A stretch of DNA of 64,000 bases, from contig NZ_SBJL01000004.1 in NCBI RefSeq assembly GCF_004634425.1, positions 62,001-126,000 on the forward strand, read 5' to 3'. Shown here one piece after another: positions 1 through 64,000 of this stretch. Position 1 is the stretch's first letter. Every line of letters starts with the position of its first letter. This DNA comes from Vitreimonas flagellata. Lineage in GTDB: Bacteria; Pseudomonadota; Alphaproteobacteria; Caulobacterales; Aquidulcibacteraceae. A model generated the notes under the pieces. The model was not told where the DNA came from and searched no databases. It saw only the letters and a list, made by a program, of their open reading frames with translations. A program made the translations under genes and the position numbers.

Positions 1-875
1 GGCGGGCTCTTGTCGAGCAGCCAATCGACCGCCAATTGCGCTTGCGCGGCCGCGTGGAAGAACGCGCGCTTGTCGGAACGGAGAATTGACATCCAGTGTC
101 CAATATAGGCGGCGTGATCGAAGATGTGATCGGGCGGCAGCCGAAGATGGGCGCCAAGGATCGCGGCGCCAATCTCGGCGACCAATTCTTCTGCCGCGAC
201 CGCTTGCTTGTCGAAGCGCCTGGATAGGTCGCGCCCGACCCGGTGCGGCGCTGCTGTTGCATGCACGGCTTCATGGTTCAAAGTGGCGGCGTAAGCCTCC
301 GGGCTGTCGAAAGCGCAAAGCGGCGGCATGGCGATGACATCGCGACTCGGGATGTAGCAGGCTGTGTCACGCGAGAGCATGCGGGCAATGTCTAATCCGG
401 CGAACCAGTCTTCATGCGCCGCGATCGGCGCAATGGCGCTGTGCTCGGCCCGCGGATGAAAGGCCTCACTCAAGCCTTCGATCTGGTCGGCGTTGAAGGC
501 CACATAGGCTTTCAGGAAGCGGAATGTTTCATCGCTTGAGCCGGTCTCGCTCCGCGCCTCGCGACGTTGGGCGATTCCATAATAGACGACAAGTTCGCCG
601 CGTTCTCCCTTGCGCACATGAGCGCCGAGTTTGGCGGCCTGTCTGTAGGTCAGCCAATAAGGCGAGGCATAGCCGTGGGCGGCGGAAGCGAGCCAGAGCA
701 TGATGGTATTGACGCCTCGATAGCATTCCCCGGTTGCGCGGCGGGGCAGGACGGGACCAGTGCGCGCGCCATCCCAAGGCCTGCGCCATGGCATCACGCC
801 TTGTTCCAAAGAAGCGAGGATGCGTGTGCTGATATCGGCGGCGATGTCGCGCCGCGCGTGTGCGGAAGTCGTCAT
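1..875 (-). CDS. ArdC-type antirestriction / ssDNA-binding protein with zincin-like metallopeptidase domain (3' end outside window)
   Basis: The reading frame starts at ATG 875 (MTTSAHARRD) and runs off the left edge, leaving about 291 codons. The N-terminal part carries the pattern YRGVNTIMLWLA typical of the ArdC N-terminal (DUF1738) ssDNA-binding domain. The later part has LNHEAVH, an HExxH zinc-binding motif of the zincin-like domain, near position 265. Members of this family protect incoming plasmid DNA from restriction and are usual cargo of conjugative plasmids and integrative elements. The ParB-like gene just upstream on the same strand fits such a block. The C-terminus cannot be judged. 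Family assignment is firm; its activity here is inferred. Confidence 0.85.
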   Translation of the reverse strand, partial: MTTSAHARRDIAADISTRILASLEQGVMPWRRPWDGARTGPVLPRRATGECYRGVNTIMLWLASAAHGYASPYWLTYRQAAKLGAHVRKGERGELVVYYGIAQRREARSETGSSDETFRFLKAYVAFNADQIEGLSEAFHPRAEHSAIAPIAAHEDWFAGLDIARMLSRDTACYIPSRDVIAMPPLCAFDSPEAYAATLNHEAVHATAAPHRVGRDLSRRFDKQAVAAEELVAEIGAAILGAHLRLPPDHIFDHAAYIGHWMSILRSDKRAFFHAAAQAQLAVDWLLDKSP

Positions 876-953
876 GGATTGTCTCACTTGAGTGTCCGGG
901 GCGCGATCGGCCCCGCGGCGCGGGACCGATCGGCCATGAGTGGACGTGGGTGA

Positions 954-2840
954 TCAGTGCTGGGCGGCGAGCGAGGCCTCAGCGGCGTTGGTCAGCGCCA
1001 GCGCGCCTTCGCCAAGCGGCGTCACCAGACAATCGGGCAACCAGCGCGATTGCGCGAATGCCTTGGCGGCCGCGTCCGCGAATTCGTGCTTCTTCAGCTT
1101 GGCCAGCGCCTTCAGTTTGACGCTTCTCTTGGCCTCCGGCAGATCGGCAAAATCTGAGCCTTCCGCCAAAGCGTCGAGCGCATATTGCTTCGAGGTGCGC
1201 TGCCAGAAGGCGCTGTCGGGCGACCAATGCGCGCTCATGTCGAGCCGGATTGCGGCGGCGATCGCGTCGGCGGAGCGCTGACGTTCGCGGTCCTGAGCGC
1301 TCGCGCCCTCGTGGTGGAGATCGATGGTCTCGGCGACAAGAATTGCGAGGCACGACAGCAGCGTCTCGTCATCGAGGGCCAACGCCTCGATAAAGGTCTC
1401 CGGGAACGTGCGCGCGGAGCGCAGGGTCGCAAAGACCTCGTCATCACCGAAGTCACGTGCGGTGGCGTTGATTTCAGGCCCGACCAGATCGCCCGACCCC
1501 GCGCTCTGCTGCGCGAGCGTGCAGACCAGGAGCGCAAGCGCAACATGTACGTCGCTGGCGACGCCCGCGCGTATAGCGCGAGTGCGCGCCAGCGTGAGGT
1601 CGCGCGTCAGCGCCTTGCTGAGTGACGCGCCGGCGGGGGCGCCTTCGTCCGCATCGTCTTCGCCGCTGTCCTCGCCGGCCTTTGCCTTGCTGCGCAGTTT
1701 ATCGAGCGCCTTCAGATCGGCGCGGCGAATGAGCCCGCGTTGGATCGTCGGCTTGCCGTCACGATCGACGCCCACAATCGCGCCTGCGTGCGCCATCAAA
1801 GCGGGATCGTAAATGCGCGCGGCTTCGGCAATGGCGTCTCGTTCGCCATCGAGCGCCTCGCGCCGATCCCAGAGAGCGTCAGCCTCTGGGCCGTCCTCGA
1901 TGCCTTCGAGTTCGCTGTCGATCCGCTCGATCTCGGCATCGACGGCTGCAAGACGGCGCTTTTCCTTGGCCGTAAGCTTGCGCTCGCCGGGGCGAAGCCG
2001 CTCGGCGGCGAAACCTTCGAGATGGCCGCCGGCGAGATTGAGTTCGGCCCAGCCCCAGCCGTCGGCGAGAAGCGCGTCGCGAAGCGCCTCGGCCTTCTCC
2101 AAGGCGAGACGCTGCAGGATTTCACCGTCCTCAAGGAAGGCGATGGTGTCCTCGAACAGATCCTTCACGATGCGTCCGCCCGCGGCCGTATACGCATCAA
2201 CGCCGACGAAGAGCGCGAGACGATCGCTGAGAGGTGTGCGGCCCTGGGTGAGGGCGCCGCGAACGGCGTGAGCGCTGGTGATTGGCTTGGCCAATCCCTT
2301 GAAGACGCGCTCCTGCGCCTCGTGATCGCCGATGCAGAAGGCGCGCGCGACATCGAGCGTGAGTTCGCCGCGTCGATAAGCGGCGCGAATGCGCGGGCTC
2401 AAATGCGCCAGCGCCAGCCGTTGTTCGACATGGCGGAGTGTCGTACCGAAGCGTTGCGCGACATCCTCCGGCGACTGGCCCGCCGCGATAAGTGCTGCGA
2501 AGGCTTCCACCTCGTCCATGGCGTTCATCTCGACGCGCTGGACGTTCTCCGCCAGCGAGGCTTCGGCGGCGGAAGCGGATGCGACGACCTGACAAGGCGT
2601 AGGCCAGTCCTTTGGGCGTTCGCCTTGGCGAACGAGAAGCTTGAGCGCGGCGTGACGGCGCGCTCCGGCGACGACCGCGAACTTGCCGTCTTCGCGCGCG
2701 GTGACCGTCAGGTTTTGCAGAAGGCCGTGGGCGGCGATCGATGCGGCAAGCGTATCGATGTCGCGTTTGCGCTCGGTGCGGCGGACATTGTCTTCGCTCT
2801 CGACGAGTTTGTTGAGCGGAATGAGTTGAAGTGCGGACAT
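954..2840 (-). CDS. ParB/RepB/Spo0J-family partition-like protein (large form)
   Basis: 628 residues from ATG 2840 (MSALQLIPLNKL). The open frame extends further upstream to 3068, but that part is low-complexity R/A-rich and lacks a ParB match, so it was left out. The N-terminal 110 residues form a ParB N-domain: LNKLVESEDNVRR, then VAGARRHAALK, in place of the usual GERR motif. A helix-turn-helix part follows (QSPEDVAQRFGTTLRHVEQRL), then a long charged C-terminal half with a coiled-coil-like E/D/R-rich stretch. Large ParB-like proteins of this kind commonly sit beside ArdC genes on alphaproteobacterial plasmids and islands, as here. No ParA is present, so a role in segregation is uncertain; a DNA-binding or nuclease role is equally possible. 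Confidence 0.82.
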   Translation of the reverse strand: MSALQLIPLNKLVESEDNVRRTERKRDIDTLAASIAAHGLLQNLTVTAREDGKFAVVAGARRHAALKLLVRQGERPKDWPTPCQVVASASAAEASLAENVQRVEMNAMDEVEAFAALIAAGQSPEDVAQRFGTTLRHVEQRLALAHLSPRIRAAYRRGELTLDVARAFCIGDHEAQERVFKGLAKPITSAHAVRGALTQGRTPLSDRLALFVGVDAYTAAGGRIVKDLFEDTIAFLEDGEILQRLALEKAEALRDALLADGWGWAELNLAGGHLEGFAAERLRPGERKLTAKEKRRLAAVDAEIERIDSELEGIEDGPEADALWDRREALDGERDAIAEAARIYDPALMAHAGAIVGVDRDGKPTIQRGLIRRADLKALDKLRSKAKAGEDSGEDDADEGAPAGASLSKALTRDLTLARTRAIRAGVASDVHVALALLVCTLAQQSAGSGDLVGPEINATARDFGDDEVFATLRSARTFPETFIEALALDDETLLSCLAILVAETIDLHHEGASAQDRERQRSADAIAAAIRLDMSAHWSPDSAFWQRTSKQYALDALAEGSDFADLPEAKRSVKLKALAKLKKHEFADAAAKAFAQSRWLPDCLVTPLGEGALALTNAAEASLAAQH

Positions 2841-3132
2841 GGGCGTTCGAGCCTTTGAAGGGAGCCCCGCGTTGCGGAAGTGCTGCGCGGGATCGCTTGC
2901 GCGACGCGCATCCCGTTCACGCCCGCGCCGTGAGGGGGCCTGGGTCGAGGGCTCGTCGAGACGAGAGCGTGAGCGTCCCTCGACGCAGGGCCCCGGCGCG
3001 GGCAATGCTCGGCGTTGCGCAAGCGCGCCCGCGCGCGAGGCGCGCGCATTGATTTTGGCGAGGCACACTGCTTTTGCTTGCGCTGCACGCCAAAGTTGCT
3101 TTTAGTAGTCGAGACTACAGCGGGAGGATGCG
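2841..3132. other. Divergent intergenic region between parB-like gene and luxR
   Basis: About 290 bases without a supported gene. It holds very GC-rich sequence near 2900-3050 and, close to luxR, an inverted repeat described separately. No RNA gene was recognised. Confidence 0.5.
3105..3118. promoter_or_regulatory. Inverted repeat upstream of luxR (GTAGTC-GA-GACTAC)
   Basis: Perfect 6-base arms with a two-base centre, ending 14 bases before the luxR start and directly before its ribosome binding site. It may be an operator for LuxR itself or another regulator. It differs from the candidate lux box before luxI. Confidence 0.35.
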
Positions 3133-3870
3133 ATGCCTGCTGCCAAGCTGGCGCTCGATTTTATCGACTTCTGCGAGAAGCAGACCGATCCTTCGATGAT
3201 CGAAGATCGCTTTATCGCGACACTGAATGCGCTCGGCTACGAGCACATCGCCTGCGCGTCGCACGTCGATCCGCTGCGACCGCGGCCGGGCACGGTCAGC
3301 ATCGTCAATTATCCCATGGCCTGGCTGCAGCAATATTCGGCCGAGAACTTCGCGTTCATCGATCCGGTGTTTCTCGCCGCGCGCATCATGACCGCGCCAT
3401 TCAACTGGGATGAGTGTATCTCCAAGATGCGCCTCGATCGCGCGCAGAAGCGTGTGCTTGCCGAAGGCGCTGCCTATGGCCTGACCGGGGGCATGACTAT
3501 TCCGCTCCGCTCACCCGATGTCCTCCCCGCATCGTGTTCGCTGGTCGCGGGCGCTGACGGCGTGGAGCCGCTCGATTTGGCGCACACCCTGATGGTCGTC
3601 ATCTATGGACATGGCGCGATGCATAGACGGCTTAATCCCAATGCCTTGGTCGAACCGGTCGTGCTGCCGTCACGCGAGCGCCAGTGCCTGGCGCTTGCAG
3701 GACGGGGCAAGAGCGATTGGGCGATAGGCGAACTCCTGGGCATCAACGCCCGCACCGCCCACAATTCCATCGAGCGCGCCAAGAAGCGCTATGGCGTGTC
3801 GCACCGCGTGCAAGCGGTCGTGCGCGCCGTGTTTGACGGACAGATCATGCTCGACGATTTGTCGAACTAA
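3133..3870 (+). CDS. luxR: LuxR-family quorum-sensing transcriptional regulator
   Basis: 245 residues. The N-terminal autoinducer-binding domain shows the conserved W-Y-DP spacing (WLQQYSAENFAFIDPV) and a following W (FNWDE). The C-terminal quarter is a LuxR-type helix-turn-helix: LPSRERQCLALAGRGKSDWAIGELLGINARTAHNSIERAKKRYGV. Start at ATG 3133 is backed by GGGAGG five bases upstream. It binds an acyl-homoserine lactone and DNA in the cytoplasm. The synthase gene follows 90 bases downstream on the same strand, separated by a lux-box-like palindrome, so the pair is probably a complete cognate circuit. The real targets are not shown by the sequence. Confidence 0.93.
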   Translation: MPAAKLALDFIDFCEKQTDPSMIEDRFIATLNALGYEHIACASHVDPLRPRPGTVSIVNYPMAWLQQYSAENFAFIDPVFLAARIMTAPFNWDECISKMRLDRAQKRVLAEGAAYGLTGGMTIPLRSPDVLPASCSLVAGADGVEPLDLAHTLMVVIYGHGAMHRRLNPNALVEPVVLPSRERQCLALAGRGKSDWAIGELLGINARTAHNSIERAKKRYGVSHRVQAVVRAVFDGQIMLDDLSN

Positions 3871-3888
3871 ATCGATTCGTCGCTTGTC

Positions 3889-3910
3889 AACGGGTCCCAC
3901 GGGACCCGTT
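3889..3910. promoter_or_regulatory. Candidate lux box upstream of luxI
   Basis: AACGGGTCCC-AC-GGGACCCGTT: perfect 10-base arms around a two-base centre. The size and dyad symmetry are those of a lux box. Its centre lies about 61 bases before the luxI ATG; a box at -42.5 would put the transcript start near 3942, just before the Shine-Dalgarno sequence. There is no T-run after it, so a terminator for luxR is less likely. Confidence 0.6.
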
Positions 3911-3960
3911 ACGTCGTTCGCCTCAGAGCGGCACCCTCCGCGCGATTGGTCGGAGGCAAC

Positions 3961-4590
3961 ATGATCTACATCGTCTCGGCGGAAAACAGGCGGCGCTTCT
4001 ATCACTTGCTGACGGAGATGCATCGCCAGCGCAAACAGGTGTTCATCGATCAACTCAAGTGGCGGCTTGAGGAGAGTGCAGGGCTCGAAATCGACGCCTA
4101 TGACAGTGAAGACGCGATCTATCTGATCGAGGCGGCGACGCCGCGAGGAGGGATCAGTGTCTCCGCGCGGCTCCTCCCGACAGATCGTCCGCATTTGTTG
4201 ATCGAACAATTCCGCGATCTCTGCGAAGCGTCGCCGCCTTCCGGTCCCAATGTGTGGGAAGCCACCAGGTTCTGCCCGGCGCCCGATACAGCATCCGGCG
4301 CGCCGCGGCGGCTGATGCTGGGGCGCATCATTGCCGGCATCATGGAGACCGCGCTCCTGTTTGGCATTGACGAGGTGACCTACGTGGCGAGCGCCGCGTT
4401 GGCGCCGATGGCCGAAGAGGCGGGATGGCAGGTGCGCGCGCTGGGGGCGGGACGCGGAAAGGGGCGCGATAAGATCCGAGCTTTCGCCGCGACGATCAAC
4501 GCCGATGGGCTCAGACGCGTGCGTCAGACCTTCAACATCAGCGCGCCATTGACGCGATTTGCGCCGGCCGAGCCGGCGCGTGCGGCCTAA
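3961..4590 (+). CDS. luxI: LuxI-family acyl-homoserine-lactone synthase
   Basis: 209 residues. It makes an acyl-homoserine-lactone signal from S-adenosylmethionine and an acyl carrier. Family residues are visible: the R..VF...W pattern in RQRKQVFIDQLKW, the acidic run EIDAYDSEDA, the ISVSARLLPT strand, and WEATRF with the conserved E and R. ATG 3961 is chosen because CGGAGG sits five bases upstream; a TTG 15 bases earlier would bury this site. The acyl chain made cannot be told. PhyH and GntR genes follow closely and may be co-transcribed. Confidence 0.93.
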   Translation: MIYIVSAENRRRFYHLLTEMHRQRKQVFIDQLKWRLEESAGLEIDAYDSEDAIYLIEAATPRGGISVSARLLPTDRPHLLIEQFRDLCEASPPSGPNVWEATRFCPAPDTASGAPRRLMLGRIIAGIMETALLFGIDEVTYVASAALAPMAEEAGWQVRALGAGRGKGRDKIRAFAATINADGLRRVRQTFNISAPLTRFAPAEPARAA

Positions 4591-4605
4591 GCGGGGAAGA
4601 GCGTA

Positions 4606-5481
4606 ATGACTCTCATCTCACCCACTTCCGACGATACGCTCGCCAGCGATCTCGAAGCGCTGCAGCATGACGGATTTCTCGTTCTCCACGGCTTGCTGAA
4701 CGCCGAGGAATTGAGATCGGTCGCTGACGAATTAGAGCCCTGGCTCCAGCGCACGCCGCGCTGCGAAGGCGACTTCCACGGCTGGTCGACGACACGCGTG
4801 AATGGACTCTTGTCGAAAGCGCCGGCGGCGCAGCGGCTTGCGCTCCATCCGCGCATCCTTGCGTTTGCCGAAGCCGTGCTCGCGCCGGCGTGCGATTGCA
4901 TTCGCCTCAACATGACTCAGGCAATTCGCATTCATCCTGGTCAAAAGGCGCAAGCGCCGCACCGTGATGAGGAGATGTGGCCCGCCGAGCCGAGCGGGCA
5001 GGTGTGGTCGCTCAATGTGATGTGGGCGGTCAGCGACTTCACCGAGGCCAATGGCGCAACAAGGCTTTGGCCCAAGAGCCACGTCAATCGCCTCGGTCGC
5101 TCGCCGGATCCAAGCCAGGCGATCCAGGGCGTCATGCGCGCGGGCTCCGCGCTCATCTATCTTGGCGGTCTGACGCACAGCGGCGGCGCCAACCGATCGG
5201 ATGGCGACCGCACAGGGCTCGTCATCGGCTATTGCGCCGGATGGTTGCGCACCTACGAGGAGCAATTTCTCGCTTATCCCCGAGAGGTTGCGCGTGAATT
5301 TCCAATCGAGCTGCAGCGCCTCATCGGCTATCGCCATCACCGTCCCAATCTCGGGAATTGGGAAGGCCAGGACCCGATCGCGTACCTGGGCGATGATGGC
5401 CCTTGCGGACCGCATCGCGACGCGCTGCCGCCGGCGATCGCCGCTGAACTGAAGGCCGTGATGGCGGCCGCTGACGATTGA
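4606..5481 (+). CDS. Phytanoyl-CoA dioxygenase (PhyH) family Fe(II)/2-oxoglutarate oxygenase
   Basis: 291 residues. The fold is a double-stranded beta helix using Fe(II) and 2-oxoglutarate. The metal triad is probably HRD (in KAQAPHRDEEMW) plus the distal His in GGLTHSGGANR, with the nearby R for 2-oxoglutarate. It begins 15 bases after luxI and ends one base before gntR, so it is most likely in the luxI transcript. From memory, PhyH-like genes next to luxI also occur in Sphingomonadaceae, which suggests a link with the signal or its output. A second possibility, given the lasso genes downstream, is hydroxylation of the peptide. The substrate is unknown. Confidence 0.85.
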   Translation: MTLISPTSDDTLASDLEALQHDGFLVLHGLLNAEELRSVADELEPWLQRTPRCEGDFHGWSTTRVNGLLSKAPAAQRLALHPRILAFAEAVLAPACDCIRLNMTQAIRIHPGQKAQAPHRDEEMWPAEPSGQVWSLNVMWAVSDFTEANGATRLWPKSHVNRLGRSPDPSQAIQGVMRAGSALIYLGGLTHSGGANRSDGDRTGLVIGYCAGWLRTYEEQFLAYPREVAREFPIELQRLIGYRHHRPNLGNWEGQDPIAYLGDDGPCGPHRDALPPAIAAELKAVMAAADD

Positions 5482-5482
5482 T

Positions 5483-6106
5483 ATGTCGCCGGAAGCGACC
5501 AGCGCCGCGCAGCGCGCATACGAGGAAATCAAGGCGCGCGTGCTCGATGGACGCCTACCTGTGCGCACGCGCATTGATATGGAAGCGCTAGCGCGCGAGC
5601 TCGGCGTAAGTTCCATGCCCGTGCGTCAGGCGTTGAGCCTCCTCACCTGGGAGCGGCTCGTTCGGCCGGGAAAGCACTCGGCCTTTGAGGTCGCTTTATG
5701 GTCCGCGACAGAATTGGCGCATCTCTACGAGTGGCGTGGCGCCCTGCTGACGCTCGTGCTGCCGTCGAACGCGGCGGGGTCCGACGTGATGCGCTTAGCC
5801 CGAACCCAGCCTTATGCGCAGGCTGTGTCCAGTGTCATGCGTCTGCTGGAGGACGGCGCCAATTCCAACCTGCGGCGGGCGGCCGCCAATGCGGACGATA
5901 GGCTGCATGCGGCGCGCTTGATTGAGGAAGAAGTCCTGGGCGATGTGCAAGGCGAGTTCGAAACCTTCGTAGGCGCGATCGCCGAGCGATCCCGGCGCAC
6001 AAACACGATCCTCAAATCTTATATCCGCCGCCGGGTGCAGAGCGCAGAAGCGCTGCGTGCGCATGTGGCGATGAAAGCGCTCTCGCAGAATGGCGAGCCG
6101 CGCTGA
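5483..6106 (+). CDS. GntR-family transcriptional regulator
   Basis: 207 residues. The N-terminal winged helix is clear (AYEEIKARVLDGRLPVRTRIDMEALARELGVSSMPVRQALSLLTWERLV). The C-terminal part is all-helical and resembles the FCD effector domain, though the ligand histidines are not obvious. The gene abuts the PhyH gene and stands directly before the lasso precursor promoter region, where two palindromes lie. A local repressor or activator of the lasso genes is the simplest reading. GntR genes are familiar neighbours of alphaproteobacterial lasso clusters. Confidence 0.85.
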   Translation: MSPEATSAAQRAYEEIKARVLDGRLPVRTRIDMEALARELGVSSMPVRQALSLLTWERLVRPGKHSAFEVALWSATELAHLYEWRGALLTLVLPSNAAGSDVMRLARTQPYAQAVSSVMRLLEDGANSNLRRAAANADDRLHAARLIEEEVLGDVQGEFETFVGAIAERSRRTNTILKSYIRRRVQSAEALRAHVAMKALSQNGEPR

Positions 6107-6126
6107 TCACCAAACAGATCTTCATG

Positions 6127-6146
6127 TTGATCAATTCGGTGATCAA
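6127..6146. promoter_or_regulatory. Probable GntR operator (TTGATCA-N6-TGATCAA)
   Basis: Perfect 7-base inverted repeat 21 bases after the gntR stop and about 65 bases before the first precursor start. Size and position suit a dimeric winged-helix regulator. Confidence 0.5.
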
Positions 6147-6170
6147 ACGGAGCGCGCGCATACTCCAGGC

Positions 6171-6186
6171 GGGTGATGGATCACCC
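6171..6186. promoter_or_regulatory. Inverted repeat before lasso precursor 1 (GGGTGAT-GG-ATCACCC)
   Basis: Perfect 7-base arms, ending four bases before the ribosome binding site GGAGAG of the first precursor gene. It could be a second operator or a short 5' leader hairpin that shades the ribosome site. Confidence 0.4.
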
Positions 6187-6201
6187 AATGGAGAGTGAAA
6201 C

Positions 6202-6321
6202 ATGCGCGAAGAGCAAAAGCACGACGACCTGATCGACCTCGGCGCCGCCAGCGAACTGACGCTCGGCGATCCCGGCCCTGATCAAGAAGATCCGGACTTC
6301 TTGACGGAGGAAGTCGCCTGA
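6202..6321 (+). CDS. Lasso peptide precursor 1
   Basis: 39 residues, found by reading the gap between gntR and the B gene. The leader ends in LIDLGAASELTL, with Thr at the penultimate leader position, the mark of lasso precursors. The predicted core is GDPGPDQEDPDFLTEEVA, 18 residues. Gly1 would close a ring onto Glu8 or Asp9, with Phe12/Leu13 as possible plugs. The core has seven acidic and no basic residues, which is unusual. GGAGAG lies six bases before the ATG. The start, the second copy with the same pattern, and the adjacent B, C and isopeptidase genes make the call strong; cleavage and ring sites are inferred. Confidence 0.9.
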   Translation: MREEQKHDDLIDLGAASELTLGDPGPDQEDPDFLTEEVA

Positions 6322-6328
6322 GCGCCGC

Positions 6329-6362
6329 GACTTGAGCGCTCGCCACAACGCGCGCTCAAGTC
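6329..6362 (+). promoter_or_regulatory. Stem-loop between the two precursor genes
   Basis: Perfect 11-base inverted repeat GACTTGAGCGC ... GCGCTCAAGTC with a 12-base loop and no T-run after it. More likely an mRNA-stabilising or partial-termination hairpin than a full terminator. Confidence 0.5.
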
Positions 6363-6391
6363 GTCGTTCAATTCTAGAGCGAGTATCAAAC

Positions 6392-6511
6392 ATGCGGAAC
6401 GATGAACCTTGCACCGATCTCATCGACTTGGGCGCAGCGTCTCAACTGACGCTCGGCGACCCTGGTCCGGATCAGGAAGATCCGGACATGCAGACCGAAG
6501 AGATCGCGTGA
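6392..6511 (+). CDS. Lasso peptide precursor 2
   Basis: 39 residues, a tandem duplicate of the first precursor. The leader end LIDLGAASQLTL again has Thr at -2. The predicted core is GDPGPDQEDPDMQTEEIA. The first 11 core residues, including the whole ring, are identical to copy 1; only positions 12, 13 and 17 differ (F/M, L/Q, V/I), which fall in the loop, plug and tail. The N-terminal ten leader residues have diverged while the recognition part near DLGAAS is kept. No clear Shine-Dalgarno precedes ATG 6392, so translation may be weaker than for copy 1. Confidence 0.9.
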   Translation: MRNDEPCTDLIDLGAASQLTLGDPGPDQEDPDMQTEEIA

Positions 6512-6517
6512 CGCAAC

Positions 6518-6551
6518 GAAGCTCCGCCCAGCGTGAGCGGGGCGGAGCTTC
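6518..6551 (+). promoter_or_regulatory. Stem-loop between precursor 2 and the B gene
   Basis: Perfect 12-base inverted repeat GAAGCTCCGCCC ... GGGCGGAGCTTC with a 10-base loop, 12 bases before the B start. It lacks a U-tract. Such a hairpin can keep precursor mRNA abundant relative to the enzyme genes, a familiar arrangement in lasso operons. Confidence 0.55.
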
Positions 6552-6563
6552 CATTGGTATGCC

Positions 6564-7193
6564 ATGACATTTCATTTCGGACCGGGACCTGACGCATATC
6601 TGGCGTTTGACCAAGGCTTTGCGGTCGTCCTCGATCTTGCGAACAATCGGTACTGGGCGCTGGACGCGGACGCTCTTTCTCGCCCTGAACCAACTCCGGC
6701 CATTGAAGCGCTGCTCAATTGCGGCTCGCTGCGTGCGCTTGCGCCGCCGCAGGCGCAAATCGGCCAGGCTATACGGAGCGCGGCGCGCATCACGCACACG
6801 CCACCATGCAAAGCGCCAACGCTCGATGCGGCGGCTTGGGGGCGTTTTCTCATCGCATGTCTTTGGGCCCGCTGGGTTGTATCCACCGGTCGTTTGGATG
6901 TGGCCAGACGGACGCTCGTGCGACTCCGTTCAAGGCAGGCGTCAACGCAGGACGCCGGTGAGGCGGTCGCACGGTTCGAGCAAATGCGGCCGCTATGGCC
7001 TGGCGACCAAGTGTGCCTATTCGACAGCCTGACGTTAGCGCGCTTCCTTCTGAGCGAGGGGCGCGATGCGAAGATCGTCTTCGGCGTACGCACGCGGCCA
7101 TTCTCCGCCCATTGTTGGGTGGAGTCTGAACAAGAGGTGCTGCTCGATCTCACTGGCCAGTTCGCGTCCTATGTTGTGATTTGCAGGCTCTGA
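6564..7193 (+). CDS. Lasso peptide biosynthesis B protein (RRE plus transglutaminase-like leader peptidase)
   Basis: 209 residues. Residues 1-60 look like the PqqD-type recognition domain that holds the leader (LAFDQGFAVVLDLANNRYWAL). Residues 90-209 match the B2 protease: Cys151 in CLFDSL, His183 in AHCWVE and Asp195 in LLDLTG are the likely catalytic triad. It would cut the leader after the Thr-Leu pair and hand the core to the C protein. The two domains are fused in one chain, as usual in Proteobacteria. It is preceded by a hairpin and followed four bases later by the C gene. Confidence 0.87.
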   Translation: MTFHFGPGPDAYLAFDQGFAVVLDLANNRYWALDADALSRPEPTPAIEALLNCGSLRALAPPQAQIGQAIRSAARITHTPPCKAPTLDAAAWGRFLIACLWARWVVSTGRLDVARRTLVRLRSRQASTQDAGEAVARFEQMRPLWPGDQVCLFDSLTLARFLLSEGRDAKIVFGVRTRPFSAHCWVESEQEVLLDLTGQFASYVVICRL

Positions 7194-7197
7194 GGTC

Positions 7198-9027
7198 ATG
7201 CGCGATTTTCTGGTTCTGCGCTGGCGACCGATCGACAAGGAACGAGAAACTAAGCTTCGCGCGCACGCTGCCCTGGCCGAGCAGCACGGCTATGAAAGCC
7301 TGCTCGACTGGCGTGGCATGTTGATCATGGCCCGACCCAACGGCTTGGATTTCTCGCCTGTGCTTCTGCCGAACGGCCGTGGTGTTCTATTTGGAATGGC
7401 CTTTCGTCGGCAGGCCCCATCTGAAGGACGCATTCAATCTGTAGAGGCGCAAGACGCGGCGAATTGGGCTGAGAGCGGCGGCGAAAAGCTCATCCGCGAT
7501 ATCTGGGGGGCCTATGCGGCGTTCCTTGTCGATAAGGGGCGCGATCACCTTCACGTCGTGCCGTCCCCAACAGGGGCCTTTCCGCTGTTTTCTGCCCCGA
7601 TAAGCGGTGGATACGCCGTCTTCGCCAGCGCTCAAGTTTTCGCGGACATTGGCGGCGCTCTGAACATAGATGCGCCCGAACTCGATGCGTTTCTGCGCTA
7701 TCCGAACCGGTTCACCAGCGCGACCGGATTTCGCGATGTACGTAGGATCTTGCCGGGGACCTGCCTTACGTTGCCCAGAGAAGGGCAGAGCACATGCTCA
7801 CTCTGGCGCCCGCCTCATGCTGACGCCGCGCGCGTCGACACAGCGCGCAACGCCGAGGACTTACGTCGCGCATTGGAGGATGTTTGCGGCGCATTCGCGA
7901 AGGCACGCCCCAATATCTTGCACCGGCTGTCGGGCGGTCTCGATTCAAGCGTCGTCCTCTCGATGCTGAAGCGCACCGCCTCGCCGGATGCTCTGGTCGC
8001 GGTGCATGATTACGGCATCGGTCCAGGCGAAGGCGACGAGCGCGCCTATGCTCGCTTGGTGGCGCGGCATCTCGGGGTGAAGCTGATTGAGAACCACATC
8101 GATCCGCGAGACGTCGATTACACGCGGATGCTGGATATGCCGCTTGCCGCGGCGCCAGCGCCAACCCTGCTGACATGGGCCAATGCACGTTCCTCCGTTC
8201 TGAGCGCGGGACTGGAGGACGCGCTCGTGACGTCAGGCCAGGGCGGCGACCATGTTTTTTATCGTGGCCGGGGCTCTTGCGGTCCTGCAGATGCATGGCG
8301 CGATGGCTCAGGATTGAGCGGCTTCTGGCGCGAGGCCATGACAAGCGCCCGCAGATCACGCGTGTCGGTGTGGAGCATTTTGCCTGAGTCTGTGCGCACA
8401 GGCCCTCTGCACGGGGCGTTCGATCTCCCGCGGCATCTGGCCCGCGAAGGTCAAGCCAAGGCGGAAGCGCGTTTGACCGCGCGCGAACATGGGGCCTTGC
8501 CTTGGCTTGAAGGCTATCGGAAACGCCATCCTGGCGCTGTGCATCGCGCACTATTGTTGGCGGATGCGCAAACCTATTTCGGACCTTCGCAGCTCGCCGA
8601 TTCATTCCCATTGGCGCCGCCTGTGCTCTTTGAGCCCGTGATTGAGGCGCTGTTTCGTATACCGAGCTATGCAATGAACGCCGATGGTCTGGATCGCGGG
8701 CTGGTGCGCAGTGCCTTCGCCAACGAACTGCCGACAGAGATCGTCTATCGAAGGACCAAGGGGCAAACCACGCGATTTGTATCGGCGATATTGCGGCGCA
8801 ACCGAGACTTTCTTGTCGATGTCTTGCGTCGGGGGCGGCTGGCGGAGCGGGGACTTATCGACGGCGAGGCCGTAGTAGACATGATTAGCGCCAGCGCCCG
8901 ACCAGATGCGACGCAACCCAGCGCGCTGACACCACTGATATGCGCTGAGCTTTGGCTCCGCAGTGTGGAGCGCGCTGGACGAGAAGCCAAGAAGGTGGAT
9001 GCGCCCACGACCGCGTCAACGACGTGA
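7198..9027 (+). CDS. Lasso peptide macrolactam synthetase (asparagine-synthase-like C protein)
   Basis: 609 residues. It should adenylate the side-chain carboxyl of Glu8 or Asp9 and join it to the amino group of Gly1. The ATP-pyrophosphatase signature SGGLDSS begins at residue 245; the N-terminal part resembles a glutaminase fold but lacks a catalytic N-terminal Cys, as in other lasso C proteins. A second synthetase signature region is YRRTKGQTTRF near residue 520. It follows the B gene by four bases. Its last 12 bases overlap the convergent isopeptidase gene. Confidence 0.9.
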   Translation: MRDFLVLRWRPIDKERETKLRAHAALAEQHGYESLLDWRGMLIMARPNGLDFSPVLLPNGRGVLFGMAFRRQAPSEGRIQSVEAQDAANWAESGGEKLIRDIWGAYAAFLVDKGRDHLHVVPSPTGAFPLFSAPISGGYAVFASAQVFADIGGALNIDAPELDAFLRYPNRFTSATGFRDVRRILPGTCLTLPREGQSTCSLWRPPHADAARVDTARNAEDLRRALEDVCGAFAKARPNILHRLSGGLDSSVVLSMLKRTASPDALVAVHDYGIGPGEGDERAYARLVARHLGVKLIENHIDPRDVDYTRMLDMPLAAAPAPTLLTWANARSSVLSAGLEDALVTSGQGGDHVFYRGRGSCGPADAWRDGSGLSGFWREAMTSARRSRVSVWSILPESVRTGPLHGAFDLPRHLAREGQAKAEARLTAREHGALPWLEGYRKRHPGAVHRALLLADAQTYFGPSQLADSFPLAPPVLFEPVIEALFRIPSYAMNADGLDRGLVRSAFANELPTEIVYRRTKGQTTRFVSAILRRNRDFLVDVLRRGRLAERGLIDGEAVVDMISASARPDATQPSALTPLICAELWLRSVERAGREAKKVDAPTTASTT

Positions 9028-11070
9028 TGCCTGCGCCTGCAACGCGCGCCAGCGGCCAATGCGCGCCGGATCGGCGTCATCTATGACCTCCACGTCACGC
9101 AGCCAGAAATCCAGCCAGGCCAGTGCGCGCATCTGGGCGGCGAGCAATTGGCGCGGTCGATGTTTCACATGATAGGCGTCGGGATAGATGAACATCTCGA
9201 TTGCCCGATCGTGCTCGCGCATGCGTCGGTAAAACGGGAATGCGGGCAGGGCCTCCCGGTCGGCGAGCTGCAACAGGATAGGGGTGTGAATCTGCTCGAC
9301 GTGATTGACGGCGGGCTTGTCGCGCCAATGTGATGCCCACGGATCTTGGGTGTCAGGCCATGGGCCTGCGCGATCGCGCAGGCGCCGCGCGCTATTGGTG
9401 AATTCCTCGCTGACCAGCGAATAGGACATCGGATCGAGTGGGGGCGAGGAAATCACCGCGGCCGCGAAGCGATCTGAATCCTGCAGCGCCCAATAGGCGG
9501 TTTCCGCGCCATCACTGAGACCCGTCAGACCGATGCGTGCGGGGTCGATCGATGCGTGCGTCAGCGCCATGTCGACGAGCGCGTAGAGGGCCGACAATTT
9601 GCTCCCTCGTTCCAGCCCTTCCAGCTCCTCCTGCACCAGCGCGGCGGCATTGGATTGGGTCGTGCGGTCGGCGACATGCTGTGGGCGCTCGAAGCTCAGA
9701 ACGAAGTACCCGCGCTCCGCCAGCGCATGGATCGGTATTTCGCCGCCGACGCCGCCGCGCAGAAACCCGCGAGAGCGATATTGAACGATCACCATCGGAT
9801 AGGAGCGACGCGTATCATAGCGCAACGGATAGACGAGATGGGCGAAAGTGGGGTTGCCGAAGCGGTCGGTTGCATCGAGCCGGTCCACGTGTGGCATGCG
9901 TCGATCCCGCCATGCGGGGTTGGGGTCGTACAGCGTCCGCGATCGACCGGAGTGCGGATTGATGGAGACGATCGTACGCGGCGAAAGCGTCGCTTCGCGC
10001 AAACACATCAAGTGCGCTGCGTACACGCACTCAACCAGCAATTCCTCCGATGAACGCACGCGGCGCAGAGCGTTAGAGCGAGGATCCCATTCGTAGAGGG
10101 CTGTTGTGGTGCGCGTCGGAGCCTCTACGCGTAGGAAGAGCACGCGTCCGCGCGCAAGCCAGGGACCTGAGATCTCGCCTGTACATTCAGCGTGCGCGCA
10201 CACTCTTTCGACGCCCGCGGCGTCTGTGAAGACGAGCTGCAATGGGGCGCGGCTGCCCAGGGCCGGCAGAGCTCGAATGAGCGCGACCTCGCCGGCTTCG
10301 CTCGGAGCGCGTCGTAGCGAGGCGCGGCTGGGCGCGCCTGCGAAAGCGCCGGAGAGCTGATCGTGTGTCGTCTCGTCGGCAACGGAGGTCGCGCCGCTCT
10401 CGACATCAACCAGCGTATACCATCTTCCAAGGCGTGGATCATGCTCAGGCATCAGGCCCATCAATGGTTCGAGCCGCGCGTCCAGGAGAAAGCCGTCTCT
10501 TCTAGCGACGGCAGCAGCGGCCTCGATGCTAGCGCGTCCGGCGCCGCTCTCAATCAGCAGATGCGTGTCATCGATCCAGGCAAAGCGATGAACCTCGCCC
10601 GGGCCATCGAACAAGCGCCTGACCGAGTCCCCGTTCACCGAAGCGACGTCCAAGAAGACCCGATCGCCGGCGCCGCCGAAGAGATAGGCGATGCGGCGCC
10701 CGTCCGGCGACCACACAGCGCGGCGCAGAAGTGCTGCGCCCTGGCGGCGTCCATTCGCTGATGAGTGATGTATAAAGCCGCCAGCATCGGCGAGCGCCCT
10801 GGTCTCGCCCGTGCGCGTGTCGATGAGTATCAGGGTGTGGGTATAGGCGTCCGCCTCAAGATCGAGCGATCGTTCGATCACGGCAAGGTAGCGTCCATCG
10901 GGCGACAACGTTAGACCGCCATCGGCGCCGCCAAGCTCCCTGATGTCGAGATTGGCCGCCACGGCGTTTGGGATTGCGCTAAGGTCCCAAACCTGGGCGT
11001 ACGCAGGAGCCGCGGACATCCAGGCAAAGGCGAGAGCGCTGATCGTTGGCCCAGTCCAGCGGCCACGCAT
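9016..11070 (-). CDS. Lasso peptide isopeptidase (S9 prolyl-oligopeptidase type, AtxE-like)
   Basis: 684 residues from ATG 11070; a TTG two codons earlier was rejected because the ATG overlaps the TonB receptor stop as TAATG. An N-terminal signal peptide (ALAFAWMSAAPAYAQ) predicts periplasmic location. A beta-propeller-like part follows, then the hydrolase domain with nucleophile Ser519 in GLSDGAE and a probable His near residue 633 in AYHVKH. In alphaproteobacterial lasso loci such enzymes open the isopeptide bond of the locus's own lasso peptide. Position at the end of the TonB operon and opposite the precursor operon supports this over a general dipeptidyl peptidase. Confidence 0.85.
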   Translation of the reverse strand: MRGRWTGPTISALAFAWMSAAPAYAQVWDLSAIPNAVAANLDIRELGGADGGLTLSPDGRYLAVIERSLDLEADAYTHTLILIDTRTGETRALADAGGFIHHSSANGRRQGAALLRRAVWSPDGRRIAYLFGGAGDRVFLDVASVNGDSVRRLFDGPGEVHRFAWIDDTHLLIESGAGRASIEAAAAVARRDGFLLDARLEPLMGLMPEHDPRLGRWYTLVDVESGATSVADETTHDQLSGAFAGAPSRASLRRAPSEAGEVALIRALPALGSRAPLQLVFTDAAGVERVCAHAECTGEISGPWLARGRVLFLRVEAPTRTTTALYEWDPRSNALRRVRSSEELLVECVYAAHLMCLREATLSPRTIVSINPHSGRSRTLYDPNPAWRDRRMPHVDRLDATDRFGNPTFAHLVYPLRYDTRRSYPMVIVQYRSRGFLRGGVGGEIPIHALAERGYFVLSFERPQHVADRTTQSNAAALVQEELEGLERGSKLSALYALVDMALTHASIDPARIGLTGLSDGAETAYWALQDSDRFAAAVISSPPLDPMSYSLVSEEFTNSARRLRDRAGPWPDTQDPWASHWRDKPAVNHVEQIHTPILLQLADREALPAFPFYRRMREHDRAIEMFIYPDAYHVKHRPRQLLAAQMRALAWLDFWLRDVEVIDDADPARIGRWRALQAQASRR

Positions 11071-14009
11071 TACCAACGCCGCCGTACTTCGAGGGACACA
11101 AACCGGCCGAGCGGTGAGGCGTTTCGATTATCGTAAGCAAAGCCCTCGGACGAGTTCGCGAACGGCGGCTCTTCGTCGAAAAGATTGGTGATGTTGAAGG
11201 CCAGCTCTGTGCGGGGGCTCTCCGCGGCTTCACCGTTGGACAACGAAACGCCGAGACGGGCGTCGAAGGTGGTCCACGCATCGATCTCTCGATCTGGGTT
11301 CGAGATGGTATCGTCGTATCCGCCGAGATAGTTCGCGAACCCACTGGCGCGCCAAGGACCAGCGGACCATGAGAGTCCGGCGCGGAGGCGCCAATCAATG
11401 GGATTGTAGATGGTGTTGAGCAATTGCTCGCCCGGGGCGCTCGGGTTGGAGCGGCGATCGAATTGCAGCAGATGGCTTGCACTTAATGAGGCGTCAAACC
11501 TGCCGAGGTCTGTCTCAAAGGCGTAGGTTGCGCTCGCGTCAATTCCGCGAACACGCAGACTTGAGAGATTGGTGACGCGACCGTCCCAAATGAGTTCGAC
11601 CCCGTCTGCTGGCGTCACGCCGCCCAAACGATCAAGGATGGCGAGATAGCTCGCAAGCGTCGCCGCGTCGGGATCGCGAATGAGCACCGCGCTATAGGGC
11701 GCTGGATTGGCGATGGCGCTGAGCACATCGCCGGGGACCGAGATACGGTTGGCGAAATCGATGTCGAAATATGTGGCTGAGAAGAATGCCCCCGCCAGCC
11801 AATCTGGCCGATATTCGAAGCCTGCCGTCCAACTCTCGGCTTCCTCGGGCTCAAGATCAGGATTGCCGCCCGCGATTGAGAGCAGTCCGGTGGAACCGCC
11901 ATCGGCAAGCGGATCTTGCGCGGGCGTGAGCGTCAGATAGCTGCCGCCGATCGACGACAGGGTTTGGTCAAAGCGCGGCGCCTTGAAGGAAAGTCCCCAT
12001 GTCGCGCGCACACGCAACGCCTCCAGCAGCTGCCAATCCAAACCCACTTTGGGCGTAAGTGCGCGCCCATAATCCTCTGAATACTCCTCTCGCACTGAGG
12101 TCGAGAGGTCGATGGTCCGTGAGAGCGGCGCGGCGATCTCGACAAACCAAGCGTCCGTGTCGCGCTCACCGGGGGCCGGGGTGGCGACGATCGTCGGGAC
12201 CCCCGCGTTCGAATAGGTGATGCGATCCACGCGAAACGATTCCGTGCGACGCTCGAGCCCCAACGCCATGCGCACGGCTCCCGCTGGCAAATCGAAAAGC
12301 GGCCCGTCCGCTTTGAGCGAGAGCGCCTGGAGGCGAGAATCGTTGTCGGTGATTTGGTGGCGCAGAATGGCGTCCATGATGTGAGCGTTGTCGCCGCCAT
12401 CGCCAAAGGGATTGAACGCCGTGGCTGTGTTGGACGAGGCGAGCGCAATATTGAGCGCCGCTGTGTCGATGGAATTGCCGAAGCGCACGTGATCGCGATG
12501 GCGTCCATAGGAATAAGACGCCTCGCCGCGCCAATCGAAAGCAAGATCAGCCTCGATACCCAGGACGCCAGAGAATGTGCGCGCGCGCGTCTCATAGGTT
12601 GTGGGCCCAGCGTCGCCGACGAAGGAATAGGCGATCACCATGTTGCCTTGCCCGGGAAAGAGATTGTTGGCGACGCGGAAGGCGTTGGTCTGTGGGACCG
12701 TGATGTTCGACATGATCGCGCTGTTGCGCATGAAGGCGTCGCGCTCGCTTGCGAACATGTCGGCGAAGACATCAATTCGACGGGTCAAGCTTTGCCGGCC
12801 GGAGAAGAAGAGGGAGTACGCGTCTTGTTCGGGCAAGACGTCCGTCGCCTCGCGCGTGTTCTGATAGTTCACCACGCCGGCGAGGAGGTCTGCTTGCGTA
12901 AGGCCGATGCCATCTTGGCCGTCGGGGATGGCAAGCACGACACTGGTGGCGCCGATGCGGGTGATGTTGCCCGGGCTAGAGGTGGCGCGTGAGAAATTGT
13001 CACCGCCCAAGGATCTGAGATCGCTGTTGGCGGCGAAGGCGCGATCGGATGACGCGAGCGCATTGCGAGTACGATATTCATAACCGAGCACGGCGTGGCC
13101 GCCGGCCCATTGCCAGCCGAATGTATGGCTGAAATTGAACCCCTCGGCGCCGCCCTGCGCCGCGCCAAGACGCAGTGCGGATTCACCGCCTTCAAAATCG
13201 GTGCGGGTGATTATGTTGACAACACCGCCGACGGCGTCGCTGCCATAAGTGGCTGAAGCGCCGTCCGCGAGCACCTCAATGCGCTGGACGGCCGCGAGCG
13301 GGATCGCACTCGCATCAACGAAATTGCCGAACCCTGCGGGTGCCAAACGGCGACCATTCACCAATGTCAGCGTCGCGTCAGAACCCAAGCCGCGTAGGTC
13401 GATGGCCGACCCGAAGGAAAGATTGTTGTTGGCGGAGTTGAGCTGCGTCGCCTCGCTCTGGCTGCCAGGGAAATTCTGCGGCAGCGTGCGTAACACTTCA
13501 AAGATCGTGCTTTGGCCGGTTTCCTCGATTGTTGATCGATCAAGCGTGAGCAGATTGGCGCCTGCGGGTACGGCGCCCCGGATGCGTGTGCCGGTCACGA
13601 CAATTTCTTCGTCGTTCTCAGTCGCCGCGTACTGGGGGCGGGCGGGCGGCTCCACTTGGACGATGCGGTCGCCGGCGATCTCGATCCGAGGCGCGCCAGA
13701 CGGCAACATCTGCATCAACGCCGCTTCTGGCGTCCTGCGGCCGCTGAGCGGTCGCGACGTGAATCCCGACACGGCGTCCTCTGAGAAGAGGATTTGCAGG
13801 TTTGATTGTTCGGCGAAACGGACGAGCGCCGACGACAAGGGTTGCGCCGGAATATCGTACTCGCGCTCCGCACGCGCGGTGCGCGCGGCCGCGTCAGCAG
13901 ATTGCGCGTGAGCAGGACCGCTCAACGCGAAGCTTGAAACAGAAGCCAGCGCCACGGCCAGCAGTGAGCGTACGCCATCGCGGCGCATCCGCGCCGAAAA
14001 ATCCACCAT
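11070..14009 (-). CDS. TonB-dependent outer-membrane receptor with N-terminal STN signalling domain
   Basis: 979 residues. Signal peptide at 1-36 (ALSGPAHAQS). Residues 48-100 form a secretin/TonB short N-terminal domain (YDIPAQPLSSALVRFAEQSNLQILFS), found in transducers that signal to FecR. The TonB-box-like EEIVVTGTRI and plug follow, then a long barrel ending in VSLEVRRRW with a C-terminal aromatic. The ECF sigma and FecR genes just upstream make a cell-surface signalling trio. With the isopeptidase next in the operon, the likely ligand is the lasso peptide, re-imported and then opened. That ligand is inference. Confidence 0.9.
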   Translation of the reverse strand: MVDFSARMRRDGVRSLLAVALASVSSFALSGPAHAQSADAAARTARAEREYDIPAQPLSSALVRFAEQSNLQILFSEDAVSGFTSRPLSGRRTPEAALMQMLPSGAPRIEIAGDRIVQVEPPARPQYAATENDEEIVVTGTRIRGAVPAGANLLTLDRSTIEETGQSTIFEVLRTLPQNFPGSQSEATQLNSANNNLSFGSAIDLRGLGSDATLTLVNGRRLAPAGFGNFVDASAIPLAAVQRIEVLADGASATYGSDAVGGVVNIITRTDFEGGESALRLGAAQGGAEGFNFSHTFGWQWAGGHAVLGYEYRTRNALASSDRAFAANSDLRSLGGDNFSRATSSPGNITRIGATSVVLAIPDGQDGIGLTQADLLAGVVNYQNTREATDVLPEQDAYSLFFSGRQSLTRRIDVFADMFASERDAFMRNSAIMSNITVPQTNAFRVANNLFPGQGNMVIAYSFVGDAGPTTYETRARTFSGVLGIEADLAFDWRGEASYSYGRHRDHVRFGNSIDTAALNIALASSNTATAFNPFGDGGDNAHIMDAILRHQITDNDSRLQALSLKADGPLFDLPAGAVRMALGLERRTESFRVDRITYSNAGVPTIVATPAPGERDTDAWFVEIAAPLSRTIDLSTSVREEYSEDYGRALTPKVGLDWQLLEALRVRATWGLSFKAPRFDQTLSSIGGSYLTLTPAQDPLADGGSTGLLSIAGGNPDLEPEEAESWTAGFEYRPDWLAGAFFSATYFDIDFANRISVPGDVLSAIANPAPYSAVLIRDPDAATLASYLAILDRLGGVTPADGVELIWDGRVTNLSSLRVRGIDASATYAFETDLGRFDASLSASHLLQFDRRSNPSAPGEQLLNTIYNPIDWRLRAGLSWSAGPWRASGFANYLGGYDDTISNPDREIDAWTTFDARLGVSLSNGEAAESPRTELAFNITNLFDEEPPFANSSEGFAYDNRNASPLGRFVSLEVRRRW

Positions 14010-14070
14010 TGTCTTCCCCCTTCGCCGCTCTCAAGCGGGCGGCTTCGAGGGGAGGGACGCGGGAGGAGGC

Positions 14071-14100
14071 CGGATTTAGCAGTCCGTCAGAAAATATTTC
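14071..14100 (-). promoter_or_regulatory. Possible ECF-type promoter before the TonB receptor gene
   Basis: On the minus strand the gap between fecR and the receptor reads GAAATATTTTCTGACGG then ACTGCTAAAT, an AT-rich -35-like element and a CTAAAT-like -10 in otherwise GC-rich DNA. It resembles FecI-dependent promoters seen before such receptors. The spacing is only roughly suitable. Confidence 0.3.
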
Positions 14101-14112
14101 GGGGAATGCACG

Positions 14113-15120
14113 CTAAAGCGTGGCCGTCGAACTCAGCAGGATCTCGCCATCACGCTGTTCAGTGTTGATGGCGAGGTTGTTGCGGAGGAGCTGAAGGAAC
14201 GCGTCAAGATCGTCCGCACGAACGAGGCCGCCGACGCGCAGGTCGGCGAGCGCTGGATCTGCGAAGACAAAGCGTACGCCGCTTTGCCGCGTAACGTCCG
14301 CGACCGCCTCGGAGAGCGGCGTGTTGTCGAAGGCGAGCATGCCCTCGCGCCATAGCGTGCGGCGCGCAAGTTGTTCCGCGGTGGAGGCGTCAACGGCCAC
14401 GTCTTCGCGGCCAATGACGATTTCGCTATTCACGCCCGCCGCAACTCGGGAGGTTTGTCCGATCCATGTGCGCCGAGAGGCAAGCGCGCCGTCGGTTAGC
14501 AAAGCGACGCGCGCGCCTTCTGGAAGCAGCTTCACCAGGATTTCGCCGCCGGCGGCCTCGATTTCTCCTGATGGCGTGGCGATCGAAAACACGCCGGCGT
14601 TGCTCTCGGCGATCGTAAAGAGCGCTTCGCCTGCCAGAAGCCGCGCTTCGCGCCGATCATCACGTATGCGCGCCTCGAGCCGCGAACTCGCGTTCAGTAA
14701 AACCCGCGTGCCATCGGCCAGATCCACTTCGCGCTGTTCGCCGACGCCGGTTTCAAAAGTTTCCGCCGCCGCCGGGTTCACCGCAACGTAGCCAACCAAG
14801 CAGAGTCCGATGCCCGCGACCCCCGCCCCGAGCAGCAACGCGCGACGGTCCGGCGCGGATGCTTCAGAGCCCTGGTGCGGCGTCGCTCCCGCGCCGGCCT
14901 CCAGCAACGCGACAATGTCGGGATAAATTTTGAGCTTTTGCAGGCCGTCGAGTTCGCCCCAAGCCCGGCTGGCCAGCAGGAACGCCGGCCGGTGCGCATC
15001 AGAGCGGGCGATCCAGCGCTTAAAGCGCGCCGCGGCAGCGGCGTCGAAAAGCTCACTATCGATCAGCACCACCCAGCGGGCGGCCTCGTCAGCGATCCTT
15101 TCGCTTCGTCTCCATCTCAT
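14113..15120 (-). CDS. fecR: FecR-type anti-sigma / sigma regulator
   Basis: 335 residues from ATG 15120 (MRWRRSERIADEAARWVVLIDS), whose N-terminus is the usual DUF4880 cytoplasmic motif; upstream in-frame sequence is only the shadow of the sigma gene. One transmembrane segment lies near residues 95-115 (ALLLGAGVAGIGLCLVGYVAV). The periplasmic FecR domain follows (VGEQREVDLADGTRVLLNASS), and the C-terminal part should contact the STN domain of the receptor. The gene overlaps the sigma gene by 32 bases, so the two are translationally coupled. Confidence 0.88.
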   Translation of the reverse strand: MRWRRSERIADEAARWVVLIDSELFDAAAAARFKRWIARSDAHRPAFLLASRAWGELDGLQKLKIYPDIVALLEAGAGATPHQGSEASAPDRRALLLGAGVAGIGLCLVGYVAVNPAAAETFETGVGEQREVDLADGTRVLLNASSRLEARIRDDRREARLLAGEALFTIAESNAGVFSIATPSGEIEAAGGEILVKLLPEGARVALLTDGALASRRTWIGQTSRVAAGVNSEIVIGREDVAVDASTAEQLARRTLWREGMLAFDNTPLSEAVADVTRQSGVRFVFADPALADLRVGGLVRADDLDAFLQLLRNNLAINTEQRDGEILLSSTATL

Positions 15121-15664
15121 GGGCGATCTCTTTGAGTGCGCCGTCTTCGAACGCCGCCATGGCCTTAGCACATTTCGCCAAAGCGCGGGCGAGGAGGCCG
15201 GGCACGCTGTGCCGCGAGACGCCGAGACGGGCGCCGATCTCTTCGTGGGAGAGCCCGCCGAACTTGAAGAGCACCAGCGCCTTGCGCTCCCGCTCGGGCA
15301 GCCCAAGCACCACAGCGGTCATGTGCGCGAACCGCTCGCCGGCGATCAGCATTTCCTCCGGCGTCAAATCGAGCCGATCGTACGGGCCGGGCCGCTTGGC
15401 CAACAATGCCTCCAGGTCCTCGTCGGTGACGGAGGCGACTCTGACGCGTTCCTGGTGCCGCACCTCATCGACCGCCAGGTTCCGCACCAGCCGGGCCAAA
15501 TAAGCGCGCGGATCAGCAATTCCGGACATGTCCACCTCCAGCATTTTGGCGAATGCGCTCTGCACCACGTCCTCCTCGGCCACCCGGCCGCGGAAGCGCC
15601 GCAGCCTTCGTAGCAGACGCGGGCCTTCAGAGGCGAAGAGGCGGGCGAGATCAGCCGGCTTCAC
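15089..15664 (-). CDS. ECF sigma factor, FecI-like
   Basis: 191 residues. GTG 15664 is chosen because GGGAGG lies six bases before it; the earlier in-frame ATG at 15721 would sit inside the upstream gene. Region 2 is visible as VAEEDVVQSAFAKMLEVD and AYLARLVRNLAVDEVRHQ, region 4 as LPERERKALVLFKFGGLSHEEIGARLGVSRHSVPGLLARAL. Kept inactive or activated by FecR, it should direct polymerase to the receptor promoter downstream. Confidence 0.88.
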   Translation of the reverse strand: MKPADLARLFASEGPRLLRRLRRFRGRVAEEDVVQSAFAKMLEVDMSGIADPRAYLARLVRNLAVDEVRHQERVRVASVTDEDLEALLAKRPGPYDRLDLTPEEMLIAGERFAHMTAVVLGLPERERKALVLFKFGGLSHEEIGARLGVSRHSVPGLLARALAKCAKAMAAFEDGALKEIAHEMETKRKDR

Positions 15665-16022
15665 GGCATGCCTCCCGAAGCTCAATGAGACGGGCCACCA
15701 GCTGATCCAGCTGGCTGACATGGAAGCTCTCGATCAGACCCGGAGAATTCGGCGGCTCACCCTGCTCATAGACCACCGCACCCCAGATGAAGTCACCCTC
15801 GGAGACCATTGTTGCGAGGGCGGTTTGATCTTTGGGCGCGGCGCGTTCGACGCAGCGAATGACGGCCAAACGAGGAGTGTTCAGAGCGATGGCCAGATCG
15901 GTGGTCTGCTCGGAGTCACTGACACGTGCGATCACGTTCAGCCCCATCGCGCCGAAAGCTGTTTCTAGCGCGTTGGCTGCGGGCGTGGTCGCCAGTGTGT
16001 GTGATCCAGCGGCGTTCAACAA
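15651..16022 (-). CDS. Unknown small protein upstream of the sigma gene
   Basis: Up to 123 residues with a TTG start; ATG 15947 would give 98 residues, and neither start has a clear ribosome site. No family recognised. It is soluble, with a compact alternating hydrophobic pattern (LAIALNTPRLAVIRCVERAAPKDQTALATMV) and no signal peptide. Its stop overlaps the sigma start by 14 bases, so it is probably co-transcribed with sigma, fecR, receptor and isopeptidase. It is divergent from an XRE regulator across a 17-base palindrome. Confidence 0.55.
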   Translation of the reverse strand: MLNAAGSHTLATTPAANALETAFGAMGLNVIARVSDSEQTTDLAIALNTPRLAVIRCVERAAPKDQTALATMVSEGDFIWGAVVYEQGEPPNSPGLIESFHVSQLDQLVARLIELREACREAG

Positions 16023-16023
16023 T

Positions 16024-16040
16024 GCACCCTATTAGGGTGC
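16024..16040. promoter_or_regulatory. Palindrome between unknown gene and XRE gene (GCACCCTA-T-TAGGGTGC)
   Basis: Perfect 8-base arms around one base, with a further half site AACCCTAA directly after. Placed in the divergent promoter gap, it is the best candidate operator for the XRE protein. Confidence 0.5.
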
Positions 16041-16089
16041 AACCCTAAATGTGCTTAGCCGGGGTGTCCATCGTTTCAGGTGGACACCG

Positions 16090-16353
16090 GTGCGAAACAG
16101 CCTGCGAGATCCAAGGTATCGAGCCGTCATTTCTCGACTCGTCGATGAACGCCACCGGCTTGATGTCAGTCAGCGCGAGCTAGCTGACAGACTCGGGCAA
16201 TCCCGGTCATTCGTCAGCAAGGTCGAAATCTTCGAGCGCCGATTGGACTTCGTGCAACTCGTTGACTGGTCGAGAGCACTTGAGCTCGATGAACGCAAAT
16301 TCTTGGCGGACTTGCTGAAGGAAATTCCCGCCGCCCGGCGCAAGAAGGGATGA
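16090..16353 (+). CDS. Small XRE-family helix-turn-helix regulator
   Basis: 87 residues from GTG 16090, which has AGGTGG six bases upstream; an alternative GTG at 16051 would add 13 residues. The helix-turn-helix is VSQRELADRLGQSRSFVSKVEIFERRLDFVQLVDW, typical of single-domain Cro/CI-like proteins. It reads away from the lasso signalling operon and may regulate that border through the adjacent palindrome. Confidence 0.8.
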   Translation: MRNSLRDPRYRAVISRLVDERHRLDVSQRELADRLGQSRSFVSKVEIFERRLDFVQLVDWSRALELDERKFLADLLKEIPAARRKKG

Positions 16354-16440
16354 CCGTTGCGGGGCACGAAGAGACATCCAGTCCCCACATGAAAGCCCGG
16401 AAGCGGAAGTTCATGTGGCCCAAGGCTGGGCTTGCGCAAA

Positions 16441-17187
16441 CTAAACTCTAGACAGGGAGAGAAGATCAGCATTTCGCCGATCATCGCTCGAATTGGCGCC
16501 AAAGGCTTCTAACGCTTGGATCTGCAGCGCGCTAAGCGGGCTGCTCTCGGCCAGCACGCAATCGTCGATGCTGGGGAGCGCGTCGCGATCGGCAATGTTG
16601 CTGAGGGTGGGGCCAACGTCGCGCAATAATCCATCGTGCATGCCGTAAACCCAGCCATGCACGTGCAGTGTTTGGCCCCGCGCCCAAGCGTTCTCGACCG
16701 ACGGGATGGCGGCCACTCGGCGCACTTGCATCTGAACATTGACCTCGCACATACGCGCCGCGCGCGCTCTCGGGTCCTCTATGGCGTCGAACGTGGCGCG
16801 GTGTTTGCGGTAGAGCATGACGATCGGCTGAAGCCAATGATCAACAAGGGCTGAGCGTTCCGATCCCAGCGCGCGCTCGACGCCGCCGCATCCGTAGTGA
16901 CCGCAAACGATGATGTGCTCGACACCAAGCGTCGCGATTCCATATTCCAGAACGGACAGCAGGTTCATGTCGCTGGTGTGCACGATGTTGGCGATATTGC
17001 GCTGTACGAAGACAGCGCCCGGATCGAGGCCGAGCACGTCGTTGGCGGTGACGCGGCTGTCAGAACATCCGATCCACAAATAATGCGGGGATTGTTGCTC
17101 GGCCATGCGGCGGAAGAAATCCGGATCGGCGCGCGTCTTGCCCTCGGCCCAGGCGACATTGCGATCGAACAAATCGCGCAATGGCAT
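16441..17187 (-). CDS. can: Beta-class carbonic anhydrase
   Basis: 248 residues. It interconverts CO2 and bicarbonate in the cytoplasm. Zinc ligands and the Asp-Arg dyad are visible in IGCSDSRV and ICGHYGCGG. Its ATG overlaps the stop of the FAD oxidoreductase gene by one base (TGATG), so it ends the operon that starts with hemN. Bicarbonate or CO2 from the upstream ThDP enzyme may explain the grouping, but this is inference. Confidence 0.93.
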   Translation of the reverse strand: MPLRDLFDRNVAWAEGKTRADPDFFRRMAEQQSPHYLWIGCSDSRVTANDVLGLDPGAVFVQRNIANIVHTSDMNLLSVLEYGIATLGVEHIIVCGHYGCGGVERALGSERSALVDHWLQPIVMLYRKHRATFDAIEDPRARAARMCEVNVQMQVRRVAAIPSVENAWARGQTLHVHGWVYGMHDGLLRDVGPTLSNIADRDALPSIDDCVLAESSPLSALQIQALEAFGANSSDDRRNADLLSLSRV

Positions 17188-18566
17188 CAGGCGGCCTCGT
17201 CAGGAAGAAAGATATTGCCGGGATTCATCAGGTCGCGGGGGTCGAGGGCGCGTTTGATGTCGCGCATCAGCGTGACGGCCTCGCCCAATTCATGGCGCAG
17301 TGATTCTCGTTTGCCGAGGCCAACACCGTGCTCGCCCGTACACGTTCCCTCCGCCTCGATCGCTCGCGCCACGAGACGATCATTGAAGCGCTGCGCGGTG
17401 ATGCGTTCATCGGCGGATTCTGGATCGACCAAGAGGATCACGTGAAAATTGCCGTCGCCGATGTGGCCGAGCACCGCCGCCGGAAAGGGCAGATCGGCAA
17501 TGTCGCGCTTGGTGGTTTCGATGCAACGCGCAAGCTGACTTATCGGCACGCACACGTCGGTCGACCATGGGCGTGCGCCGGGTCGCAGCGAAAGCGTGGC
17601 GAAGCCTGCGTTGTGGCGCGCTTTCCAGAGTTCGTTGCGCGCCTCGGTCTCGATCGCCCACTGAAAGGCGCCCCCGCCGTTTTCGTTGGCGATGGAGCGT
17701 GCGCGCTCTGCATAGTAGGCGACCTCCTCGGGTGAGCCATGGAACTCGAGAAAGAGCGTGTCCGCTTCGGCGTAGGCGGTGGAGAAAGCGCGATTGACGG
17801 CGCGCATGCTTACGGCATCCAGATATTCGGCGCGCGCCAGCGGAAGGCCGCACTGCACCGCGTCGATCGCTGTGGAGGCGGCGCCGAAGGGAGATTTGAA
17901 GGCGCACACGGCGGCGCTGGTTGCTTCGGGCGCCGCGTGCAGGCGTAGTGTTACGTCTGCGATGACGCCCAACGTGCCCTCGCTGCCAACGAACAGATGC
18001 GTCAGGTCATAGCCCGCCGAGGATTTGCGCGCGCGCTGGGCGGTGCGAATGACGCGTCCGTCCGGTGTGACCACGGTGAGCGCCATCACGTTCTCGCGCA
18101 TGCCGCCATAACGCAGCGTCGTTGTGCCGGAGGCGCGCGTGGACGCCATGCCGCCGATGGTGGCGTCAGCGCCTGGATCGACCGGAAAGAAGAGCCCAGT
18201 GTGACGCAGATGTTCATTGAGCGCGATGCGCGTGAGGCCCGCCTCGACGGTGCAATCTTGATCTTCTGGACTGAGCCGCAGAACGCGCTTCATGGCGGAG
18301 ACATCCATGCATACGCCCCCGCGCGGCGCGCCCACGTGGCACTCAAGCGAAGTGCCCGCGCCAAAGGGTATGATCGGCGCGCCATGGGCTGCGCAGGCGC
18401 GCACGATTTTGTCGAGGCTTTCGACGCTGGCCACGGCTTGCGGCGGCAGTGGGGGTAGATGCATCCCGCCGCCGGCATGCTGATCGCAGATGGCGGCGGC
18501 GGTGCTGAAACGCGGACCGAGCAATTCTCGCAATTCCGATTGCAGCGAGTCTGAGAGCGGAATCAT
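17187..18566 (-). CDS. FAD-linked oxidoreductase, D-lactate/glycolate dehydrogenase family
   Basis: 459 residues. The N-terminal PCMH-type FAD domain is clear (PIIPFGAGTSLECHVGAPRGGVCMD; DPGADATIGGMASTRASGTTTLRYG) and the C-terminal FAD-oxidase domain ends in EGTCTGEHGVGLGKRESL, a hallmark of D-2-hydroxyacid dehydrogenases. It probably oxidises a D-2-hydroxy acid and passes electrons to quinone or cytochrome. It overlaps the ThDP enzyme gene by four bases. The exact substrate (D-lactate, glycolate or other) cannot be told. Confidence 0.85.
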   Translation of the reverse strand: MIPLSDSLQSELRELLGPRFSTAAAICDQHAGGGMHLPPLPPQAVASVESLDKIVRACAAHGAPIIPFGAGTSLECHVGAPRGGVCMDVSAMKRVLRLSPEDQDCTVEAGLTRIALNEHLRHTGLFFPVDPGADATIGGMASTRASGTTTLRYGGMRENVMALTVVTPDGRVIRTAQRARKSSAGYDLTHLFVGSEGTLGVIADVTLRLHAAPEATSAAVCAFKSPFGAASTAIDAVQCGLPLARAEYLDAVSMRAVNRAFSTAYAEADTLFLEFHGSPEEVAYYAERARSIANENGGGAFQWAIETEARNELWKARHNAGFATLSLRPGARPWSTDVCVPISQLARCIETTKRDIADLPFPAAVLGHIGDGNFHVILLVDPESADERITAQRFNDRLVARAIEAEGTCTGEHGVGLGKRESLRHELGEAVTLMRDIKRALDPRDLMNPGNIFLPDEAA

Positions 18567-20095
18567 GGGAGCATCACCTCGATGAGGGAAGGGCCTGGGG
18601 CGGCGAAGCTGCGCTCTAACGCCGCGACAAGGGCCTGCGGCGAGGCCACGCGCTGCGCGGGTACGCCGAAGCCCGTCGCAATGGCGCAGAAATCGATCGA
18701 TGGATGGCGCAGGTCGAAGAGCGAGTTGGCCGCGTCCGAGAGCGTGTTGACGCCGGCGCGCATCATCTCAAGCCGCAAGATGGCGTAGGCGCCATTGTTC
18801 AAGATCACATTGGTGACGTTCAAGCGCTCGCGTGCTTGCGTCCACAAGGCTTGGATCGTGTAAAGCGCGCTGCCGTCTGCTTCGAGCGCGAGCGCGCGCC
18901 GGTCCGGGCAGGCGATGGCGGCGCCGGTGGCCAGCGGCAGTCCTTGGCCGATCGAACCGCCCGTAAGCGTGAGCCAATCATGTGGCGGCGCGGTGGCGCA
19001 GGCGTCGTAGCAGAAGAGGCCGGCCGTATTGGATTCATCGCAGACGATGGCGTTGTTGGGCAGCGTCGCCGCGATGCATTGCGCAAGCGACATCGGATCA
19101 AGTGCGCCCTCTGAGTCTGGTTTCGGCGGCGGCTCTGCATGACGCGAGGCAAGCTCGGGCGCGTTCAGCAGATCGGTAAGAGCGAGCAGCGCCGTCTCTG
19201 GATTGGCGCCGGCCGCCGCGAGTTCAATTACGCGTGCGCCGTCTGGCGCGAGACGCAAGGGTCGTCCCGGTAGTGCGAAGAACGCCACTGGATAAGCGGC
19301 GCCGGCAAGGATCAGGGTATCGATGTGTGCCAGCGTGGCCGCCGCCATTTCGCTGAGATAGGGCAAGCGCTTTAAGTCTGCACCGGCGCCCTCTCGACGT
19401 ACGCGTGCGGGGAAGGTCTCGATCAGCGCCAGCGCGCCGGTTGCCGCCGCGATGCGCTGTGCTGCGTCGCAGGCGCTAGCGGTGAGGTGGCGCCCGCCCA
19501 GCAAGAGCAGGGTGCGCGGGCCAAGGGCGCGCGCCGCGGATTCCACCCACACGCCATTTTGAGGCTCAATGTCCGCTACGGGCGAAGGCACATCCGGCTC
19601 GTCGTCGCTCCAGGCTACGTCCGCTGGTAGGATGATTGTCGCCGGACCCAATCGCTTCGCTGCGGCGATCGCATCGCGTCCGCAGCGCACTAAGTCCTTG
19701 GCCGACCCGGCCGTCTCAAGCCATGCGGACACAGGTCGCGCGATCGCGGCAATGTCGCTGGCGAGCGGTGGGTCGTTGGCGCGGTGGTAGGTCGCGTGTT
19801 CGCCGACGAGTGAGACGATGGGCGTGCGCGCGCGATAGGCGTTGTGCAGATTGGCAAAGCCGTTGCCGAGGCCTGGACCTAAGTGCAGCAGCGTAAGCGC
19901 CAGCGTTTGTGTCATGCGGCCGTACCCGTCTGCCGCCCCCGTGGCGACGCCTTCGAACAAGCAAAGCACTGGGCGAATGGAAGGTGCTGCATCGAGCGCG
20001 GCGACGAGGTGCATCTCCGAAGTGCCGGGATTGGCGAAGCAGGCGCGCACGCCTTCTTGCGCCGCCAATTCGAGCAATCTTTGCGCTGCCTTCAT
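18563..20095 (-). CDS. Thiamine-diphosphate enzyme, acetolactate synthase / benzoylformate decarboxylase-like
   Basis: 510 residues with three domains: N-terminal pyrimidine-binding part with the catalytic Glu in CLFEGVATGAADGYGRM, a middle domain, and a C-terminal cofactor part (GSIGQGLPLATGAAIACPDRRALALEADGSALYTIQALWT) holding the ThDP-binding GDG-like EADGS ... N pattern. The usual GDG is EADG here, a small departure. It decarboxylates or ligates a 2-oxo acid. Overlap with the D-2-hydroxyacid dehydrogenase suggests a two-step path hydroxy acid to oxo acid to aldehyde or acyloin. Not a housekeeping IlvB, as no small subunit follows. Confidence 0.8.
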   Translation of the reverse strand: MKAAQRLLELAAQEGVRACFANPGTSEMHLVAALDAAPSIRPVLCLFEGVATGAADGYGRMTQTLALTLLHLGPGLGNGFANLHNAYRARTPIVSLVGEHATYHRANDPPLASDIAAIARPVSAWLETAGSAKDLVRCGRDAIAAAKRLGPATIILPADVAWSDDEPDVPSPVADIEPQNGVWVESAARALGPRTLLLLGGRHLTASACDAAQRIAAATGALALIETFPARVRREGAGADLKRLPYLSEMAAATLAHIDTLILAGAAYPVAFFALPGRPLRLAPDGARVIELAAAGANPETALLALTDLLNAPELASRHAEPPPKPDSEGALDPMSLAQCIAATLPNNAIVCDESNTAGLFCYDACATAPPHDWLTLTGGSIGQGLPLATGAAIACPDRRALALEADGSALYTIQALWTQARERLNVTNVILNNGAYAILRLEMMRAGVNTLSDAANSLFDLRHPSIDFCAIATGFGVPAQRVASPQALVAALERSFAAPGPSLIEVMLP

Positions 20096-20116
20096 GTGTC
20101 TCTCCCTGGGGCGCTC

Positions 20117-21280
20117 TTAATGGCGCAAACTCGCCTCGACGAGGCGGCGCGCGCCTGGTGCAAGGTTCATCAGACGCAAGCCCGCCGTGCGTGCGACCCG
20201 CGCAAATGGTCGTTCGTCGCTGTAGAGCTGCGCAATCGCATTGGTGGCGGCGTAAAGGGGAAGCGTGGCGCGGCGATGCCCGCGCTCATACCGTGCTAAG
20301 CCTCGCGGGTCGGCGATGTCGCGGCCTGCCTTCAACGCGCGCATGATTTCGTCTCCGAGCGCGTAGGCGCTGCGAAGACCAAAATTGAAGCCATGCGCCG
20401 TGACAGGGTGCATGCCGACGGCGGCGTCGCCGATGAGAGCGAAGCGGCGCCCGACGAAGCGGCTGGCATAGACGGCCACCAGCGGATAGGCGTGGCGCCT
20501 GCTTGTGAGCGTGATTTCGCCCCAGCGCGCTTGGGTGCGCCGCTCGACATCGCGCGCGAAATCCACGTCAGATAGCGCCATCACGCTTTGCATGGCGTGG
20601 GCGCTGAGCGTCAGCACAAAGGACGACTGATCGCCACGGAGCGGCAGCATGGCGACCGTCTGACCGTGGCCGAACCATTCAGTGGCGACGCCGTTCTGCG
20701 GCTGGGCATGCTGTACGCGGCACACCAGCATGGTGCGGCCAAAGTCGAGCATGTGCGCGCTGATGCCCTGGCCCTTCCTGAGCAAGGAAAAACGCGTATC
20801 GGCGGCGACGACCATTTTACCACGGATGATGGCGCCGTCCGCGAGACGCACCTGCGCGCCCTTCGCGTCAATCGCGTCAAGTGTCGCCGCGCGGCCGGTG
20901 TGAAAGTCGCAATTCTCTTGGCCGGCGATCGTGTGAAACAAGGCGCGCCGGATGGCGGAATTTGGCGCAAGGGCACCAAGCGCGTTTCCGGGTTGATCGG
21001 CAAAGCTCAGCACGTAGGGCGATTGGCCGTTCAGTACCTCCGCGCGCGTAAGTGGGGCGACCTCTGCTTCCGCCAGACGCTCCCAGGCGCCAAGTTGCTT
21101 CAGGCGTGCAATCGAGGTTTGCGTGAGTGCGATTTCGCGTCCGTCATAGGCTGGCGCCGCCAGCGTGGCTTTTGACTCACCGTCGATCAAGGCGATCCGC
21201 AAGGGCGCTTGTGCGAGACGCGCCGCCAGGCTCTGGCCGGCCGGCCCGGCGCCGACGATGATGAGATCATACTCATTCAT
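20117..21280 (-). CDS. ubiM: UbiH/UbiF/UbiM-family FAD monooxygenase of ubiquinone synthesis
   Basis: 387 residues. The FAD fold is shown by VGAGPAGQSLAARLA, the central VVAADTRFS, and RFALIGDAAVGMHPVTAHGFNFGLRSA. The wording around DFGRTMLVCR and VTAHGFNFGL is closer to UbiM than to UbiH or UbiI. It hydroxylates a ubiquinone-ring precursor at the membrane using O2. It stands in the hemN-nnrS operon behind an anaerobic-type promoter box, which is curious for an oxygen-using step and may help under low oxygen. The family is firm; the UbiM subgroup is less so. Confidence 0.75.
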   Translation of the reverse strand: MNEYDLIIVGAGPAGQSLAARLAQAPLRIALIDGESKATLAAPAYDGREIALTQTSIARLKQLGAWERLAEAEVAPLTRAEVLNGQSPYVLSFADQPGNALGALAPNSAIRRALFHTIAGQENCDFHTGRAATLDAIDAKGAQVRLADGAIIRGKMVVAADTRFSLLRKGQGISAHMLDFGRTMLVCRVQHAQPQNGVATEWFGHGQTVAMLPLRGDQSSFVLTLSAHAMQSVMALSDVDFARDVERRTQARWGEITLTSRRHAYPLVAVYASRFVGRRFALIGDAAVGMHPVTAHGFNFGLRSAYALGDEIMRALKAGRDIADPRGLARYERGHRRATLPLYAATNAIAQLYSDERPFARVARTAGLRLMNLAPGARRLVEASLRH

Positions 21281-21334
21281 GGCTTTCTCATACCGTTCGA
21301 GGTCGCGCTGGTTTTGAGATGGCGCAAGATGATT

Positions 21335-22516
21335 TCACCGGGAGATTGTCACGCGGCGGCGCAGCAAGAGCGGCGCATAGACAGCGACGAACCAAACGAA
21401 CGCGCCGCTCCACGCGAACGCTGATGCGGCGAGCATGGGCGCGTACATGTCAGGGAAAAACGGGGAGACGACGCGCAAGGCAGCGCCCAGATTGACCAGC
21501 CAATAAATGGCGCTGATGCGCGGGCCGGCCGTGAGCGGCTGGCCAGTGTGCCCCAAGCTGGCGCGCGTCATGACCGCAAGCGTCATGACGCCGAAGGCGC
21601 CGGCGGTTAGGGCGTGCAGCCCGCTCGCCGCAGGCACGACGCCAAGCGGCAAAATAGCCATGCCGCTCAACAGCAAGCCCAGGCAGAGCCAGAGATAGCC
21701 CACATGCAGCACGAGCACCAAGGGTTCAGCGTGCGTGCGCCAGCCTTGCCAGCGCGCAAGCCGCGCCAAATGAAGCACGCCCGCCAGTGTGAGCATGAGC
21801 CCTGTAGCAAAGTGCGTCGGCATCGCCGCCCAGAGGCTAAGTGCGATGGCCGCCACGCCAAGCGCAATCGCATCAAACCGCGATGACGCTACGGGCTCGG
21901 GCGCCATACGCTGTTTGGCCATCCAATTGCGGGTAAAACTCGGCACGATGCGTCCGCCGATCAGCGCCACCAACATCGAGACCACGCCAATGCCGATGCG
22001 CTCGCCAAGGAGCGCCAAATCAGGATCGAATGACCCCAGATGTGAGAGCAGGTTGGCGGTTGCGAGCACGCAGAGGAGCGCTAGCACCGGGATGTTACGC
22101 ACATTGCGCCCAGCGATAATCTCACGCGCGATCACCAGCGCGAACACAAACAGAAACGATGCGTCGAATACGGGCGCCAAAGCGAAGTCAGGCGCCAGCA
22201 TGGCGACACGGCCCGCGCACCAGAGCGTAACCAGCCCCATGAGCGGCGCGCCCGTGACTGGCAGCCTTCCGGTCCAATTCGGCACGGCTGTCAGCAAGAA
22301 GCCGGCAATCACGCCGCTCAAATAGCCGAACACCATTTCGTGGGCGTGCCAGTCGCGATTGAAATGCTCCGCAGGCAGCCAGCCGCTAAACGCCGCCACC
22401 CAAATCGGAACGGCGATCGCCGCCCACAAAGCCGCGAGCAGAAAGAACGGGCGAAAGCCCATGCTGAAGAGAGCCGGCCCTTGATAGGTGCGATAGCGTT
22501 CCGCGGTGCTTGTCAT
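21335..22516 (-). CDS. nnrS: NnrS family membrane protein
   Basis: 393 residues with about 12 hydrophobic segments. The N-terminus (ALFSMGFRPFFLLAALWA ... DWHAHEMVFGYLSGVIAGFLLTAVPNWTG) is diagnostic of NnrS, a haem-copper inner-membrane protein linked with nitric oxide stress and denitrification; the HAHEM histidines are likely metal ligands. Six bases separate it from hemN upstream. Its place near narGHJI fits a response to reactive nitrogen species made in nitrate respiration. Confidence 0.9.
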   Translation of the reverse strand: MTSTAERYRTYQGPALFSMGFRPFFLLAALWAAIAVPIWVAAFSGWLPAEHFNRDWHAHEMVFGYLSGVIAGFLLTAVPNWTGRLPVTGAPLMGLVTLWCAGRVAMLAPDFALAPVFDASFLFVFALVIAREIIAGRNVRNIPVLALLCVLATANLLSHLGSFDPDLALLGERIGIGVVSMLVALIGGRIVPSFTRNWMAKQRMAPEPVASSRFDAIALGVAAIALSLWAAMPTHFATGLMLTLAGVLHLARLARWQGWRTHAEPLVLVLHVGYLWLCLGLLLSGMAILPLGVVPAASGLHALTAGAFGVMTLAVMTRASLGHTGQPLTAGPRISAIYWLVNLGAALRVVSPFFPDMYAPMLAASAFAWSGAFVWFVAVYAPLLLRRRVTISR

Positions 22517-22522
22517 CGCGTC

Positions 22523-23848
22523 TTAGATTGCCTTTGAATGTTGCGTGCCGGCATTGGCGTAGGCGTCAAACGCGGAGGCGACGAGCCTGCAAAACGCTCG
22601 CATATTTGTCGGCACGCGAATGATATCGCCGTTGATCTCGACCAGCCCGTCCAATGCAAGCGGCGCGAGCGCGGTGAGGGAGGCGGTAAAGGCGGCGGCG
22701 CCGCCAAACGGCGCAAGATCGACTTCTAAGTCGCACATGAGCGATTCAATAATGGCCTCGCGGCGCGCATCGTCGGCGCTCTGCGTGTGACCGCGCACGG
22801 TCGGCAAGCGACCGGACTCCACAACCCGAGCCCACGTTCGCACTGCGGGGATGTTTTGCGCGTAGCCCTCGCGCAGGCGCGAAATCGCGGAGGGACCGAA
22901 GCCGATCAGGGCGTCCGCACTGCTTGGAACGTAGCCCTGAAAGTTGCGATGGAGCGTGCGGGCGTGCGCCGCTTTGGCCAGTGGGTCCTCCGGCTTGGCG
23001 AAATGGTCCAAGCCGATGCTCTCGTAGCCGAGATCGCACAAAAGGGTGCGCGCGAGCTCCGCCTGTTCGAAGCGCGCCTCAGCATCTGGCAAGGCGTCGG
23101 CGTCGATCAGGCGCTGGCGGCGCTTGAACCAAGGCACATGCGCGTAGCCGAACAGAGCGATGCGATTGGGCGCCAAGTCTGCCGCAAGACGGATCGTGTG
23201 GGCGACATCCTGAACGGTTTGATGGGGCAAACCATACATGAGATCGAAGCTGAGGTCCGTGATGCCCGCCCCACGGAGTATAGCGACGGCTTCAGCGACC
23301 TGCGCCTGCGGCTGAACCCGGCCCATCGCCATTTGCACATGCGGGTTGAGGTCCTGAACGCCGAGCGAGACGCGATTAACGCCCGCTTGAATATAGCTGG
23401 CCGCCAGCGCGCGCGTGATATGACGGGGATCAAGTTCAATAGCGTGTGACAAGTTCGGCGCCAGATCGAACCAAAAATCCAGATGATGCTGCAACCGCAG
23501 AAATTCATCCGGAGAAAGGATGTTTGGCGTACCACCGCCCCAATGGATCTCGCTCACATTGTGCGAGCCGATCGCGGAGGCGACGAGATCAATCTCGGTC
23601 ATCAGCGTCGTGACGAAATCGGGAATGTCGCCACCGCGCGTGAGGTAGGTATTGCAGCCGCAATACCAGCAGAGCTGCTTGCAATAGGGGATGTGCAAGT
23701 AAAGCGAGAGAGCGGCTCTCTCAGGCAAGGCGCCAAGCCAGGACTGATAGAGCGCGCCATCGACATCCGCGCTGAAATGTGGCGCGCTGGGATATGAGGT
23801 GTAACGCGGCGCTTGACGTTCCGCGTAGGGGAGGAGATGCGGATCCAT
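22523..23848 (-). CDS. hemN: Oxygen-independent coproporphyrinogen III oxidase (radical SAM)
   Basis: 441 residues. It forms protoporphyrinogen IX for haem without oxygen. The radical-SAM cluster motif is CKQLCWYCGC, followed by HWGGGTPN; the start region (RYTSYPSAPHF) is that of HemN. ATG 23848 (MDPHLLPYAERQ) matches the family start best; in-frame ATG 23860 and GTG 23863 lie upstream. A TTGAC-N4-GTCAA box is centred 42 bases before 23848, so the message may be nearly leaderless. First gene of the operon ending with carbonic anhydrase. Confidence 0.93.
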   Translation of the reverse strand: MDPHLLPYAERQAPRYTSYPSAPHFSADVDGALYQSWLGALPERAALSLYLHIPYCKQLCWYCGCNTYLTRGGDIPDFVTTLMTEIDLVASAIGSHNVSEIHWGGGTPNILSPDEFLRLQHHLDFWFDLAPNLSHAIELDPRHITRALAASYIQAGVNRVSLGVQDLNPHVQMAMGRVQPQAQVAEAVAILRGAGITDLSFDLMYGLPHQTVQDVAHTIRLAADLAPNRIALFGYAHVPWFKRRQRLIDADALPDAEARFEQAELARTLLCDLGYESIGLDHFAKPEDPLAKAAHARTLHRNFQGYVPSSADALIGFGPSAISRLREGYAQNIPAVRTWARVVESGRLPTVRGHTQSADDARREAIIESLMCDLEVDLAPFGGAAAFTASLTALAPLALDGLVEINGDIIRVPTNMRAFCRLVASAFDAYANAGTQHSKAI

Positions 23849-23883
23849 AGTAGTGATCATCACGCGGGATGGCGCGGAGACGA

Positions 23884-23897
23884 TTGACGTTGGTCAA
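23884..23897. promoter_or_regulatory. Crp/Fnr-type box before hemN (TTGAC-GTTG-GTCAA)
   Basis: Perfect 5-base dyad of the Dnr/Fnr kind, one base per half different from TTGAT-N4-ATCAA. It lies between moeA and hemN and probably gives hemN its own low-oxygen promoter. Confidence 0.7.
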
Positions 23898-23928
23898 GCG
23901 CCGATGCGGCGCAAGCGCACAGAAGTAG

Positions 23929-25116
23929 TCAGAGGTAGATCAAGTCGACGAGCGCGCTCTCCGGCGCCGCCGGTGCGTCCGACGCACGTACGATCAACGC
24001 ATTGGCGCCTGCGAATACAGAGATCAGCGATGAATCCTGATTGTGTGGCGCGCGCGCCCAGAGCTGTCCGCTGGCGTCAGCTTCGACATGCGCGCGCAGA
24101 TAAGTCGCGCGTGGACCGTTTGTCGCCAGAGGCGTCCGGGTGCGTGCGCTTGTGGCGCGCATCGACGCTGTCGGATCGCGTCCGCAAAGCTGGTCGAGGA
24201 GCGGCCGCAAGAACAAGCGGGCGCAGACAAAGGCGGACGCCGGATTGCCCGGCAGCCCGAGCACGAGCTTTTCGCCAATGCGCGCAAACCAGGTCGGCTT
24301 TCCGGGTCGCAGCGCGACCTTCTCAAACAGGAATTCCGCGCCAAGCCGCCGCAAAGCAGGGCGCGCGTGATCATGGTCGCCCACCGAGGCGCCGCCGACG
24401 ATGATCGTAAGATCGTGCGTATCGATGGATTGTCCGACGGACGTGGCGATTGCGCTGGCGTCGTCGCGGAACGGAGCGCGCGTGTCGGCGCCGGCGCCCC
24501 AGCTTTCGGCAAGAGCAGCGATGCCGTAACTCATGGAGTCAAAGATTTGGTCAGGCGCCGGGAGCGTGCCTGGAGGGACTATCTCATTGCCGCCGCTCAA
24601 GACAGCCACCTTCGGCGCGCGCGCGACCTGGAGCGACGCGCGTCCAGCCGCCGCCGCCAGCGCAATGGCGGCGGCGTCCATGAGACGGCCGGTGCGGAGC
24701 AGTACGTCGCCGATTTCGAAATCCACACCGGCATCGCGTACGTGGCGCCCTGCTGCGATTGGCGGCGATGTTACCTGATCGCCGTCGCGAACAGCGTCCT
24801 CTTGGATCAGCACACAATCGGCGCCATCCGGAAGCGGCGCCCCAGTAAAGATGCGCGCGCATTCGCCGGGGTTGAGCGCGCGATCAAGTGCGCGGCCGGC
24901 GCTGGTTTCGCCGATCATGCGCAAGACGCCCGGTGTGTCTGCGGCGCGGAGGGCATAGCCGTCCATCGCCGAGGCGCGAAACGGTGGTTGGGCGCGGGCG
25001 GCGACAATATCTTCGCGGAGCGTTCGTCCGCGCGCCGATCGTAAGGGAACTTGTTCGGTCTCCACCGGATTGGCGGCGGCGAGCATGAGGGCTTGGGCTT
25101 GGGCTACGCCAATCAT
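23929..25116 (-). CDS. moeA: Molybdopterin molybdotransferase
   Basis: 395 residues from ATG 25116 (MIGVAQAQALML); upstream in-frame sequence is R-rich shadow of moaC. Inserts molybdate into adenylylated molybdopterin. Typical segments: FRASAMDGYALRAADT, IFTGAPLPDGADCVLIQED, IIVGGASVGDHD and VLGLPGNPASAF. Its start overlaps the moaC stop as ATGA. Last gene of the cofactor operon that begins with the Crp/Fnr regulator; it supplies the Mo site of NarG. Confidence 0.94.
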   Translation of the reverse strand: MIGVAQAQALMLAAANPVETEQVPLRSARGRTLREDIVAARAQPPFRASAMDGYALRAADTPGVLRMIGETSAGRALDRALNPGECARIFTGAPLPDGADCVLIQEDAVRDGDQVTSPPIAAGRHVRDAGVDFEIGDVLLRTGRLMDAAAIALAAAAGRASLQVARAPKVAVLSGGNEIVPPGTLPAPDQIFDSMSYGIAALAESWGAGADTRAPFRDDASAIATSVGQSIDTHDLTIIVGGASVGDHDHARPALRRLGAEFLFEKVALRPGKPTWFARIGEKLVLGLPGNPASAFVCARLFLRPLLDQLCGRDPTASMRATSARTRTPLATNGPRATYLRAHVEADASGQLWARAPHNQDSSLISVFAGANALIVRASDAPAAPESALVDLIYL

Positions 25117-25604
25117 GATGCGTCGCGCACGTAAGAGCCGCTGGCGCCGCCGTGCTTTTCGATCAAGCCGACGCCTTCGATGACCATGCCGCGATCGATC
25201 GCCTTGAGCATGTCGTAGAGCGTGAGGCACGCGACCGAAACCGCGGTGAGCGCTTCCATCTCAACGCCGGTTTGACCGGTTGTTCTCGCGCGGGCCGTCA
25301 CAAGAAAGCCTGGCGCCTTCTCATCTGGCGCTACGTCGACCTTCAGGCTCGAAAGCGCGATGGGGTGGCACAGCGGGATGAGGTCTGCGGTGCGTTTGCC
25401 TGCCATGACGCCGGCGATTTCGGCGATCGCGCGGACATCGCCCTTAGGCGTGTCGCCACTCATGGCGCGCTGCAAGGTCGCGTTCGCCATGCGGATGTGA
25501 CCTTGTGCGACAGCCTCGCGCACAGTGGCGGGCTTGTCGCCGACATCGACCATGCGCGCACGGCCTTCGGCATCAAGGTGGGTGAGGCGGTCGTTCATCG
25601 TCAT
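25113..25604 (-). CDS. moaC: Cyclic pyranopterin monophosphate synthase
   Basis: 163 residues. With MoaA it makes cyclic pyranopterin monophosphate. Conserved stretches are MVDVGDKPATVREAVA, TADLIPLCHPIALSS and GVEMEALTAVSVACLTLYDMLKAID. ATGA overlaps with moaB before it and moeA after it show tight translational coupling. Confidence 0.95.
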   Translation of the reverse strand: MTMNDRLTHLDAEGRARMVDVGDKPATVREAVAQGHIRMANATLQRAMSGDTPKGDVRAIAEIAGVMAGKRTADLIPLCHPIALSSLKVDVAPDEKAPGFLVTARARTTGQTGVEMEALTAVSVACLTLYDMLKAIDRGMVIEGVGLIEKHGGASGSYVRDAS

Positions 25605-26143
25605 CGTTCCAGCAGGCGTGGCATGATCTCGACCATGTTGCAGGGCGTGTGGCGGCTATCCAATTGCCAGCGGATGATCTTCTCCCAACCATCGCGGCAG
25701 GCGCCGTTAGAGCCGGGGAGAGCAAAGATGAATTTTCCTTTGGCCACACCAGCGCACGCCCGCGACTGGAGCGTGGAGAGGCCGACGCCTTGATAGCTCA
25801 GCATGTGCCAGATGACTGAAAACCCATCGATCTCTTTCTCGAAGAGGGGGCGTAGCGCCTCTGGTGTGACATCGCGCCCGGTGAGGCCCGTGCCGCCTGT
25901 GGAGACGATCACATCGATGTGCGGGTCTTGGAGCCAGGCGCTTACCTGGGCGCGAATTTCACCGACATCGTCGCGCACCAACGCGCGCGCGCCTATGCGG
26001 TGTCCATCGCGCTGCGCGAGTTCGGCCAGCAACGCGCCTGAGGTGTCGCTTTCGATATCGCGTGTATCGGAAATCGTCAGGACGGCGACATGCACCGGCT
26101 TGAAGGGAAGGTTTTCATCAATGCGGCAAGCGTGCGGGCTCAT
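25601..26143 (-). CDS. moaB: Molybdenum cofactor biosynthesis protein B
   Basis: 180 residues. MoaB/Mog-type fold with AVLTISDTRD, VIVSTGGTGLTGRDVTPEAL and ALPGSNGACRDGWEKII. It probably adenylylates molybdopterin before MoeA acts; no separate mogA is in the window. Four-base overlaps with moaE and moaC. Confidence 0.93.
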   Translation of the reverse strand: MSPHACRIDENLPFKPVHVAVLTISDTRDIESDTSGALLAELAQRDGHRIGARALVRDDVGEIRAQVSAWLQDPHIDVIVSTGGTGLTGRDVTPEALRPLFEKEIDGFSVIWHMLSYQGVGLSTLQSRACAGVAKGKFIFALPGSNGACRDGWEKIIRWQLDSRHTPCNMVEIMPRLLER

Positions 26144-26598
26144 GCGCCATGCTCCTGACGGCGTGCGTAATCTTCGTTTGTGGGTTCGATCCAGCGCGCG
26201 CCGTCCGGTCCAGATTCGCGTTTCCAGAGCGGCGCGTCGGTCTTGAGATAATCCATCATTTCTTCAACGGCGGCGAAGGTGTTGGCGCGATGGGCGCTCT
26301 GCGCCGCGACAAGCACAATCGCTTCACCCGCGGGAATAATTCCGACCCGGTGGATGACCAGGAGTGCATCAAGCGCGTGCTTGGCGCCCACCTGCTGGGC
26401 GAGCCGCTCGATCTCACCTTCGGTGAAGCCAGGATAGTGCTCCAGCTCAAGTGCGGTCACAGAGCTCTCGCCCGCGTGGCCCCGGCAATAGCCGACGAAG
26501 CTCGCTAATGCGCCACATTGATCGCTTCGCACTGCAGCGAAGCGCGCGACCTCGTGGGCGGGCGCGAATGGTTCGGCGGTGACGACAACATGCATCAT
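26140..26598 (-). CDS. moaE: Molybdopterin synthase catalytic subunit
   Basis: 152 residues from ATG 26598, which overlaps the stop of the preceding membrane-protein gene as ATGA; a longer frame upstream is a shadow. Family signs: GALASFVGYCRG, LELEHYPGF, IHRVGIIPAGEAIVLVAAQSAHR and LKTDAPLWKRE with the active-site Lys. It receives sulphur from MoaD thiocarboxylate, though moaD is one gene away here. Confidence 0.94.
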   Translation of the reverse strand: MMHVVVTAEPFAPAHEVARFAAVRSDQCGALASFVGYCRGHAGESSVTALELEHYPGFTEGEIERLAQQVGAKHALDALLVIHRVGIIPAGEAIVLVAAQSAHRANTFAAVEEMMDYLKTDAPLWKRESGPDGARWIEPTNEDYARRQEHGA

Positions 26599-27332
26599 GC
26601 GATGAGCGCCGCCGCGGCAATGCCGAGCACGAGTCCGAGAACGCGCAGGACGCCCGCTTGGTTTAAGCCCCTCAGGCTCCACGTTGTGCCGATCAAGGCG
26701 CCAATGCTCGCTGCGCCGACAAGCCAAGGCAGAAAACTGGGCAGAGTCGCAAACAAAGACGCGCGACCGGCAAGACCCGCCAGCGAATTAACAACGATGA
26801 AACATGCGGCGATGCCAGTGGCGCGTTGGGGATCGGCCCATCCGGCGAACACAAGCAGCGGCGAGAGATAGACGCCCCCGCCAATGCCGGTGAGGCCGGC
26901 GAGCGCGCCTAGAGCGGCGCCGACGGGGAGCGCGACGAGCGGTGATGGCGGCGCACTCGGCTTGACGGCGTCAATCTGGGGCCAGACGAGATAGCGCAAA
27001 GCCGCCGCGGCGAGGGCGAACGCGAGCAGTGGGCGATAGATGTGCTCCGGCACATCAATGCGTCCGGCAAGAAATGCGGCCGGTATGGCTGCAATTGCGA
27101 ACGGCCAGAAGACGCGCCAGTCAAAGCGGCCGGCGCGGATGAAGCGGAATGCGCCGAGGCCGGCTACAACGATATTGAGGACGAGCGCGGCTGGTCGCAC
27201 GTCGTCAGGCGCCAGGCCCGCTAACGCCATGAGCGCGATATAGGCGGAGGCGCCGCCGTGACCGACGGAGGAATAGAGGGCCGCCGCCGACGCTATGGCC
27301 AGGGCGAGATAGAGGATCATGCTCTCGCCCAT
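26595..27332 (-). CDS. TauE/SafE-family membrane transporter (possible sulfite/organosulfur or anion exporter)
   Basis: 245 residues, about eight membrane segments, with the repeated TauE/SafE signatures SVGHGGASAYIALMALAG and GLTGIGGGVYLSPLLVFAGW. Inserted between moaD and moaE with 3-base and overlapping junctions, so it is part of the cofactor operon. A link with sulphur or molybdate/oxyanion handling is suggested by the place; the substrate is unknown. Confidence 0.85.
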   Translation of the reverse strand: MGESMILYLALAIASAAALYSSVGHGGASAYIALMALAGLAPDDVRPAALVLNIVVAGLGAFRFIRAGRFDWRVFWPFAIAAIPAAFLAGRIDVPEHIYRPLLAFALAAAALRYLVWPQIDAVKPSAPPSPLVALPVGAALGALAGLTGIGGGVYLSPLLVFAGWADPQRATGIAACFIVVNSLAGLAGRASLFATLPSFLPWLVGAASIGALIGTTWSLRGLNQAGVLRVLGLVLGIAAAALIA

Positions 27333-27335
27333 GGC

Positions 27336-27590
27336 TCAGCCTCCGCTCAGCGGTGACATAAAGGCGATTTCACGCGCATCGCGCACGGAGGCCAGTTCGT
27401 TGAGGCAGAAGCTCTGATCGACCGCGACGCGGACGCCGCGCGCGGCGATGGCGTCACCCAGTTCGGGATCGTCCGCACTGAGCAGGGCGCGCAAATCCGT
27501 GACCGTAGCGACGGTATCGGGTATTTCCAAATCGCGCTCGGCATAGCCGGCAAGGTCGCGGAGGCGACCGAAGAACAAGATGCGCGTCAT
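27336..27590 (-). CDS. moaD: Molybdopterin synthase sulfur-carrier subunit
   Basis: 84 residues with the ubiquitin-like fold and the C-terminal Gly-Gly (MSPLSGG) that becomes a thiocarboxylate. ATGA overlap with moaA upstream. Confidence 0.93.
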
Positions 27591-28579
27591 CCGCCCGTCA
27601 CCGACATATGGCGCTCCGTCGCCGGCGTCCGCAGACGTTCAATCTGGAAATCATGCCCCTTGGGGCGCAGAGCGATCGCGGCGTCGATCGCGGCCTGCAG
27701 TGAAACGTCGGAGGCGTCGTCGCGGAGCGGCGCACGCAAATCCGCCGCTGTTTCGTGGCCGAGGCAAAGATAGAGCCGTCCCGTACAAGTCAGACGGACC
27801 CGCGAACATCCCTCGCAAAAATTGTGCGTGAGTGGGGTGATGAACCCCAAGCGGCCGCCTGTTTCTTCGACGCGGACGTAGCGCGCCGGGCCGCCCGTGC
27901 GATCCGGCAAGTCGGTGAGGCGCCAATAGGAGGCGAGATCTTCGCGCACACGTGCAAGCGAGAGGAATTGGTCGGTACGATCTTCGTCGATCTCGCCGAG
28001 CGGCATGGTTTCGATCAAGGTGATGTCGTGGCCCCGCGCGTGGGCCCATTGGATGAGGTCCGGAATTTCATGCGCGTTGTCGTGCTTAAGCGCGACCGTG
28101 TTGATCTTGACCTTCAGCCCCGCCGCGACCGCGGCTTCGATACCGCCGAGCACGTCGCCGAGGCGATCGCGCCGGGCAATGCGGGCGAATGTCTCGCGAT
28201 CGAATGAGTCGACCGACACGTTCACGCGCTTGACGCCGATGCGCGCCAAGTCTTGTGCGAAGTCAGCAAGTTGAACGCCATTCGTGGTGAGCGTGATTTC
28301 ATCAAGCCCTTGGCCCAGATGACGCGACACCGCTTCAAGAAGGTCCAAAAAGCCGCGCCGAACCAAGGGCTCGCCGCCGGTAAAGCGGAGTCGTCGCACC
28401 CCACGCGCGACAAAGGCGGCGCACAGCCGATCAAGCTCGTCAATCGAAAGCAGATCCTTGCGCGGAAGAAAGCGCATGCGCTCGCTCATGCAATAGATGC
28501 AGCGCAGGTCACAACGATCCGTCACTGAAACGCGCAGATAGGAGATCGTGCGCCCGAAGGGATCGACAAGCGGCCTCAT
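27587..28579 (-). CDS. moaA: GTP 3',8-cyclase (radical SAM)
   Basis: 330 residues. First step of molybdenum cofactor synthesis. N-terminal cluster motif [19 protein letters not shown] after it, a second cluster in [20 protein letters not shown], and C-terminal Gly-Gly. Four-base overlaps with mobA and moaD. Confidence 0.96.
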
Positions 28580-29184
28580 GCTGCGCGCTCCAGCGCCTCA
28601 AGTGCATCGCGTGTGTTGGCGTTGGCAAACGCGCGCACATCTTTGAAGTGAACGCGTCGGGCCCGATGGTCAGCGAGGAGCGCACGTACCGGAGGATGTC
28701 GACCGTCGACAAATTCCGCAGCAATGTAGTCGGCCATCTCGACACGCCACACCGCGCAAAGCGGGTGTTCGCCCGCGTCTGTCACGGCGAACGCAGCCGG
28801 CGCATTTCCGATAGACGCCAGCAACACGGGGAAGAGATCCGGCGGCAGCAAAGGGGCGTCGCAGGGTGCGGTCGCCAGCACTTTGAAATTGGCGGTCTTC
28901 GCCCAAGCTAGGCCGGCGGCGATGCCGGCAAGCGGACCGGCCGGCGCATCGGGCTCATCGTGCAAGATCTCAAGGTCAAGTGATTGCGCATGGGCTGCTG
29001 TTGGCGAATTGGGACGAGCACTTACCGCGCATGCGGCGAGGGCGCTGAAGCGCGTGAGCACTGCATCCATCATCAAGCGGCCGCCAAAGGGCGCAACGGC
29101 TTTTTCGGCCCCAAAGCGGCTGGAGCGTCCGCCCGCGAGCAGGAGTCCGCCCGTGCTGAGAGAAAGAGGGCAAAGCCTATCCAT
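28576..29184 (-). CDS. mobA: Molybdenum cofactor guanylyltransferase
   Basis: 202 residues from ATG 29184; the longer frame upstream is a shadow of the regulator. Attaches GMP to molybdopterin to make the bis-MGD needed by NarG. Signature [22 protein letters not shown], then [19 protein letters not shown] and [13 protein letters not shown]. It overlaps the regulator by eight bases, so regulator and cofactor genes share a transcript. Confidence 0.93.
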
Positions 29185-29974
29185 GTCGTTTGGCCGCCTC
29201 AGCCCCAGGGCCGGTGGTTTTGTACCATTCCGACGACCAGATCTCGGCGTCGGCGTCGGCAATGATGTCGCCGATGCGCGGGGCGTGATTGTCAATCAAA
29301 GGATCAGGCTTGGCCAAGGCCTCAAGCGCGCCAATATTGCCGAGCGTGACAACGGCGCCGTGGACGCTGACGCCATGACGCTGCAGCGCGGCGAACGCGC
29401 GCGAGAGATTTTCCGGCGTCATGCCAAGCAGCGAAGCAAGAATGCGTTTCTCGTGATGCAGACGGACCACGCCGCCTGAATTGTCGGCCGCGCGGAGCTG
29501 CAGCAGATAGTTCGCGAGACGCTCCGTGCTGTTGCGGAGCTTGTGGTTCTTGATGTTGCGAACCAACCCCCGATAGCATCCCGCCAAATCGCGCGAGACG
29601 GCCATCGCGAATCGCGGGTCGAGGCGCATCGCGGTGCGGATCGCATCGCCGGGGATCATGAGGATTTCGCAGCGATCAAGTGTGCGCGCCGACATCAGCG
29701 CTTCAGCGTCGAGCACAACGGCCGCAAGGATAAAGGTTGAGACCGGACGCAAGATCGCCAACGTCGTCTCGCGGTCATTCCAAGTGCCGTGCAGTTCGAC
29801 TTGGCCATCGAGCAGTACGTAAAGAAAATCAACCGGATCGCCCTCGAGCAGCAGCATCGTATTGGCGGGGAAGCGCTGCAAATGCGCGCCAGCGGTTGCG
29901 ACGCGCAGCGTCTCCGGCGCCGCATCAGCGAAGAGCGGCAAGCCCTTTACGCGTTCGACATCGCTTGTGCGCAC
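29177..29974 (-). CDS. Crp/Fnr-family regulator (Dnr/NarR-like, no iron-sulfur cysteines)
   Basis: 265 residues. GTG 29974 is chosen for GGGAGG seven bases before it. Cyclic-nucleotide-binding-like fold at 15-120, a dimer helix, and a winged helix with TPENLSRAF, keeping the E..SR residues by which Fnr reads TTGAT. The N-terminal cysteines of Fnr are absent, so it is not an Fe-S oxygen sensor but of the Dnr/NarR kind, perhaps responding to NO or nitrite. It starts the cofactor operon and is divergent from narK; perfect boxes stand before both. Confidence 0.9.
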   Translation of the reverse strand: MRTSDVERVKGLPLFADAAPETLRVATAGAHLQRFPANTMLLLEGDPVDFLYVLLDGQVELHGTWNDRETTLAILRPVSTFILAAVVLDAEALMSARTLDRCEILMIPGDAIRTAMRLDPRFAMAVSRDLAGCYRGLVRNIKNHKLRNSTERLANYLLQLRAADNSGGVVRLHHEKRILASLLGMTPENLSRAFAALQRHGVSVHGAVVTLGNIGALEALAKPDPLIDNHAPRIGDIIADADAEIWSSEWYKTTGPGAEAAKRHG

Positions 29975-30031
29975 GCCTCAACCTCCCGAGTGCAGCGTGG
30001 CAAGTGATGACGCAGATCATGCAATCGCGAA

Positions 30032-30045
30032 TTGATGGAAATCAA
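30032..30045. promoter_or_regulatory. Fnr/Dnr box before the regulator gene (TTGAT-GGAA-ATCAA)
   Basis: Exact consensus dyad. If at -41.5 for the minus-strand regulator, transcription would start near 29997, 23 bases before the GTG. This implies autoregulation and co-regulation of the cofactor genes. Confidence 0.8.
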
Positions 30046-30164
30046 GTCTGCGTACTTTGTCGCGTATCCTGCGGACTTGGCTTGATATTTTTCGCGATAG
30101 AGCCCCGACAATGATCAAGTGAAAAGGTCAGCGCTGGAAAAATCTCTGTAGGAAGGCGGGACGC

Positions 30165-30178
30165 TTGATCCACATCAA
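30165..30178. promoter_or_regulatory. Fnr/Dnr box before narK (TTGAT-CCAC-ATCAA)
   Basis: Exact consensus dyad. At -41.5 it would start the nar transcript near 30213, which falls after the first in-frame ATG (30209) and so supports ATG 30242 as the narK start. Two weaker half sites lie at about 30082 and 30113. Confidence 0.82.
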
Positions 30179-30241
30179 ACGCTTCCGATCCAATTTGCCT
30201 CTTTCTGCATGCGCATCACCACGCGTGCAGGGGCCGAATTC

Positions 30242-32983
30242 ATGGTGGGACAAGACGTAAGAGAAAGCGCGGGCGCTGGCGGGGCCTTGTGGCTGAGCAC
30301 GCTCGCTTTCACCGCCAGCTTTGCAGTATGGACAATCTTCTCGATTATCGGCGTGCAGATCGAGCAAGATCTCGGACTTACCGAAACGCAGTTCGGACTA
30401 CTGATCGGTACGCCCATTCTGACGGGCTCGATCATTCGGCTATTTCTGGGTGTCTGGACTGATCAATATGGCGGCCGGGTCGTCTTTCCGCTGGTGATGC
30501 TCGCTGCGGCGCTCGCCACCTTTCTGCTCTCCTACGCTCAAACCTACCCACAATTCCTGATCGCCGCGCTTGGCGTGGGCATCGCGGGCGGCACGTTCGC
30601 GGTAGGCGTAACGTACGTTTCGAAGTTTTATGCATCGGCCAAGCAAGGGACGGCGCTTGGCATCTTCGGCGCCGGCAATGTCGGCGCTGCGGTCACGAAA
30701 TTTCTCGCACCGTTCGTGTTGCTGGCCATGGGCTGGCAGGCTGTGGCCCAGATTTGGGCCGCTGGGCTTGTTGCGATCGCCGCGCTCTTCTTCTTGTTTA
30801 CGAAGGACGATCCCGAACTTGCCGCACGCCGCGCCAAGGGCGTGAAGCCGCGCAGCATGGCCGAGCAATTCGCACCGCTGAAAAACGTCCAGGTCTGGCG
30901 CTTCTCGCTCTATTATTTCTTTGTGTTCGGCGCGTTCGTTGCGTTGGCCCTGTGGCTGCCGCGCTATCTCGTTGGCGTTTATCACCTTGACCTAAAGACA
31001 GCCGGCATGGTCGCGGCGGCATTCTCCGTGCCGGCTTCGCTCTTCCGTGTTTATGGCGGCGTGCTTTCAGACAAAGTCGGCGCGCGGCAGGTCATGTATT
31101 GGACCTTTCTGGTTGGAATCGCGACGACGTTTCTGCTTTCCTATCCGCCCACGAGCTATGTCATCGACGGCATCGAGGGGCCAATCGCCTTCAGACTCGA
31201 GACCGGCCTCGTTGCGTTCACGGTGCTGGTGTTTGTGCTCGGTTTCTTCATGAGCCTGGGCAAGGCCGCGGTCTTCAAACACATTCCGGTCTATTATCCG
31301 AAAGACATGGGCTCGGTCGGCGGTCTGGTCGGCATGATCGGCGGGCTTGGCGGCTTTGTTCTGCCGATCGCGTTCGGTGTGCTGAATGATCTTACCGGTA
31401 TCTGGACCAGTTGCTTCATGCTGCTGTTCTTTATCGTGTCGGGTTCGCTGCTCTGGATGCACTTTGCGATCCGTCAGATGGAGCGCGAGGCGGTCGGCAA
31501 GCAACTCGAGAGTCTGCCGCAATTCCCGGAAATGCAGCCGATCCACGAGCCGGCCAAGCACAAGCCGACGGCGCCGGGTCTCATCGCCGACTGGCGTCCC
31601 GAGGATCCGGTGTTCTGGAACGAGAGCGGGCGCAAGATCGCCAGCCGCAATCTCTGGCTCTCGATCCCGTCGCTGTTCTTGTCGTTCGCCGTGTGGATGG
31701 TGTGGTCCGTGGTTGTGGCGAAGCTGCCATTGATTGGCTTCGATTACTCAACCGATCAACTCTTCTGGCTCGCCGCGCTGCCCGGCCTTTCGGGCGCGAC
31801 GCTGCGCATTTTCTATTCCTTTATGGTGCCAGTGTTCGGCGGTCGCCTGTGGACGACGTTGACAACTTGGTCCTTGCTGGCGCCGGCGCTTGGCATCGGC
31901 TTTGCCGTGCAAAACCCGGAAACGCCGTACTGGATCATGCTGGGCCTCGCGCTCCTGTGCGGCCTGGGTGGTGGGAATTTCGCAAGCTCGATGTCAAACA
32001 TCGGCTTCTTCTTCCCCCGCAATGAAAAGGGCAATGCGCTCGCGCTAAATGCCGGTCTCGGCAATCTAGGCGTCAGTGCGATGCAATTCTTGGTGCCGAT
32101 CGCCATTACCATGGCTGTGTTCGGCAGCTTTGGCGGGGCGGGCCAGGCGACCAGCGCCGGCGACACTTTGTTCATGCAGAACGCCGGCTTCATCTGGGTC
32201 CCGTTCATTGTCGCGTCGGCCTTCATGGCGTGGTTCGGCATGAACGATCTCTCGACCGCGAAGGCGTCATTCGCCGAGCAATCGGTAATTTTCACACGCA
32301 AGCAGAACTGGATCATGTGCTGGCTCTACACGGGCACATTCGGTTCGTTCATCGGCTTCTCTGCCGCGTTCCCGTTGCTGACCAGCACACAATTCCCAGA
32401 GGTAAACGTGTTGCAGATCGCCTTCCTCGGCCCGCTGGTTGGCGCGCTTTCGCGCTCGTTCACGGGTTGGGTCGCTGATCGCTTCGGCGGGGCGCGCGTC
32501 ACGCTTGCAGTGTTCGCGCTGATGATGCTGGGCACGATCGGTGTGATCTATTTCCTGGGCGCGAAGGATCAGCCTGGCGCCTTCACCGGTTTCTTCGCCT
32601 GTTTCATGCTGCTGTTCTTCGCCAGTGGCGTGGGCAATGCGTCGACCTTCCAGATGATCCCCGCGATCATGCGCAAGGAGATCGCGCGTCTGTCACCCCA
32701 AACCCCCGCGCCGGATCAATTGAAGCAAGCCGAGAAGGAATCGGCGGCGATCACAGGCTTCACTTCGGCGATCGCCGCCTATGGGGCCTTCTTTATTCCA
32801 AAGAGCTTCGGGTTCTCGATTGCGGAGACGGGCAGCGCCAGCGCCGCGCTCGTCGGCTTCCTGATTTTCTACGTGTCGTGCCTGGCCATCACTTGGTTCG
32901 TCTATGCGCGACCGGGCGGGCTCCTATTCGATGTCGAAAACAAACGCGGCGCGCCGTCCGATGCGGCGAAAGCAGCGAGCTAA
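30242..32983 (+). CDS. narK: Fused nitrate/nitrite transporter NarK1-NarK2
   Basis: 913 residues, two complete 12-helix major-facilitator domains in one chain, roughly 1-440 and 460-913, joined by a charged linker (PIHEPAKHKPTAPGL). Each half has nitrate-signature glycine-rich helices, e.g. GNVGAAVTKFLAPFV and GLGNLGVSAMQFLVP. In Paracoccus the fused form joins a nitrate/proton symporter with a nitrate/nitrite antiporter; the same split of work is likely. First gene of the nar operon, 12 bases before narG. Confidence 0.94.
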   Translation: MVGQDVRESAGAGGALWLSTLAFTASFAVWTIFSIIGVQIEQDLGLTETQFGLLIGTPILTGSIIRLFLGVWTDQYGGRVVFPLVMLAAALATFLLSYAQTYPQFLIAALGVGIAGGTFAVGVTYVSKFYASAKQGTALGIFGAGNVGAAVTKFLAPFVLLAMGWQAVAQIWAAGLVAIAALFFLFTKDDPELAARRAKGVKPRSMAEQFAPLKNVQVWRFSLYYFFVFGAFVALALWLPRYLVGVYHLDLKTAGMVAAAFSVPASLFRVYGGVLSDKVGARQVMYWTFLVGIATTFLLSYPPTSYVIDGIEGPIAFRLETGLVAFTVLVFVLGFFMSLGKAAVFKHIPVYYPKDMGSVGGLVGMIGGLGGFVLPIAFGVLNDLTGIWTSCFMLLFFIVSGSLLWMHFAIRQMEREAVGKQLESLPQFPEMQPIHEPAKHKPTAPGLIADWRPEDPVFWNESGRKIASRNLWLSIPSLFLSFAVWMVWSVVVAKLPLIGFDYSTDQLFWLAALPGLSGATLRIFYSFMVPVFGGRLWTTLTTWSLLAPALGIGFAVQNPETPYWIMLGLALLCGLGGGNFASSMSNIGFFFPRNEKGNALALNAGLGNLGVSAMQFLVPIAITMAVFGSFGGAGQATSAGDTLFMQNAGFIWVPFIVASAFMAWFGMNDLSTAKASFAEQSVIFTRKQNWIMCWLYTGTFGSFIGFSAAFPLLTSTQFPEVNVLQIAFLGPLVGALSRSFTGWVADRFGGARVTLAVFALMMLGTIGVIYFLGAKDQPGAFTGFFACFMLLFFASGVGNASTFQMIPAIMRKEIARLSPQTPAPDQLKQAEKESAAITGFTSAIAAYGAFFIPKSFGFSIAETGSASAALVGFLIFYVSCLAITWFVYARPGGLLFDVENKRGAPSDAAKAAS

Positions 32984-32995
32984 GAGGGGAAGAGC

Positions 32996-35900
32996 ATGAG
33001 CCACACTTTAGACCGCCTGGCCTTCTTCACGCGCAAGACAGAGCTCTATTCCAAGGGTCACGGCGTCATGAACGACGAGGATCGTTCATGGGAGGAGGCG
33101 TATCGACGCCGCTGGCAGCACGACAAGATCGTGCGCTCCACGCACGGCGTGAATTGCACCGGATCGTGTTCCTGGAAGATTTACGTCAAGGGCGGCATCG
33201 TCACTTGGGAAACGCAGCAGACCGATTATCCGCGTACGCGTCCCGATCTGCCGAACCACGAACCGCGCGGCTGCGCGCGGGGCGCGTCGTATTCGTGGTA
33301 TCTCTATTCGGGCAATCGGGTGAAGTACCCGCTCGTGCGCGGGCGTTTGCTGAAATTGTGGCGCGAGGCGCGCAAATCCAAATCGCCGGTGCAGGCCTGG
33401 GCTTCGATCGTCGAAGACAAAAAAAAACGCAAGCACTACACGGCGCTGCGCGGCGGCGGCGGCCTTGTGCGCTCGACATGGGATGAGGTCACTGAACTCA
33501 TCGGCGCCGCGAACGCTTACACTGTGAAGAAGCACGGACCGGATCGCGTATTCGGCTTTTCGCCAATCCCAGCGATGTCAATGATCTCGTATGCCGCCGG
33601 CGCGCGCTATCTGCAGCTGCTCGGCGGCGTCTGCGGCTCGTTCTACGATTGGTATTGCGATCTGCCGCCGGCGAGCCCCCAAACCTGGGGCGAACAAACT
33701 GACGTCCCTGAATCGGCGGATTGGTACAATTCGGGATTCATCCTGGTGTGGGGCTCAAACGTCCCGCAGACGCGCACGCCCGACGCGCACTTCTATACCG
33801 AGGTGCGCTACAAGGGCGCGAAGTCCGTCGTCATTTGTCCGGACTATTCGGAAGCCTCGAAATTCGCCGATCTCTGGATTTCAGTGAAGCAAGGCACGGA
33901 CGCGGCGTTGGCGATGGCGATGGGCCACGTTGTGCTCACTGAGTTCCATCGCGACCGCGAGGTGCCGTACTTCAAGGATTACGTGCGCCGCTACACCGAC
34001 ATGCCGCTTCTGGTGCGGCTGGTGAAACAGGGCGACCGCTACGTGCCGGAGCGCTTGCTGCGTGCGTCGGATTTCGCCGACGGCTTGGGCCAAGCCAACA
34101 ATCCGGACTGGAAGACTGTTGGCATTGATGAGTCCAGCGGCGCGCCAGTCGTACCGACGGGCTCGATCGGCTTCCGTTGGGGCGAGCAGGGCAAGTGGAA
34201 CCTTGAAGAGAAGGACGCCAACAACGCCGACGTCAAATTGCGGGTGGGCATGAAAGGCGCGCACGATGATGTCGCGGAGGTGCTGTTTCCGTACTTCGCC
34301 AACACGGCGTCGAACGGATTTGCTTCCACCGATCACCCCGACACCTTGATGCGCCGCGTACCGGTGAAGCGCATGACGCTGAAGGACGGTGAGACTCTGA
34401 TCGCCTCTGTCTATGATCTCTTCATGGCCAATTATGGCGTTGATCAAGGCTTCGGCGGCGAGCACATGCCAGCGAGCTACGACGACATGGAACCGTACAC
34501 GCCGGCTTGGGCCGAGCAGGTCACCACCGTACCGCGCGACCAAATCATCGCCGTGGCGCGCGGCTTCGCCGCCAATGCCGAAAAGACGAATGGCAAGTCG
34601 ATGGTGATCATCGGTGCGGCGATGAACCATTGGTATCATATGGACATGAATTATCGCGGGGTGATCAATCTCCTCGCGATGTGCGGCTGCATCGGCCAAT
34701 CCGGCGGCGGCTGGTCGCATTATGTGGGTCAGGAAAAGCTGCGCCCGCAAACGGGCTGGGCGCCGCTCGCGTTCGCGCTCGATTGGATCAGGCCGCCCCG
34801 GCAGCAGAATTCCACCAGCTTCTTCTACGCGCACACTGATCAATGGCGCTATGAGACGCTCGACGTGAAGGAAATCCTCTCGCCCACGGCGCCGGAAGGC
34901 GATTGGGGTCAGACCTTTATTGACTACAACGCCAAGGCCGAGCGCATGGGCTGGCTGCCCTCGGCGCCGGCGCTCAAGTCCAACTCGCTCGATGTGGCCA
35001 AGGCGGCGGAGAAATCCGGCGGTGACGCGCGCGAATATGTGGCGCGTGAGCTTGCCTCGAAACGGCTCGAAATGAGCTGCATGGACCCCGACCACCCCGA
35101 CAATTGGCCGCGCAATATGTTCGTGTGGCGCTCCAATCTGCTGGGCTCCTCTGGCAAGGGCCATGAATATTTCTTGAAGCATCTGCTCGGCACGTCGAAC
35201 GGCGTGCTTGGCAAGGATCTTGGCGACACCGGGCGCCGCAAACCCGTTGACGTGAAATGGCGCGATGAAGCGCCAGAGGGAAAGCTCGATCTCCTCGTCA
35301 CCATCGATTTCCGCATGTCCACGACGGCCGTTTACAGTGACATCGTGCTGCCGACCGCGACCTGGTACGAAAAGAACGATCTCAACACGTCGGACATGCA
35401 CCCCTTCATCCACCCGCTGACCGCCGCCGTGGATCCAGTATGGGAGGCAAAGCCGGATTGGGAAATCTTCAAGGCGATCGCAAAGGCGTTCTCCGATGTC
35501 TGCCCCGAAGTGCTGGGCGTCGAGAAGGATGTGGTGCTCACCCCGATCCAGCACGACAGCGCCGCCGAACTGGCGCAGCCGTTTGACGTGCAGGATTGGT
35601 GGAAAGGCGAATGCGATCTGGTCCCCGGAAAAACCGGACCACAGATCAGCATCGTCGAGCGCGACTACCCCAATCTCTATCGCCGCTTCACCGCGCTTGG
35701 CCCATTGATGACGAAGGTGGGTAATGGCGGCAAAGGCATCGGCTGGAATACCGAGCACGAGGTGGAGCTGCTGAAGCATCTCAATGGCGAGGTGCTGGAT
35801 GGGCCGACCAAAGGCTTGGCGAAGATCGAAACCGAGATCGACGCTTGCGAGACCATTCTCATGCTGGCGCCGGAGACGAACGGCGAAGTCGCCGTCAAAT

Positions 35901-36723
35901 CCTGGGATTCCCTCGGCAAGCAGACGGGTCGCGATCACACGCATCTGGCTCTGCCCAAGGAAGACGAAAAAATCCGCTTCCGCGATGTCGTCGCCCAGCC
36001 GCGCAAGATCATCTCGTCGCCGATTTGGTCAGGCCTTGAGAGCGAGAAGGTCTGCTACAACGCCGGCTACACCAACGTGCATGAGCTGATCCCGTGGCGC
36101 ACGCTGACGGGTCGCCAGCAGCTCTACCAGGATCACCTCTGGATGCGCGCGTTCGGCGAGCAATTATGTGTTTATAAGCCGCCGGTCGATCTGAAGACGG
36201 TCGCGCCACTGCACAACAAGCGCTCGAACGGCGAGTTGGAGATTGTGCTCAACTTCATCACGCCGCACCAGAAATGGGGCATCCACTCGACCTATACCGA
36301 TAATCTCCTGATGCTGACGCTCAATCGCGGCGGACCAGTGGTTTGGATTTCCGAAAAGGACGCCCAGCGCGCCGGCATCGTCGATAATGATTGGATCGAG
36401 GTCTTCAACGCCAATGGTGCGCTCACGGCGCGCGCAGTGGTTTCGCAACGTGTGAAAGAGGGGATGACCCTCATGTATCACGCGCAAGAGAAGATCGTGA
36501 ACACACCCGGCTCTGAGCTGACCGGTCAACGCGGCGGCATCCACAATTCGGTGACGCGCACGGTGCTGAAGCCCACGCACATGATCGGCGGTTACGCGCA
36601 GCTGGCCTATGGCTTCAATTATTACGGCACCGTCGGCGCCAATCGCGACGAGTTCGTCATCATCCGCAAAATGAAGAAGGTCGATTGGCTGGAACAGCCG
36701 CTCGCCGCGAAGGGGAGCCGCTG

Positions 36724-36724
<1 letters not shown>
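32996..36724 (+). CDS. narG: Respiratory nitrate reductase alpha subunit
   Basis: 1242 residues. Reduces nitrate to nitrite at a bis-MGD molybdenum centre on the cytoplasmic face of the membrane. The N-terminal FS0 cluster motif is HGVNCTGSCSWKIYVKGG; Asp222 in WYCDLPPASPQTWGEQTD is the expected Mo ligand. Full length for the family. No twin-arginine signal, as usual for NarG. Its stop overlaps the narH start (TGATG). Confidence 0.97.
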
Positions 36725-38244
<1,520 letters not shown>

Positions 38245-38246
38245 GC

Positions 38247-38924
38247 ATGGCCAATACCTATCGTGCGTTCGCAATCCTGCTGAGCTATCCCACAACCGAC
38301 AACGCGGCGCTGATGCCGGCGGTGTTGGAAACGCTGGCGGCGGAGAAGATCGCGCCGCGCAAACTCGTGCGCGACCTGACGCCGCTCGCCTTCGAGCTTT
38401 CGCGCGACGACCTCTACGAGGCGCAAGCGCGCTACGTCGATTTGTTCGATCGCACCCGTTCGCTTTCGCTGCAGCTCTACGAGCACGTGCACGGGGAAAG
38501 CCGCGATCGCGGCCAGGCGATGGTGGAGTTGCTGAACCTCTATTCGGCGCATGGCCTGGAGCTGACCGCAAAGGAATTGCCGGATCACTTGCCGGTGTTC
38601 CTGGAGTTTCTCTCAACGCAGCCGCAAGCCGAAGCGGCGGCGCTTCTGGGGCAAGCGGCGCACGTGCTGGAGGCGCTGCGCGAACGTCTGAACAAGCGCC
38701 AATCCATCTATGCGCGTGTGTTCGATGTGCTGGTTGCCGTCGTCGAGGCGGACCGCAACCCGGAAGCCGTCAAGGCGCTGTTGCAGGAGCCAGACGACAA
38801 TCCGGATGATCTCGAAGCGCTCGATAAGGCATGGGCCGAAGAACAGGTGACGTTCGGCCCGGATCAAGTGGGCTGTCCTAAAGCCGAGGCGTTGCTCGGG
38901 CGCATGAAGGAGAGCGCAGCATGA
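38247..38924 (+). CDS. narJ: Nitrate reductase assembly chaperone
   Basis: 225 residues from ATG 38247; the frame upstream belongs to a narH shadow. TorD/NarJ-type all-helical chaperone for cofactor loading of NarG: FAILLSYPTTD, LQLYEHVHGESRDRGQAMVELLNLY and LPDHLPVFLEFL. The stop overlaps the next gene, an outer-membrane barrel rather than narI. Confidence 0.94.
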   Translation: MANTYRAFAILLSYPTTDNAALMPAVLETLAAEKIAPRKLVRDLTPLAFELSRDDLYEAQARYVDLFDRTRSLSLQLYEHVHGESRDRGQAMVELLNLYSAHGLELTAKELPDHLPVFLEFLSTQPQAEAAALLGQAAHVLEALRERLNKRQSIYARVFDVLVAVVEADRNPEAVKALLQEPDDNPDDLEALDKAWAEEQVTFGPDQVGCPKAEALLGRMKESAA

Positions 38925-40123
38925 GATGGAGCGTGCCTTCTCTTTCCGTCTTTGCGGCCTGTGTTTCGCTAACTGCGTCCTGGGCGCATGCGCAAACGCC
39001 GCCGGATCAGGACGATTGGATCTTCGATTCGCGGCTGCGCTACGAAAGCGTATCCCAGGATGGCTTGGATGACGCCGAGGCGCTCACCGCGCGGGTGCGC
39101 TTGGGTTATGAAACGCACGCGTGGCGCGGCTGGCGGGCGCTCGCCGAGCTCGAAGGCGTCGCTCAGATCACCGACGATTTCAACGACACCGTGAACGGTC
39201 ACACGACCTATCCTGTCGTCGCCGATCCGGAAGCGTTTGAACTCAATCGCCTTCAACTCGCATGGTCCGGCGCCCATGGACGCAGCGCCGTGCTTGGTCG
39301 CCAGCGCATTGTGCTCGGCAACGCCCGCTTCGTCGGCAATGTCGGCTTCCGCCAGAACGAGCAAACCTTCGACGCCGTCCGTGTTTGGGGTCGCGTGTTC
39401 GAGAACACGACGCTGACCTACATCTATATCGACCGAGTGCGCCGTATTTTCGGCGACGACAGCGCGCAAGGCGAGTGGGACAGCGACTCGCACATCGCGC
39501 GAGCCGATATCAGCTTGCCGCTGGGCCAGCTCAGCGCCTACGCGCTGGCGCTGGATTTCGCGGAGGCCCCCGCGCAATCGAGCCAGACCTATGGCGCGCG
39601 CTGGCAGCACGAATGGGAGGCCGGCGCGTATCGCCCACGCCTCGCGCTCGAAGCCGCGACACAGAGCGAATACGGCGACAATAACGCCGACTTCAATCTG
39701 GGGTACCAACTCGCGGAATTCGGCCTGCGCCGCGGATCGTGGAACGTCACGCTCGGCGGCGAGCGCCTCGAAGGCGACGACACGCGCGGCTTCGCAACGC
39801 CGCTCGCGACGCTGCATGCCTTTCAGGGCTGGGCCGACGTGTTCTTGACCACACCGCCCGACGGTATCCGTGATCTCTACGCCAATGCGGGCTTCACGAC
39901 ACCGGCTTGGCCGGGTGAGCAGCCGGTGACCCTCAGCATCGCCTACCATGACTTCGCTGACGATGCCGGTGACACGGCGTTCGGCGATGAATGGGACGCC
40001 TCCGCGCGCATGTCGTTCAATGCGCACCTGTCGCTTGAGGCGAAGGCGGCGGTGTTTCATGGGCAAGATCCGCGTTTTGCGGATCGCACCAAGTTTTGGC
40101 TCGCGCTTGAGTATAGGCTCTGA
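38921..40123 (+). CDS. Outer-membrane beta-barrel protein (alginate-export/porin-like) inside the nar operon
   Basis: 400 residues. Signal peptide 1-25 (FAACVSLTASWAHAQT). The rest alternates polar and aromatic residues as in a barrel (WIFDSRLRYESV, RVRLGYETHAWRGW, LQLAWSGAHGRSAVLGRQRIVLGNARFVGNVGFRQNEQTFDAVR) and ends in FWLALEYRL with a terminal aromatic. It looks like the alginate-export (AlgE-like) family. It overlaps narJ by four bases and precedes narI, an unusual insertion. A nitrate/nitrite pore is a fair guess, not shown. Confidence 0.8.
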   Translation: MRWSVPSLSVFAACVSLTASWAHAQTPPDQDDWIFDSRLRYESVSQDGLDDAEALTARVRLGYETHAWRGWRALAELEGVAQITDDFNDTVNGHTTYPVVADPEAFELNRLQLAWSGAHGRSAVLGRQRIVLGNARFVGNVGFRQNEQTFDAVRVWGRVFENTTLTYIYIDRVRRIFGDDSAQGEWDSDSHIARADISLPLGQLSAYALALDFAEAPAQSSQTYGARWQHEWEAGAYRPRLALEAATQSEYGDNNADFNLGYQLAEFGLRRGSWNVTLGGERLEGDDTRGFATPLATLHAFQGWADVFLTTPPDGIRDLYANAGFTTPAWPGEQPVTLSIAYHDFADDAGDTAFGDEWDASARMSFNAHLSLEAKAAVFHGQDPRFADRTKFWLALEYRL

Positions 40124-40132
40124 GGTTTGATG

Positions 40133-40837
40133 ATGGATTGGCTCAATCAAGCGGTCTTCGGCTATTATCCCTACATCGCGCTCGCCGTACTTGTGATCGG
40201 CTCGATCCTACGGTTTGACCGCGAGCAATACACGTGGCGCACGGGCTCATCGCAATTGTTGCGGCGCAGGCAATTGGTGCTCGGCTCGATATTGTTTCAC
40301 CTGGGCATCCTGGCGATCTTCGCAGGTCATTTCGTGGGCTTGCTGACGCCGCTTGTCGTGTGGGAGGCGCTGGGCGTGACCCATGGCGCCAAGCAAATGC
40401 TCGCCATCGTGGCGGGTGGTGTCGCGGGCGTGTTTTGCCTCGCTGGCGGCCTTCTGCTGCTGCACCGGCGCCTGTTCGACCCGCGTATCCGCGCCAATTC
40501 AAGCTTCGGCGACACCGCGATCCTGGCGATCCTGCTGATGCAATTGTGCCTAGGCCTTGCGACCATTCCGATTTCGCTAGAGCACCGTGACGGCGAGGAG
40601 ATGGTGAAATTCATGCACTGGGCGCAAGGCATCTTCACCTTCCAACCCGGCGCCGCCAACTACGTTGCTGACGCGCATTGGATATTCAAGGCGCACCTGA
40701 CGCTCGGGCTCACGATCCTGCTCGTGTTTCCATTCACGCGGCTGGTGCACATGCTGTCGGCGCCGATCTGGTATCTCAACCGACGCGGCTGGCAGATCGT
40801 GCGCTCCAAGAAGCTCGCGGCGCGGAGCGCACGATGA
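40133..40837 (+). CDS. narI: Respiratory nitrate reductase gamma subunit (cytochrome b)
   Basis: About 234 residues; ATG 40133 has GAGG seven bases upstream, while ATG 40130 and TTG 40127 are also in frame. Five membrane helices. Haem ligands: the FHLGILAIFAGHF pair and His residues in the last two helices (DAHWIFKAHLTLG ... RLVHMLSAP). Oxidises quinol and passes electrons to NarH. Overlaps the ppiC-like gene as ATGA. Confidence 0.95.
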   Translation: MDWLNQAVFGYYPYIALAVLVIGSILRFDREQYTWRTGSSQLLRRRQLVLGSILFHLGILAIFAGHFVGLLTPLVVWEALGVTHGAKQMLAIVAGGVAGVFCLAGGLLLLHRRLFDPRIRANSSFGDTAILAILLMQLCLGLATIPISLEHRDGEEMVKFMHWAQGIFTFQPGAANYVADAHWIFKAHLTLGLTILLVFPFTRLVHMLSAPIWYLNRRGWQIVRSKKLAARSAR

Positions 40838-41706
40838 AACACACGCTCATCCAGGCCAAGGAGCCGCAAGAAGCGTTCGGCGGGTGCGGACATGGCCCCG
40901 CGCCAGCGGCCAAACGGACACGCAACGCGCCGCCGGTGTTCGTCAATGGTGTCGCAATCAGCGAAGCCGACATTGCCTTTGAAACGCAAAACCACCGCGC
41001 CTCGTCCGGTCCTGAAGCGCGGGCAGCTGCGGCGCGCGCGCTCGTGATCCGGGAATTGCTCTTGCAGCGTGCGGCGGCGCTTGGGCTTGAGGCGACGCCA
41101 TCTCGCGATGACGCCAACCGGGAAGAGACCTCGCAAGAGGCGCTTGTGCGCCAGGTTCTCGAATTGGAAGCATCGCCGCGCGAGCCGACAGTTGAGGAAT
41201 GTCGGCGTGTCTACGCGACCTCGCCCCAGAGCTTCACCACGATGGAGATTTACGAGGCTTCGCATATTCTATGTGCGCCGGAGCAAGCAGGCGCCGAGGC
41301 ATGGGTGGCTGCGCACGGTAAGGCGGTGGCCCTGCGTCGTCAGATTCAGCAAGGCGGAGATTTCGCCGAGCTCGCGCGTGCGCACTCCAATTGCTCCACA
41401 GGGGCTGGTGGCGGCGCTCTCGGTCAATTGGCGGTTGGCGATATCGCGCAAGACATGGAGCGCGTTCTGCTTGCGCTTCGAGAAGGCGAGGTGGCCGCAG
41501 CGCCCGTGCGCACCCGCCACGGCTGGCACATCGTGCGTCTCGATCGCCATGCGCCAGCGCAGCTTTTGCCATTCGATGCGGTGGAGCCCGCCATTCGGGC
41601 GCGCCTGCGCGAGCGCGCCATGGTGTCCGCCTCGGCGCGCTATGTCGCTGAGCTCGCAAAGCATGCCGAAATTGAAGGCCTTGATCTGTCGTTGGGCGCT
41701 GCATGA
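40834..41706 (+). CDS. PpiC/NifM-like parvulin peptidyl-prolyl isomerase
   Basis: 290 residues from ATG 40834. No signal peptide, so cytoplasmic. The parvulin domain lies at about 130-250: ASHILCAPEQ, FAELARAHSNCSTGAGGGALGQL and RTRHGWHIVRLD. Such genes often end nar operons and probably help fold the reductase. An N-terminal GGCGHG is present. Confidence 0.88.
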   Translation: MKHTLIQAKEPQEAFGGCGHGPAPAAKRTRNAPPVFVNGVAISEADIAFETQNHRASSGPEARAAAARALVIRELLLQRAAALGLEATPSRDDANREETSQEALVRQVLELEASPREPTVEECRRVYATSPQSFTTMEIYEASHILCAPEQAGAEAWVAAHGKAVALRRQIQQGGDFAELARAHSNCSTGAGGGALGQLAVGDIAQDMERVLLALREGEVAAAPVRTRHGWHIVRLDRHAPAQLLPFDAVEPAIRARLRERAMVSASARYVAELAKHAEIEGLDLSLGAA

Positions 41707-42002
41707 CAAATACGCTCCAGCTTGGCGATCTGCTGGCGCTCGGCCGACGTTCGAGTGCCGAACTCGGCGTCTGGCTGAACGCGCACGACCCGGTATTGGC
41801 CGCGCGCATGCGCGATGAAGCTGGTCGACGCGATGAATCGCTCTCGGAATTCGTCCGCGTGGCGGTGGCCGATTTTCTAGCTGAGGCGGACGAGGAAACG
41901 TGGGCTAGCTTGGTGTCAGCGATCCGGGATGCGCCCGATCCGGGTGCTGCGTGCCTGGCGCGAATGACCGCGTTCAGGCTTCAATTGGAGGGCTCCGCAT
42001 GA
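41703..42002 (+). CDS. Unknown small protein of the nar operon
   Basis: 99 residues, ATGA overlaps on both sides, so clearly translated with the operon. No family recognised. Hydrophilic and helical; the stretch RDESLSEFVRVAVADFLAEAD is reminiscent of a ribbon-helix-helix but too weak to call. Confidence 0.75.
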   Translation: MTNTLQLGDLLALGRRSSAELGVWLNAHDPVLAARMRDEAGRRDESLSEFVRVAVADFLAEADEETWASLVSAIRDAPDPGAACLARMTAFRLQLEGSA

Positions 42003-42547
42003 ACGCTGGCGCCGAACCCGATGACGGCGCACGCGCCGTTACGCCGCACGACCCGATTGAGTTTCTTCTGGCGGAGCATCTCAACCACCGTCGCATGTGC
42101 AGGGCGCTTGAGCGCCTGGCGATGATGGAGGATTTCGACGCCGCGCGCATCACCGGTCTGCTCGACTTCATCCGCTTCGACCTCACGCTGCATGTGATTG
42201 ATGAAGAGGAAGACGTTTTCCCTCTGCTTCGTAAACGCTGCCTGCCCGAAGACCAGGTGGACGAAGTCCTGGATCGGCTGACCGAGGAGCATGCGGAGGA
42301 CAAAGCGCTCTCCACCCGCGCGCGCGACGTGCTGAACGCTTGCCTGATTGTACGCAAGCCGCCGCACGCCATTGAAGGCGGTCCTGAGGCGCTACGGGCG
42401 TTCGCGCATCACGAGATGCAGCACCTCACGCTTGAGAACGCCGTCATCGTGCCGCTCGCCCGGCGGCGGTTCAGCGCCGCAGATCTGCGCTTCCTGAGCG
42501 CCAGATTGATCGCCCGTCGCCGCCGGGTGGCGGCGACGGACGAATAG
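41999..42547 (+). CDS. Hemerythrin-like HHE domain protein
   Basis: 182 residues from ATG 41999. Four-helix di-iron fold with EHLNHRRMCRALE, FDLTLHVIDEEEDVFPLL, EEHAEDK and HHEMQHLTLENAVIVPLA supplying His and carboxylate ligands. Last gene of the nar operon; may bind O2 or NO. It ends one base before the convergent nrdJ stop. Confidence 0.88.
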   Translation: MNAGAEPDDGARAVTPHDPIEFLLAEHLNHRRMCRALERLAMMEDFDAARITGLLDFIRFDLTLHVIDEEEDVFPLLRKRCLPEDQVDEVLDRLTEEHAEDKALSTRARDVLNACLIVRKPPHAIEGGPEALRAFAHHEMQHLTLENAVIVPLARRRFSAADLRFLSARLIARRRRVAATDE

Positions 42548-42548
42548 G

Positions 42549-44771
42549 TCACGAACATTTCGAGTAACCGCAATCCAGGCACTTGTCGCAGCCTTCGGCG
42601 CGGACAAGGGCGGCGGCGTTGCATTTCGGGCAGAAACGCGGACGCGATTTGGCGACCGGCGCTGGATCGGTCGCTGTGACCGGCGCGGCGATGGTGTCGC
42701 TATCCAGGTGACGCTGGATGACGTCGCCGATTGCAGCGAGCAAAGAGGGCACGTAGCGCCCATGCAGCCAAGCGCCGCCACGCGGATCGAACACGGCTTT
42801 GAGTTCTTCGGCTACGAACGACACATCTCCGCCACGCCGGAAGACGGCGGAGATCATGCGTGTGAGCGCGAGCGTCCAGGCATAGTGCTCCATGTTCTTG
42901 GAGTTGATGAAAATCTCGAAGGGTCGGCGCACGCCGCCTTCGTCGAGATCGTTGATGGTGACGTAAAGCGCATGCTCGCTCTCGGGCCATCTGATCTTGT
43001 AGGTGGAGCCGATCAAGGTTTCCGGCCGCGCTGTCAGCGGCAGCGGCGGCGCCGTGGCTGGCGTTTGCTGAGCTGGCTTTTCAACGGAGAGGATGGAGCC
43101 TGTGACGGCGTTCGGCCGATACGTGGTGCAGCCTTTGCAGCCCAGATCGAAGGCCCGCGCGTAGATATCGGCGAACTCCTCGAACGGAATGTCCTCGGGG
43201 CAATTCACCGTCTTGGAGATCGAGCTGTCTATGAAGCGCTGTGCCGTGGCCTGCATGGCGAGGTGGTCCGCCGGCGTCAGTGTTTGTGCGCTAACGAAAC
43301 TGTGCTCCGGCGGCGTGGCTTCGCCATGCGTGCGCCGCCACATCGTCAACGCATAGTCCTGCACCGGTTCTTCAATGAATGAATTGTCCGGTTGGCGTAC
43401 GCGGCGCTGGTAGGAGAAGGCGAATACAGGCTCGATCCCGGAGGATGTGTTGCCGGCCAAGAGGGAGATCGTGCCGGTGGGCGCGATTGTGGTCAGGCAG
43501 CCGTTGCGCAAGCCGTGCTCGGCAATCAGCAAGCGGGTCTCCGCGTCGAGCGAGGCGAGTGTCGGCCGATCAAGGATTGCTGAATCATACGCCGGAAAAG
43601 CGCCTTTCTCGGCAGCGAGCAGTGCGGAGGCGCGATAAGCGGCTGTTCGGATGGCGCTCAGCCATTTCTCTGTCAGCGCCACACCGTCCGCGCCGCCATA
43701 GCGCGCATTGCAGAAGATGAGCGCGTCGGCCAGGCCGGTGACGCCAAGCCCGATGCGCCGCTTGGCCTTGGCCTCCTGTTCTTGTTCGCGCAGCGGATAG
43801 CGCGAGACGTCGATCACGTTGTCGAGGAAGCGGACCGATGTCGTGGTGAGCCGTTCCAATTCTTCGAGATCGATCTCCGCCTCCACATCGAAGGGGCGGC
43901 GCACGAGGCGCGATAGATTGATCGACCCGAGCAAGCACGCGCCATAGGGCGGGAGAGGCTGTTCACCGCAGGGATTCGTCGCCGAGACGGTCTCGCAATA
44001 GGCGAGATTGTTTTCCGCATTCACGCGGTCGATGAAGATGACGCCGGGTTCGGCGGCGTCATAGGTGGAGCGCATGAGGCGCGCCCAAAGATCGCGCGCG
44101 CGCACCGTCTTGTAAATCTGACCATTGAACTGAAGCGGCCAATCCTGATCGGCGGCCAGGGCCGCCATGAAATCGTTCGTGACGAGCGCCGAGATGTTGA
44201 AATTGCGCAGCCGTGCTGGATCGCGCTTGGCGTCGATGAAGGCTTCGATGTCTGGGTGGTCTATGCGCAGGCAGCCCATCATGGCCCCGCGGCGTTGGCC
44301 TGCGGACATCACCGTCCGGCACATCGCATCCCACGCATCCATGAAAGAGAGCGGGCCAGAAGCCTGGGCGCCGACGCCGCGCACCGGGGCGCCCGTGGGG
44401 CGGATGGTGGAAAAATCCATGCCCACGCCGCCGCCTTGCTGCATGGTGAGCGCGGCCTCGCGCAAATGCTCGAAGATGCCGTCAAGATTGTCAGGGATCG
44501 CGCCCATGACAAAGCAATTGAACAAGGTGACGGCGCGCCCGGTGCCAGCGCCGGCGATGATGCGGCCTGCGGGCAGAAACTTGAAATCACTCAGTGCATC
44601 CTCGAATTGCTCGCGCCAATAGCGGCGTGCGCGCGAGGGTTCTGCCTCGGCAATCGCAGCAGCGACGCGCGCCCATGTCGCCTCGACGCTTTCGTCGCCG
44701 CCGTCTCCATCGGGGCGGAAGCGATATTTCGCGTTCCAGATTTCGGCGGAAATGGCGGCGTCAAAAGGCAT
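42549..44771 (-). CDS. nrdJ: Adenosylcobalamin-dependent ribonucleotide reductase (class II)
   Basis: 740 residues. Makes deoxyribonucleotides with a B12 radical, with or without oxygen. Visible: GGGVGMDFSTIRPTGAPVRG, NPCGEQPLPPYGACLLGSINL (substrate-site Asn-Cys-Glu), TIAPTGTISLLAGNTSSGIEP and a C-terminal cysteine-rich part (CPKCNAAALVRAEGCDKCLDCG). Promoter region shared with the RIC gene and carrying an exact Fnr/Dnr box, so likely raised without oxygen. Confidence 0.95.
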   Translation of the reverse strand: MPFDAAISAEIWNAKYRFRPDGDGGDESVEATWARVAAAIAEAEPSRARRYWREQFEDALSDFKFLPAGRIIAGAGTGRAVTLFNCFVMGAIPDNLDGIFEHLREAALTMQQGGGVGMDFSTIRPTGAPVRGVGAQASGPLSFMDAWDAMCRTVMSAGQRRGAMMGCLRIDHPDIEAFIDAKRDPARLRNFNISALVTNDFMAALAADQDWPLQFNGQIYKTVRARDLWARLMRSTYDAAEPGVIFIDRVNAENNLAYCETVSATNPCGEQPLPPYGACLLGSINLSRLVRRPFDVEAEIDLEELERLTTTSVRFLDNVIDVSRYPLREQEQEAKAKRRIGLGVTGLADALIFCNARYGGADGVALTEKWLSAIRTAAYRASALLAAEKGAFPAYDSAILDRPTLASLDAETRLLIAEHGLRNGCLTTIAPTGTISLLAGNTSSGIEPVFAFSYQRRVRQPDNSFIEEPVQDYALTMWRRTHGEATPPEHSFVSAQTLTPADHLAMQATAQRFIDSSISKTVNCPEDIPFEEFADIYARAFDLGCKGCTTYRPNAVTGSILSVEKPAQQTPATAPPLPLTARPETLIGSTYKIRWPESEHALYVTINDLDEGGVRRPFEIFINSKNMEHYAWTLALTRMISAVFRRGGDVSFVAEELKAVFDPRGGAWLHGRYVPSLLAAIGDVIQRHLDSDTIAAPVTATDPAPVAKSRPRFCPKCNAAALVRAEGCDKCLDCGYSKCS

Positions 44772-44869
44772 GTCCTTGCTCCAGTCATTCGTGATCGTAC
44801 GTCAGTCTCCATGAGTCGAAGGTAAGGCGGAGGTAAATTACACAAGGTCGCGACAACGCAGCGCAGATG

Positions 44870-44883
44870 TTGCTTTGGATCAA
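44870..44883. promoter_or_regulatory. Degenerate Fnr/Dnr box (TTGCT-TTGG-ATCAA)
   Basis: One base per dyad off consensus, centred 22 bases (about two helix turns) from the exact box. At -41.5 it would start a RIC transcript near 44918, leaving a 37-base leader. Confidence 0.45.
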
Positions 44884-44891
44884 TACGCGCA

Positions 44892-44905
44892 TTGATGTTC
44901 ATCAA
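44892..44905. promoter_or_regulatory. Fnr/Dnr box between nrdJ and RIC gene (TTGAT-GTTC-ATCAA)
   Basis: Exact consensus dyad. Placed at -41.5 for nrdJ it predicts a start near 44857 with an 86-base leader; it could also serve the plus-strand gene. Confidence 0.8.
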
Positions 44906-44954
44906 ACCTGGCCAGTGGGCCGCGCGCTAGATGATCGCCGCAAGGAGTAATGCG

Positions 44955-45449
44955 ATGACGTTCGACACGATTGATGAATGCGCCAGCGCGGACACCACAC
45001 CGAGGACGCCGCAGACGCTCATTCCCTTCATCCGAGAAAGATATCACGCCACGCATCGCCGCGAACTGCCCGAACTCTGTAATCTTGCGCGCAAAGTAGA
45101 AGCTGTGCACGCGACGCATCCGACCGCGCCGCATGGTCTAACGGCGTTTCTCGTCGCCATGTTGAGCGACTTGGAGGATCACATGAGCAGGGAGGAGCAA
45201 GTGCTGTTTCCGACCTTGCTCGCGGGTGGCGGAGGTTGCGCGCCGTTCGCGATGCGGCGCATGCGTATGGAGCATGAGGGGCACGAACGTCATCTGGAAG
45301 AATTGAGCGCGCGCACGAACGCGTTTTTGCCGCCAGAAGACGCCTGCGGCACGTGGCGTGCGCTCTATGCGGGGTGCGCCAAGCTCCATGAGGACCTGCG
45401 GGCGCATATCGCGCTAGAGAATGAAGTGTTGTTTCCGATGTTTGAATAG
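44955..45449 (+). CDS. RIC/YtfE-like di-iron protein (hemerythrin-type)
   Basis: 164 residues from ATG 44955, with AAGGAG seven bases before it. Matches the C-terminal hemerythrin part of YtfE/ScdA: RERYHATHRRELPEL, HMSREEQVLFPTL, MEHEGHERHLEEL and HEDLRAHIALENEVLFPMF. The N-terminal ScdA domain is missing or reduced. YtfE relatives repair Fe-S clusters or release NO under nitrosative stress, which fits the nitrate block. Confidence 0.85.
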   Translation: MTFDTIDECASADTTPRTPQTLIPFIRERYHATHRRELPELCNLARKVEAVHATHPTAPHGLTAFLVAMLSDLEDHMSREEQVLFPTLLAGGGGCAPFAMRRMRMEHEGHERHLEELSARTNAFLPPEDACGTWRALYAGCAKLHEDLRAHIALENEVLFPMFE

Positions 45450-45752
45450 CGGATCGGCGCCTTGATGTTTGTCATTGGGCGATCGTCGAGGTGAGTGCAT
45501 TGTGCGCGCGTGGCTGCGCCAGCTTGGTCATGGCGGGCGCCGTCTCTCCCTAGCTTGGCGGCCGCACCCGCGGCCGCCATTTTTTTTTGCGCGGTTGTGG
45601 CGGCGCCGTGGGCGCTCGCGTTCGCTATGGGAGCGTTGCGTGCTAGAGTCGGGAACTGGGATCAATCTGTAGGCGCGAGTACGGGTGTATCCGCTTGAAC
45701 TCGCCGTCGCATAAGCGCCGCTATTCCAGTCCTCCAATGAAGGAGGACAATC
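45450..45752. other. Intergenic region with terminator
   Basis: About 300 bases. It contains the intrinsic terminator at 45557-45588 and, just before the recombinase, its AAGGAGG ribosome site. Nothing else was recognised. Confidence 0.5.
45557..45588 (+). terminator. Intrinsic terminator after the RIC gene
   Basis: Stem GGCGGCCGC / GCGGCCGCC with loop ACCC, followed by a run of nine T. The strongest terminator seen in the window; it closes the anaerobic block on the plus strand. Confidence 0.85.
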
Positions 45753-46385
45753 ATGGAGACTCAAACTCTCGGACAATCGCACAAGCCATTTGTGCCCTGG
45801 AACAAAGGCAAGGTGACGGGCCAAAAGCCGCCGCTCAAGCCGCGCGAAGTTTGGGCAATCCGCGTGCGGCTTCAAATCTCAAATCGCGTGCGCGACTTGG
45901 CGCTTTTCAATCTCGCGATTGATAGCAAGCTGCGCGGATGTGATCTGGTGCATCTCCGCGTCGAAGACGTGATGCAAGCCGACCAGGTGCGTACACGGGC
46001 CCTCGTGTCGCAGCGCAAAACCGGCGCCCCGGTCCAATTCGAAATCACCGAGCAGGCGCGCGCGTCGATCGCGGCCTGGGTGCGTGGCAAAGACTTGAAG
46101 GGGAATGACTGGCTCTTCCCAAGTCGCGTGGATCGAGCCCACCCGATGACGACGCGCCAATATGGTCGACTCGTCGATGAATGGATCGCTGCGATCGGGC
46201 TTGTGCCCTCTGCGTACGGTACGCACTCGTTGCGACGAACGAAAGCGGCGTTGATCTATCGAAAGACGGGCAACATCCGAGCCGTGCAACTGCTCCTAGG
46301 TCACACAAAGCTCGACAGCACTGTGCGATACTTGGGCGTCGAGGTGGAGGATGCTTTGGCCATCGCTGAGAGCATCGACGTCTAG
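45753..46385 (+). CDS. Minimal tyrosine recombinase / integrase
   Basis: 210 residues, AAGGAGG before the ATG. Catalytic residues can be followed: Arg in SKLRGCDL, Lys in SQRKTG, HxLRR in GTHSLRRTKA, His in LLGHTKL and Tyr in TVRYLGV. The usual N-terminal core-binding domain is nearly absent. No element ends, attachment repeats or tRNA were seen around it, so it is a solitary gene. Proteins of this short type are common in alphaproteobacteria; its sites are unknown. Confidence 0.88.
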   Translation: METQTLGQSHKPFVPWNKGKVTGQKPPLKPREVWAIRVRLQISNRVRDLALFNLAIDSKLRGCDLVHLRVEDVMQADQVRTRALVSQRKTGAPVQFEITEQARASIAAWVRGKDLKGNDWLFPSRVDRAHPMTTRQYGRLVDEWIAAIGLVPSAYGTHSLRRTKAALIYRKTGNIRAVQLLLGHTKLDSTVRYLGVEVEDALAIAESIDV

Positions 46386-46510
46386 CTTGCGGCATCTCTC
46401 ACGAGACGTCTAGGTTGATGCGTCTCGGTTGACGGCTTGATTTGCCGCGCAGCTCCCTGCCATTGCATTCGCTGGGCCCGTCGGGAGTCCCAAGATCAAA
46501 GGGCGATGAC

Positions 46511-47554
46511 ATGGAGCTGATTTTACGCGGCGTCGCCATTGGCGCGCTGATTGCAACGGCAGCCGGGTTATGGCGCGCGGGCAAAGGGCATTCCGCGCGC
46601 TTGGCTGGCGTACTCTTCTCCGTGTCGGTTCTTGCGTACACGCTGCAATCGTCTGCCGAATCCCGCCTCGCGATCGGCTCGCTTGAGCCAATCGTTCATT
46701 TCCTCGCCTTGGGCGGCAGCGGTCTGTTCTGGCTCTTTATAGTGGCGCTGTTCGATGATCGCGAAATCTCGGCCACGACATTGGCGCCGTACGCCGGACT
46801 GACGCTGCTCGGTCTGTTCGGCTGGCTCGGACCCAGAAATCTCCAGCCTGGCGTTTGGATCATTCACAATTTGATCGAGGTCGCATTCGCGGCACACGCA
46901 CTCTTTGTCATTGTACGCAGCTGGCGCGGTGATTTGGTCGAGGCGCGTCGGCGGCTGAGAGGGCCCTTCCTGGGCGCGGTAACGCTCTTCGTCGTCGTGC
47001 TCGCCGGCTTTGAGATCGGCGAAGCCTTTGGGGTCGAGGCCGATTGGTATGAGCTGCTCGGCGCCTGCGCGCTCGCCATATTCTGCACGGCGGGCGCCGC
47101 CGTTTTCCTCCAGGCCCAGCCCGCGCTCTTTGGTGCGGCGAGGCCGGCTGAGACGCCGTCAGCTCGGCTGGACGCCGGCGACCAGCACATCCTTGATCGG
47201 CTGGAGGAAGTCATGATCCAGGGCGCCGCCTGGCGGCGCGAAGGCCTGACGATCGGCGCGCTCGCCGAAGAGATCGGCGTGCCCGAGCATCGCCTGCGCC
47301 GCTTGATCAACGACCAGCTCGGTCACCGCAATTTCGTCGCCTTCGTGAACGTTTATCGGATCGGGGCAGCCAAACAGCGGCTCGCCGATCCCGCCGATGC
47401 GCGAACACCGGTTTCGGCGATTGCCTTCGATCTGGGTTTTGCTTCGCTGGGTCCCTTCAACCGCGCCTTCAAGGAAGCAACCGGTCAAACGCCGAGCGAG
47501 TGGCGGAAAATTCAGCTTGGACAAGGCTCTCCGATTCCGGAAAATCCTGGCTGA
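46511..47554 (+). CDS. Membrane-anchored AraC-family regulator
   Basis: 347 residues from ATG 46511. Residues 1-225 hold about seven membrane helices (GVAIGALIATAAGLW, SGLFWLFIVALF, LTLLGLFGWLG and others). Residues 245-340 are an AraC DNA-binding domain (LTIGALAEEIGVPEHRLRRLINDQLG ... SAIAFDLGFASLGPFNRAFKEATGQTPSEWR). It probably reads a membrane or envelope cue. The hydroxylase gene follows by 86 bases and is a likely target. Confidence 0.85.
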   Translation: MELILRGVAIGALIATAAGLWRAGKGHSARLAGVLFSVSVLAYTLQSSAESRLAIGSLEPIVHFLALGGSGLFWLFIVALFDDREISATTLAPYAGLTLLGLFGWLGPRNLQPGVWIIHNLIEVAFAAHALFVIVRSWRGDLVEARRRLRGPFLGAVTLFVVVLAGFEIGEAFGVEADWYELLGACALAIFCTAGAAVFLQAQPALFGAARPAETPSARLDAGDQHILDRLEEVMIQGAAWRREGLTIGALAEEIGVPEHRLRRLINDQLGHRNFVAFVNVYRIGAAKQRLADPADARTPVSAIAFDLGFASLGPFNRAFKEATGQTPSEWRKIQLGQGSPIPENPG

Positions 47555-47640
47555 TTTTGAAACTGGCCGGTGTTTTTCGGCCCTGGCGAGACGCAAGCCC
47601 CCGTTCCATGACGATGCTGGCCTCCATCGAGGAGGATTAC

Positions 47641-48825
47641 ATGATCGCCGATCTCATCGCTTTCGCCGACCGCTGGCAGCGCAGCTTAACCCACGATCTT
47701 TCCCAATACGCGATGTTCGCGATCGGCTTTTGGCTCGTCGTGTGGGTGCTGCTCGGCGCTTTGCTCGCCAGCCGCAAAATCCGAACCGAGAAGCCGCCCG
47801 CGCGTCAGCTGGCGTTGGAGTTTATGATCTCGCTGCGCTCGCTTGCCGTCTTCTCCACAATTGGCGCGCTGCTCTTCATGGTCGAGCGGGCAGGGTACCT
47901 GCCGGGTCCGGCGCTGGCCACGAACTGGGGTTGGGGCTGGGCCATTGCCTCGTTCGTTCTGATGGTGATTGGCCACGATGCGTATTTCTATTGGACCCAT
48001 CGCCTGGTGCATGATCCGCGGCTCTTTCGGACTTTTCACCGTCGCCACCACAAGTCGCACAATCCTTCTCCGTTCACGGCCTACAGCTTTGATATCGCGG
48101 AAGCGGCCATACAGGCGCTCTTCGTGCCGATCTGGATGGTCGTCGTGCCGACAGAATGGGCCGTGGTCGGCTTCTTCATGCTGCACCAGATCGTGCGCAA
48201 CACGATGGGCCATTGCGGTTACGAACTCTTCCCAGCCAATGCGCGGGGCAAGCCGCTTTTCGATTTCCTCACCACGGTCACCCACCACGATCTCCATCAT
48301 GGAGAGGCGCGCTGGAATTTTGGGCTCTATTTCACGTGGTGGGACCGTCTCATGGGCACAGAACACCCGGACTATTATGCGCGCTTCGAAGCAGCGACGC
48401 GCCGCGTGTGCGCGCTGAAGGCGTCCGCCGTCAAATCAGGCGCGGCCGCGCTCGCGATCGCTCTTGTCCTCAGCGCCACCGACGCGCGGGCGCAGGAGCG
48501 CATCCATGATGATTGGGCGACGCCTGGACTGGGCGGCGTGGTTCGTCTTGCGCCGTGCGCGAATGCATCGCGCCTGTGCGGCCGCTTGATCTGGGTTTGG
48601 GATCCAACGGACGCTGGCGGCGGCGCTATCGGGACGATGATCCTACGTGACTTTGTTTTCGAGCGCGGCGCCTGGCGCGAGGGGAGCGTCAGCAATCCTG
48701 AGGACGGGCGCACCTATCGTGGCACGATCAACTTGGACGGCGACATCCTGCGCTTGCGCGGCTGTGCGGGTCCGTTCTGCCAGACCCAAATATGGCGCCG
48801 CTTAGACTCGATCCCTCGGCCATGA
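47641..48825 (+). CDS. Fatty-acid hydroxylase / sterol-desaturase superfamily protein fused to a DUF2147 domain
   Basis: 394 residues; GAGGAGG before ATG 47641. Residues 1-245 are a membrane hydroxylase with His boxes HRLVH (120-124), HRRHH (133-137) and HDLHH (216-220). Then comes a signal-peptide-like segment (AALAIALVLSATDARAQ, 268-285) and a DUF2147-like domain (290-388: DDWATPGLGGVVRLAPC ... LCGRLIWVW ... GCAGPFCQTQIWRR). The join looks like a hydroxylase gene run into a complete secreted-protein gene. The C-terminal part would be periplasmic. Substrate unknown. Confidence 0.83.
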   Translation: MIADLIAFADRWQRSLTHDLSQYAMFAIGFWLVVWVLLGALLASRKIRTEKPPARQLALEFMISLRSLAVFSTIGALLFMVERAGYLPGPALATNWGWGWAIASFVLMVIGHDAYFYWTHRLVHDPRLFRTFHRRHHKSHNPSPFTAYSFDIAEAAIQALFVPIWMVVVPTEWAVVGFFMLHQIVRNTMGHCGYELFPANARGKPLFDFLTTVTHHDLHHGEARWNFGLYFTWWDRLMGTEHPDYYARFEAATRRVCALKASAVKSGAAALAIALVLSATDARAQERIHDDWATPGLGGVVRLAPCANASRLCGRLIWVWDPTDAGGGAIGTMILRDFVFERGAWREGSVSNPEDGRTYRGTINLDGDILRLRGCAGPFCQTQIWRRLDSIPRP

Positions 48826-48884
48826 CATTGCACGAGGATAATTCAGCGCCCAAGTTTGTTGCAGTTCGCGAAGAAGGACAGGCA

Positions 48885-49529
48885 ATGACGGATCCGCACG
48901 CTCCCGCACAAGGCGCACACTGGGATCGCGTCTATACTGAAAAGCGCGCCGAAGACGTGAGCTGGCGCCAGCAAGAGCCTACGCTTTCGCTGAAGCTGAT
49001 CGCGCGCACAGGCGTCGGCCTCGATGCGCCGATCGTTGATGTCGGCGGCGGCGCTTCAACGCTCGTCGATCATCTCCTTGACCGCGGCTATCACGATGTC
49101 AGCGTCCTGGACATTGCGGCTCCGGGTCTTGACCAGGCTAAGGCGAGGCTCGGCGCCAAAGCAGAACGCGTCGAATGGCTTGTCCACGACGTGACCACGT
49201 GGCGGCCAGCGCGCAAGCGCCGGCTCTGGCATGATCGCGCGGTTCTCCATTTTCTGACCGAGCCCGCGGCGCAAGCGGCCTATGCTGAAACGCTACGCGT
49301 TGCGCTCGAAAGCGACGGTTGGGCGATCATCGCCGGGTTCGCGCCGGGCGGCCCGGCCAAGTGCAGCGGACTGGAGATTGTCCAGCACGATGCCGCCAGT
49401 CTCTCGAAACTTCTGGGTGATGCGTTTCAGCTGATGGAAACGCATGGCGAAATCCATCTGACGCCGTGGGGCGCCGAACAGGCGTTTCGCTATCATCTTT
49501 TCAGCCGCAAAGGACCCAGCGCCTCATGA
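48885..49529 (+). CDS. Class I SAM-dependent methyltransferase
   Basis: 214 residues from ATG 48885, with AGAAGGA six bases upstream; ATG 48822 is also in frame. SAM-binding motif APIVDVGGGASTLVDHLL and acidic VSVLDIAAPGLDQAKARLG. Opening HWDRVYTEKRAEDVSWRQQEP resembles thiopurine-type or small-molecule methyltransferases. Substrate unknown. Overlaps the next methyltransferase as ATGA. Confidence 0.85.
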   Translation: MTDPHAPAQGAHWDRVYTEKRAEDVSWRQQEPTLSLKLIARTGVGLDAPIVDVGGGASTLVDHLLDRGYHDVSVLDIAAPGLDQAKARLGAKAERVEWLVHDVTTWRPARKRRLWHDRAVLHFLTEPAAQAAYAETLRVALESDGWAIIAGFAPGGPAKCSGLEIVQHDAASLSKLLGDAFQLMETHGEIHLTPWGAEQAFRYHLFSRKGPSAS

Positions 49530-50146
49530 ACCTCTACGAGCGCTTTCTGCTTCCAGCATTTGTGACGAGCGCATGCTCGTGTTCACCGATCGAAAAGCAA
49601 CGCCAGAAGATCGTGCCGGCTGCTGAAGGCGTGGTGCTGGAGCTGGGATTCGGCGCGGGCCTCAACCTGCCGCACTATGACGCCGCCAAGGTGCGCAAGC
49701 TTTATGCACTGGAGCCGTCGCCAGGCATGGTCAAGCGCGCGAGGGACCGCGTGAAGAGCGCGCCGTTCGACGTGGAGATCTTGACGGAGACGGCGGAGAA
49801 CATGTCGCTCGGCCCCCAGAGCGTCGACACCGTGCTGGTGACGTATTCACTCTGCACTATCCCTGGCGCTGTGAGCGCCCTTGAGAGCGCGCGTCAGGCC
49901 TTGAAGCCTAATGGACGATTGTTGTTCTGCGAACACGGCCTCTCGCCTGACCAAGGCGTGCAACGCTGGCAGAGGCGCATCGAGCCGATATGGAAAGTCG
50001 TCGGCGGCGGCTGTCACCTGTCGCGCGACATTCCGGCGCTCATCGCAGCGGCGGGCTTCAGGATCGAGCAGCTCGACACGATGTACCTGCCGAAATCACC
50101 GAAATGGGCGGGCTACAATTTTTGGGTCGCCGCACGCGCGGCTTAA
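49526..50146 (+). CDS. Class I SAM-dependent methyltransferase (phospholipid/METTL7-like)
   Basis: 206 residues. Start region MNLYERFLLPAF and CSCSPIEKQRQKIVPAAEG, then VLELGFGAGLNLPHY (SAM motif), LEPSPGMVKRARDRV and LLFCEHGLSPDQGVQRWQRRIEPIWKVVGGGCHLSRD. The C-terminal wording is like PmtA/METTL7-type lipid methyltransferases. Coupled to the preceding methyltransferase; four-base convergent overlap with the GFA gene. Confidence 0.83.
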   Translation: MNLYERFLLPAFVTSACSCSPIEKQRQKIVPAAEGVVLELGFGAGLNLPHYDAAKVRKLYALEPSPGMVKRARDRVKSAPFDVEILTETAENMSLGPQSVDTVLVTYSLCTIPGAVSALESARQALKPNGRLLFCEHGLSPDQGVQRWQRRIEPIWKVVGGGCHLSRDIPALIAAAGFRIEQLDTMYLPKSPKWAGYNFWVAARAA

Positions 50147-50574
50147 TCTCGTCGCTCGCGTTTCAAGGCGACTTGCGCCAGTGCGGAAAGCCCGTCGAAA
50201 GGGCCGGAGCGTGTGTCGAACCACGGCACGCGCTCTTCAGCAAAAAACGAGCCCGTCGGCGTCAGCTCATCGGCGCGTTCGAACGCGCCGATGTGGAAGT
50301 GCGTCTCGCCCGGCAATTTCGGATTGCTGCAGGTAAGCGTGGAGCCACAACGCGCACAAAAACCGCGCTCGACGCCGGGCGACGATTCAAATTTTGCGAT
50401 CACGCCGCTTGTGAGCGAAACGGCATCGTCCGCGAAGGCAACGAACACAGAAGCCGGCGCGCCACTATGGCGCCTGCAGCTCTGGCAGTGACACCAGAGC
50501 ACCCATTTGGGCTTCCCGGTCGCCTTGAAGTGAATGTCGCCGCACAAACAGCGACCCTCATAGATTTCGGCCAT
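50143..50574 (-). CDS. GFA family (glutathione-dependent formaldehyde-activating-like) zinc protein
   Basis: 143 residues. Zinc cysteines in GRCLCGDIHF, CHCQSCRRHSGAP and GFCARCGSTLT, the GFA fold. Family members have varied, mostly unknown substrates; the old name should not be taken as a proven function. Confidence 0.88.
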   Translation of the reverse strand: MAEIYEGRCLCGDIHFKATGKPKWVLWCHCQSCRRHSGAPASVFVAFADDAVSLTSGVIAKFESSPGVERGFCARCGSTLTCSNPKLPGETHFHIGAFERADELTPTGSFFAEERVPWFDTRSGPFDGLSALAQVALKRERRD

Positions 50575-50648
50575 GGCGCGCTCCGATTGATCGCATCGTA
50601 TTGATATTCGGCCCGCTCGCTAGGCGCGGATGTCGGCTTGACGCGCTT

Positions 50649-50669
50649 AGCGGAAGGCGGCCTTCCGCT
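50649..50669. repeat. Short inverted repeat AGCGGAAGG-CGG-CCTTCCGCT
   Basis: Nine-base perfect arms in the gap between two minus-strand genes. A weak T-run (CTTTG) follows only on the plus strand, so it is at best a poor terminator. Confidence 0.35.
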
Positions 50670-50717
50670 TTGTGGTGAGAAGGCGCTGATTTCTGCTTGT
50701 GGGATGCTCCTGACGGT

Positions 50718-51119
50718 TCACGCCTGCTCCGGCGCAGCCAGCTTCCCAAACGCCGCTAGCCCCGCAATGCTTGCTCCGAGTACGCAGAGCGCCTGCCTCC
50801 ATGTTTCCGATGGAATGTGCCCGGCGCTCAGACTTTCAAGAAAGAAATAGCTGCTCAACACGGCGGGCGTGACAAACGCGGTCGAGAGCATGATTCGGGC
50901 AGTAGGGTGCTCGACAACGGCAAAGAGCCAGCGGATGAGGCCGAACACCGTTATCGCCGTCAGACCAAAGACGACGCACGCCCCAAACAATCCCGAACCC
51001 GTTTCGAACGCGTATCGCGCAGCCGCCAACCCAGCAAGGCACGGAAGCGCATAGGTCGTGACCGTGTAGACGAGCCAAGCAAGCACGAAGGCCAGAAGAG
51101 GGAGCGCCAGCGCCGACAT
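50718..51119 (-). CDS. Unknown integral membrane protein
   Basis: 133 residues from ATG 51119; a TTG at 51155 would add 12. Four hydrophobic segments (LALPLLAFVLAWLVYTV, GACVVFGLTAITVFGLI, TAFVTPAVLSSYFFL, ALCVLGASIAGLAAF). No family recognised and no clear ribosome site. Confidence 0.55.
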   Translation of the reverse strand: MSALALPLLAFVLAWLVYTVTTYALPCLAGLAAARYAFETGSGLFGACVVFGLTAITVFGLIRWLFAVVEHPTARIMLSTAFVTPAVLSSYFFLESLSAGHIPSETWRQALCVLGASIAGLAAFGKLAAPEQA

Positions 51120-51191
51120 GCATGGATAGACGTTCCAGGAGGGCGAGATAAGCAATAGGTCCCGCTGGACCTCTTGACGCCGGGCGCAAGA

Positions 51192-51497
51192 TCAGTCGCG
51201 CTTCTCGAAACGCCGTCCGCGTAGCCGTGATCCAAACTTCCTGCGTCGCTCATATTGGCTCATCGTCTGAGCATTGAGGCGCTTCACCTTGGCGATCGCC
51301 TTCACGTCCCTCAGCGTTTTTACCTTGTGGCAGGCTACGCACATCAATTGGTCCGGCTTTCCAGGATTCAGCGCGTTTGGTGTGGAGTGCTCGGCGATCA
51401 GGTCTGTGCGCGCGTTACAGCCTCTCACGCAGCACTTTCCGCCTTGAGCATCGAACAGGGCATCGTATTCGCGCCGGGTCAGATAGAGCCGCGTCAC
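51192..51497 (-). CDS. Small HNH-type endonuclease-like protein
   Basis: 101 residues. Pattern CCVRGCNARTDLIAEHSTP ... LMCVACHKVKT gives two CxxC pairs and a His, as in HNH nucleases. Basic C-terminus (RRRKFGSRLRGRRFEKRD). Overlaps the SSB-like gene as ATGA, so the two are co-expressed. Confidence 0.72.
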   Translation of the reverse strand: MTRLYLTRREYDALFDAQGGKCCVRGCNARTDLIAEHSTPNALNPGKPDQLMCVACHKVKTLRDVKAIAKVKRLNAQTMSQYERRRKFGSRLRGRRFEKRD

Positions 51498-51808
51498 GTT
51501 GCGTCCCCCTCGTCAGGAGGTGGCAGCCGCTCAATCGATTGCGCGATGAAGCCGACGCTATGAAACGCAAGGTCGCCGACCTGGCGCCGCCGCTGTTCGA
51601 TTTCGCCCTCGATGCGGACGAGATCGCCCTCCCGCAAATGCTGCAGGATTGTTGCTCGGAGCAGCGGCTCGCGCGCAACGCACAAGATCCAGGCAATGCG
51701 CGGCGCTGCGCCGTCGCGGTTCACGACAGACGAGATCGCGAGCGTCAGCTCATCGGGCGCGGTCGTCAGCACACAGCCGATCGAGCCGGTGAGGTCAAAA
51801 TGAAGCAT
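51494..51808 (-). CDS. Single-stranded DNA-binding-like OB-fold protein
   Basis: 104 residues from ATG 51808 (MLHFDLTGSIG), where the fold appears to start; an earlier ATG at 51901 adds a basic, unlikely extension. Features: GSIGCVLTTAPDELTLAISSVV, then a W and REGDLVRIEGEIEQRRRQV, in the order of SSB OB-folds, without an acidic tail. Pairing with an HNH protein suggests a small phage- or plasmid-derived module. Confidence 0.6.
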   Translation of the reverse strand: MLHFDLTGSIGCVLTTAPDELTLAISSVVNRDGAAPRIAWILCVAREPLLRATILQHLREGDLVRIEGEIEQRRRQVGDLAFHSVGFIAQSIERLPPPDEGDAT

Positions 51809-52054
51809 TGAAGCAAGCTCGGACCGGATCGCGCCGGCAGCGCGCCGCGAGACCTCCCGCGACGCAAATCGTGCGCGCACGCGGGAAGAGGGCGTGCGCA
51901 AGGCGCGCGCGCAGCGCGCCCGAAGGCTTGGCCTTGCGTGCGCCCGACCGCGTGCGACGAGGGTAGGAGCGGGTGGCTAGCGCTCGCGGTCGTTCAATCG
52001 ATTCCGGTTGAACGCGCGGCGTATTCCGACCTAACCTCTCAAAGGAGGTGGGGC

Positions 52055-52849
52055 ATGGCGGAGACAAAATTCAAACGGCGCGCGCCGGTCGGCCTAATCC
52101 TGCTAGCCCTAGTGCTGACGGGTATCACGGGTGCGCTTATCTATGTCGGCGTTCAGGGTTTCGTTTTATCGAACTGGCTGGTGCCATACTGGAATAATCT
52201 GTCCGATGCCCAAGCGACGATTTTGGCGCAGTTCATCTTCTTGCTGGGCGCCGCGTGGGCGACGGTCCTGCTACCCTTGCTGTTCGCCGGCCGCTTGCGC
52301 TCGCTCGAGGATGCCGCAGCCTCCGCGCAGGAAGCCTATGACGGGATCAAAGCGCAACTTGTCGATAGCGCCGAGGAGTCAAAGCGGCAGCTTCGTAACA
52401 TCAGCCGCTATCAGCTCATGCAGCTCGGCTTCTTCCAAAACGATGGCTCTCTCAACATTTACGAGGACGCAGCCTCGAAGAAGGATTTCATCGACACGGC
52501 GTGGGCTCAAGCCGAGCCTAAGGTGCAGCAGGCGCTTGAACTGCTCCATGGTGCTACGCGCAATTCGATTTCGAATTCAACGTGGCGCAGCTCTGATTGG
52601 TGGGCGAAAATCAGGACCTCGGGTGCTCTCAATGATTGCTTTGAGGCATTCAAAACGATCTCTGATGCGAAGTCCGCAGTGTCGAAGGGCGCCGATGCCT
52701 CGTTTGAACTGCTCGTGAAAGTGAATCAGGCGCTACGGCGCATTTCCACGTTTGAGCCGTCAAAGGTCGTTCCGCAGGTCTCGTCATCGACGGTCGATGT
52801 TTCATCGCTGCCGCCACCAACCGCCGAACAGCAACAGCATCCGAACTAG
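52055..52849 (+). CDS. Unknown membrane protein with cytoplasmic or periplasmic helical domain
   Basis: 264 residues; AAAGGAGG before ATG 52055 fixes the start. Two membrane segments (about 11-35 and 57-80), then a helical, charged part (ASAQEAYDGIKAQLVDSAEESKRQL) that may form a coiled coil, and a polar Pro/Gln-rich tail. No family recognised. Confidence 0.75.
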   Translation: MAETKFKRRAPVGLILLALVLTGITGALIYVGVQGFVLSNWLVPYWNNLSDAQATILAQFIFLLGAAWATVLLPLLFAGRLRSLEDAAASAQEAYDGIKAQLVDSAEESKRQLRNISRYQLMQLGFFQNDGSLNIYEDAASKKDFIDTAWAQAEPKVQQALELLHGATRNSISNSTWRSSDWWAKIRTSGALNDCFEAFKTISDAKSAVSKGADASFELLVKVNQALRRISTFEPSKVVPQVSSSTVDVSSLPPPTAEQQQHPN

Positions 52850-53036
52850 CTCACGAGCGACCGCAGAGGCGCGTCAGCGATCGCCGCCCGGAGGGTCGAG
52901 ACGCGCTTCTCTTTCATCACGCGCGCGGCTCGATCGCGAAGCGACAAGAGCGCGGCCCGCGAAGCGGGCGACGCCCAAATAATTCTCCCTCCCGCTGCTC
53001 AATCCATCTTCCCCAAGCGTCTCTCTCCAGAGACCC

Positions 53037-53277
53037 ATGCCTTCCCATGCCTTCACCAGGACAGAGCTCCACCAGCTCATCTGGTCGAAGCCCTTAAACA
53101 AGCTCGCTGCTGAGCTTGGCCTCTCCGATGTCGGCCTCAAAAAGCTCTGCAAGCGCCACGACATCCCCACACCGCCTTGAGGGCCATTGGGTCTCCAGCC
53201 ATCACGGCAAGCCCCGCCCCACCATTCCGCTTCCGCCCAAGCCCGAAGACGACGATCCCCGCTTCCGCCTCGATTGA
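53037..53277 (+). pseudogene. Frameshifted small DNA-binding-like protein
   Basis: Frame 1 from ATG 53037 encodes 47 residues ending LGLSDVGLKKLCKRHDIPTPP, then TGA at 53178. Read with one base less at that point, the next frame continues as EGHWVSSHHGKPRPTIPLPP to a TGA at 53275. The two parts together match a familiar small domain of the form ELxxLVWSxPxxKLAxxxGxSDVxLxKxCxxxxIPxPPxGxW. Hence a single extra T splits the gene. Either a recent pseudogene or a sequencing error. Confidence 0.72.
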
Positions 53278-53346
53278 ACCGTCGTGGCCGAAGCAGCGCA
53301 AATGTACTCCCGGCGGCTTGACCGCCTCCGGCGCCGGTTGGATGGT

Positions 53347-53380
53347 GAAAAAAGACCCCGGTCCACAAAGGAACCGGGGC
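53347..53380 (-). terminator. Intrinsic terminator after the TonB receptor gene
   Basis: On the minus strand CCCCGGTTCC ... GGACCGGGG forms a stem (one bulge) followed by TCTTTTTT. It lies about 90 bases past the receptor stop. Confidence 0.7.
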
Positions 53381-53467
53381 TTGAAGCGACCGCGGGGCCT
53401 GGGAGGGCGCATCCGCGTCGTGTACCAGCCGCGGGAGGCGACTGATGAGGGGAGGAGTTTCTTATTA

Positions 53468-56125
53468 TTAGTAGCGCGCCCGCAGCGTGACCCCGTAGGT
53501 TTGCGGTTCGCTGGGATAGATGACGTAGGTATTCTGCAGCGTCGCCTGAAATGCGCCGACATAATAGAATTCGTCGGCGAGGTTGCGCCCCCAGAATTCC
53601 ACCGACCAGCGTTCGTCCTCAGGGCCGAGGCCAATTCGACCGTTAAACACCGCATAGGCTTGATTGTCGGTGCGTCCAAGCGGATCACGGCCGAGCGTCT
53701 GTGTGCGGTACTCGCTGTTCCAGCGGCCATCCAGATAGAACAGCGCGCGCATATCATTGCCTAACGGCATTTCGTAAGCGATTGCTGCGGTGGCGGTCCA
53801 TTCCGGCGAGAGCGCAAGCGGGTCGCCGCTGAACACGGCGTTTGGATCGCTGGCGCCGAGCCCCGCCGTCAGCGGATTGAAGCGGACCTCGCTGTCGAAG
53901 AACGCGTCGATGTAACTCACGCCGCCGCTGATCGTGAGGCCTTCCATAGGCGACGACGACAGCTCGAGCTCAGCGCCTTGGCTGATTACCTCCGGCACGT
54001 TGCGGGTGATGAAATTGAAGCCGTTGAACGCGTTCAGCTGGTAATCGTGGATTTGCTGATAGAAGGCTGAGAGATTGAGGGTCGTCGTGCCGCCAAGGAC
54101 CGTTGACTTTAATCCGATCTCGTAGGCGTCCGTGAACTCGGGATCGAAGTGGGTCTGCTCGATGTTCAGCGTGGCCGCGCTGGTTGTGTCAGGACGCAGC
54201 GCCATGCCTTGGCGGTCGAGATTATAGCCACCGGCTTTATAGCCGCGCGAATAGCCGCCATAGAGCATCACGTCGTCCGAGAGATGGTAGGCAAGCGAGA
54301 TGGTGCCGCTGAATTCGTTCTCCTCGGACGATCCTTCCCAATGTCCGTTGGCCATTGGGTTCACGGCTGGGCTGCACGCAATATTCATCAAGCCGCCCGC
54401 GCTTGCGGTGGATTGCAGCACCTCGATGAAGCCAACGCCGTCCGCCGCTCCGCCGAAGAACGGGTCGGTGCCGATCTCAATAGCGCGTAATGCATCGCAC
54501 GCAGGCGACACAGACAAAAGATCGGCGGTGACGTCCTTGGTTTCGGAGGTGTAGCGTCCGCCGAGCGTGAGCACGAGCCGATCGCTCAAATCGACTTCAT
54601 TGTGCGTAAAGATTGACCAGCTCTGAGTATCGGCCTGCCAATCGTCGCGCTGCTGGCCCGCCCCAGCTACGTTGCCCTGTAGATAGAAGTTCGCGAGGGC
54701 CGGGTTCGGGTCGAACACCACTGGTGTCGCCGGATTGTCGCTGACGCAATAAAAGAATGACGGAATTGAGTCTGGCTCTGCGTTCGGCGCGCCGGAGTCG
54801 AACAACTGGCACCCGCCCGCCGGGCCGCCAATGGCGGCAAGAGGAGCCGTGCCGCCTTGGGCCAGGGCGTTGGCGAAGAGATTTGCGTGCGCGCCAATAC
54901 GGATGCGGTCGTTGTTGGTGACGGTCTCGTCTGAGTAGAACAGGCCCGCGAGCCAGTTGAGACGCCCCGCTTCGCCTTGCAGACGGAATTCCTGGGTGAA
55001 GTTCTCAACGCCGACTTCCACGCCGTCGCGATAGGCGATGTCGATCAGGTTGAAGTCGATATCTTGCCCGCGCGTTTGCTGCCAGTCGCGATATGCGGTA
55101 ATCGAGGTCAAGTTCATGCCGCCAACGTCCCAGTCGAGCTGGGCGGAGAAACCCAGATCCTCGGTGACGTCTGAAAAGTCGCGTGCTTCTGTTTGCGGTT
55201 GCGCCGGCAAGCCGGGACCCAAGGACGGCAGCCCCGGCAACGCGCCGGTCACGGTCATGAAGCGCCCCTCGGGATTGATCGCCGGCGTGCCGGCGGGCCC
55301 CACGATTGCTGTCACTGCGGCTTGGGTCGACCCGTAGAGGAAGGGGGTCACGCCGCAGCAAACCTCGTCGGATTCTGCAGCGTCAATGATGACGCGCAAG
55401 CTTGCATCAGGGCTGATGTCCCATTCCATTTGCCCGCGCGCTGTCCAGCGGTCGCGGGTGTTGAGGTCGTCGCCTGAAATGAGGTCCGTGATATATCCAG
55501 ACCGGGCTCTAATCGCGCCGTCCAGCCTGAAGGCTAAACTGTCACTCGCCGCGATGTTGACGCCGGTGCGAAGCCCAGCTTCTTCCAGATCGTCGAGGCC
55601 GAACATGCCTTCGATATACATACCGGGCTCGAAATCCGGGCCAGCGGACACAACGCTGATCGCGCCGGCGGAGGTATTGCGCCCAAACAGGGTTCCCTGC
55701 GGTCCGCGCAACACTTCGATGCGCTCCACGTCCGGCAAATCGGCGAGCGCCGCACCCGCGCGCGCGCGATAGACCCCGTCTATGAAGATGCCGACAGCCG
55801 ACTCGAACCCGACATTGTCGCCGCCCGTGCCGATGCCCCGGATGCGCGCGGTGCTGGCCGCGATTGATTGGCCGGTGCCGAGTTGGAACGACGGCGCAAG
55901 CTGTGTGACGTCGCGCAATTCCTGGACGCCGGCATTGGTGAGTTGTTCGCCGCTCACGGCGGTGACGCCGAGCGGGACGTCTTGGATGGCGGCGGCCCGA
56001 CCAGTTGCCGTGACGACGATCTCCTCGGACGTTTCGGGTTCGTCTTGCGCGAATGCCGGGCTGAATACGCCTATTGCGGCGAGCGACACGCCTGACAAGA
56101 GCGCGAGTGTTGACTTTGTTCTCAT
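53468..56125 (-). CDS. TonB-dependent outer-membrane receptor
   Basis: 885 residues. Signal peptide 1-26 (AAIGVFSPAFAQ), TonB box-like EEIVVTATGR, plug with VPLGVTAVSGEQLTNAG and VERIEVLRGPQGTLFGRNTSAGAISV, and a barrel ending in YGVTLRARY. No STN domain, so it does not signal through FecR. Divergent from a MarR gene with a shared operator, which probably controls it. Substrate unknown; the hydrolase and efflux genes beside it hint at a small organic compound. Confidence 0.93.
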   Translation of the reverse strand: MRTKSTLALLSGVSLAAIGVFSPAFAQDEPETSEEIVVTATGRAAAIQDVPLGVTAVSGEQLTNAGVQELRDVTQLAPSFQLGTGQSIAASTARIRGIGTGGDNVGFESAVGIFIDGVYRARAGAALADLPDVERIEVLRGPQGTLFGRNTSAGAISVVSAGPDFEPGMYIEGMFGLDDLEEAGLRTGVNIAASDSLAFRLDGAIRARSGYITDLISGDDLNTRDRWTARGQMEWDISPDASLRVIIDAAESDEVCCGVTPFLYGSTQAAVTAIVGPAGTPAINPEGRFMTVTGALPGLPSLGPGLPAQPQTEARDFSDVTEDLGFSAQLDWDVGGMNLTSITAYRDWQQTRGQDIDFNLIDIAYRDGVEVGVENFTQEFRLQGEAGRLNWLAGLFYSDETVTNNDRIRIGAHANLFANALAQGGTAPLAAIGGPAGGCQLFDSGAPNAEPDSIPSFFYCVSDNPATPVVFDPNPALANFYLQGNVAGAGQQRDDWQADTQSWSIFTHNEVDLSDRLVLTLGGRYTSETKDVTADLLSVSPACDALRAIEIGTDPFFGGAADGVGFIEVLQSTASAGGLMNIACSPAVNPMANGHWEGSSEENEFSGTISLAYHLSDDVMLYGGYSRGYKAGGYNLDRQGMALRPDTTSAATLNIEQTHFDPEFTDAYEIGLKSTVLGGTTTLNLSAFYQQIHDYQLNAFNGFNFITRNVPEVISQGAELELSSSPMEGLTISGGVSYIDAFFDSEVRFNPLTAGLGASDPNAVFSGDPLALSPEWTATAAIAYEMPLGNDMRALFYLDGRWNSEYRTQTLGRDPLGRTDNQAYAVFNGRIGLGPEDERWSVEFWGRNLADEFYYVGAFQATLQNTYVIYPSEPQTYGVTLRARY

Positions 56126-56169
56126 TGCAATCCCCCCTCGTCCCCGGTTCGCACTTGCGTCCGAGGTTA

Positions 56170-56183
56170 TTAAAGAGCTTTAC
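56170..56183. promoter_or_regulatory. MarR operator 1 (TTAAAG-AG-CTTTAC)
   Basis: Near-perfect dyad in the gap between the TonB receptor and MarR 1. The right half plus CAA is the same as at the second site, 57617-57630. Confidence 0.6.
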
Positions 56184-56200
56184 AATGATGCAGTTTACAT

Positions 56201-56725
56201 ATGTCGCGACGCCCGGCAAGCGCTAGATCCGGCGCCAAGGCGCGCGTGTCCAAGCATGAGGCTTTGTCGCCACAGGCGTTGTTGGGTTTTGCGCTGGCGG
56301 ACGTGACGCGGCTGCTGCGGACAATCTATGATGCGCGCTTGAGCGCAAAGGGGTTAAGCGGCGCAAGCTGGCGCGTGCTCGCTTATCTTTATCGCGAAGA
56401 CGGACTGACGCAGACCAAGCTCGCAGATCTGTTGGAAGTGAGCCGATCCGCCATCGGCCAGATGATCGACCGGCTGGAAGCCGGCGGCTTCGTTGAACGT
56501 CGTTCCGATCCTGCGGATCGACGCTCTTGGGGGGTCTATTTAAGTCCGCAGGCGCATGAGACGGTCGGGGAACTCATGCGTGCCTCATACGCAATTGAGA
56601 CGGAGTGCTTTGCAATCTTCAACGAGAAGGATTTGGCGCTATTGGCTAATCTGGTTGGTCGCTTGCGCGATCACCTTGGGACGCTTCCGGGCGCGGCGCG
56701 CAAAGGCGGTCCCGGGAGCGATTAA
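56201..56725 (+). CDS. MarR-family regulator 1
   Basis: 174 residues. Winged helix: LSGASWRVLAYLYREDGLTQTKLADLLEVSRSAIGQMIDRLEAGGFVERR. Strongly like MarR 2 of this window, with the shared run SWRVLAYLYREDGL. Divergent from the TonB receptor; ends four bases inside the convergent hydrolase gene. Confidence 0.88.
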   Translation: MSRRPASARSGAKARVSKHEALSPQALLGFALADVTRLLRTIYDARLSAKGLSGASWRVLAYLYREDGLTQTKLADLLEVSRSAIGQMIDRLEAGGFVERRSDPADRRSWGVYLSPQAHETVGELMRASYAIETECFAIFNEKDLALLANLVGRLRDHLGTLPGAARKGGPGSD

Positions 56726-57582
56726 CCTCCGAGCCTTGACAGAAACTCCGCCACGGCATCGCAGAAGGCATCATTGCGATCGCCAGCGACCATATGGCCG
56801 GCGTCTGCGATGTCGGTGAAATGGGCGTTAGGCGCGGCAGCGAGGAAAGATCGAACGGCGTCTTCAGGCACGAGTTCGCTCATGCGCCCACGGACAAGGT
56901 GCAACGGAAGCGAGAGTCCTGCGAGTTTCTGCTCGAATTCTTCGAGATTATGCTCCTGTCTTGTTTCGCGAACGCTTGCGACAAATCGCGGATCCCAATG
57001 CCAGCGATAGCGACCGTCGCCGCCTAGGCGCAGGTTCTTGGATAAGCCGCTGAGGTCGCGCGGTTTCGGTCGATGCGGCAGATAAGCGGATATCAGCGCG
57101 CTTGCCTGCTCGACACTCGCAAATCCGGCATCAGCATTTTGGGTCATAAACGCCATGATGCGTTCGACGCCGCGGGGGTCCATCTGCGGGACTATGTCGA
57201 CCAGCGTGAGCGATGCGAAAACGCCCGGCGCAACATGGGTTTCCACCATCAGCCCCGCCAAGCCGCCGAGCGAGGCGCCCACGAGATGCGGGCGTGGTGC
57301 ATTTTCGGCAAGGGTTTGGGCGACCTTTGCGAGATCATCCGCGAACGCAGTGAGGCGATAGTTTCCGTCTGCTGGCCAATCGCTGTCTCCATGCCCCCGC
57401 AAGTCGAGTGAAATGACCCGCCAGCCTTGCCCGGCAAGGCGGGTCGCCGTGCCCGCCCAGGCATGCCGCGTTTGGCCCGCGCCGTGGGCGAGTAGGATCG
57501 TTCCGCGTACGCCGCTCCCTCGGCAGTCGCCCAGCAACTGAACGCCCTCCGCGACGGCGAAGCGAAGATTTTCGGGGCCCAT
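56722..57582 (-). CDS. Alpha/beta hydrolase
   Basis: 286 residues, no signal peptide. Nucleophile Ser in VGASLGGLAG, oxyanion HGAGQTRHAW, LDLRGHGDSDWP and a late His in DAGHMVAGD complete the triad. Probably an esterase or C-C hydrolase on a small substrate. Divergent from MarR 2 across the second operator. Confidence 0.85.
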   Translation of the reverse strand: MGPENLRFAVAEGVQLLGDCRGSGVRGTILLAHGAGQTRHAWAGTATRLAGQGWRVISLDLRGHGDSDWPADGNYRLTAFADDLAKVAQTLAENAPRPHLVGASLGGLAGLMVETHVAPGVFASLTLVDIVPQMDPRGVERIMAFMTQNADAGFASVEQASALISAYLPHRPKPRDLSGLSKNLRLGGDGRYRWHWDPRFVASVRETRQEHNLEEFEQKLAGLSLPLHLVRGRMSELVPEDAVRSFLAAAPNAHFTDIADAGHMVAGDRNDAFCDAVAEFLSRLGG

Positions 57583-57616
57583 GGCGTTAAGCGCTTCTTT
57601 TGGAAACAGGGTTATA

Positions 57617-57630
57617 GTAAAGTGCTTTAC
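57617..57630. promoter_or_regulatory. MarR operator 2 (GTAAAG-TG-CTTTAC)
   Basis: Perfect 6-base arms between the hydrolase and MarR 2 genes, matching operator 1 in 11 of 14 positions and in the following CAA. Confidence 0.65.
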
Positions 57631-57656
57631 AAAATTCAGGATGGCAAGGCAAGATC

Positions 57657-58142
57657 ATGCGCGCGCGGGTCCAACGTGAGGTCGACTTGGTCCCAACGCG
57701 ATGGGCGGGTGTGGGCTTTGCCCTAGCCGACGCCACCCGGCTTATGCGCGGGGCGTTAGGCCGGTGCATGCGAGGCGCTGGTTTGCGTGGCTCGAGTTGG
57801 CGCGTGCTTGCTTATCTTTATCGCGAGGATGGGCTCAGTCAGACCGAGTTGGCCCAACTCCTGGAACTGACGCGGGCTGGCGTCGGCCAGATTCTGGATC
57901 AACTCGAAGCAGCCGGCCATATCGAGAGGCGTCGAGATGTGTCCGACGCACGCCGCAGGCGGGTGTTTTTGTCGGCGCGCATGCACGCCGAAGTCGCCCC
58001 GCTGCTGAACATGGTGCGCGAGTTTGAAGATGAACTCAGCGTCGCTTTCTCCGACGACGAGATCGAAGCGCTGCGAAGCCTGCTCGACCGCTTACGCGAA
58101 CGGGCCGCGATCATGATCAGCGAATCCGCGGACGCATCGTGA
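57657..58142 (+). CDS. MarR-family regulator 2
   Basis: 161 residues. Winged helix SSWRVLAYLYREDGLSQTELAQLLELTRAGVGQILDQLEAAGHIERRRD. Paralogue of MarR 1. Its stop overlaps the EmrA-like start (TGATG), so it likely controls the efflux genes as well as the divergent hydrolase. Confidence 0.88.
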   Translation: MRARVQREVDLVPTRWAGVGFALADATRLMRGALGRCMRGAGLRGSSWRVLAYLYREDGLSQTELAQLLELTRAGVGQILDQLEAAGHIERRRDVSDARRRRVFLSARMHAEVAPLLNMVREFEDELSVAFSDDEIEALRSLLDRLRERAAIMISESADAS

Positions 58143-59233
58143 TGGACGCCCAAGCGCCAGCGGACGCCGAAGAGGCGGCGCCAAACTTGATTGCGCGTTT
58201 GCGGGCGCGGATGACCGGTAGGACCCGGCTGTTGGTCATATACGGCGTGCCCGCGGCGGGGCTGGTCGTATTGCTTTTCATGATGGTGACGGGGGGGCGG
58301 TTCCAAGAGACCGAAAACGCCTACGTGCAGGCTGCGCGGGTGCCGATCAGCACCAGCATCACCGGGCGAATCGTCGACATGCGCGTGATTGAAAATCAAC
58401 AGGTGCACGCCGGCCAAGTGTTGTTTCGTCTTGATCGGGCCAATCCTGCGGCGGACGTCGCGCAATACGAAGCGGCATTGGCCTCGGCGCGTGCGCGCGC
58501 CCTCACGCTCAGGGCCGAATTCCATTCGCAACAAGCCAATCTGAGAGCGCGCCGCGAAAGCGTCGGCTTCGCCCAGGCGGAATTGAGACGCACCCGCGCG
58601 TTAGGGCAGGAGGGGATTCGATCTCAGCAAGATGTCGAGGCGGCCCAGCACGCGTTGGAGCAAGCCCAAGCGGAGCGCCTAGCCGCTGAACAAGCGCTAG
58701 GCGCGGCGCTTGCGAACCTCGGCGGCGATCCGAACATCGATGTCGATCAGCATCCGGCTGTCCGGGAAGCCGCCGCGAGACTGGAGCGGGCAAGACTTGC
58801 GCTCTCCTACACCGAAGTCATCGCCCCTCAGGACGGGGTGGTGACGCGTGTAGACCAGGTACAGGTTGGGACCTTCGTCAATGCGGGGCAGACCTTGTTC
58901 TGGCTCGTCGCTGGCGAGCCATGGATCGAGGCTAACTTCAAGGAAAATCAAATCGGCCGCATGCAGATCGGCCAACGCGCGCGCGTGCGCATCGACACGT
59001 TCGGTGGGCGAGAGTACGAAGCGCGCGTCGTCAGTTTCAGCCCGGGCACAGGCGCCGTGTTCTCGCCGCTGCCTGCCCAAAACGCCACGGGCAACTGGGT
59101 GAAAGTGGTGCAACGTGTTCCGGTGCGCCTCACCTTGGTGGACCCGCCCGCCGATCTTGTGCTGCGCGCCGGGCTCAGCGCGCACGCGCGGGTCGATACA
59201 CGTTCCATCCCTGATCGACTGCGCGGGCGTTAG
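58142..59233 (+). CDS. EmrA/HlyD-family efflux adaptor
   Basis: 363 residues. One membrane segment near 38-58 (LLVIYGVPAAGLVVLLFMMV), then lipoyl-like and helical hairpin parts (GRIVDMRVIENQQVHAGQVLFRLD; a long coiled coil at 100-200) and barrel (PWIEANFKENQIGRMQIGQRARVRID). Periplasmic bridge for the following exporter. Similar to the last gene of the window. Confidence 0.92.
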   Translation: MDAQAPADAEEAAPNLIARLRARMTGRTRLLVIYGVPAAGLVVLLFMMVTGGRFQETENAYVQAARVPISTSITGRIVDMRVIENQQVHAGQVLFRLDRANPAADVAQYEAALASARARALTLRAEFHSQQANLRARRESVGFAQAELRRTRALGQEGIRSQQDVEAAQHALEQAQAERLAAEQALGAALANLGGDPNIDVDQHPAVREAAARLERARLALSYTEVIAPQDGVVTRVDQVQVGTFVNAGQTLFWLVAGEPWIEANFKENQIGRMQIGQRARVRIDTFGGREYEARVVSFSPGTGAVFSPLPAQNATGNWVKVVQRVPVRLTLVDPPADLVLRAGLSAHARVDTRSIPDRLRGR

Positions 59234-59240
59234 AGAACCT

Positions 59241-60755
59241 ATGTCCGAGCCTATGCATCCGGGCAGCGTCCGGCGCGGGCCGCTCACCGCGTCGATCATG
59301 CTGGCTGCATCGATGTTCACCATCGACAGCACGATCGCAAACGTGGCGCTGCCCCACATGCAAGGCGGGCTCTCGGCGGGCATCGATCAGATTACCTGGG
59401 TGCTCACCTCCTTCATTGTGGCGCAGGCGCTGATGACGCCGCTGGTCGGCTGGCTGGCCGTGCGCATCGGGCGACGGCGTCTGATGCTGGTTTCCATCAT
59501 CGTCTTCGTCGGCGCCTCGATCGCCTGCGGCCTGGCGCAGAACTTGGAGCAGATGATCGCCTTTCGCGTGCTGCAGGGCATAGGCGGGGCGTCGTTCATC
59601 CCGCTCTCGCAAGCGATCCTGTTCGACATCAATCCACCTCACAAGCACGCCCAGGCGATGTCGGTATTTGGCGCGGGGATCGTGCTTGGGCCGATTATCG
59701 GTCCGGCGCTCGGCGGTTTTATCACTGAGAACTCGGGCTGGCGCTGGATCTTTCTGATCAACCTGCCGCTTGGGGTGTTGGCCTTTCTCGGGGTTTACGC
59801 CTTCCTGCCCAAGGCGCCTAAGCTGCAACCGCCGCGCTTCGACTTCACGGGGTTCGCCACCTTGTCTTTGTTCGTCGCCGCGCTTCAGCTGATGCTTGAT
59901 CGAGGTCCAGGCGAAGATTGGTTACAGTCCTGGGAGATCAGAATCGAAGCCGCCATCGCTCTATCTGGCCTCTACATGTTCGCCCTGCACACGCTGACGG
60001 CGGAGCGTCCGTTCTTCGATCGGCGGCTGCTGGGCGATCGCAACTTCGTCGTCGGCGCGCTCGCGACGTTTGTCGTCGGCATGCTTATGTTCGCCTCGCT
60101 CGCTCTGCTGCCGCCCATGATGCAGAACTTGATGGGCTATCCGGTGATCGAAGTGGGGCTGGTCACCATGCCGCGCGGGATCGGCATGTTCGCCGCAATG
60201 GTGGTTATTAGCCGCCTGATGCGCTTGCTCGATTCCCGCTGGCTCATGGCGTTCGGCTTTGGCCTCAACGCCATCGCCGCCTGGCAGATGACGCATTTCA
60301 ATCTCGATATGGATTCGCATTTGATCATCTGGTCGAGCCTCATTCAGGGCATTGGCCTGGGCTTTGTCTTCATCCCCTCAAATACCCTGGCCTTCTCAAC
60401 CGTGCCTGGGGCATTGCGCACGGACGGCGCGGCGATCACCACGCTTGTGCGCAACATCGGCTCTGCTTTGGGCATCTCGGTGATGCAGGCCATCTTCTTG
60501 ATCAACTGGCAGGCTTCATATTCCGAACTTGTACAGAATCTGAGAGCAGACAATCCGGTGCTGGGCGCTGCCGCAGCCACGCCCGAACAGCTCGCCGCCT
60601 GGACCCCAGAAGTGGCGCGCCAAGCCGCCATGGTCGCCTATGTCAGCGATTTTCATCTGATCATGCTGCTGACTATATTGGCGATGCCGATCGCCTTCCT
60701 CATGCGGCCTGCGCGCGCAGCGTCCCAGGGCGGAGCGGTTCATGCCATGGAATAG
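59241..60755 (+). CDS. EmrB/QacA (DHA2) family drug-proton antiporter
   Basis: 504 residues from ATG 59241, about 14 membrane helices. Motif A-like GWLAVRIGRRRLMLVS and motif C-like GAGIVLGPIIGPALGGFI. Works with the EmrA-like adaptor, seven bases upstream. No outer-membrane channel gene is intact beside it. Confidence 0.93.
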   Translation: MSEPMHPGSVRRGPLTASIMLAASMFTIDSTIANVALPHMQGGLSAGIDQITWVLTSFIVAQALMTPLVGWLAVRIGRRRLMLVSIIVFVGASIACGLAQNLEQMIAFRVLQGIGGASFIPLSQAILFDINPPHKHAQAMSVFGAGIVLGPIIGPALGGFITENSGWRWIFLINLPLGVLAFLGVYAFLPKAPKLQPPRFDFTGFATLSLFVAALQLMLDRGPGEDWLQSWEIRIEAAIALSGLYMFALHTLTAERPFFDRRLLGDRNFVVGALATFVVGMLMFASLALLPPMMQNLMGYPVIEVGLVTMPRGIGMFAAMVVISRLMRLLDSRWLMAFGFGLNAIAAWQMTHFNLDMDSHLIIWSSLIQGIGLGFVFIPSNTLAFSTVPGALRTDGAAITTLVRNIGSALGISVMQAIFLINWQASYSELVQNLRADNPVLGAAAATPEQLAAWTPEVARQAAMVAYVSDFHLIMLLTILAMPIAFLMRPARAASQGGAVHAME

Positions 60756-60975
60756 AGCAGCTGCGCTCTCGGGCGCAGTCGCCGCGGCATGGCTGGCGTC
60801 GGGTGCGCCATCTTCGGCGCGGCCGGCCCCGTGCGCGTCACCGCTGCTCGCGTCGTGGCCGACGCCCGGGCGCGATGGCCCCTCGCGCGCTCTCGCCAGG
60901 GGGGGGGCGCTAGAGCCCTTAAGCCAGGGATTGCGCTCGCGCCTGCGCGCGGTCGGCGGTAATGTCGAATCTTAG
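60742..60975 (+). pseudogene. Doubtful relic of an outer-membrane efflux gene
   Basis: An open frame of 77 codons beginning with a good signal-peptide-like stretch (AAALSGAVAAAWLASG) that overlaps the emrB end, then low-complexity R/P/A sequence and a run of ten G at 60900-60909. A lipobox-like LAGVGCAIFG appears in another frame. In related loci a NodT-type lipoprotein often stands here. Very uncertain. Confidence 0.25.
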
Positions 60976-60987
60976 AGGAAAAGGTCG

Positions 60988-61626
60988 ATGCCCGAGCGCG
61001 CCTCTCCACCACAGCACCACACCGATCGAGGGATTGTGCGTCGGCGGGTGTTCCTCGAGACCGCTGTCAACGTCTTCTGCGAGCGCGGCTATGCCGGGGT
61101 CAATGTCAACGCCATCGTGAACGAAGCTGGCGGTTCTTTGGCGACTCTCTACACGCAGTTCGGCAGCAAGGAGGGCCTGTTCCTGGCGGTGCTCGAGGAG
61201 TGCAACGCGCGCTTTGCCTCCGCACTTTGCCCTGTGGTCGATCACAGCCTTGGTCTTGGCGATGGCCTGCGGCGGATCGGCGAGCATTATTTGCGCCAAG
61301 CGCTTACGATTCAGTCGCGCCGGTTCTTCCGGATGATCTGCGCCGCCAGCGCCGAGTTTCCCGAGGCGGCGAAGGAATGCCTGCGCGTTGGTCCCAACCG
61401 GGTCGCCGAGACCGTGGCGGAGTATTTGCGCGCGCGCGCGGGGATCGAGCGGGTGGCGTTCTCAGATGCTGATGCTGCGGCGCTCGCCTTCTTCGCGCTC
61501 GTGCGCGGCCCGCATCAGTACCGCGCCATTCTCGATGACGGCTATGATCTGAGCGACGCGGAGGTCGCCCTGCACGTCCGCGCCGCGGTATCGCTTCTGC
61601 TCAATGGCGCCGTCACGAGAGGCTGA
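60988..61626 (+). CDS. TetR-family regulator
   Basis: 212 residues, GAGGAAAAGG before the ATG. HTH: TAVNVFCERGYAGVNVNAIVNEAGGSLATLYTQFGSKEGLFLAVLEE. The C-terminal domain resembles the AefR-like group. Directly followed by an ABC-2 permease relic, so its former target may be lost. Confidence 0.9.
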   Translation: MPERASPPQHHTDRGIVRRRVFLETAVNVFCERGYAGVNVNAIVNEAGGSLATLYTQFGSKEGLFLAVLEECNARFASALCPVVDHSLGLGDGLRRIGEHYLRQALTIQSRRFFRMICAASAEFPEAAKECLRVGPNRVAETVAEYLRARAGIERVAFSDADAAALAFFALVRGPHQYRAILDDGYDLSDAEVALHVRAAVSLLLNGAVTRG

Positions 61627-61641
61627 GCCTTGCGCCATTGA

Positions 61642-61770
61642 CGTCCTGCAGCTCCTGATGGGCGCAAGCCCGGTCTTGCGGACATCGGCGGCGATCTCGC
61701 CCGTTTATCGATCATTCTTGTCGTCGTCGGCGCGCTCGCGCTGGCGCGCTTCCGGCGCACGTTGGAGTGA
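61642..61770 (+). pseudogene. C-terminal relic of an ABC-2 type permease
   Basis: 43 codons between two stops, reading PGLADIGGDLARL, then a hydrophobic segment and ARFRRTLE before TGA. This is the usual last helix and tail of ABC-2 permeases. No start and no upstream part, so it is a remnant after deletion. It lies 15 bases past the tetR stop. Confidence 0.65.
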
Positions 61771-61919
61771 CGGCCCGAGCGGGCGCGGTGCTGGCGGGAG
61801 AAGCTCTGAATTCCGCTTCTGCGAACTTGACTCGAGAGGCGGGGAGCCCGCTCCCATGCCGTCTATCGCGGCGCACGTTCACGCGGCCGACAGCGCCTTT
61901 GCCAGCGCGGCGCGAGACG

Positions 61920-62864
61920 TCATTGTCCAGCCACGGTCTCGAGCAGCCAGCTGAGGCCGCCATCATGCAGCCGGGCCGGATGATAAGCAGCGCCGATCTC
62001 GAAATCCGCTCCACGGTGGGGTGGCTCAAGCACGGCGAGGTCGGGCAGACGCTGCGCCAGCGCGAACTTGCGCATCGTCAGGGTGACGAAGTCGGAGCTG
62101 CGCACAAGATCGATCGCCTGGCCCATGTCCGAGACAATCGCCACCGGCGCCAGGCCGCGTCCGGATGCGATGACGGCTGAATACGCGGCGCTGAGTTGGG
62201 CGCCTACGTCCGGCAGAGGCGATGGTGCATCCGATTCGGCGCTGAGCAATGACTGGAAACGGTCGAGAACGACATGGCGTGCTCCTGCCAGCATCTGCGC
62301 TGTCACCGGCTCGCGCATGAACGGATGGTTGCGCCGCGCCGCCCACGCGACGCCGTCCGCCAGCAATGGGCGCCATTGCACACTTCGGTGCGTAAGCTTC
62401 GGCACGCCGAGGGCAAGGTCAACGCGCCGCTGTTCGACATCGTCGACGTAGTGGGCGTCGATGCGCTTGACGCGAAGGGTCACCCCAGGCGCTGCCGCAT
62501 GAATGCGCGCGAGCGCGTGCGGCAACAGCACTGAAGCTGCATAGGTGCCGGCGGCGATGACAAACTCGCGCTCTGCGCTAGACGCGTCAAAGGCGGTTTT
62601 TGCGACGGCGGCGCGCATCTGCTCGAGCGCAGGGCCCGCGCGCCTGCCGACGTCGATGGCGTATGCGGTGGGAACAAGACCGCCGGCCCGGCGCTCGAAC
62701 AAGGGATCGTCAAGCGCCGTTCGCAGGCGGTTGAGCGCATGGCTGACGGCCGAAGGGCTAAGTGCGAGGTCGGAGGCGGCGGCCGTTACGCTGCGCCGCG
62801 CCAGCAGCGCCATCAGCACTTTGAGCAGATTAAGGTCGAGAGCGCTAAATTGAGCGTTGTTCAT
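61920..62864 (-). CDS. LysR-family transcriptional regulator
   Basis: 314 residues. N-terminal winged helix LDLNLLKVLMALLARRSVTAAASDLALSPSAVSHALNRLRTALDDPLFERR, then a substrate-binding-type domain. Divergent from the second EmrA-like gene with a 96-base gap and likely its regulator. Confidence 0.92.
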   Translation of the reverse strand: MNNAQFSALDLNLLKVLMALLARRSVTAAASDLALSPSAVSHALNRLRTALDDPLFERRAGGLVPTAYAIDVGRRAGPALEQMRAAVAKTAFDASSAEREFVIAAGTYAASVLLPHALARIHAAAPGVTLRVKRIDAHYVDDVEQRRVDLALGVPKLTHRSVQWRPLLADGVAWAARRNHPFMREPVTAQMLAGARHVVLDRFQSLLSAESDAPSPLPDVGAQLSAAYSAVIASGRGLAPVAIVSDMGQAIDLVRSSDFVTLTMRKFALAQRLPDLAVLEPPHRGADFEIGAAYHPARLHDGGLSWLLETVAGQ

Positions 62865-62960
62865 TTTGCGTGTGCATAAATACCATTTTGCTCACAATAG
62901 ATGTCAACCTATCTGTGCGATCGATGTGAACGCGGGGCCGCCCGCGCGAGGACAAATCGG

Positions 62961-64000
62961 ATGGATGGCTCGTTCGCCAATACGGCAACGGCGCGCGTGC
63001 GCAGTTTCGCCAGCGAAGCAATACGGCGGATGCGAACCGCCGACCGGCGCCGGCTTTTGTTGATGGTTGGCGCCCCGGTTCTGGTGTTGGCGGCGGTGGC
63101 GGTCTGGCTGCTGGCGTCTGCAGGCGCGGTCAGCACCGACAACGCAACCGTGACTGCCGCCCGGGCGCCGATCAGCGCCAGCGTGCGTGGCCGCGTTGTC
63201 GAAATACTTGTCAGCGACAATCAGCCCGTGCGCGCCGGCGATCCGTTGGTCCGGCTCGACCAAGGTGATTTCCAGCGGGCCGTCACCACGGCCGAAGCGC
63301 GCTTGGCGGCGGCCCGGCTTCAGGTGTCGGCCTTGCGTGCGACCTATCAGGAAGCGATCGCGGGCAGGCGCGCCGCACAAGCCACGGCCGCCCACGCCAG
63401 GGCGGAAGCCAGACGGCAGGAGAACCTGTTCAGGGCAGGGGTGGTGTCGCGCCAGGATCTCGATGGCGCTCGTGTCCAGGCCGACGTGACCGCCCGTCAA
63501 GCCGCGGCCGCGACTGAAGGCGAGGCGATCGCTTTGGCCAATCTCGGCGGCGACCCGCGCGCCCACATTGATTCTCATCCCTTGGTCATGCAGGCCCTTG
63601 CCGCCCTTGAAGACGCGCGCAGCGATCTGGCCGACACAGAGATCAAGGCGCCGGCTGACGGCGTTGTCGCGCGCATAAGTCAGGTGCAGCTCGGCGCTTA
63701 CGTCCAGCCCGCCCAGACCCTTTTTTATGTTGTCTCTGGCGAACCCTGGATCGAGGCGGCATTCAAGGAAAATCAGATTGAGAACCTGCGCCCGGGTCAG
63801 CCGGTGCGCATTCGAATTGACGCTTTCCCAGGCGAAGCGTTTCGCGGTCATGTCGAGAGCTTTTCCCCGGGCACGGGCTCCAGCTTCGCAGTGCTGCCGG
63901 CCGAGAACGCGACCGGCAATTGGGTGCGCGTCGTACAACGCCTGAGCGTCCGCATCGCTTTCGACGAAGCGCCGCCTGATGCTGCGTTCGCCATGGGTCT
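62961..64000 (+). CDS. EmrA/HlyD-family efflux adaptor, second copy (3' end outside window)
   Basis: About 346 residues before the window ends; GAGGA stands eight bases before ATG 62961. Membrane segment near residue 35-55 (LLLMVGAPVLVLAAVAVWLLA), then VRGRVVEILVSDNQPVRAGDPLVRLD, long helical hairpin and PWIEAAFKENQIENLRPGQPVRIRID. Many runs are shared with the first adaptor, e.g. SFSPGTG and ENATGNWVRVVQR versus QNATGNWVKVVQR. An EmrB-like partner probably follows outside the window. Confidence 0.92.
   Translation, partial: MDGSFANTATARVRSFASEAIRRMRTADRRRLLLMVGAPVLVLAAVAVWLLASAGAVSTDNATVTAARAPISASVRGRVVEILVSDNQPVRAGDPLVRLDQGDFQRAVTTAEARLAAARLQVSALRATYQEAIAGRRAAQATAAHARAEARRQENLFRAGVVSRQDLDGARVQADVTARQAAAATEGEAIALANLGGDPRAHIDSHPLVMQALAALEDARSDLADTEIKAPADGVVARISQVQLGAYVQPAQTLFYVVSGEPWIEAAFKENQIENLRPGQPVRIRIDAFPGEAFRGHVESFSPGTGSSFAVLPAENATGNWVRVVQRLSVRIAFDEAPPDAAFAMG

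Follow-up and report, generated by a model that had tools for sequence, protein, structure and literature searches.

The 64-kb stretch of DNA analysed here (the window) carries two neighbouring plus-strand genes for 39-residue lasso peptide precursors, A1 (6202-6321; leader MREEQKHDDLIDLGAASELTL, predicted core GDPGPDQEDPDFLTEEVA) and A2 (6392-6511; leader MRNDEPCTDLIDLGAASQLTL, predicted core GDPGPDQEDPDMQTEEIA). The original prediction had placed a lasso peptide pair at these positions, and both genes were found there with the leader ends it gave, DLGAASELTL in A1 and DLGAASQLTL in A2; the ATG start of A2 at 6392 is internal to a longer, TTG-started frame. The Pfam Subterisin model (PF24178, cut-off 27 bits) matched A1 with 34.7 bits and A2 with 30.7 bits, while the NCBIfam benenodin model (NF033522, cut-off 33 bits) matched A1 with 38.3 bits and A2, below the cut-off, with 29.1 bits. 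Because family models detect both genes, their earlier description as unannotatable was wrong.

Genes for B, C and an isopeptidase adjoin the precursors, as had been proposed, and the family models for precursor, B and isopeptidase all exceed their cut-offs. B (6564-7193, plus strand) is a leader peptidase of the Transglut_core3/lasso_biosyn_B2 type (PF13471, 63.2 bits; NF033537, 67.8 bits against a cut-off of 33), and C (7198-9027, plus strand) resembles the asparagine-synthetase-like lactam cyclases (PF00733, 95.5 bits). C scored under both NCBIfam lasso-cyclase cut-offs (NF033561, 138 of 300 bits; NF033535, 41 of 525 bits) and was assigned as the cyclase by its position and fold family. A perfect hairpin with a 12-bp stem, its arms checked in the sequence, lies between A2 and B (6518-6551, plus strand) and is possibly a transcript stabiliser or attenuator. 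A short hairpin also often stands just 5' of the A1 start (6150-6201 and related loci) with differing arm sequences; most of these stems were singly no better than shuffles, and it was dropped as a candidate element. On the minus strand follow a lasso peptide isopeptidase of the AtxE2 family (9016-11076; NF033523, 539.5 bits, cut-off 400), which aligned to AtxE2 (5txc) at E 9.6e-78 including the GLSDG and HVK stretches, a TonB-dependent receptor (11070-14009; PF00593, PF07715) presumed to be the lasso importer, with a weak match to an STN signalling domain (PF07660 at E 0.11), a FecR-like anti-sigma factor (14113-15306; PF04773, 55.6 bits) and an ECF-type sigma factor (15089-15721; PF08281, PF04542). 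The usual order of an isopeptidase cluster, with isopeptidase, GntR, TonB receptor, FecR and sigma factor, is thus present.

The two cores have 15 of 18 residues in common and differ at positions 12, 13 and 17 only. Across core codons 1-11 the genes show five synonymous differences and no amino-acid-changing one, which looks like purifying selection on the predicted ring with part of the thread shifted. Both precursors read LTL before and GDPGPDQED after the predicted cut, with Thr at -2, Gly at core position 1 and an acidic residue within positions 7-9. Positions 8 and 9 are both acidic, so the ring could be closed from either residue. Among 55 cores from 31 loci (38 distinct cores, near-identical loci from different genomes still being counted), chosen by a pattern that fixes the Thr and not the acidic residue at 8 or 9, all 55 have D or E at one of these two positions. 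Only four of the 55 (both window cores, L047 and L095-A1) have seven acidic residues, and the two window cores alone combine this with the absence of basic residues, in agreement with the composition first reported for each. That report had also read the pair as a fixed ring with a tuned thread. For the window pair this held, with three differing positions and all of the first nine residues identical; for the family it did not, since the other 23 of 24 compared pairs, several of which are near-identical copies of one another, share two to six of the nine. An identical ring was seen in the window pair alone, so the pattern is a feature of this pair and not of its family.

Two precursors were present at 24 of the 31 related loci, and a second one was found additionally at L039, L042 and L045; at L047, L050, L077 and L108 a second precursor was not found, leaving one each. 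At one locus (L048, the same as L104, G008 C16), the predicted cores of two precursor candidates start with Ala (AIGNTGVEPNGQPLYFK) and Asp (DSGNAHREMNGQPLIWL), with Gly1 replaced and Thr at -2 and Glu at 8 kept in each. A stretch of the core was looked for in open-access papers and did not turn up, and the precursor was absent at E<=1e-4 from the 29 other genomes of the genus. The window cores are new members of a known lasso peptide type.

Upstream of the precursors lies a block that the earlier reading had overlooked, together with two further cassettes in the genome and the integrative element described below; what stood of that reading was a very acidic lasso peptide pair whose two members share a fixed ring and differ in the thread. 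The block comprises a LuxR-type autoinducer receptor (3133-3870; PF03472, 83 bits; PF00196, 33.2 bits), a LuxI-type AHL synthase (3946-4590; PF00765, 84.8 bits; the true start is perhaps an internal ATG at 3961), a PhyH-like Fe/2-oxoglutarate oxygenase (4606-5481; PF05721, 92.4 bits) and a GntR-type regulator (5483-6106; PF00392, 42.7 bits), all on the plus strand and separated by 15 nt (luxI-phyH), 1 nt (phyH-gntR) and 95 nt (gntR-A1). In NCBIfam, TraR and TraI were the best matches of LuxR and LuxI, far below their cut-offs (49.8 of 250 and 67.8 of 250 bits). PhyH keeps the HxD motif and the second His in an alignment with AndA. Between gntR and A1 stands an operator-like element, GATCTTCATGTTGATCAATTCGGTGATCA (6117-6145, plus strand), whose pattern, derived from these same loci, gave a single match in the window and none in 100 shuffles; similar stretches occur in L037, L076, L094 and L095. 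More than one LuxR-type match was seen 5' of luxI at L044, L046, L049, L050, L051 and L052, which recalls the double luxR of sphingomonads.

A lux-box-like dyad, AACGGGTCCCACGGGACCCGTT, precedes luxI (3889-3910, plus strand; 9 of 9 arm matches, reached in 0 of 200 shuffles). When the 3.9-Mb home genome was searched with the dyad pattern, which was built from these same loci, allowing up to three mismatches, three sites were found and none with the reversed control: one before the window luxI, one 77 nt before the gene of a TraG coupling protein, and one with two mismatches (51154-51175, plus strand) at the start of a minus-strand ORF of 145 amino acids (50718-51155). A box shared by the synthase gene and the transfer operon is thus present, as judged by sequence alone. 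The 145-residue product, hydrophobic by eye and without a Pfam match at E<=0.001, is probably a membrane protein, and our guess is an entry-exclusion or other transfer-related one; its 62% homolog in G009 (C2:244208, L127) has a box about 20 nt upstream. Four further genomes (G007, G009, G019 and G027) were searched, having been chosen since a luxI gap in each shows the dyad. Boxes were found before TraG genes with trb homologs downstream in G009 and G019, and before a TraG-like gene fragment in G027, which has another about 190 nt before the fecR match of a lasso cassette and a further three-mismatch site at which no gene was recognised; G007 showed the luxI site alone, on a contig of 54 kb there. 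The reversed pattern at three mismatches gave 0-2 matches per strand (G007, 1; G019, 2; G027, 1), so that lone three-mismatch sites carry no weight.

The box occurs at one luxI per genome only. In the home genome it is absent from the luxI genes of the remaining two cassettes (at L005 the luxR-luxI gap is just 24 nt, and L101 has no clear dyad), as it is from further LuxI genes of G009 and G019, and the dyad reached p<=0.05 against shuffles in under half of the tested loci, being strong for the window and some others. A looser lux-box pattern gave one match elsewhere and an equal number per strand in the control, and was dropped. No lux box was seen directly 5' of A1, which means that any LuxR control of the lasso genes would be indirect at best.

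The whole window (C4:62001-126000) lies between two exact 51-bp repeats, at C4:57461 and C4:145970-146020, that comprise the last 45 nt of a tRNA-Val gene and six more; they are 88,509 bp apart and delimit an element of about 88.5 kb. ARAGORN called no tRNA at the right copy, and a phage-type integrase lies just inside the right end. Divergent from luxR is a mobile-element gene for a ParB-like protein (954-3068, minus strand; PF02195, 34 bits; PF17762, 30.8 bits), and left of it are genes for a Toprim protein, an SSB-like protein, a TraF-type peptidase and a marginal relaxase match (PF03432, 24.4 bits against a cut-off of 24.6, E 3.7e-5; G009 and G019 have homologs in the corresponding position), followed by the tRNA-Val gene. 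A T4SS operon right of the window (L119) comprises T4CP, TrbB-, TrbC-, VirB3-, TrbE-, TrbL-, VirB8-, CagX- and TrbI-type genes. Direct repeats at a tRNA gene, an integrase, a coupling protein and a T4SS are all found, as in an integrative conjugative element (ICE). The same layout of putative relaxase, TraF, ParB, luxR, luxI, phyH, gntR and lasso genes plus traG-trb is shared by G019 and G009, and the G009 element also adjoins tRNA-Val; its right-end repeat was not found in C2:153000-191500. In the home genome, the L005 cassette is 111 kb away from the closest gene for a coupling protein, and the contig of the third cassette has none. The window element also holds genes for respiratory nitrate reductase alpha and beta subunits beside an MFS transporter (30209-38241), NnrS (21338-22516) and MoeA (23932-25230), which are putative respiratory cargo of the ICE.

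Thirty isopeptidase loci were counted in the 30 genomes of the Terricaulis-like genus (isopeptidase model E<=1e-60, LuxI model E<=1e-6). At 21 of them, a LuxI belonging to the locus lies no more than 10 kb away; three lack it and six are cut by contig ends. The three loci without LuxI are a partial gene in G005, G008 C7, and the decayed cassette at G009 C3:1088713, for which the closest LuxI, at a distance of 6.8 kb, is part of the neighbouring cassette; a thirty-first isopeptidase locus, in a genome of another family of the order (G052), scored below the cut-off, and LuxI is missing there. The home genome has three isopeptidases and three LuxI, paired in three cassettes: the window's, L005 on another contig with the same gene order, and L101, with different core pairs. 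The benenodin model at E<=0.01 found precursors in 19 of 61 genomes (the window's own and 60 relatives), all but one of them in the window's genus; most of these matches are below the curated cut-off, which was exceeded in only 3 of the 61 genomes. A class-wide survey at E<=1e-80 found the isopeptidase in two of 289 genomes, a number too small to give a frequency: the window's own, and G074 (L114), which shows no LuxR, LuxI or PhyH match nearby.

A scan by PhyH alignment yielded 44 loci from Hyphomonadaceae (one titled Terricaulis sp.), Steroidobacter, Povalibacter, Sphingosinicella and other records, many of them MAG contigs, of which 41 have a LuxI match and 26 both B and C. Genes at these loci were assigned by tblastn from just two query sets, so that divergent copies of B or C may have escaped. 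At L038, L053 and L068, luxR-luxI-phyH is present with no B or C match in the 10 kb downstream; at L099 and L114, the lasso back end is present and LuxRI matches are absent. In five loci from distant proteobacteria (L065, L066, L067, L071 and L072), luxR-luxI-phyH is accompanied by B and C matches about 1.5-7 kb from phyH. One of them, L066, is Povalibacter uvarum DSM 26723, with the precursor candidate MNEELMLVDLGDATEETK/GKVGPERDSFQLPDIEPLG; as it has a strain number, this organism may be in culture. A PhyH relative was also found on 42 plasmid records, 32 of them typed as conjugative. Three of four plasmids inspected carry luxR-luxI-phyH, with virB adjacent in one and other conjugation-type genes near in two; the displayed stretch of the four holds no annotated lasso genes.

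The front and the lasso back end have evolved as two blocks. L005, L058, L060 and L083 were compared with L055, L057, L091, L093 and L056, which have another back end (L056 stops before B), and ParB, TraF, LuxR, LuxI and PhyH were 83-100% identical wherever the loci have them. Between the L005 and L055 types, LuxR, LuxI and PhyH are 90-99% identical and GntR 64-67%, whereas B, C, isopeptidase and receptor are 28-48% identical (a receptor value of 87-89% at L091 comes from a neighbouring copy and was set aside). At the DNA level, identity to L005 stays at 83-99% from a point inside parB (from traF at L091, where parB is cut) until some 200 nt short of the phyH end; it then drops to 73-77%, as far as the first half of gntR, and beyond that to 38-64%. 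L083 and L093 (G008 C18 and C12) are contigs that both start at an identical point inside phyH, as expected if near-identical fronts with differing back ends broke the assembly.

Protein distances gave the same division. Over 25 loci, correlations were 0.41-0.83 among LuxR, LuxI, PhyH and GntR, 0.49-0.71 among B, C, isopeptidase and TonB receptor, and -0.02 to 0.25 between the blocks; over 19 loci made non-redundant at 80% identity of C, they were 0.37-0.79, 0.56-0.80 and -0.13 to 0.29. Several loci of L037-L080 coincide with loci numbered L081-L105, and the correlation and core sets each include a single copy of such duplicates. LuxR distances, taken from the single LuxR nearest LuxI, correlated at 0.54-0.83 with LuxI, PhyH and both GntR halves and at 0.08-0.16 with the back genes; PhyH distances correlated at 0.83 with LuxR, 0.68 with LuxI, 0.17 with B and 0.22 with C. 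By partial correlation, GntR grouped with the front block and the receptor with the back block (0 of 2000 permutations in either case), the front mean including a distorted LuxR at L044, L046, L049, L051 and L052, where two neighbouring LuxR were merged. These separate blocks indicate that quorum front and lasso back end were swapped largely as units. Comparison of L005 with L055 (gntR about 75% identical in the first half, about 50% in the second) had suggested that the effector half of GntR varies with the peptide type. This was rejected: over 25 loci, the C-terminal half gave partial correlations of -0.05 with the back and 0.70 with the front, whose mean again included the distorted LuxR at those five loci. 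In G009, a type-II cassette adjoins a decayed type-I cassette, L102 (C3:1084000-1103000, 1781-9193), which retains long receptor and isopeptidase matches, whereas C is largely missing and the precursors, B and the front are gone; from its gene content, L102 is a putative remnant for uptake alone, next to a cassette of a different type.

We consider the most probable explanation, at about 0.7, to be that the AHL circuit of an ICE co-controls the lasso peptides and transfer. In a growing ICE-bearing population, LuxI would produce an AHL, perhaps shaped by PhyH, and LuxR with its AHL would bind the dyad at 3889-3910 and turn on the luxI-phyH-gntR operon, while the same box outside the window would turn on the traG-trb conjugation operon. 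GntR from the former operon would then act at the 6117-6145 element to gate the lasso genes. B is predicted to cut the leader before Gly, after Leu at -1 with Thr at -2, and C to join Gly1 to Glu8 or Asp9 in a ring; the products would be two threaded peptides of 18 residues, with calculated [M+H]+ values of 1912.808 and 1925.771 and a net charge of about -7. The peptides would leave the cell, the TonB receptor would take them up and the isopeptidase would open them; receptor, FecR and sigma factor could report that peptide is present. An AHL-shaping role for PhyH is suggested because PhyH tracks LuxR and LuxI and not the peptide genes, and it may be comparable to that of a third gene beside luxI in Mesorhizobium, for which shaping of the AHL is described in part of PMC10470506.

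Bacteriocins are commonly under quorum control, and it is possible, though we regard it as unlikely, that the peptides form a narrow-range bacteriocin with which ICE carriers kill element-free kin, the isopeptidase being an immunity factor. B, C, receptor and isopeptidase do diverge jointly, and L102 in G009 has the receptor and isopeptidase without synthesis, as an immune remnant would. However, a net charge of -7 is unusual among antimicrobial lassos, and the receptor of a producer fits uptake or sensing at least equally. The role of isopeptidase-linked lassos is, moreover, called enigmatic in a passage of PMC9266682.

Another explanation, which we hold to be rather improbable, is that an ordinary isopeptidase-type cluster happens to lie beside a conjugation quorum circuit, GntR alone controlling the peptides and LuxRI transfer only. 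A GntR before the precursor belongs to the constant layout of isopeptidase clusters given in the pertinent part of PMC9266682, plasmids carry LuxR-LuxI-PhyH without annotated lasso genes, front and back blocks evolve apart, and A1 is not preceded by a lux box. Yet the linkage was kept at 21 of 24 informative loci of the genus despite back-end exchange, gntR begins 1 nt after phyH and its divergence tracks the front block, and the five distant loci L065, L066, L067, L071 and L072 also link B and C to phyH.

The lasso pair might also be the element's identity signal, each ICE type having its own secreted peptides, matched receptor and matched isopeptidase; this is speculative and we doubt it. 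If it were true, quorum-induced donors would distinguish carriers of the same element among their neighbours from non-carriers, back-end exchange behind a constant front would create new identities, remnants with receptor and isopeptidase would be listeners, and a second private channel would exist alongside the AHL. ICEBs1, in which a peptide holds back transfer, follows a comparable logic.

Tailoring of the lasso peptides by PhyH, through hydroxylation of Asp or Pro in the acidic core in the manner of CanE on canucin A, was judged distinctly unlikely. The cores are Asp- and Pro-rich, PhyH keeps the HxD motif and second His, and CanE is described in a section of PMC9266682 as an Fe/2-oxoglutarate lasso hydroxylase that acts on the precursor. 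PhyH nevertheless accompanies LuxR and LuxI instead of the peptide genes: it stands with LuxI where lasso genes were not detected, including in sphingomonads (portions of PMC4288048 and PMC3704786), a near-same PhyH (90-95% identical) serves two unrelated core types, and its distances track LuxR and LuxI and not B or C. Finally, there is next to no chance that both ORFs are chance or decayed frames: six-frame lists commonly contain short ORFs, but family-model matches, a conserved leader, the five synonymous and no changing differences, and precursors at the same place in relatives mean that chance alone does not explain the two 39-codon ORFs.

Isopeptidase-linked lasso peptides have no settled function according to the relevant part of PMC9266682. 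Here, a link between their clusters and an AHL circuit is seen across a genus; in G000, G009 and G019 it extends to a mobile element's transfer system. This arrangement suggests a testable job for the peptide class and conditions in which the peptides and their effect could be sought, namely AHL, cell density and the presence of the element in neighbours. Exchange of the back end behind a near-constant front also provides natural matched pairs for the recognition of peptides by receptor and isopeptidase.

Several known systems resemble parts of the window. In the TraR/TraI system of the Ti plasmid, a box precedes both the synthase gene and the transfer operon, as is predicted here from the sequence; the window proteins are far below the TraR/TraI cut-offs and belong to an integrative element with a lasso cluster. 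The sphingomonad-type LuxRI-PhyH has phyH immediately after luxI and adjoins conjugation genes, as set out in parts of PMC4288048 and PMC3704786. The window differs from it in its single luxR (some related loci have two), in having lasso genes and not virB next, and in a T4SS about 64 kb off with a box of its own. The canucin A cluster likewise contains an Fe/2-oxoglutarate oxygenase gene (CanE, in the portion of PMC9266682 concerned), whereas the oxygenase of the window accompanies LuxR and LuxI and not the peptide genes. Metanodin, from a soil metagenome (Steroidobacterales), shares with the window a proteobacterial cluster with B, C and isopeptidase, and its ring begins with Asn, unlike that of the window; the words lux, quorum, regulator and GntR are all absent from the available text of PMC12670498. 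No report linking a lasso peptide, an AHL circuit and an ICE was found in the open-access literature, covering titles and the starts of abstracts (for some searches the best 20 of 39, 15 of 542 or 10 of 646) and word searches within PMC12670498, PMC13352647, PMC9266682, PMC11006600 and PMC4235733.

The closest relatives are the astexin-2/3, benenodin, subterisin, sphingopyxin and caulosegnin clusters, with which the window has in common the precursor family, B, C, a GntR before the precursors, the isopeptidase, TonB receptor, FecR and sigma factor. Several precursors per cluster are also typical of isopeptidase-type clusters. GntR, TonB receptor and the sigma/anti-sigma pair form part of their constant layout, as laid out in an excerpt of PMC9266682. 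The window differs from these clusters in the LuxR-LuxI-PhyH genes joined in front, in its location on an ICE and in its new, extremely acidic cores, and its relatives differ in that the lasso back end is swapped behind a near-identical quorum front; what is new here is that a predicted quorum circuit, a transfer system and a lasso peptide pair are linked on one element.
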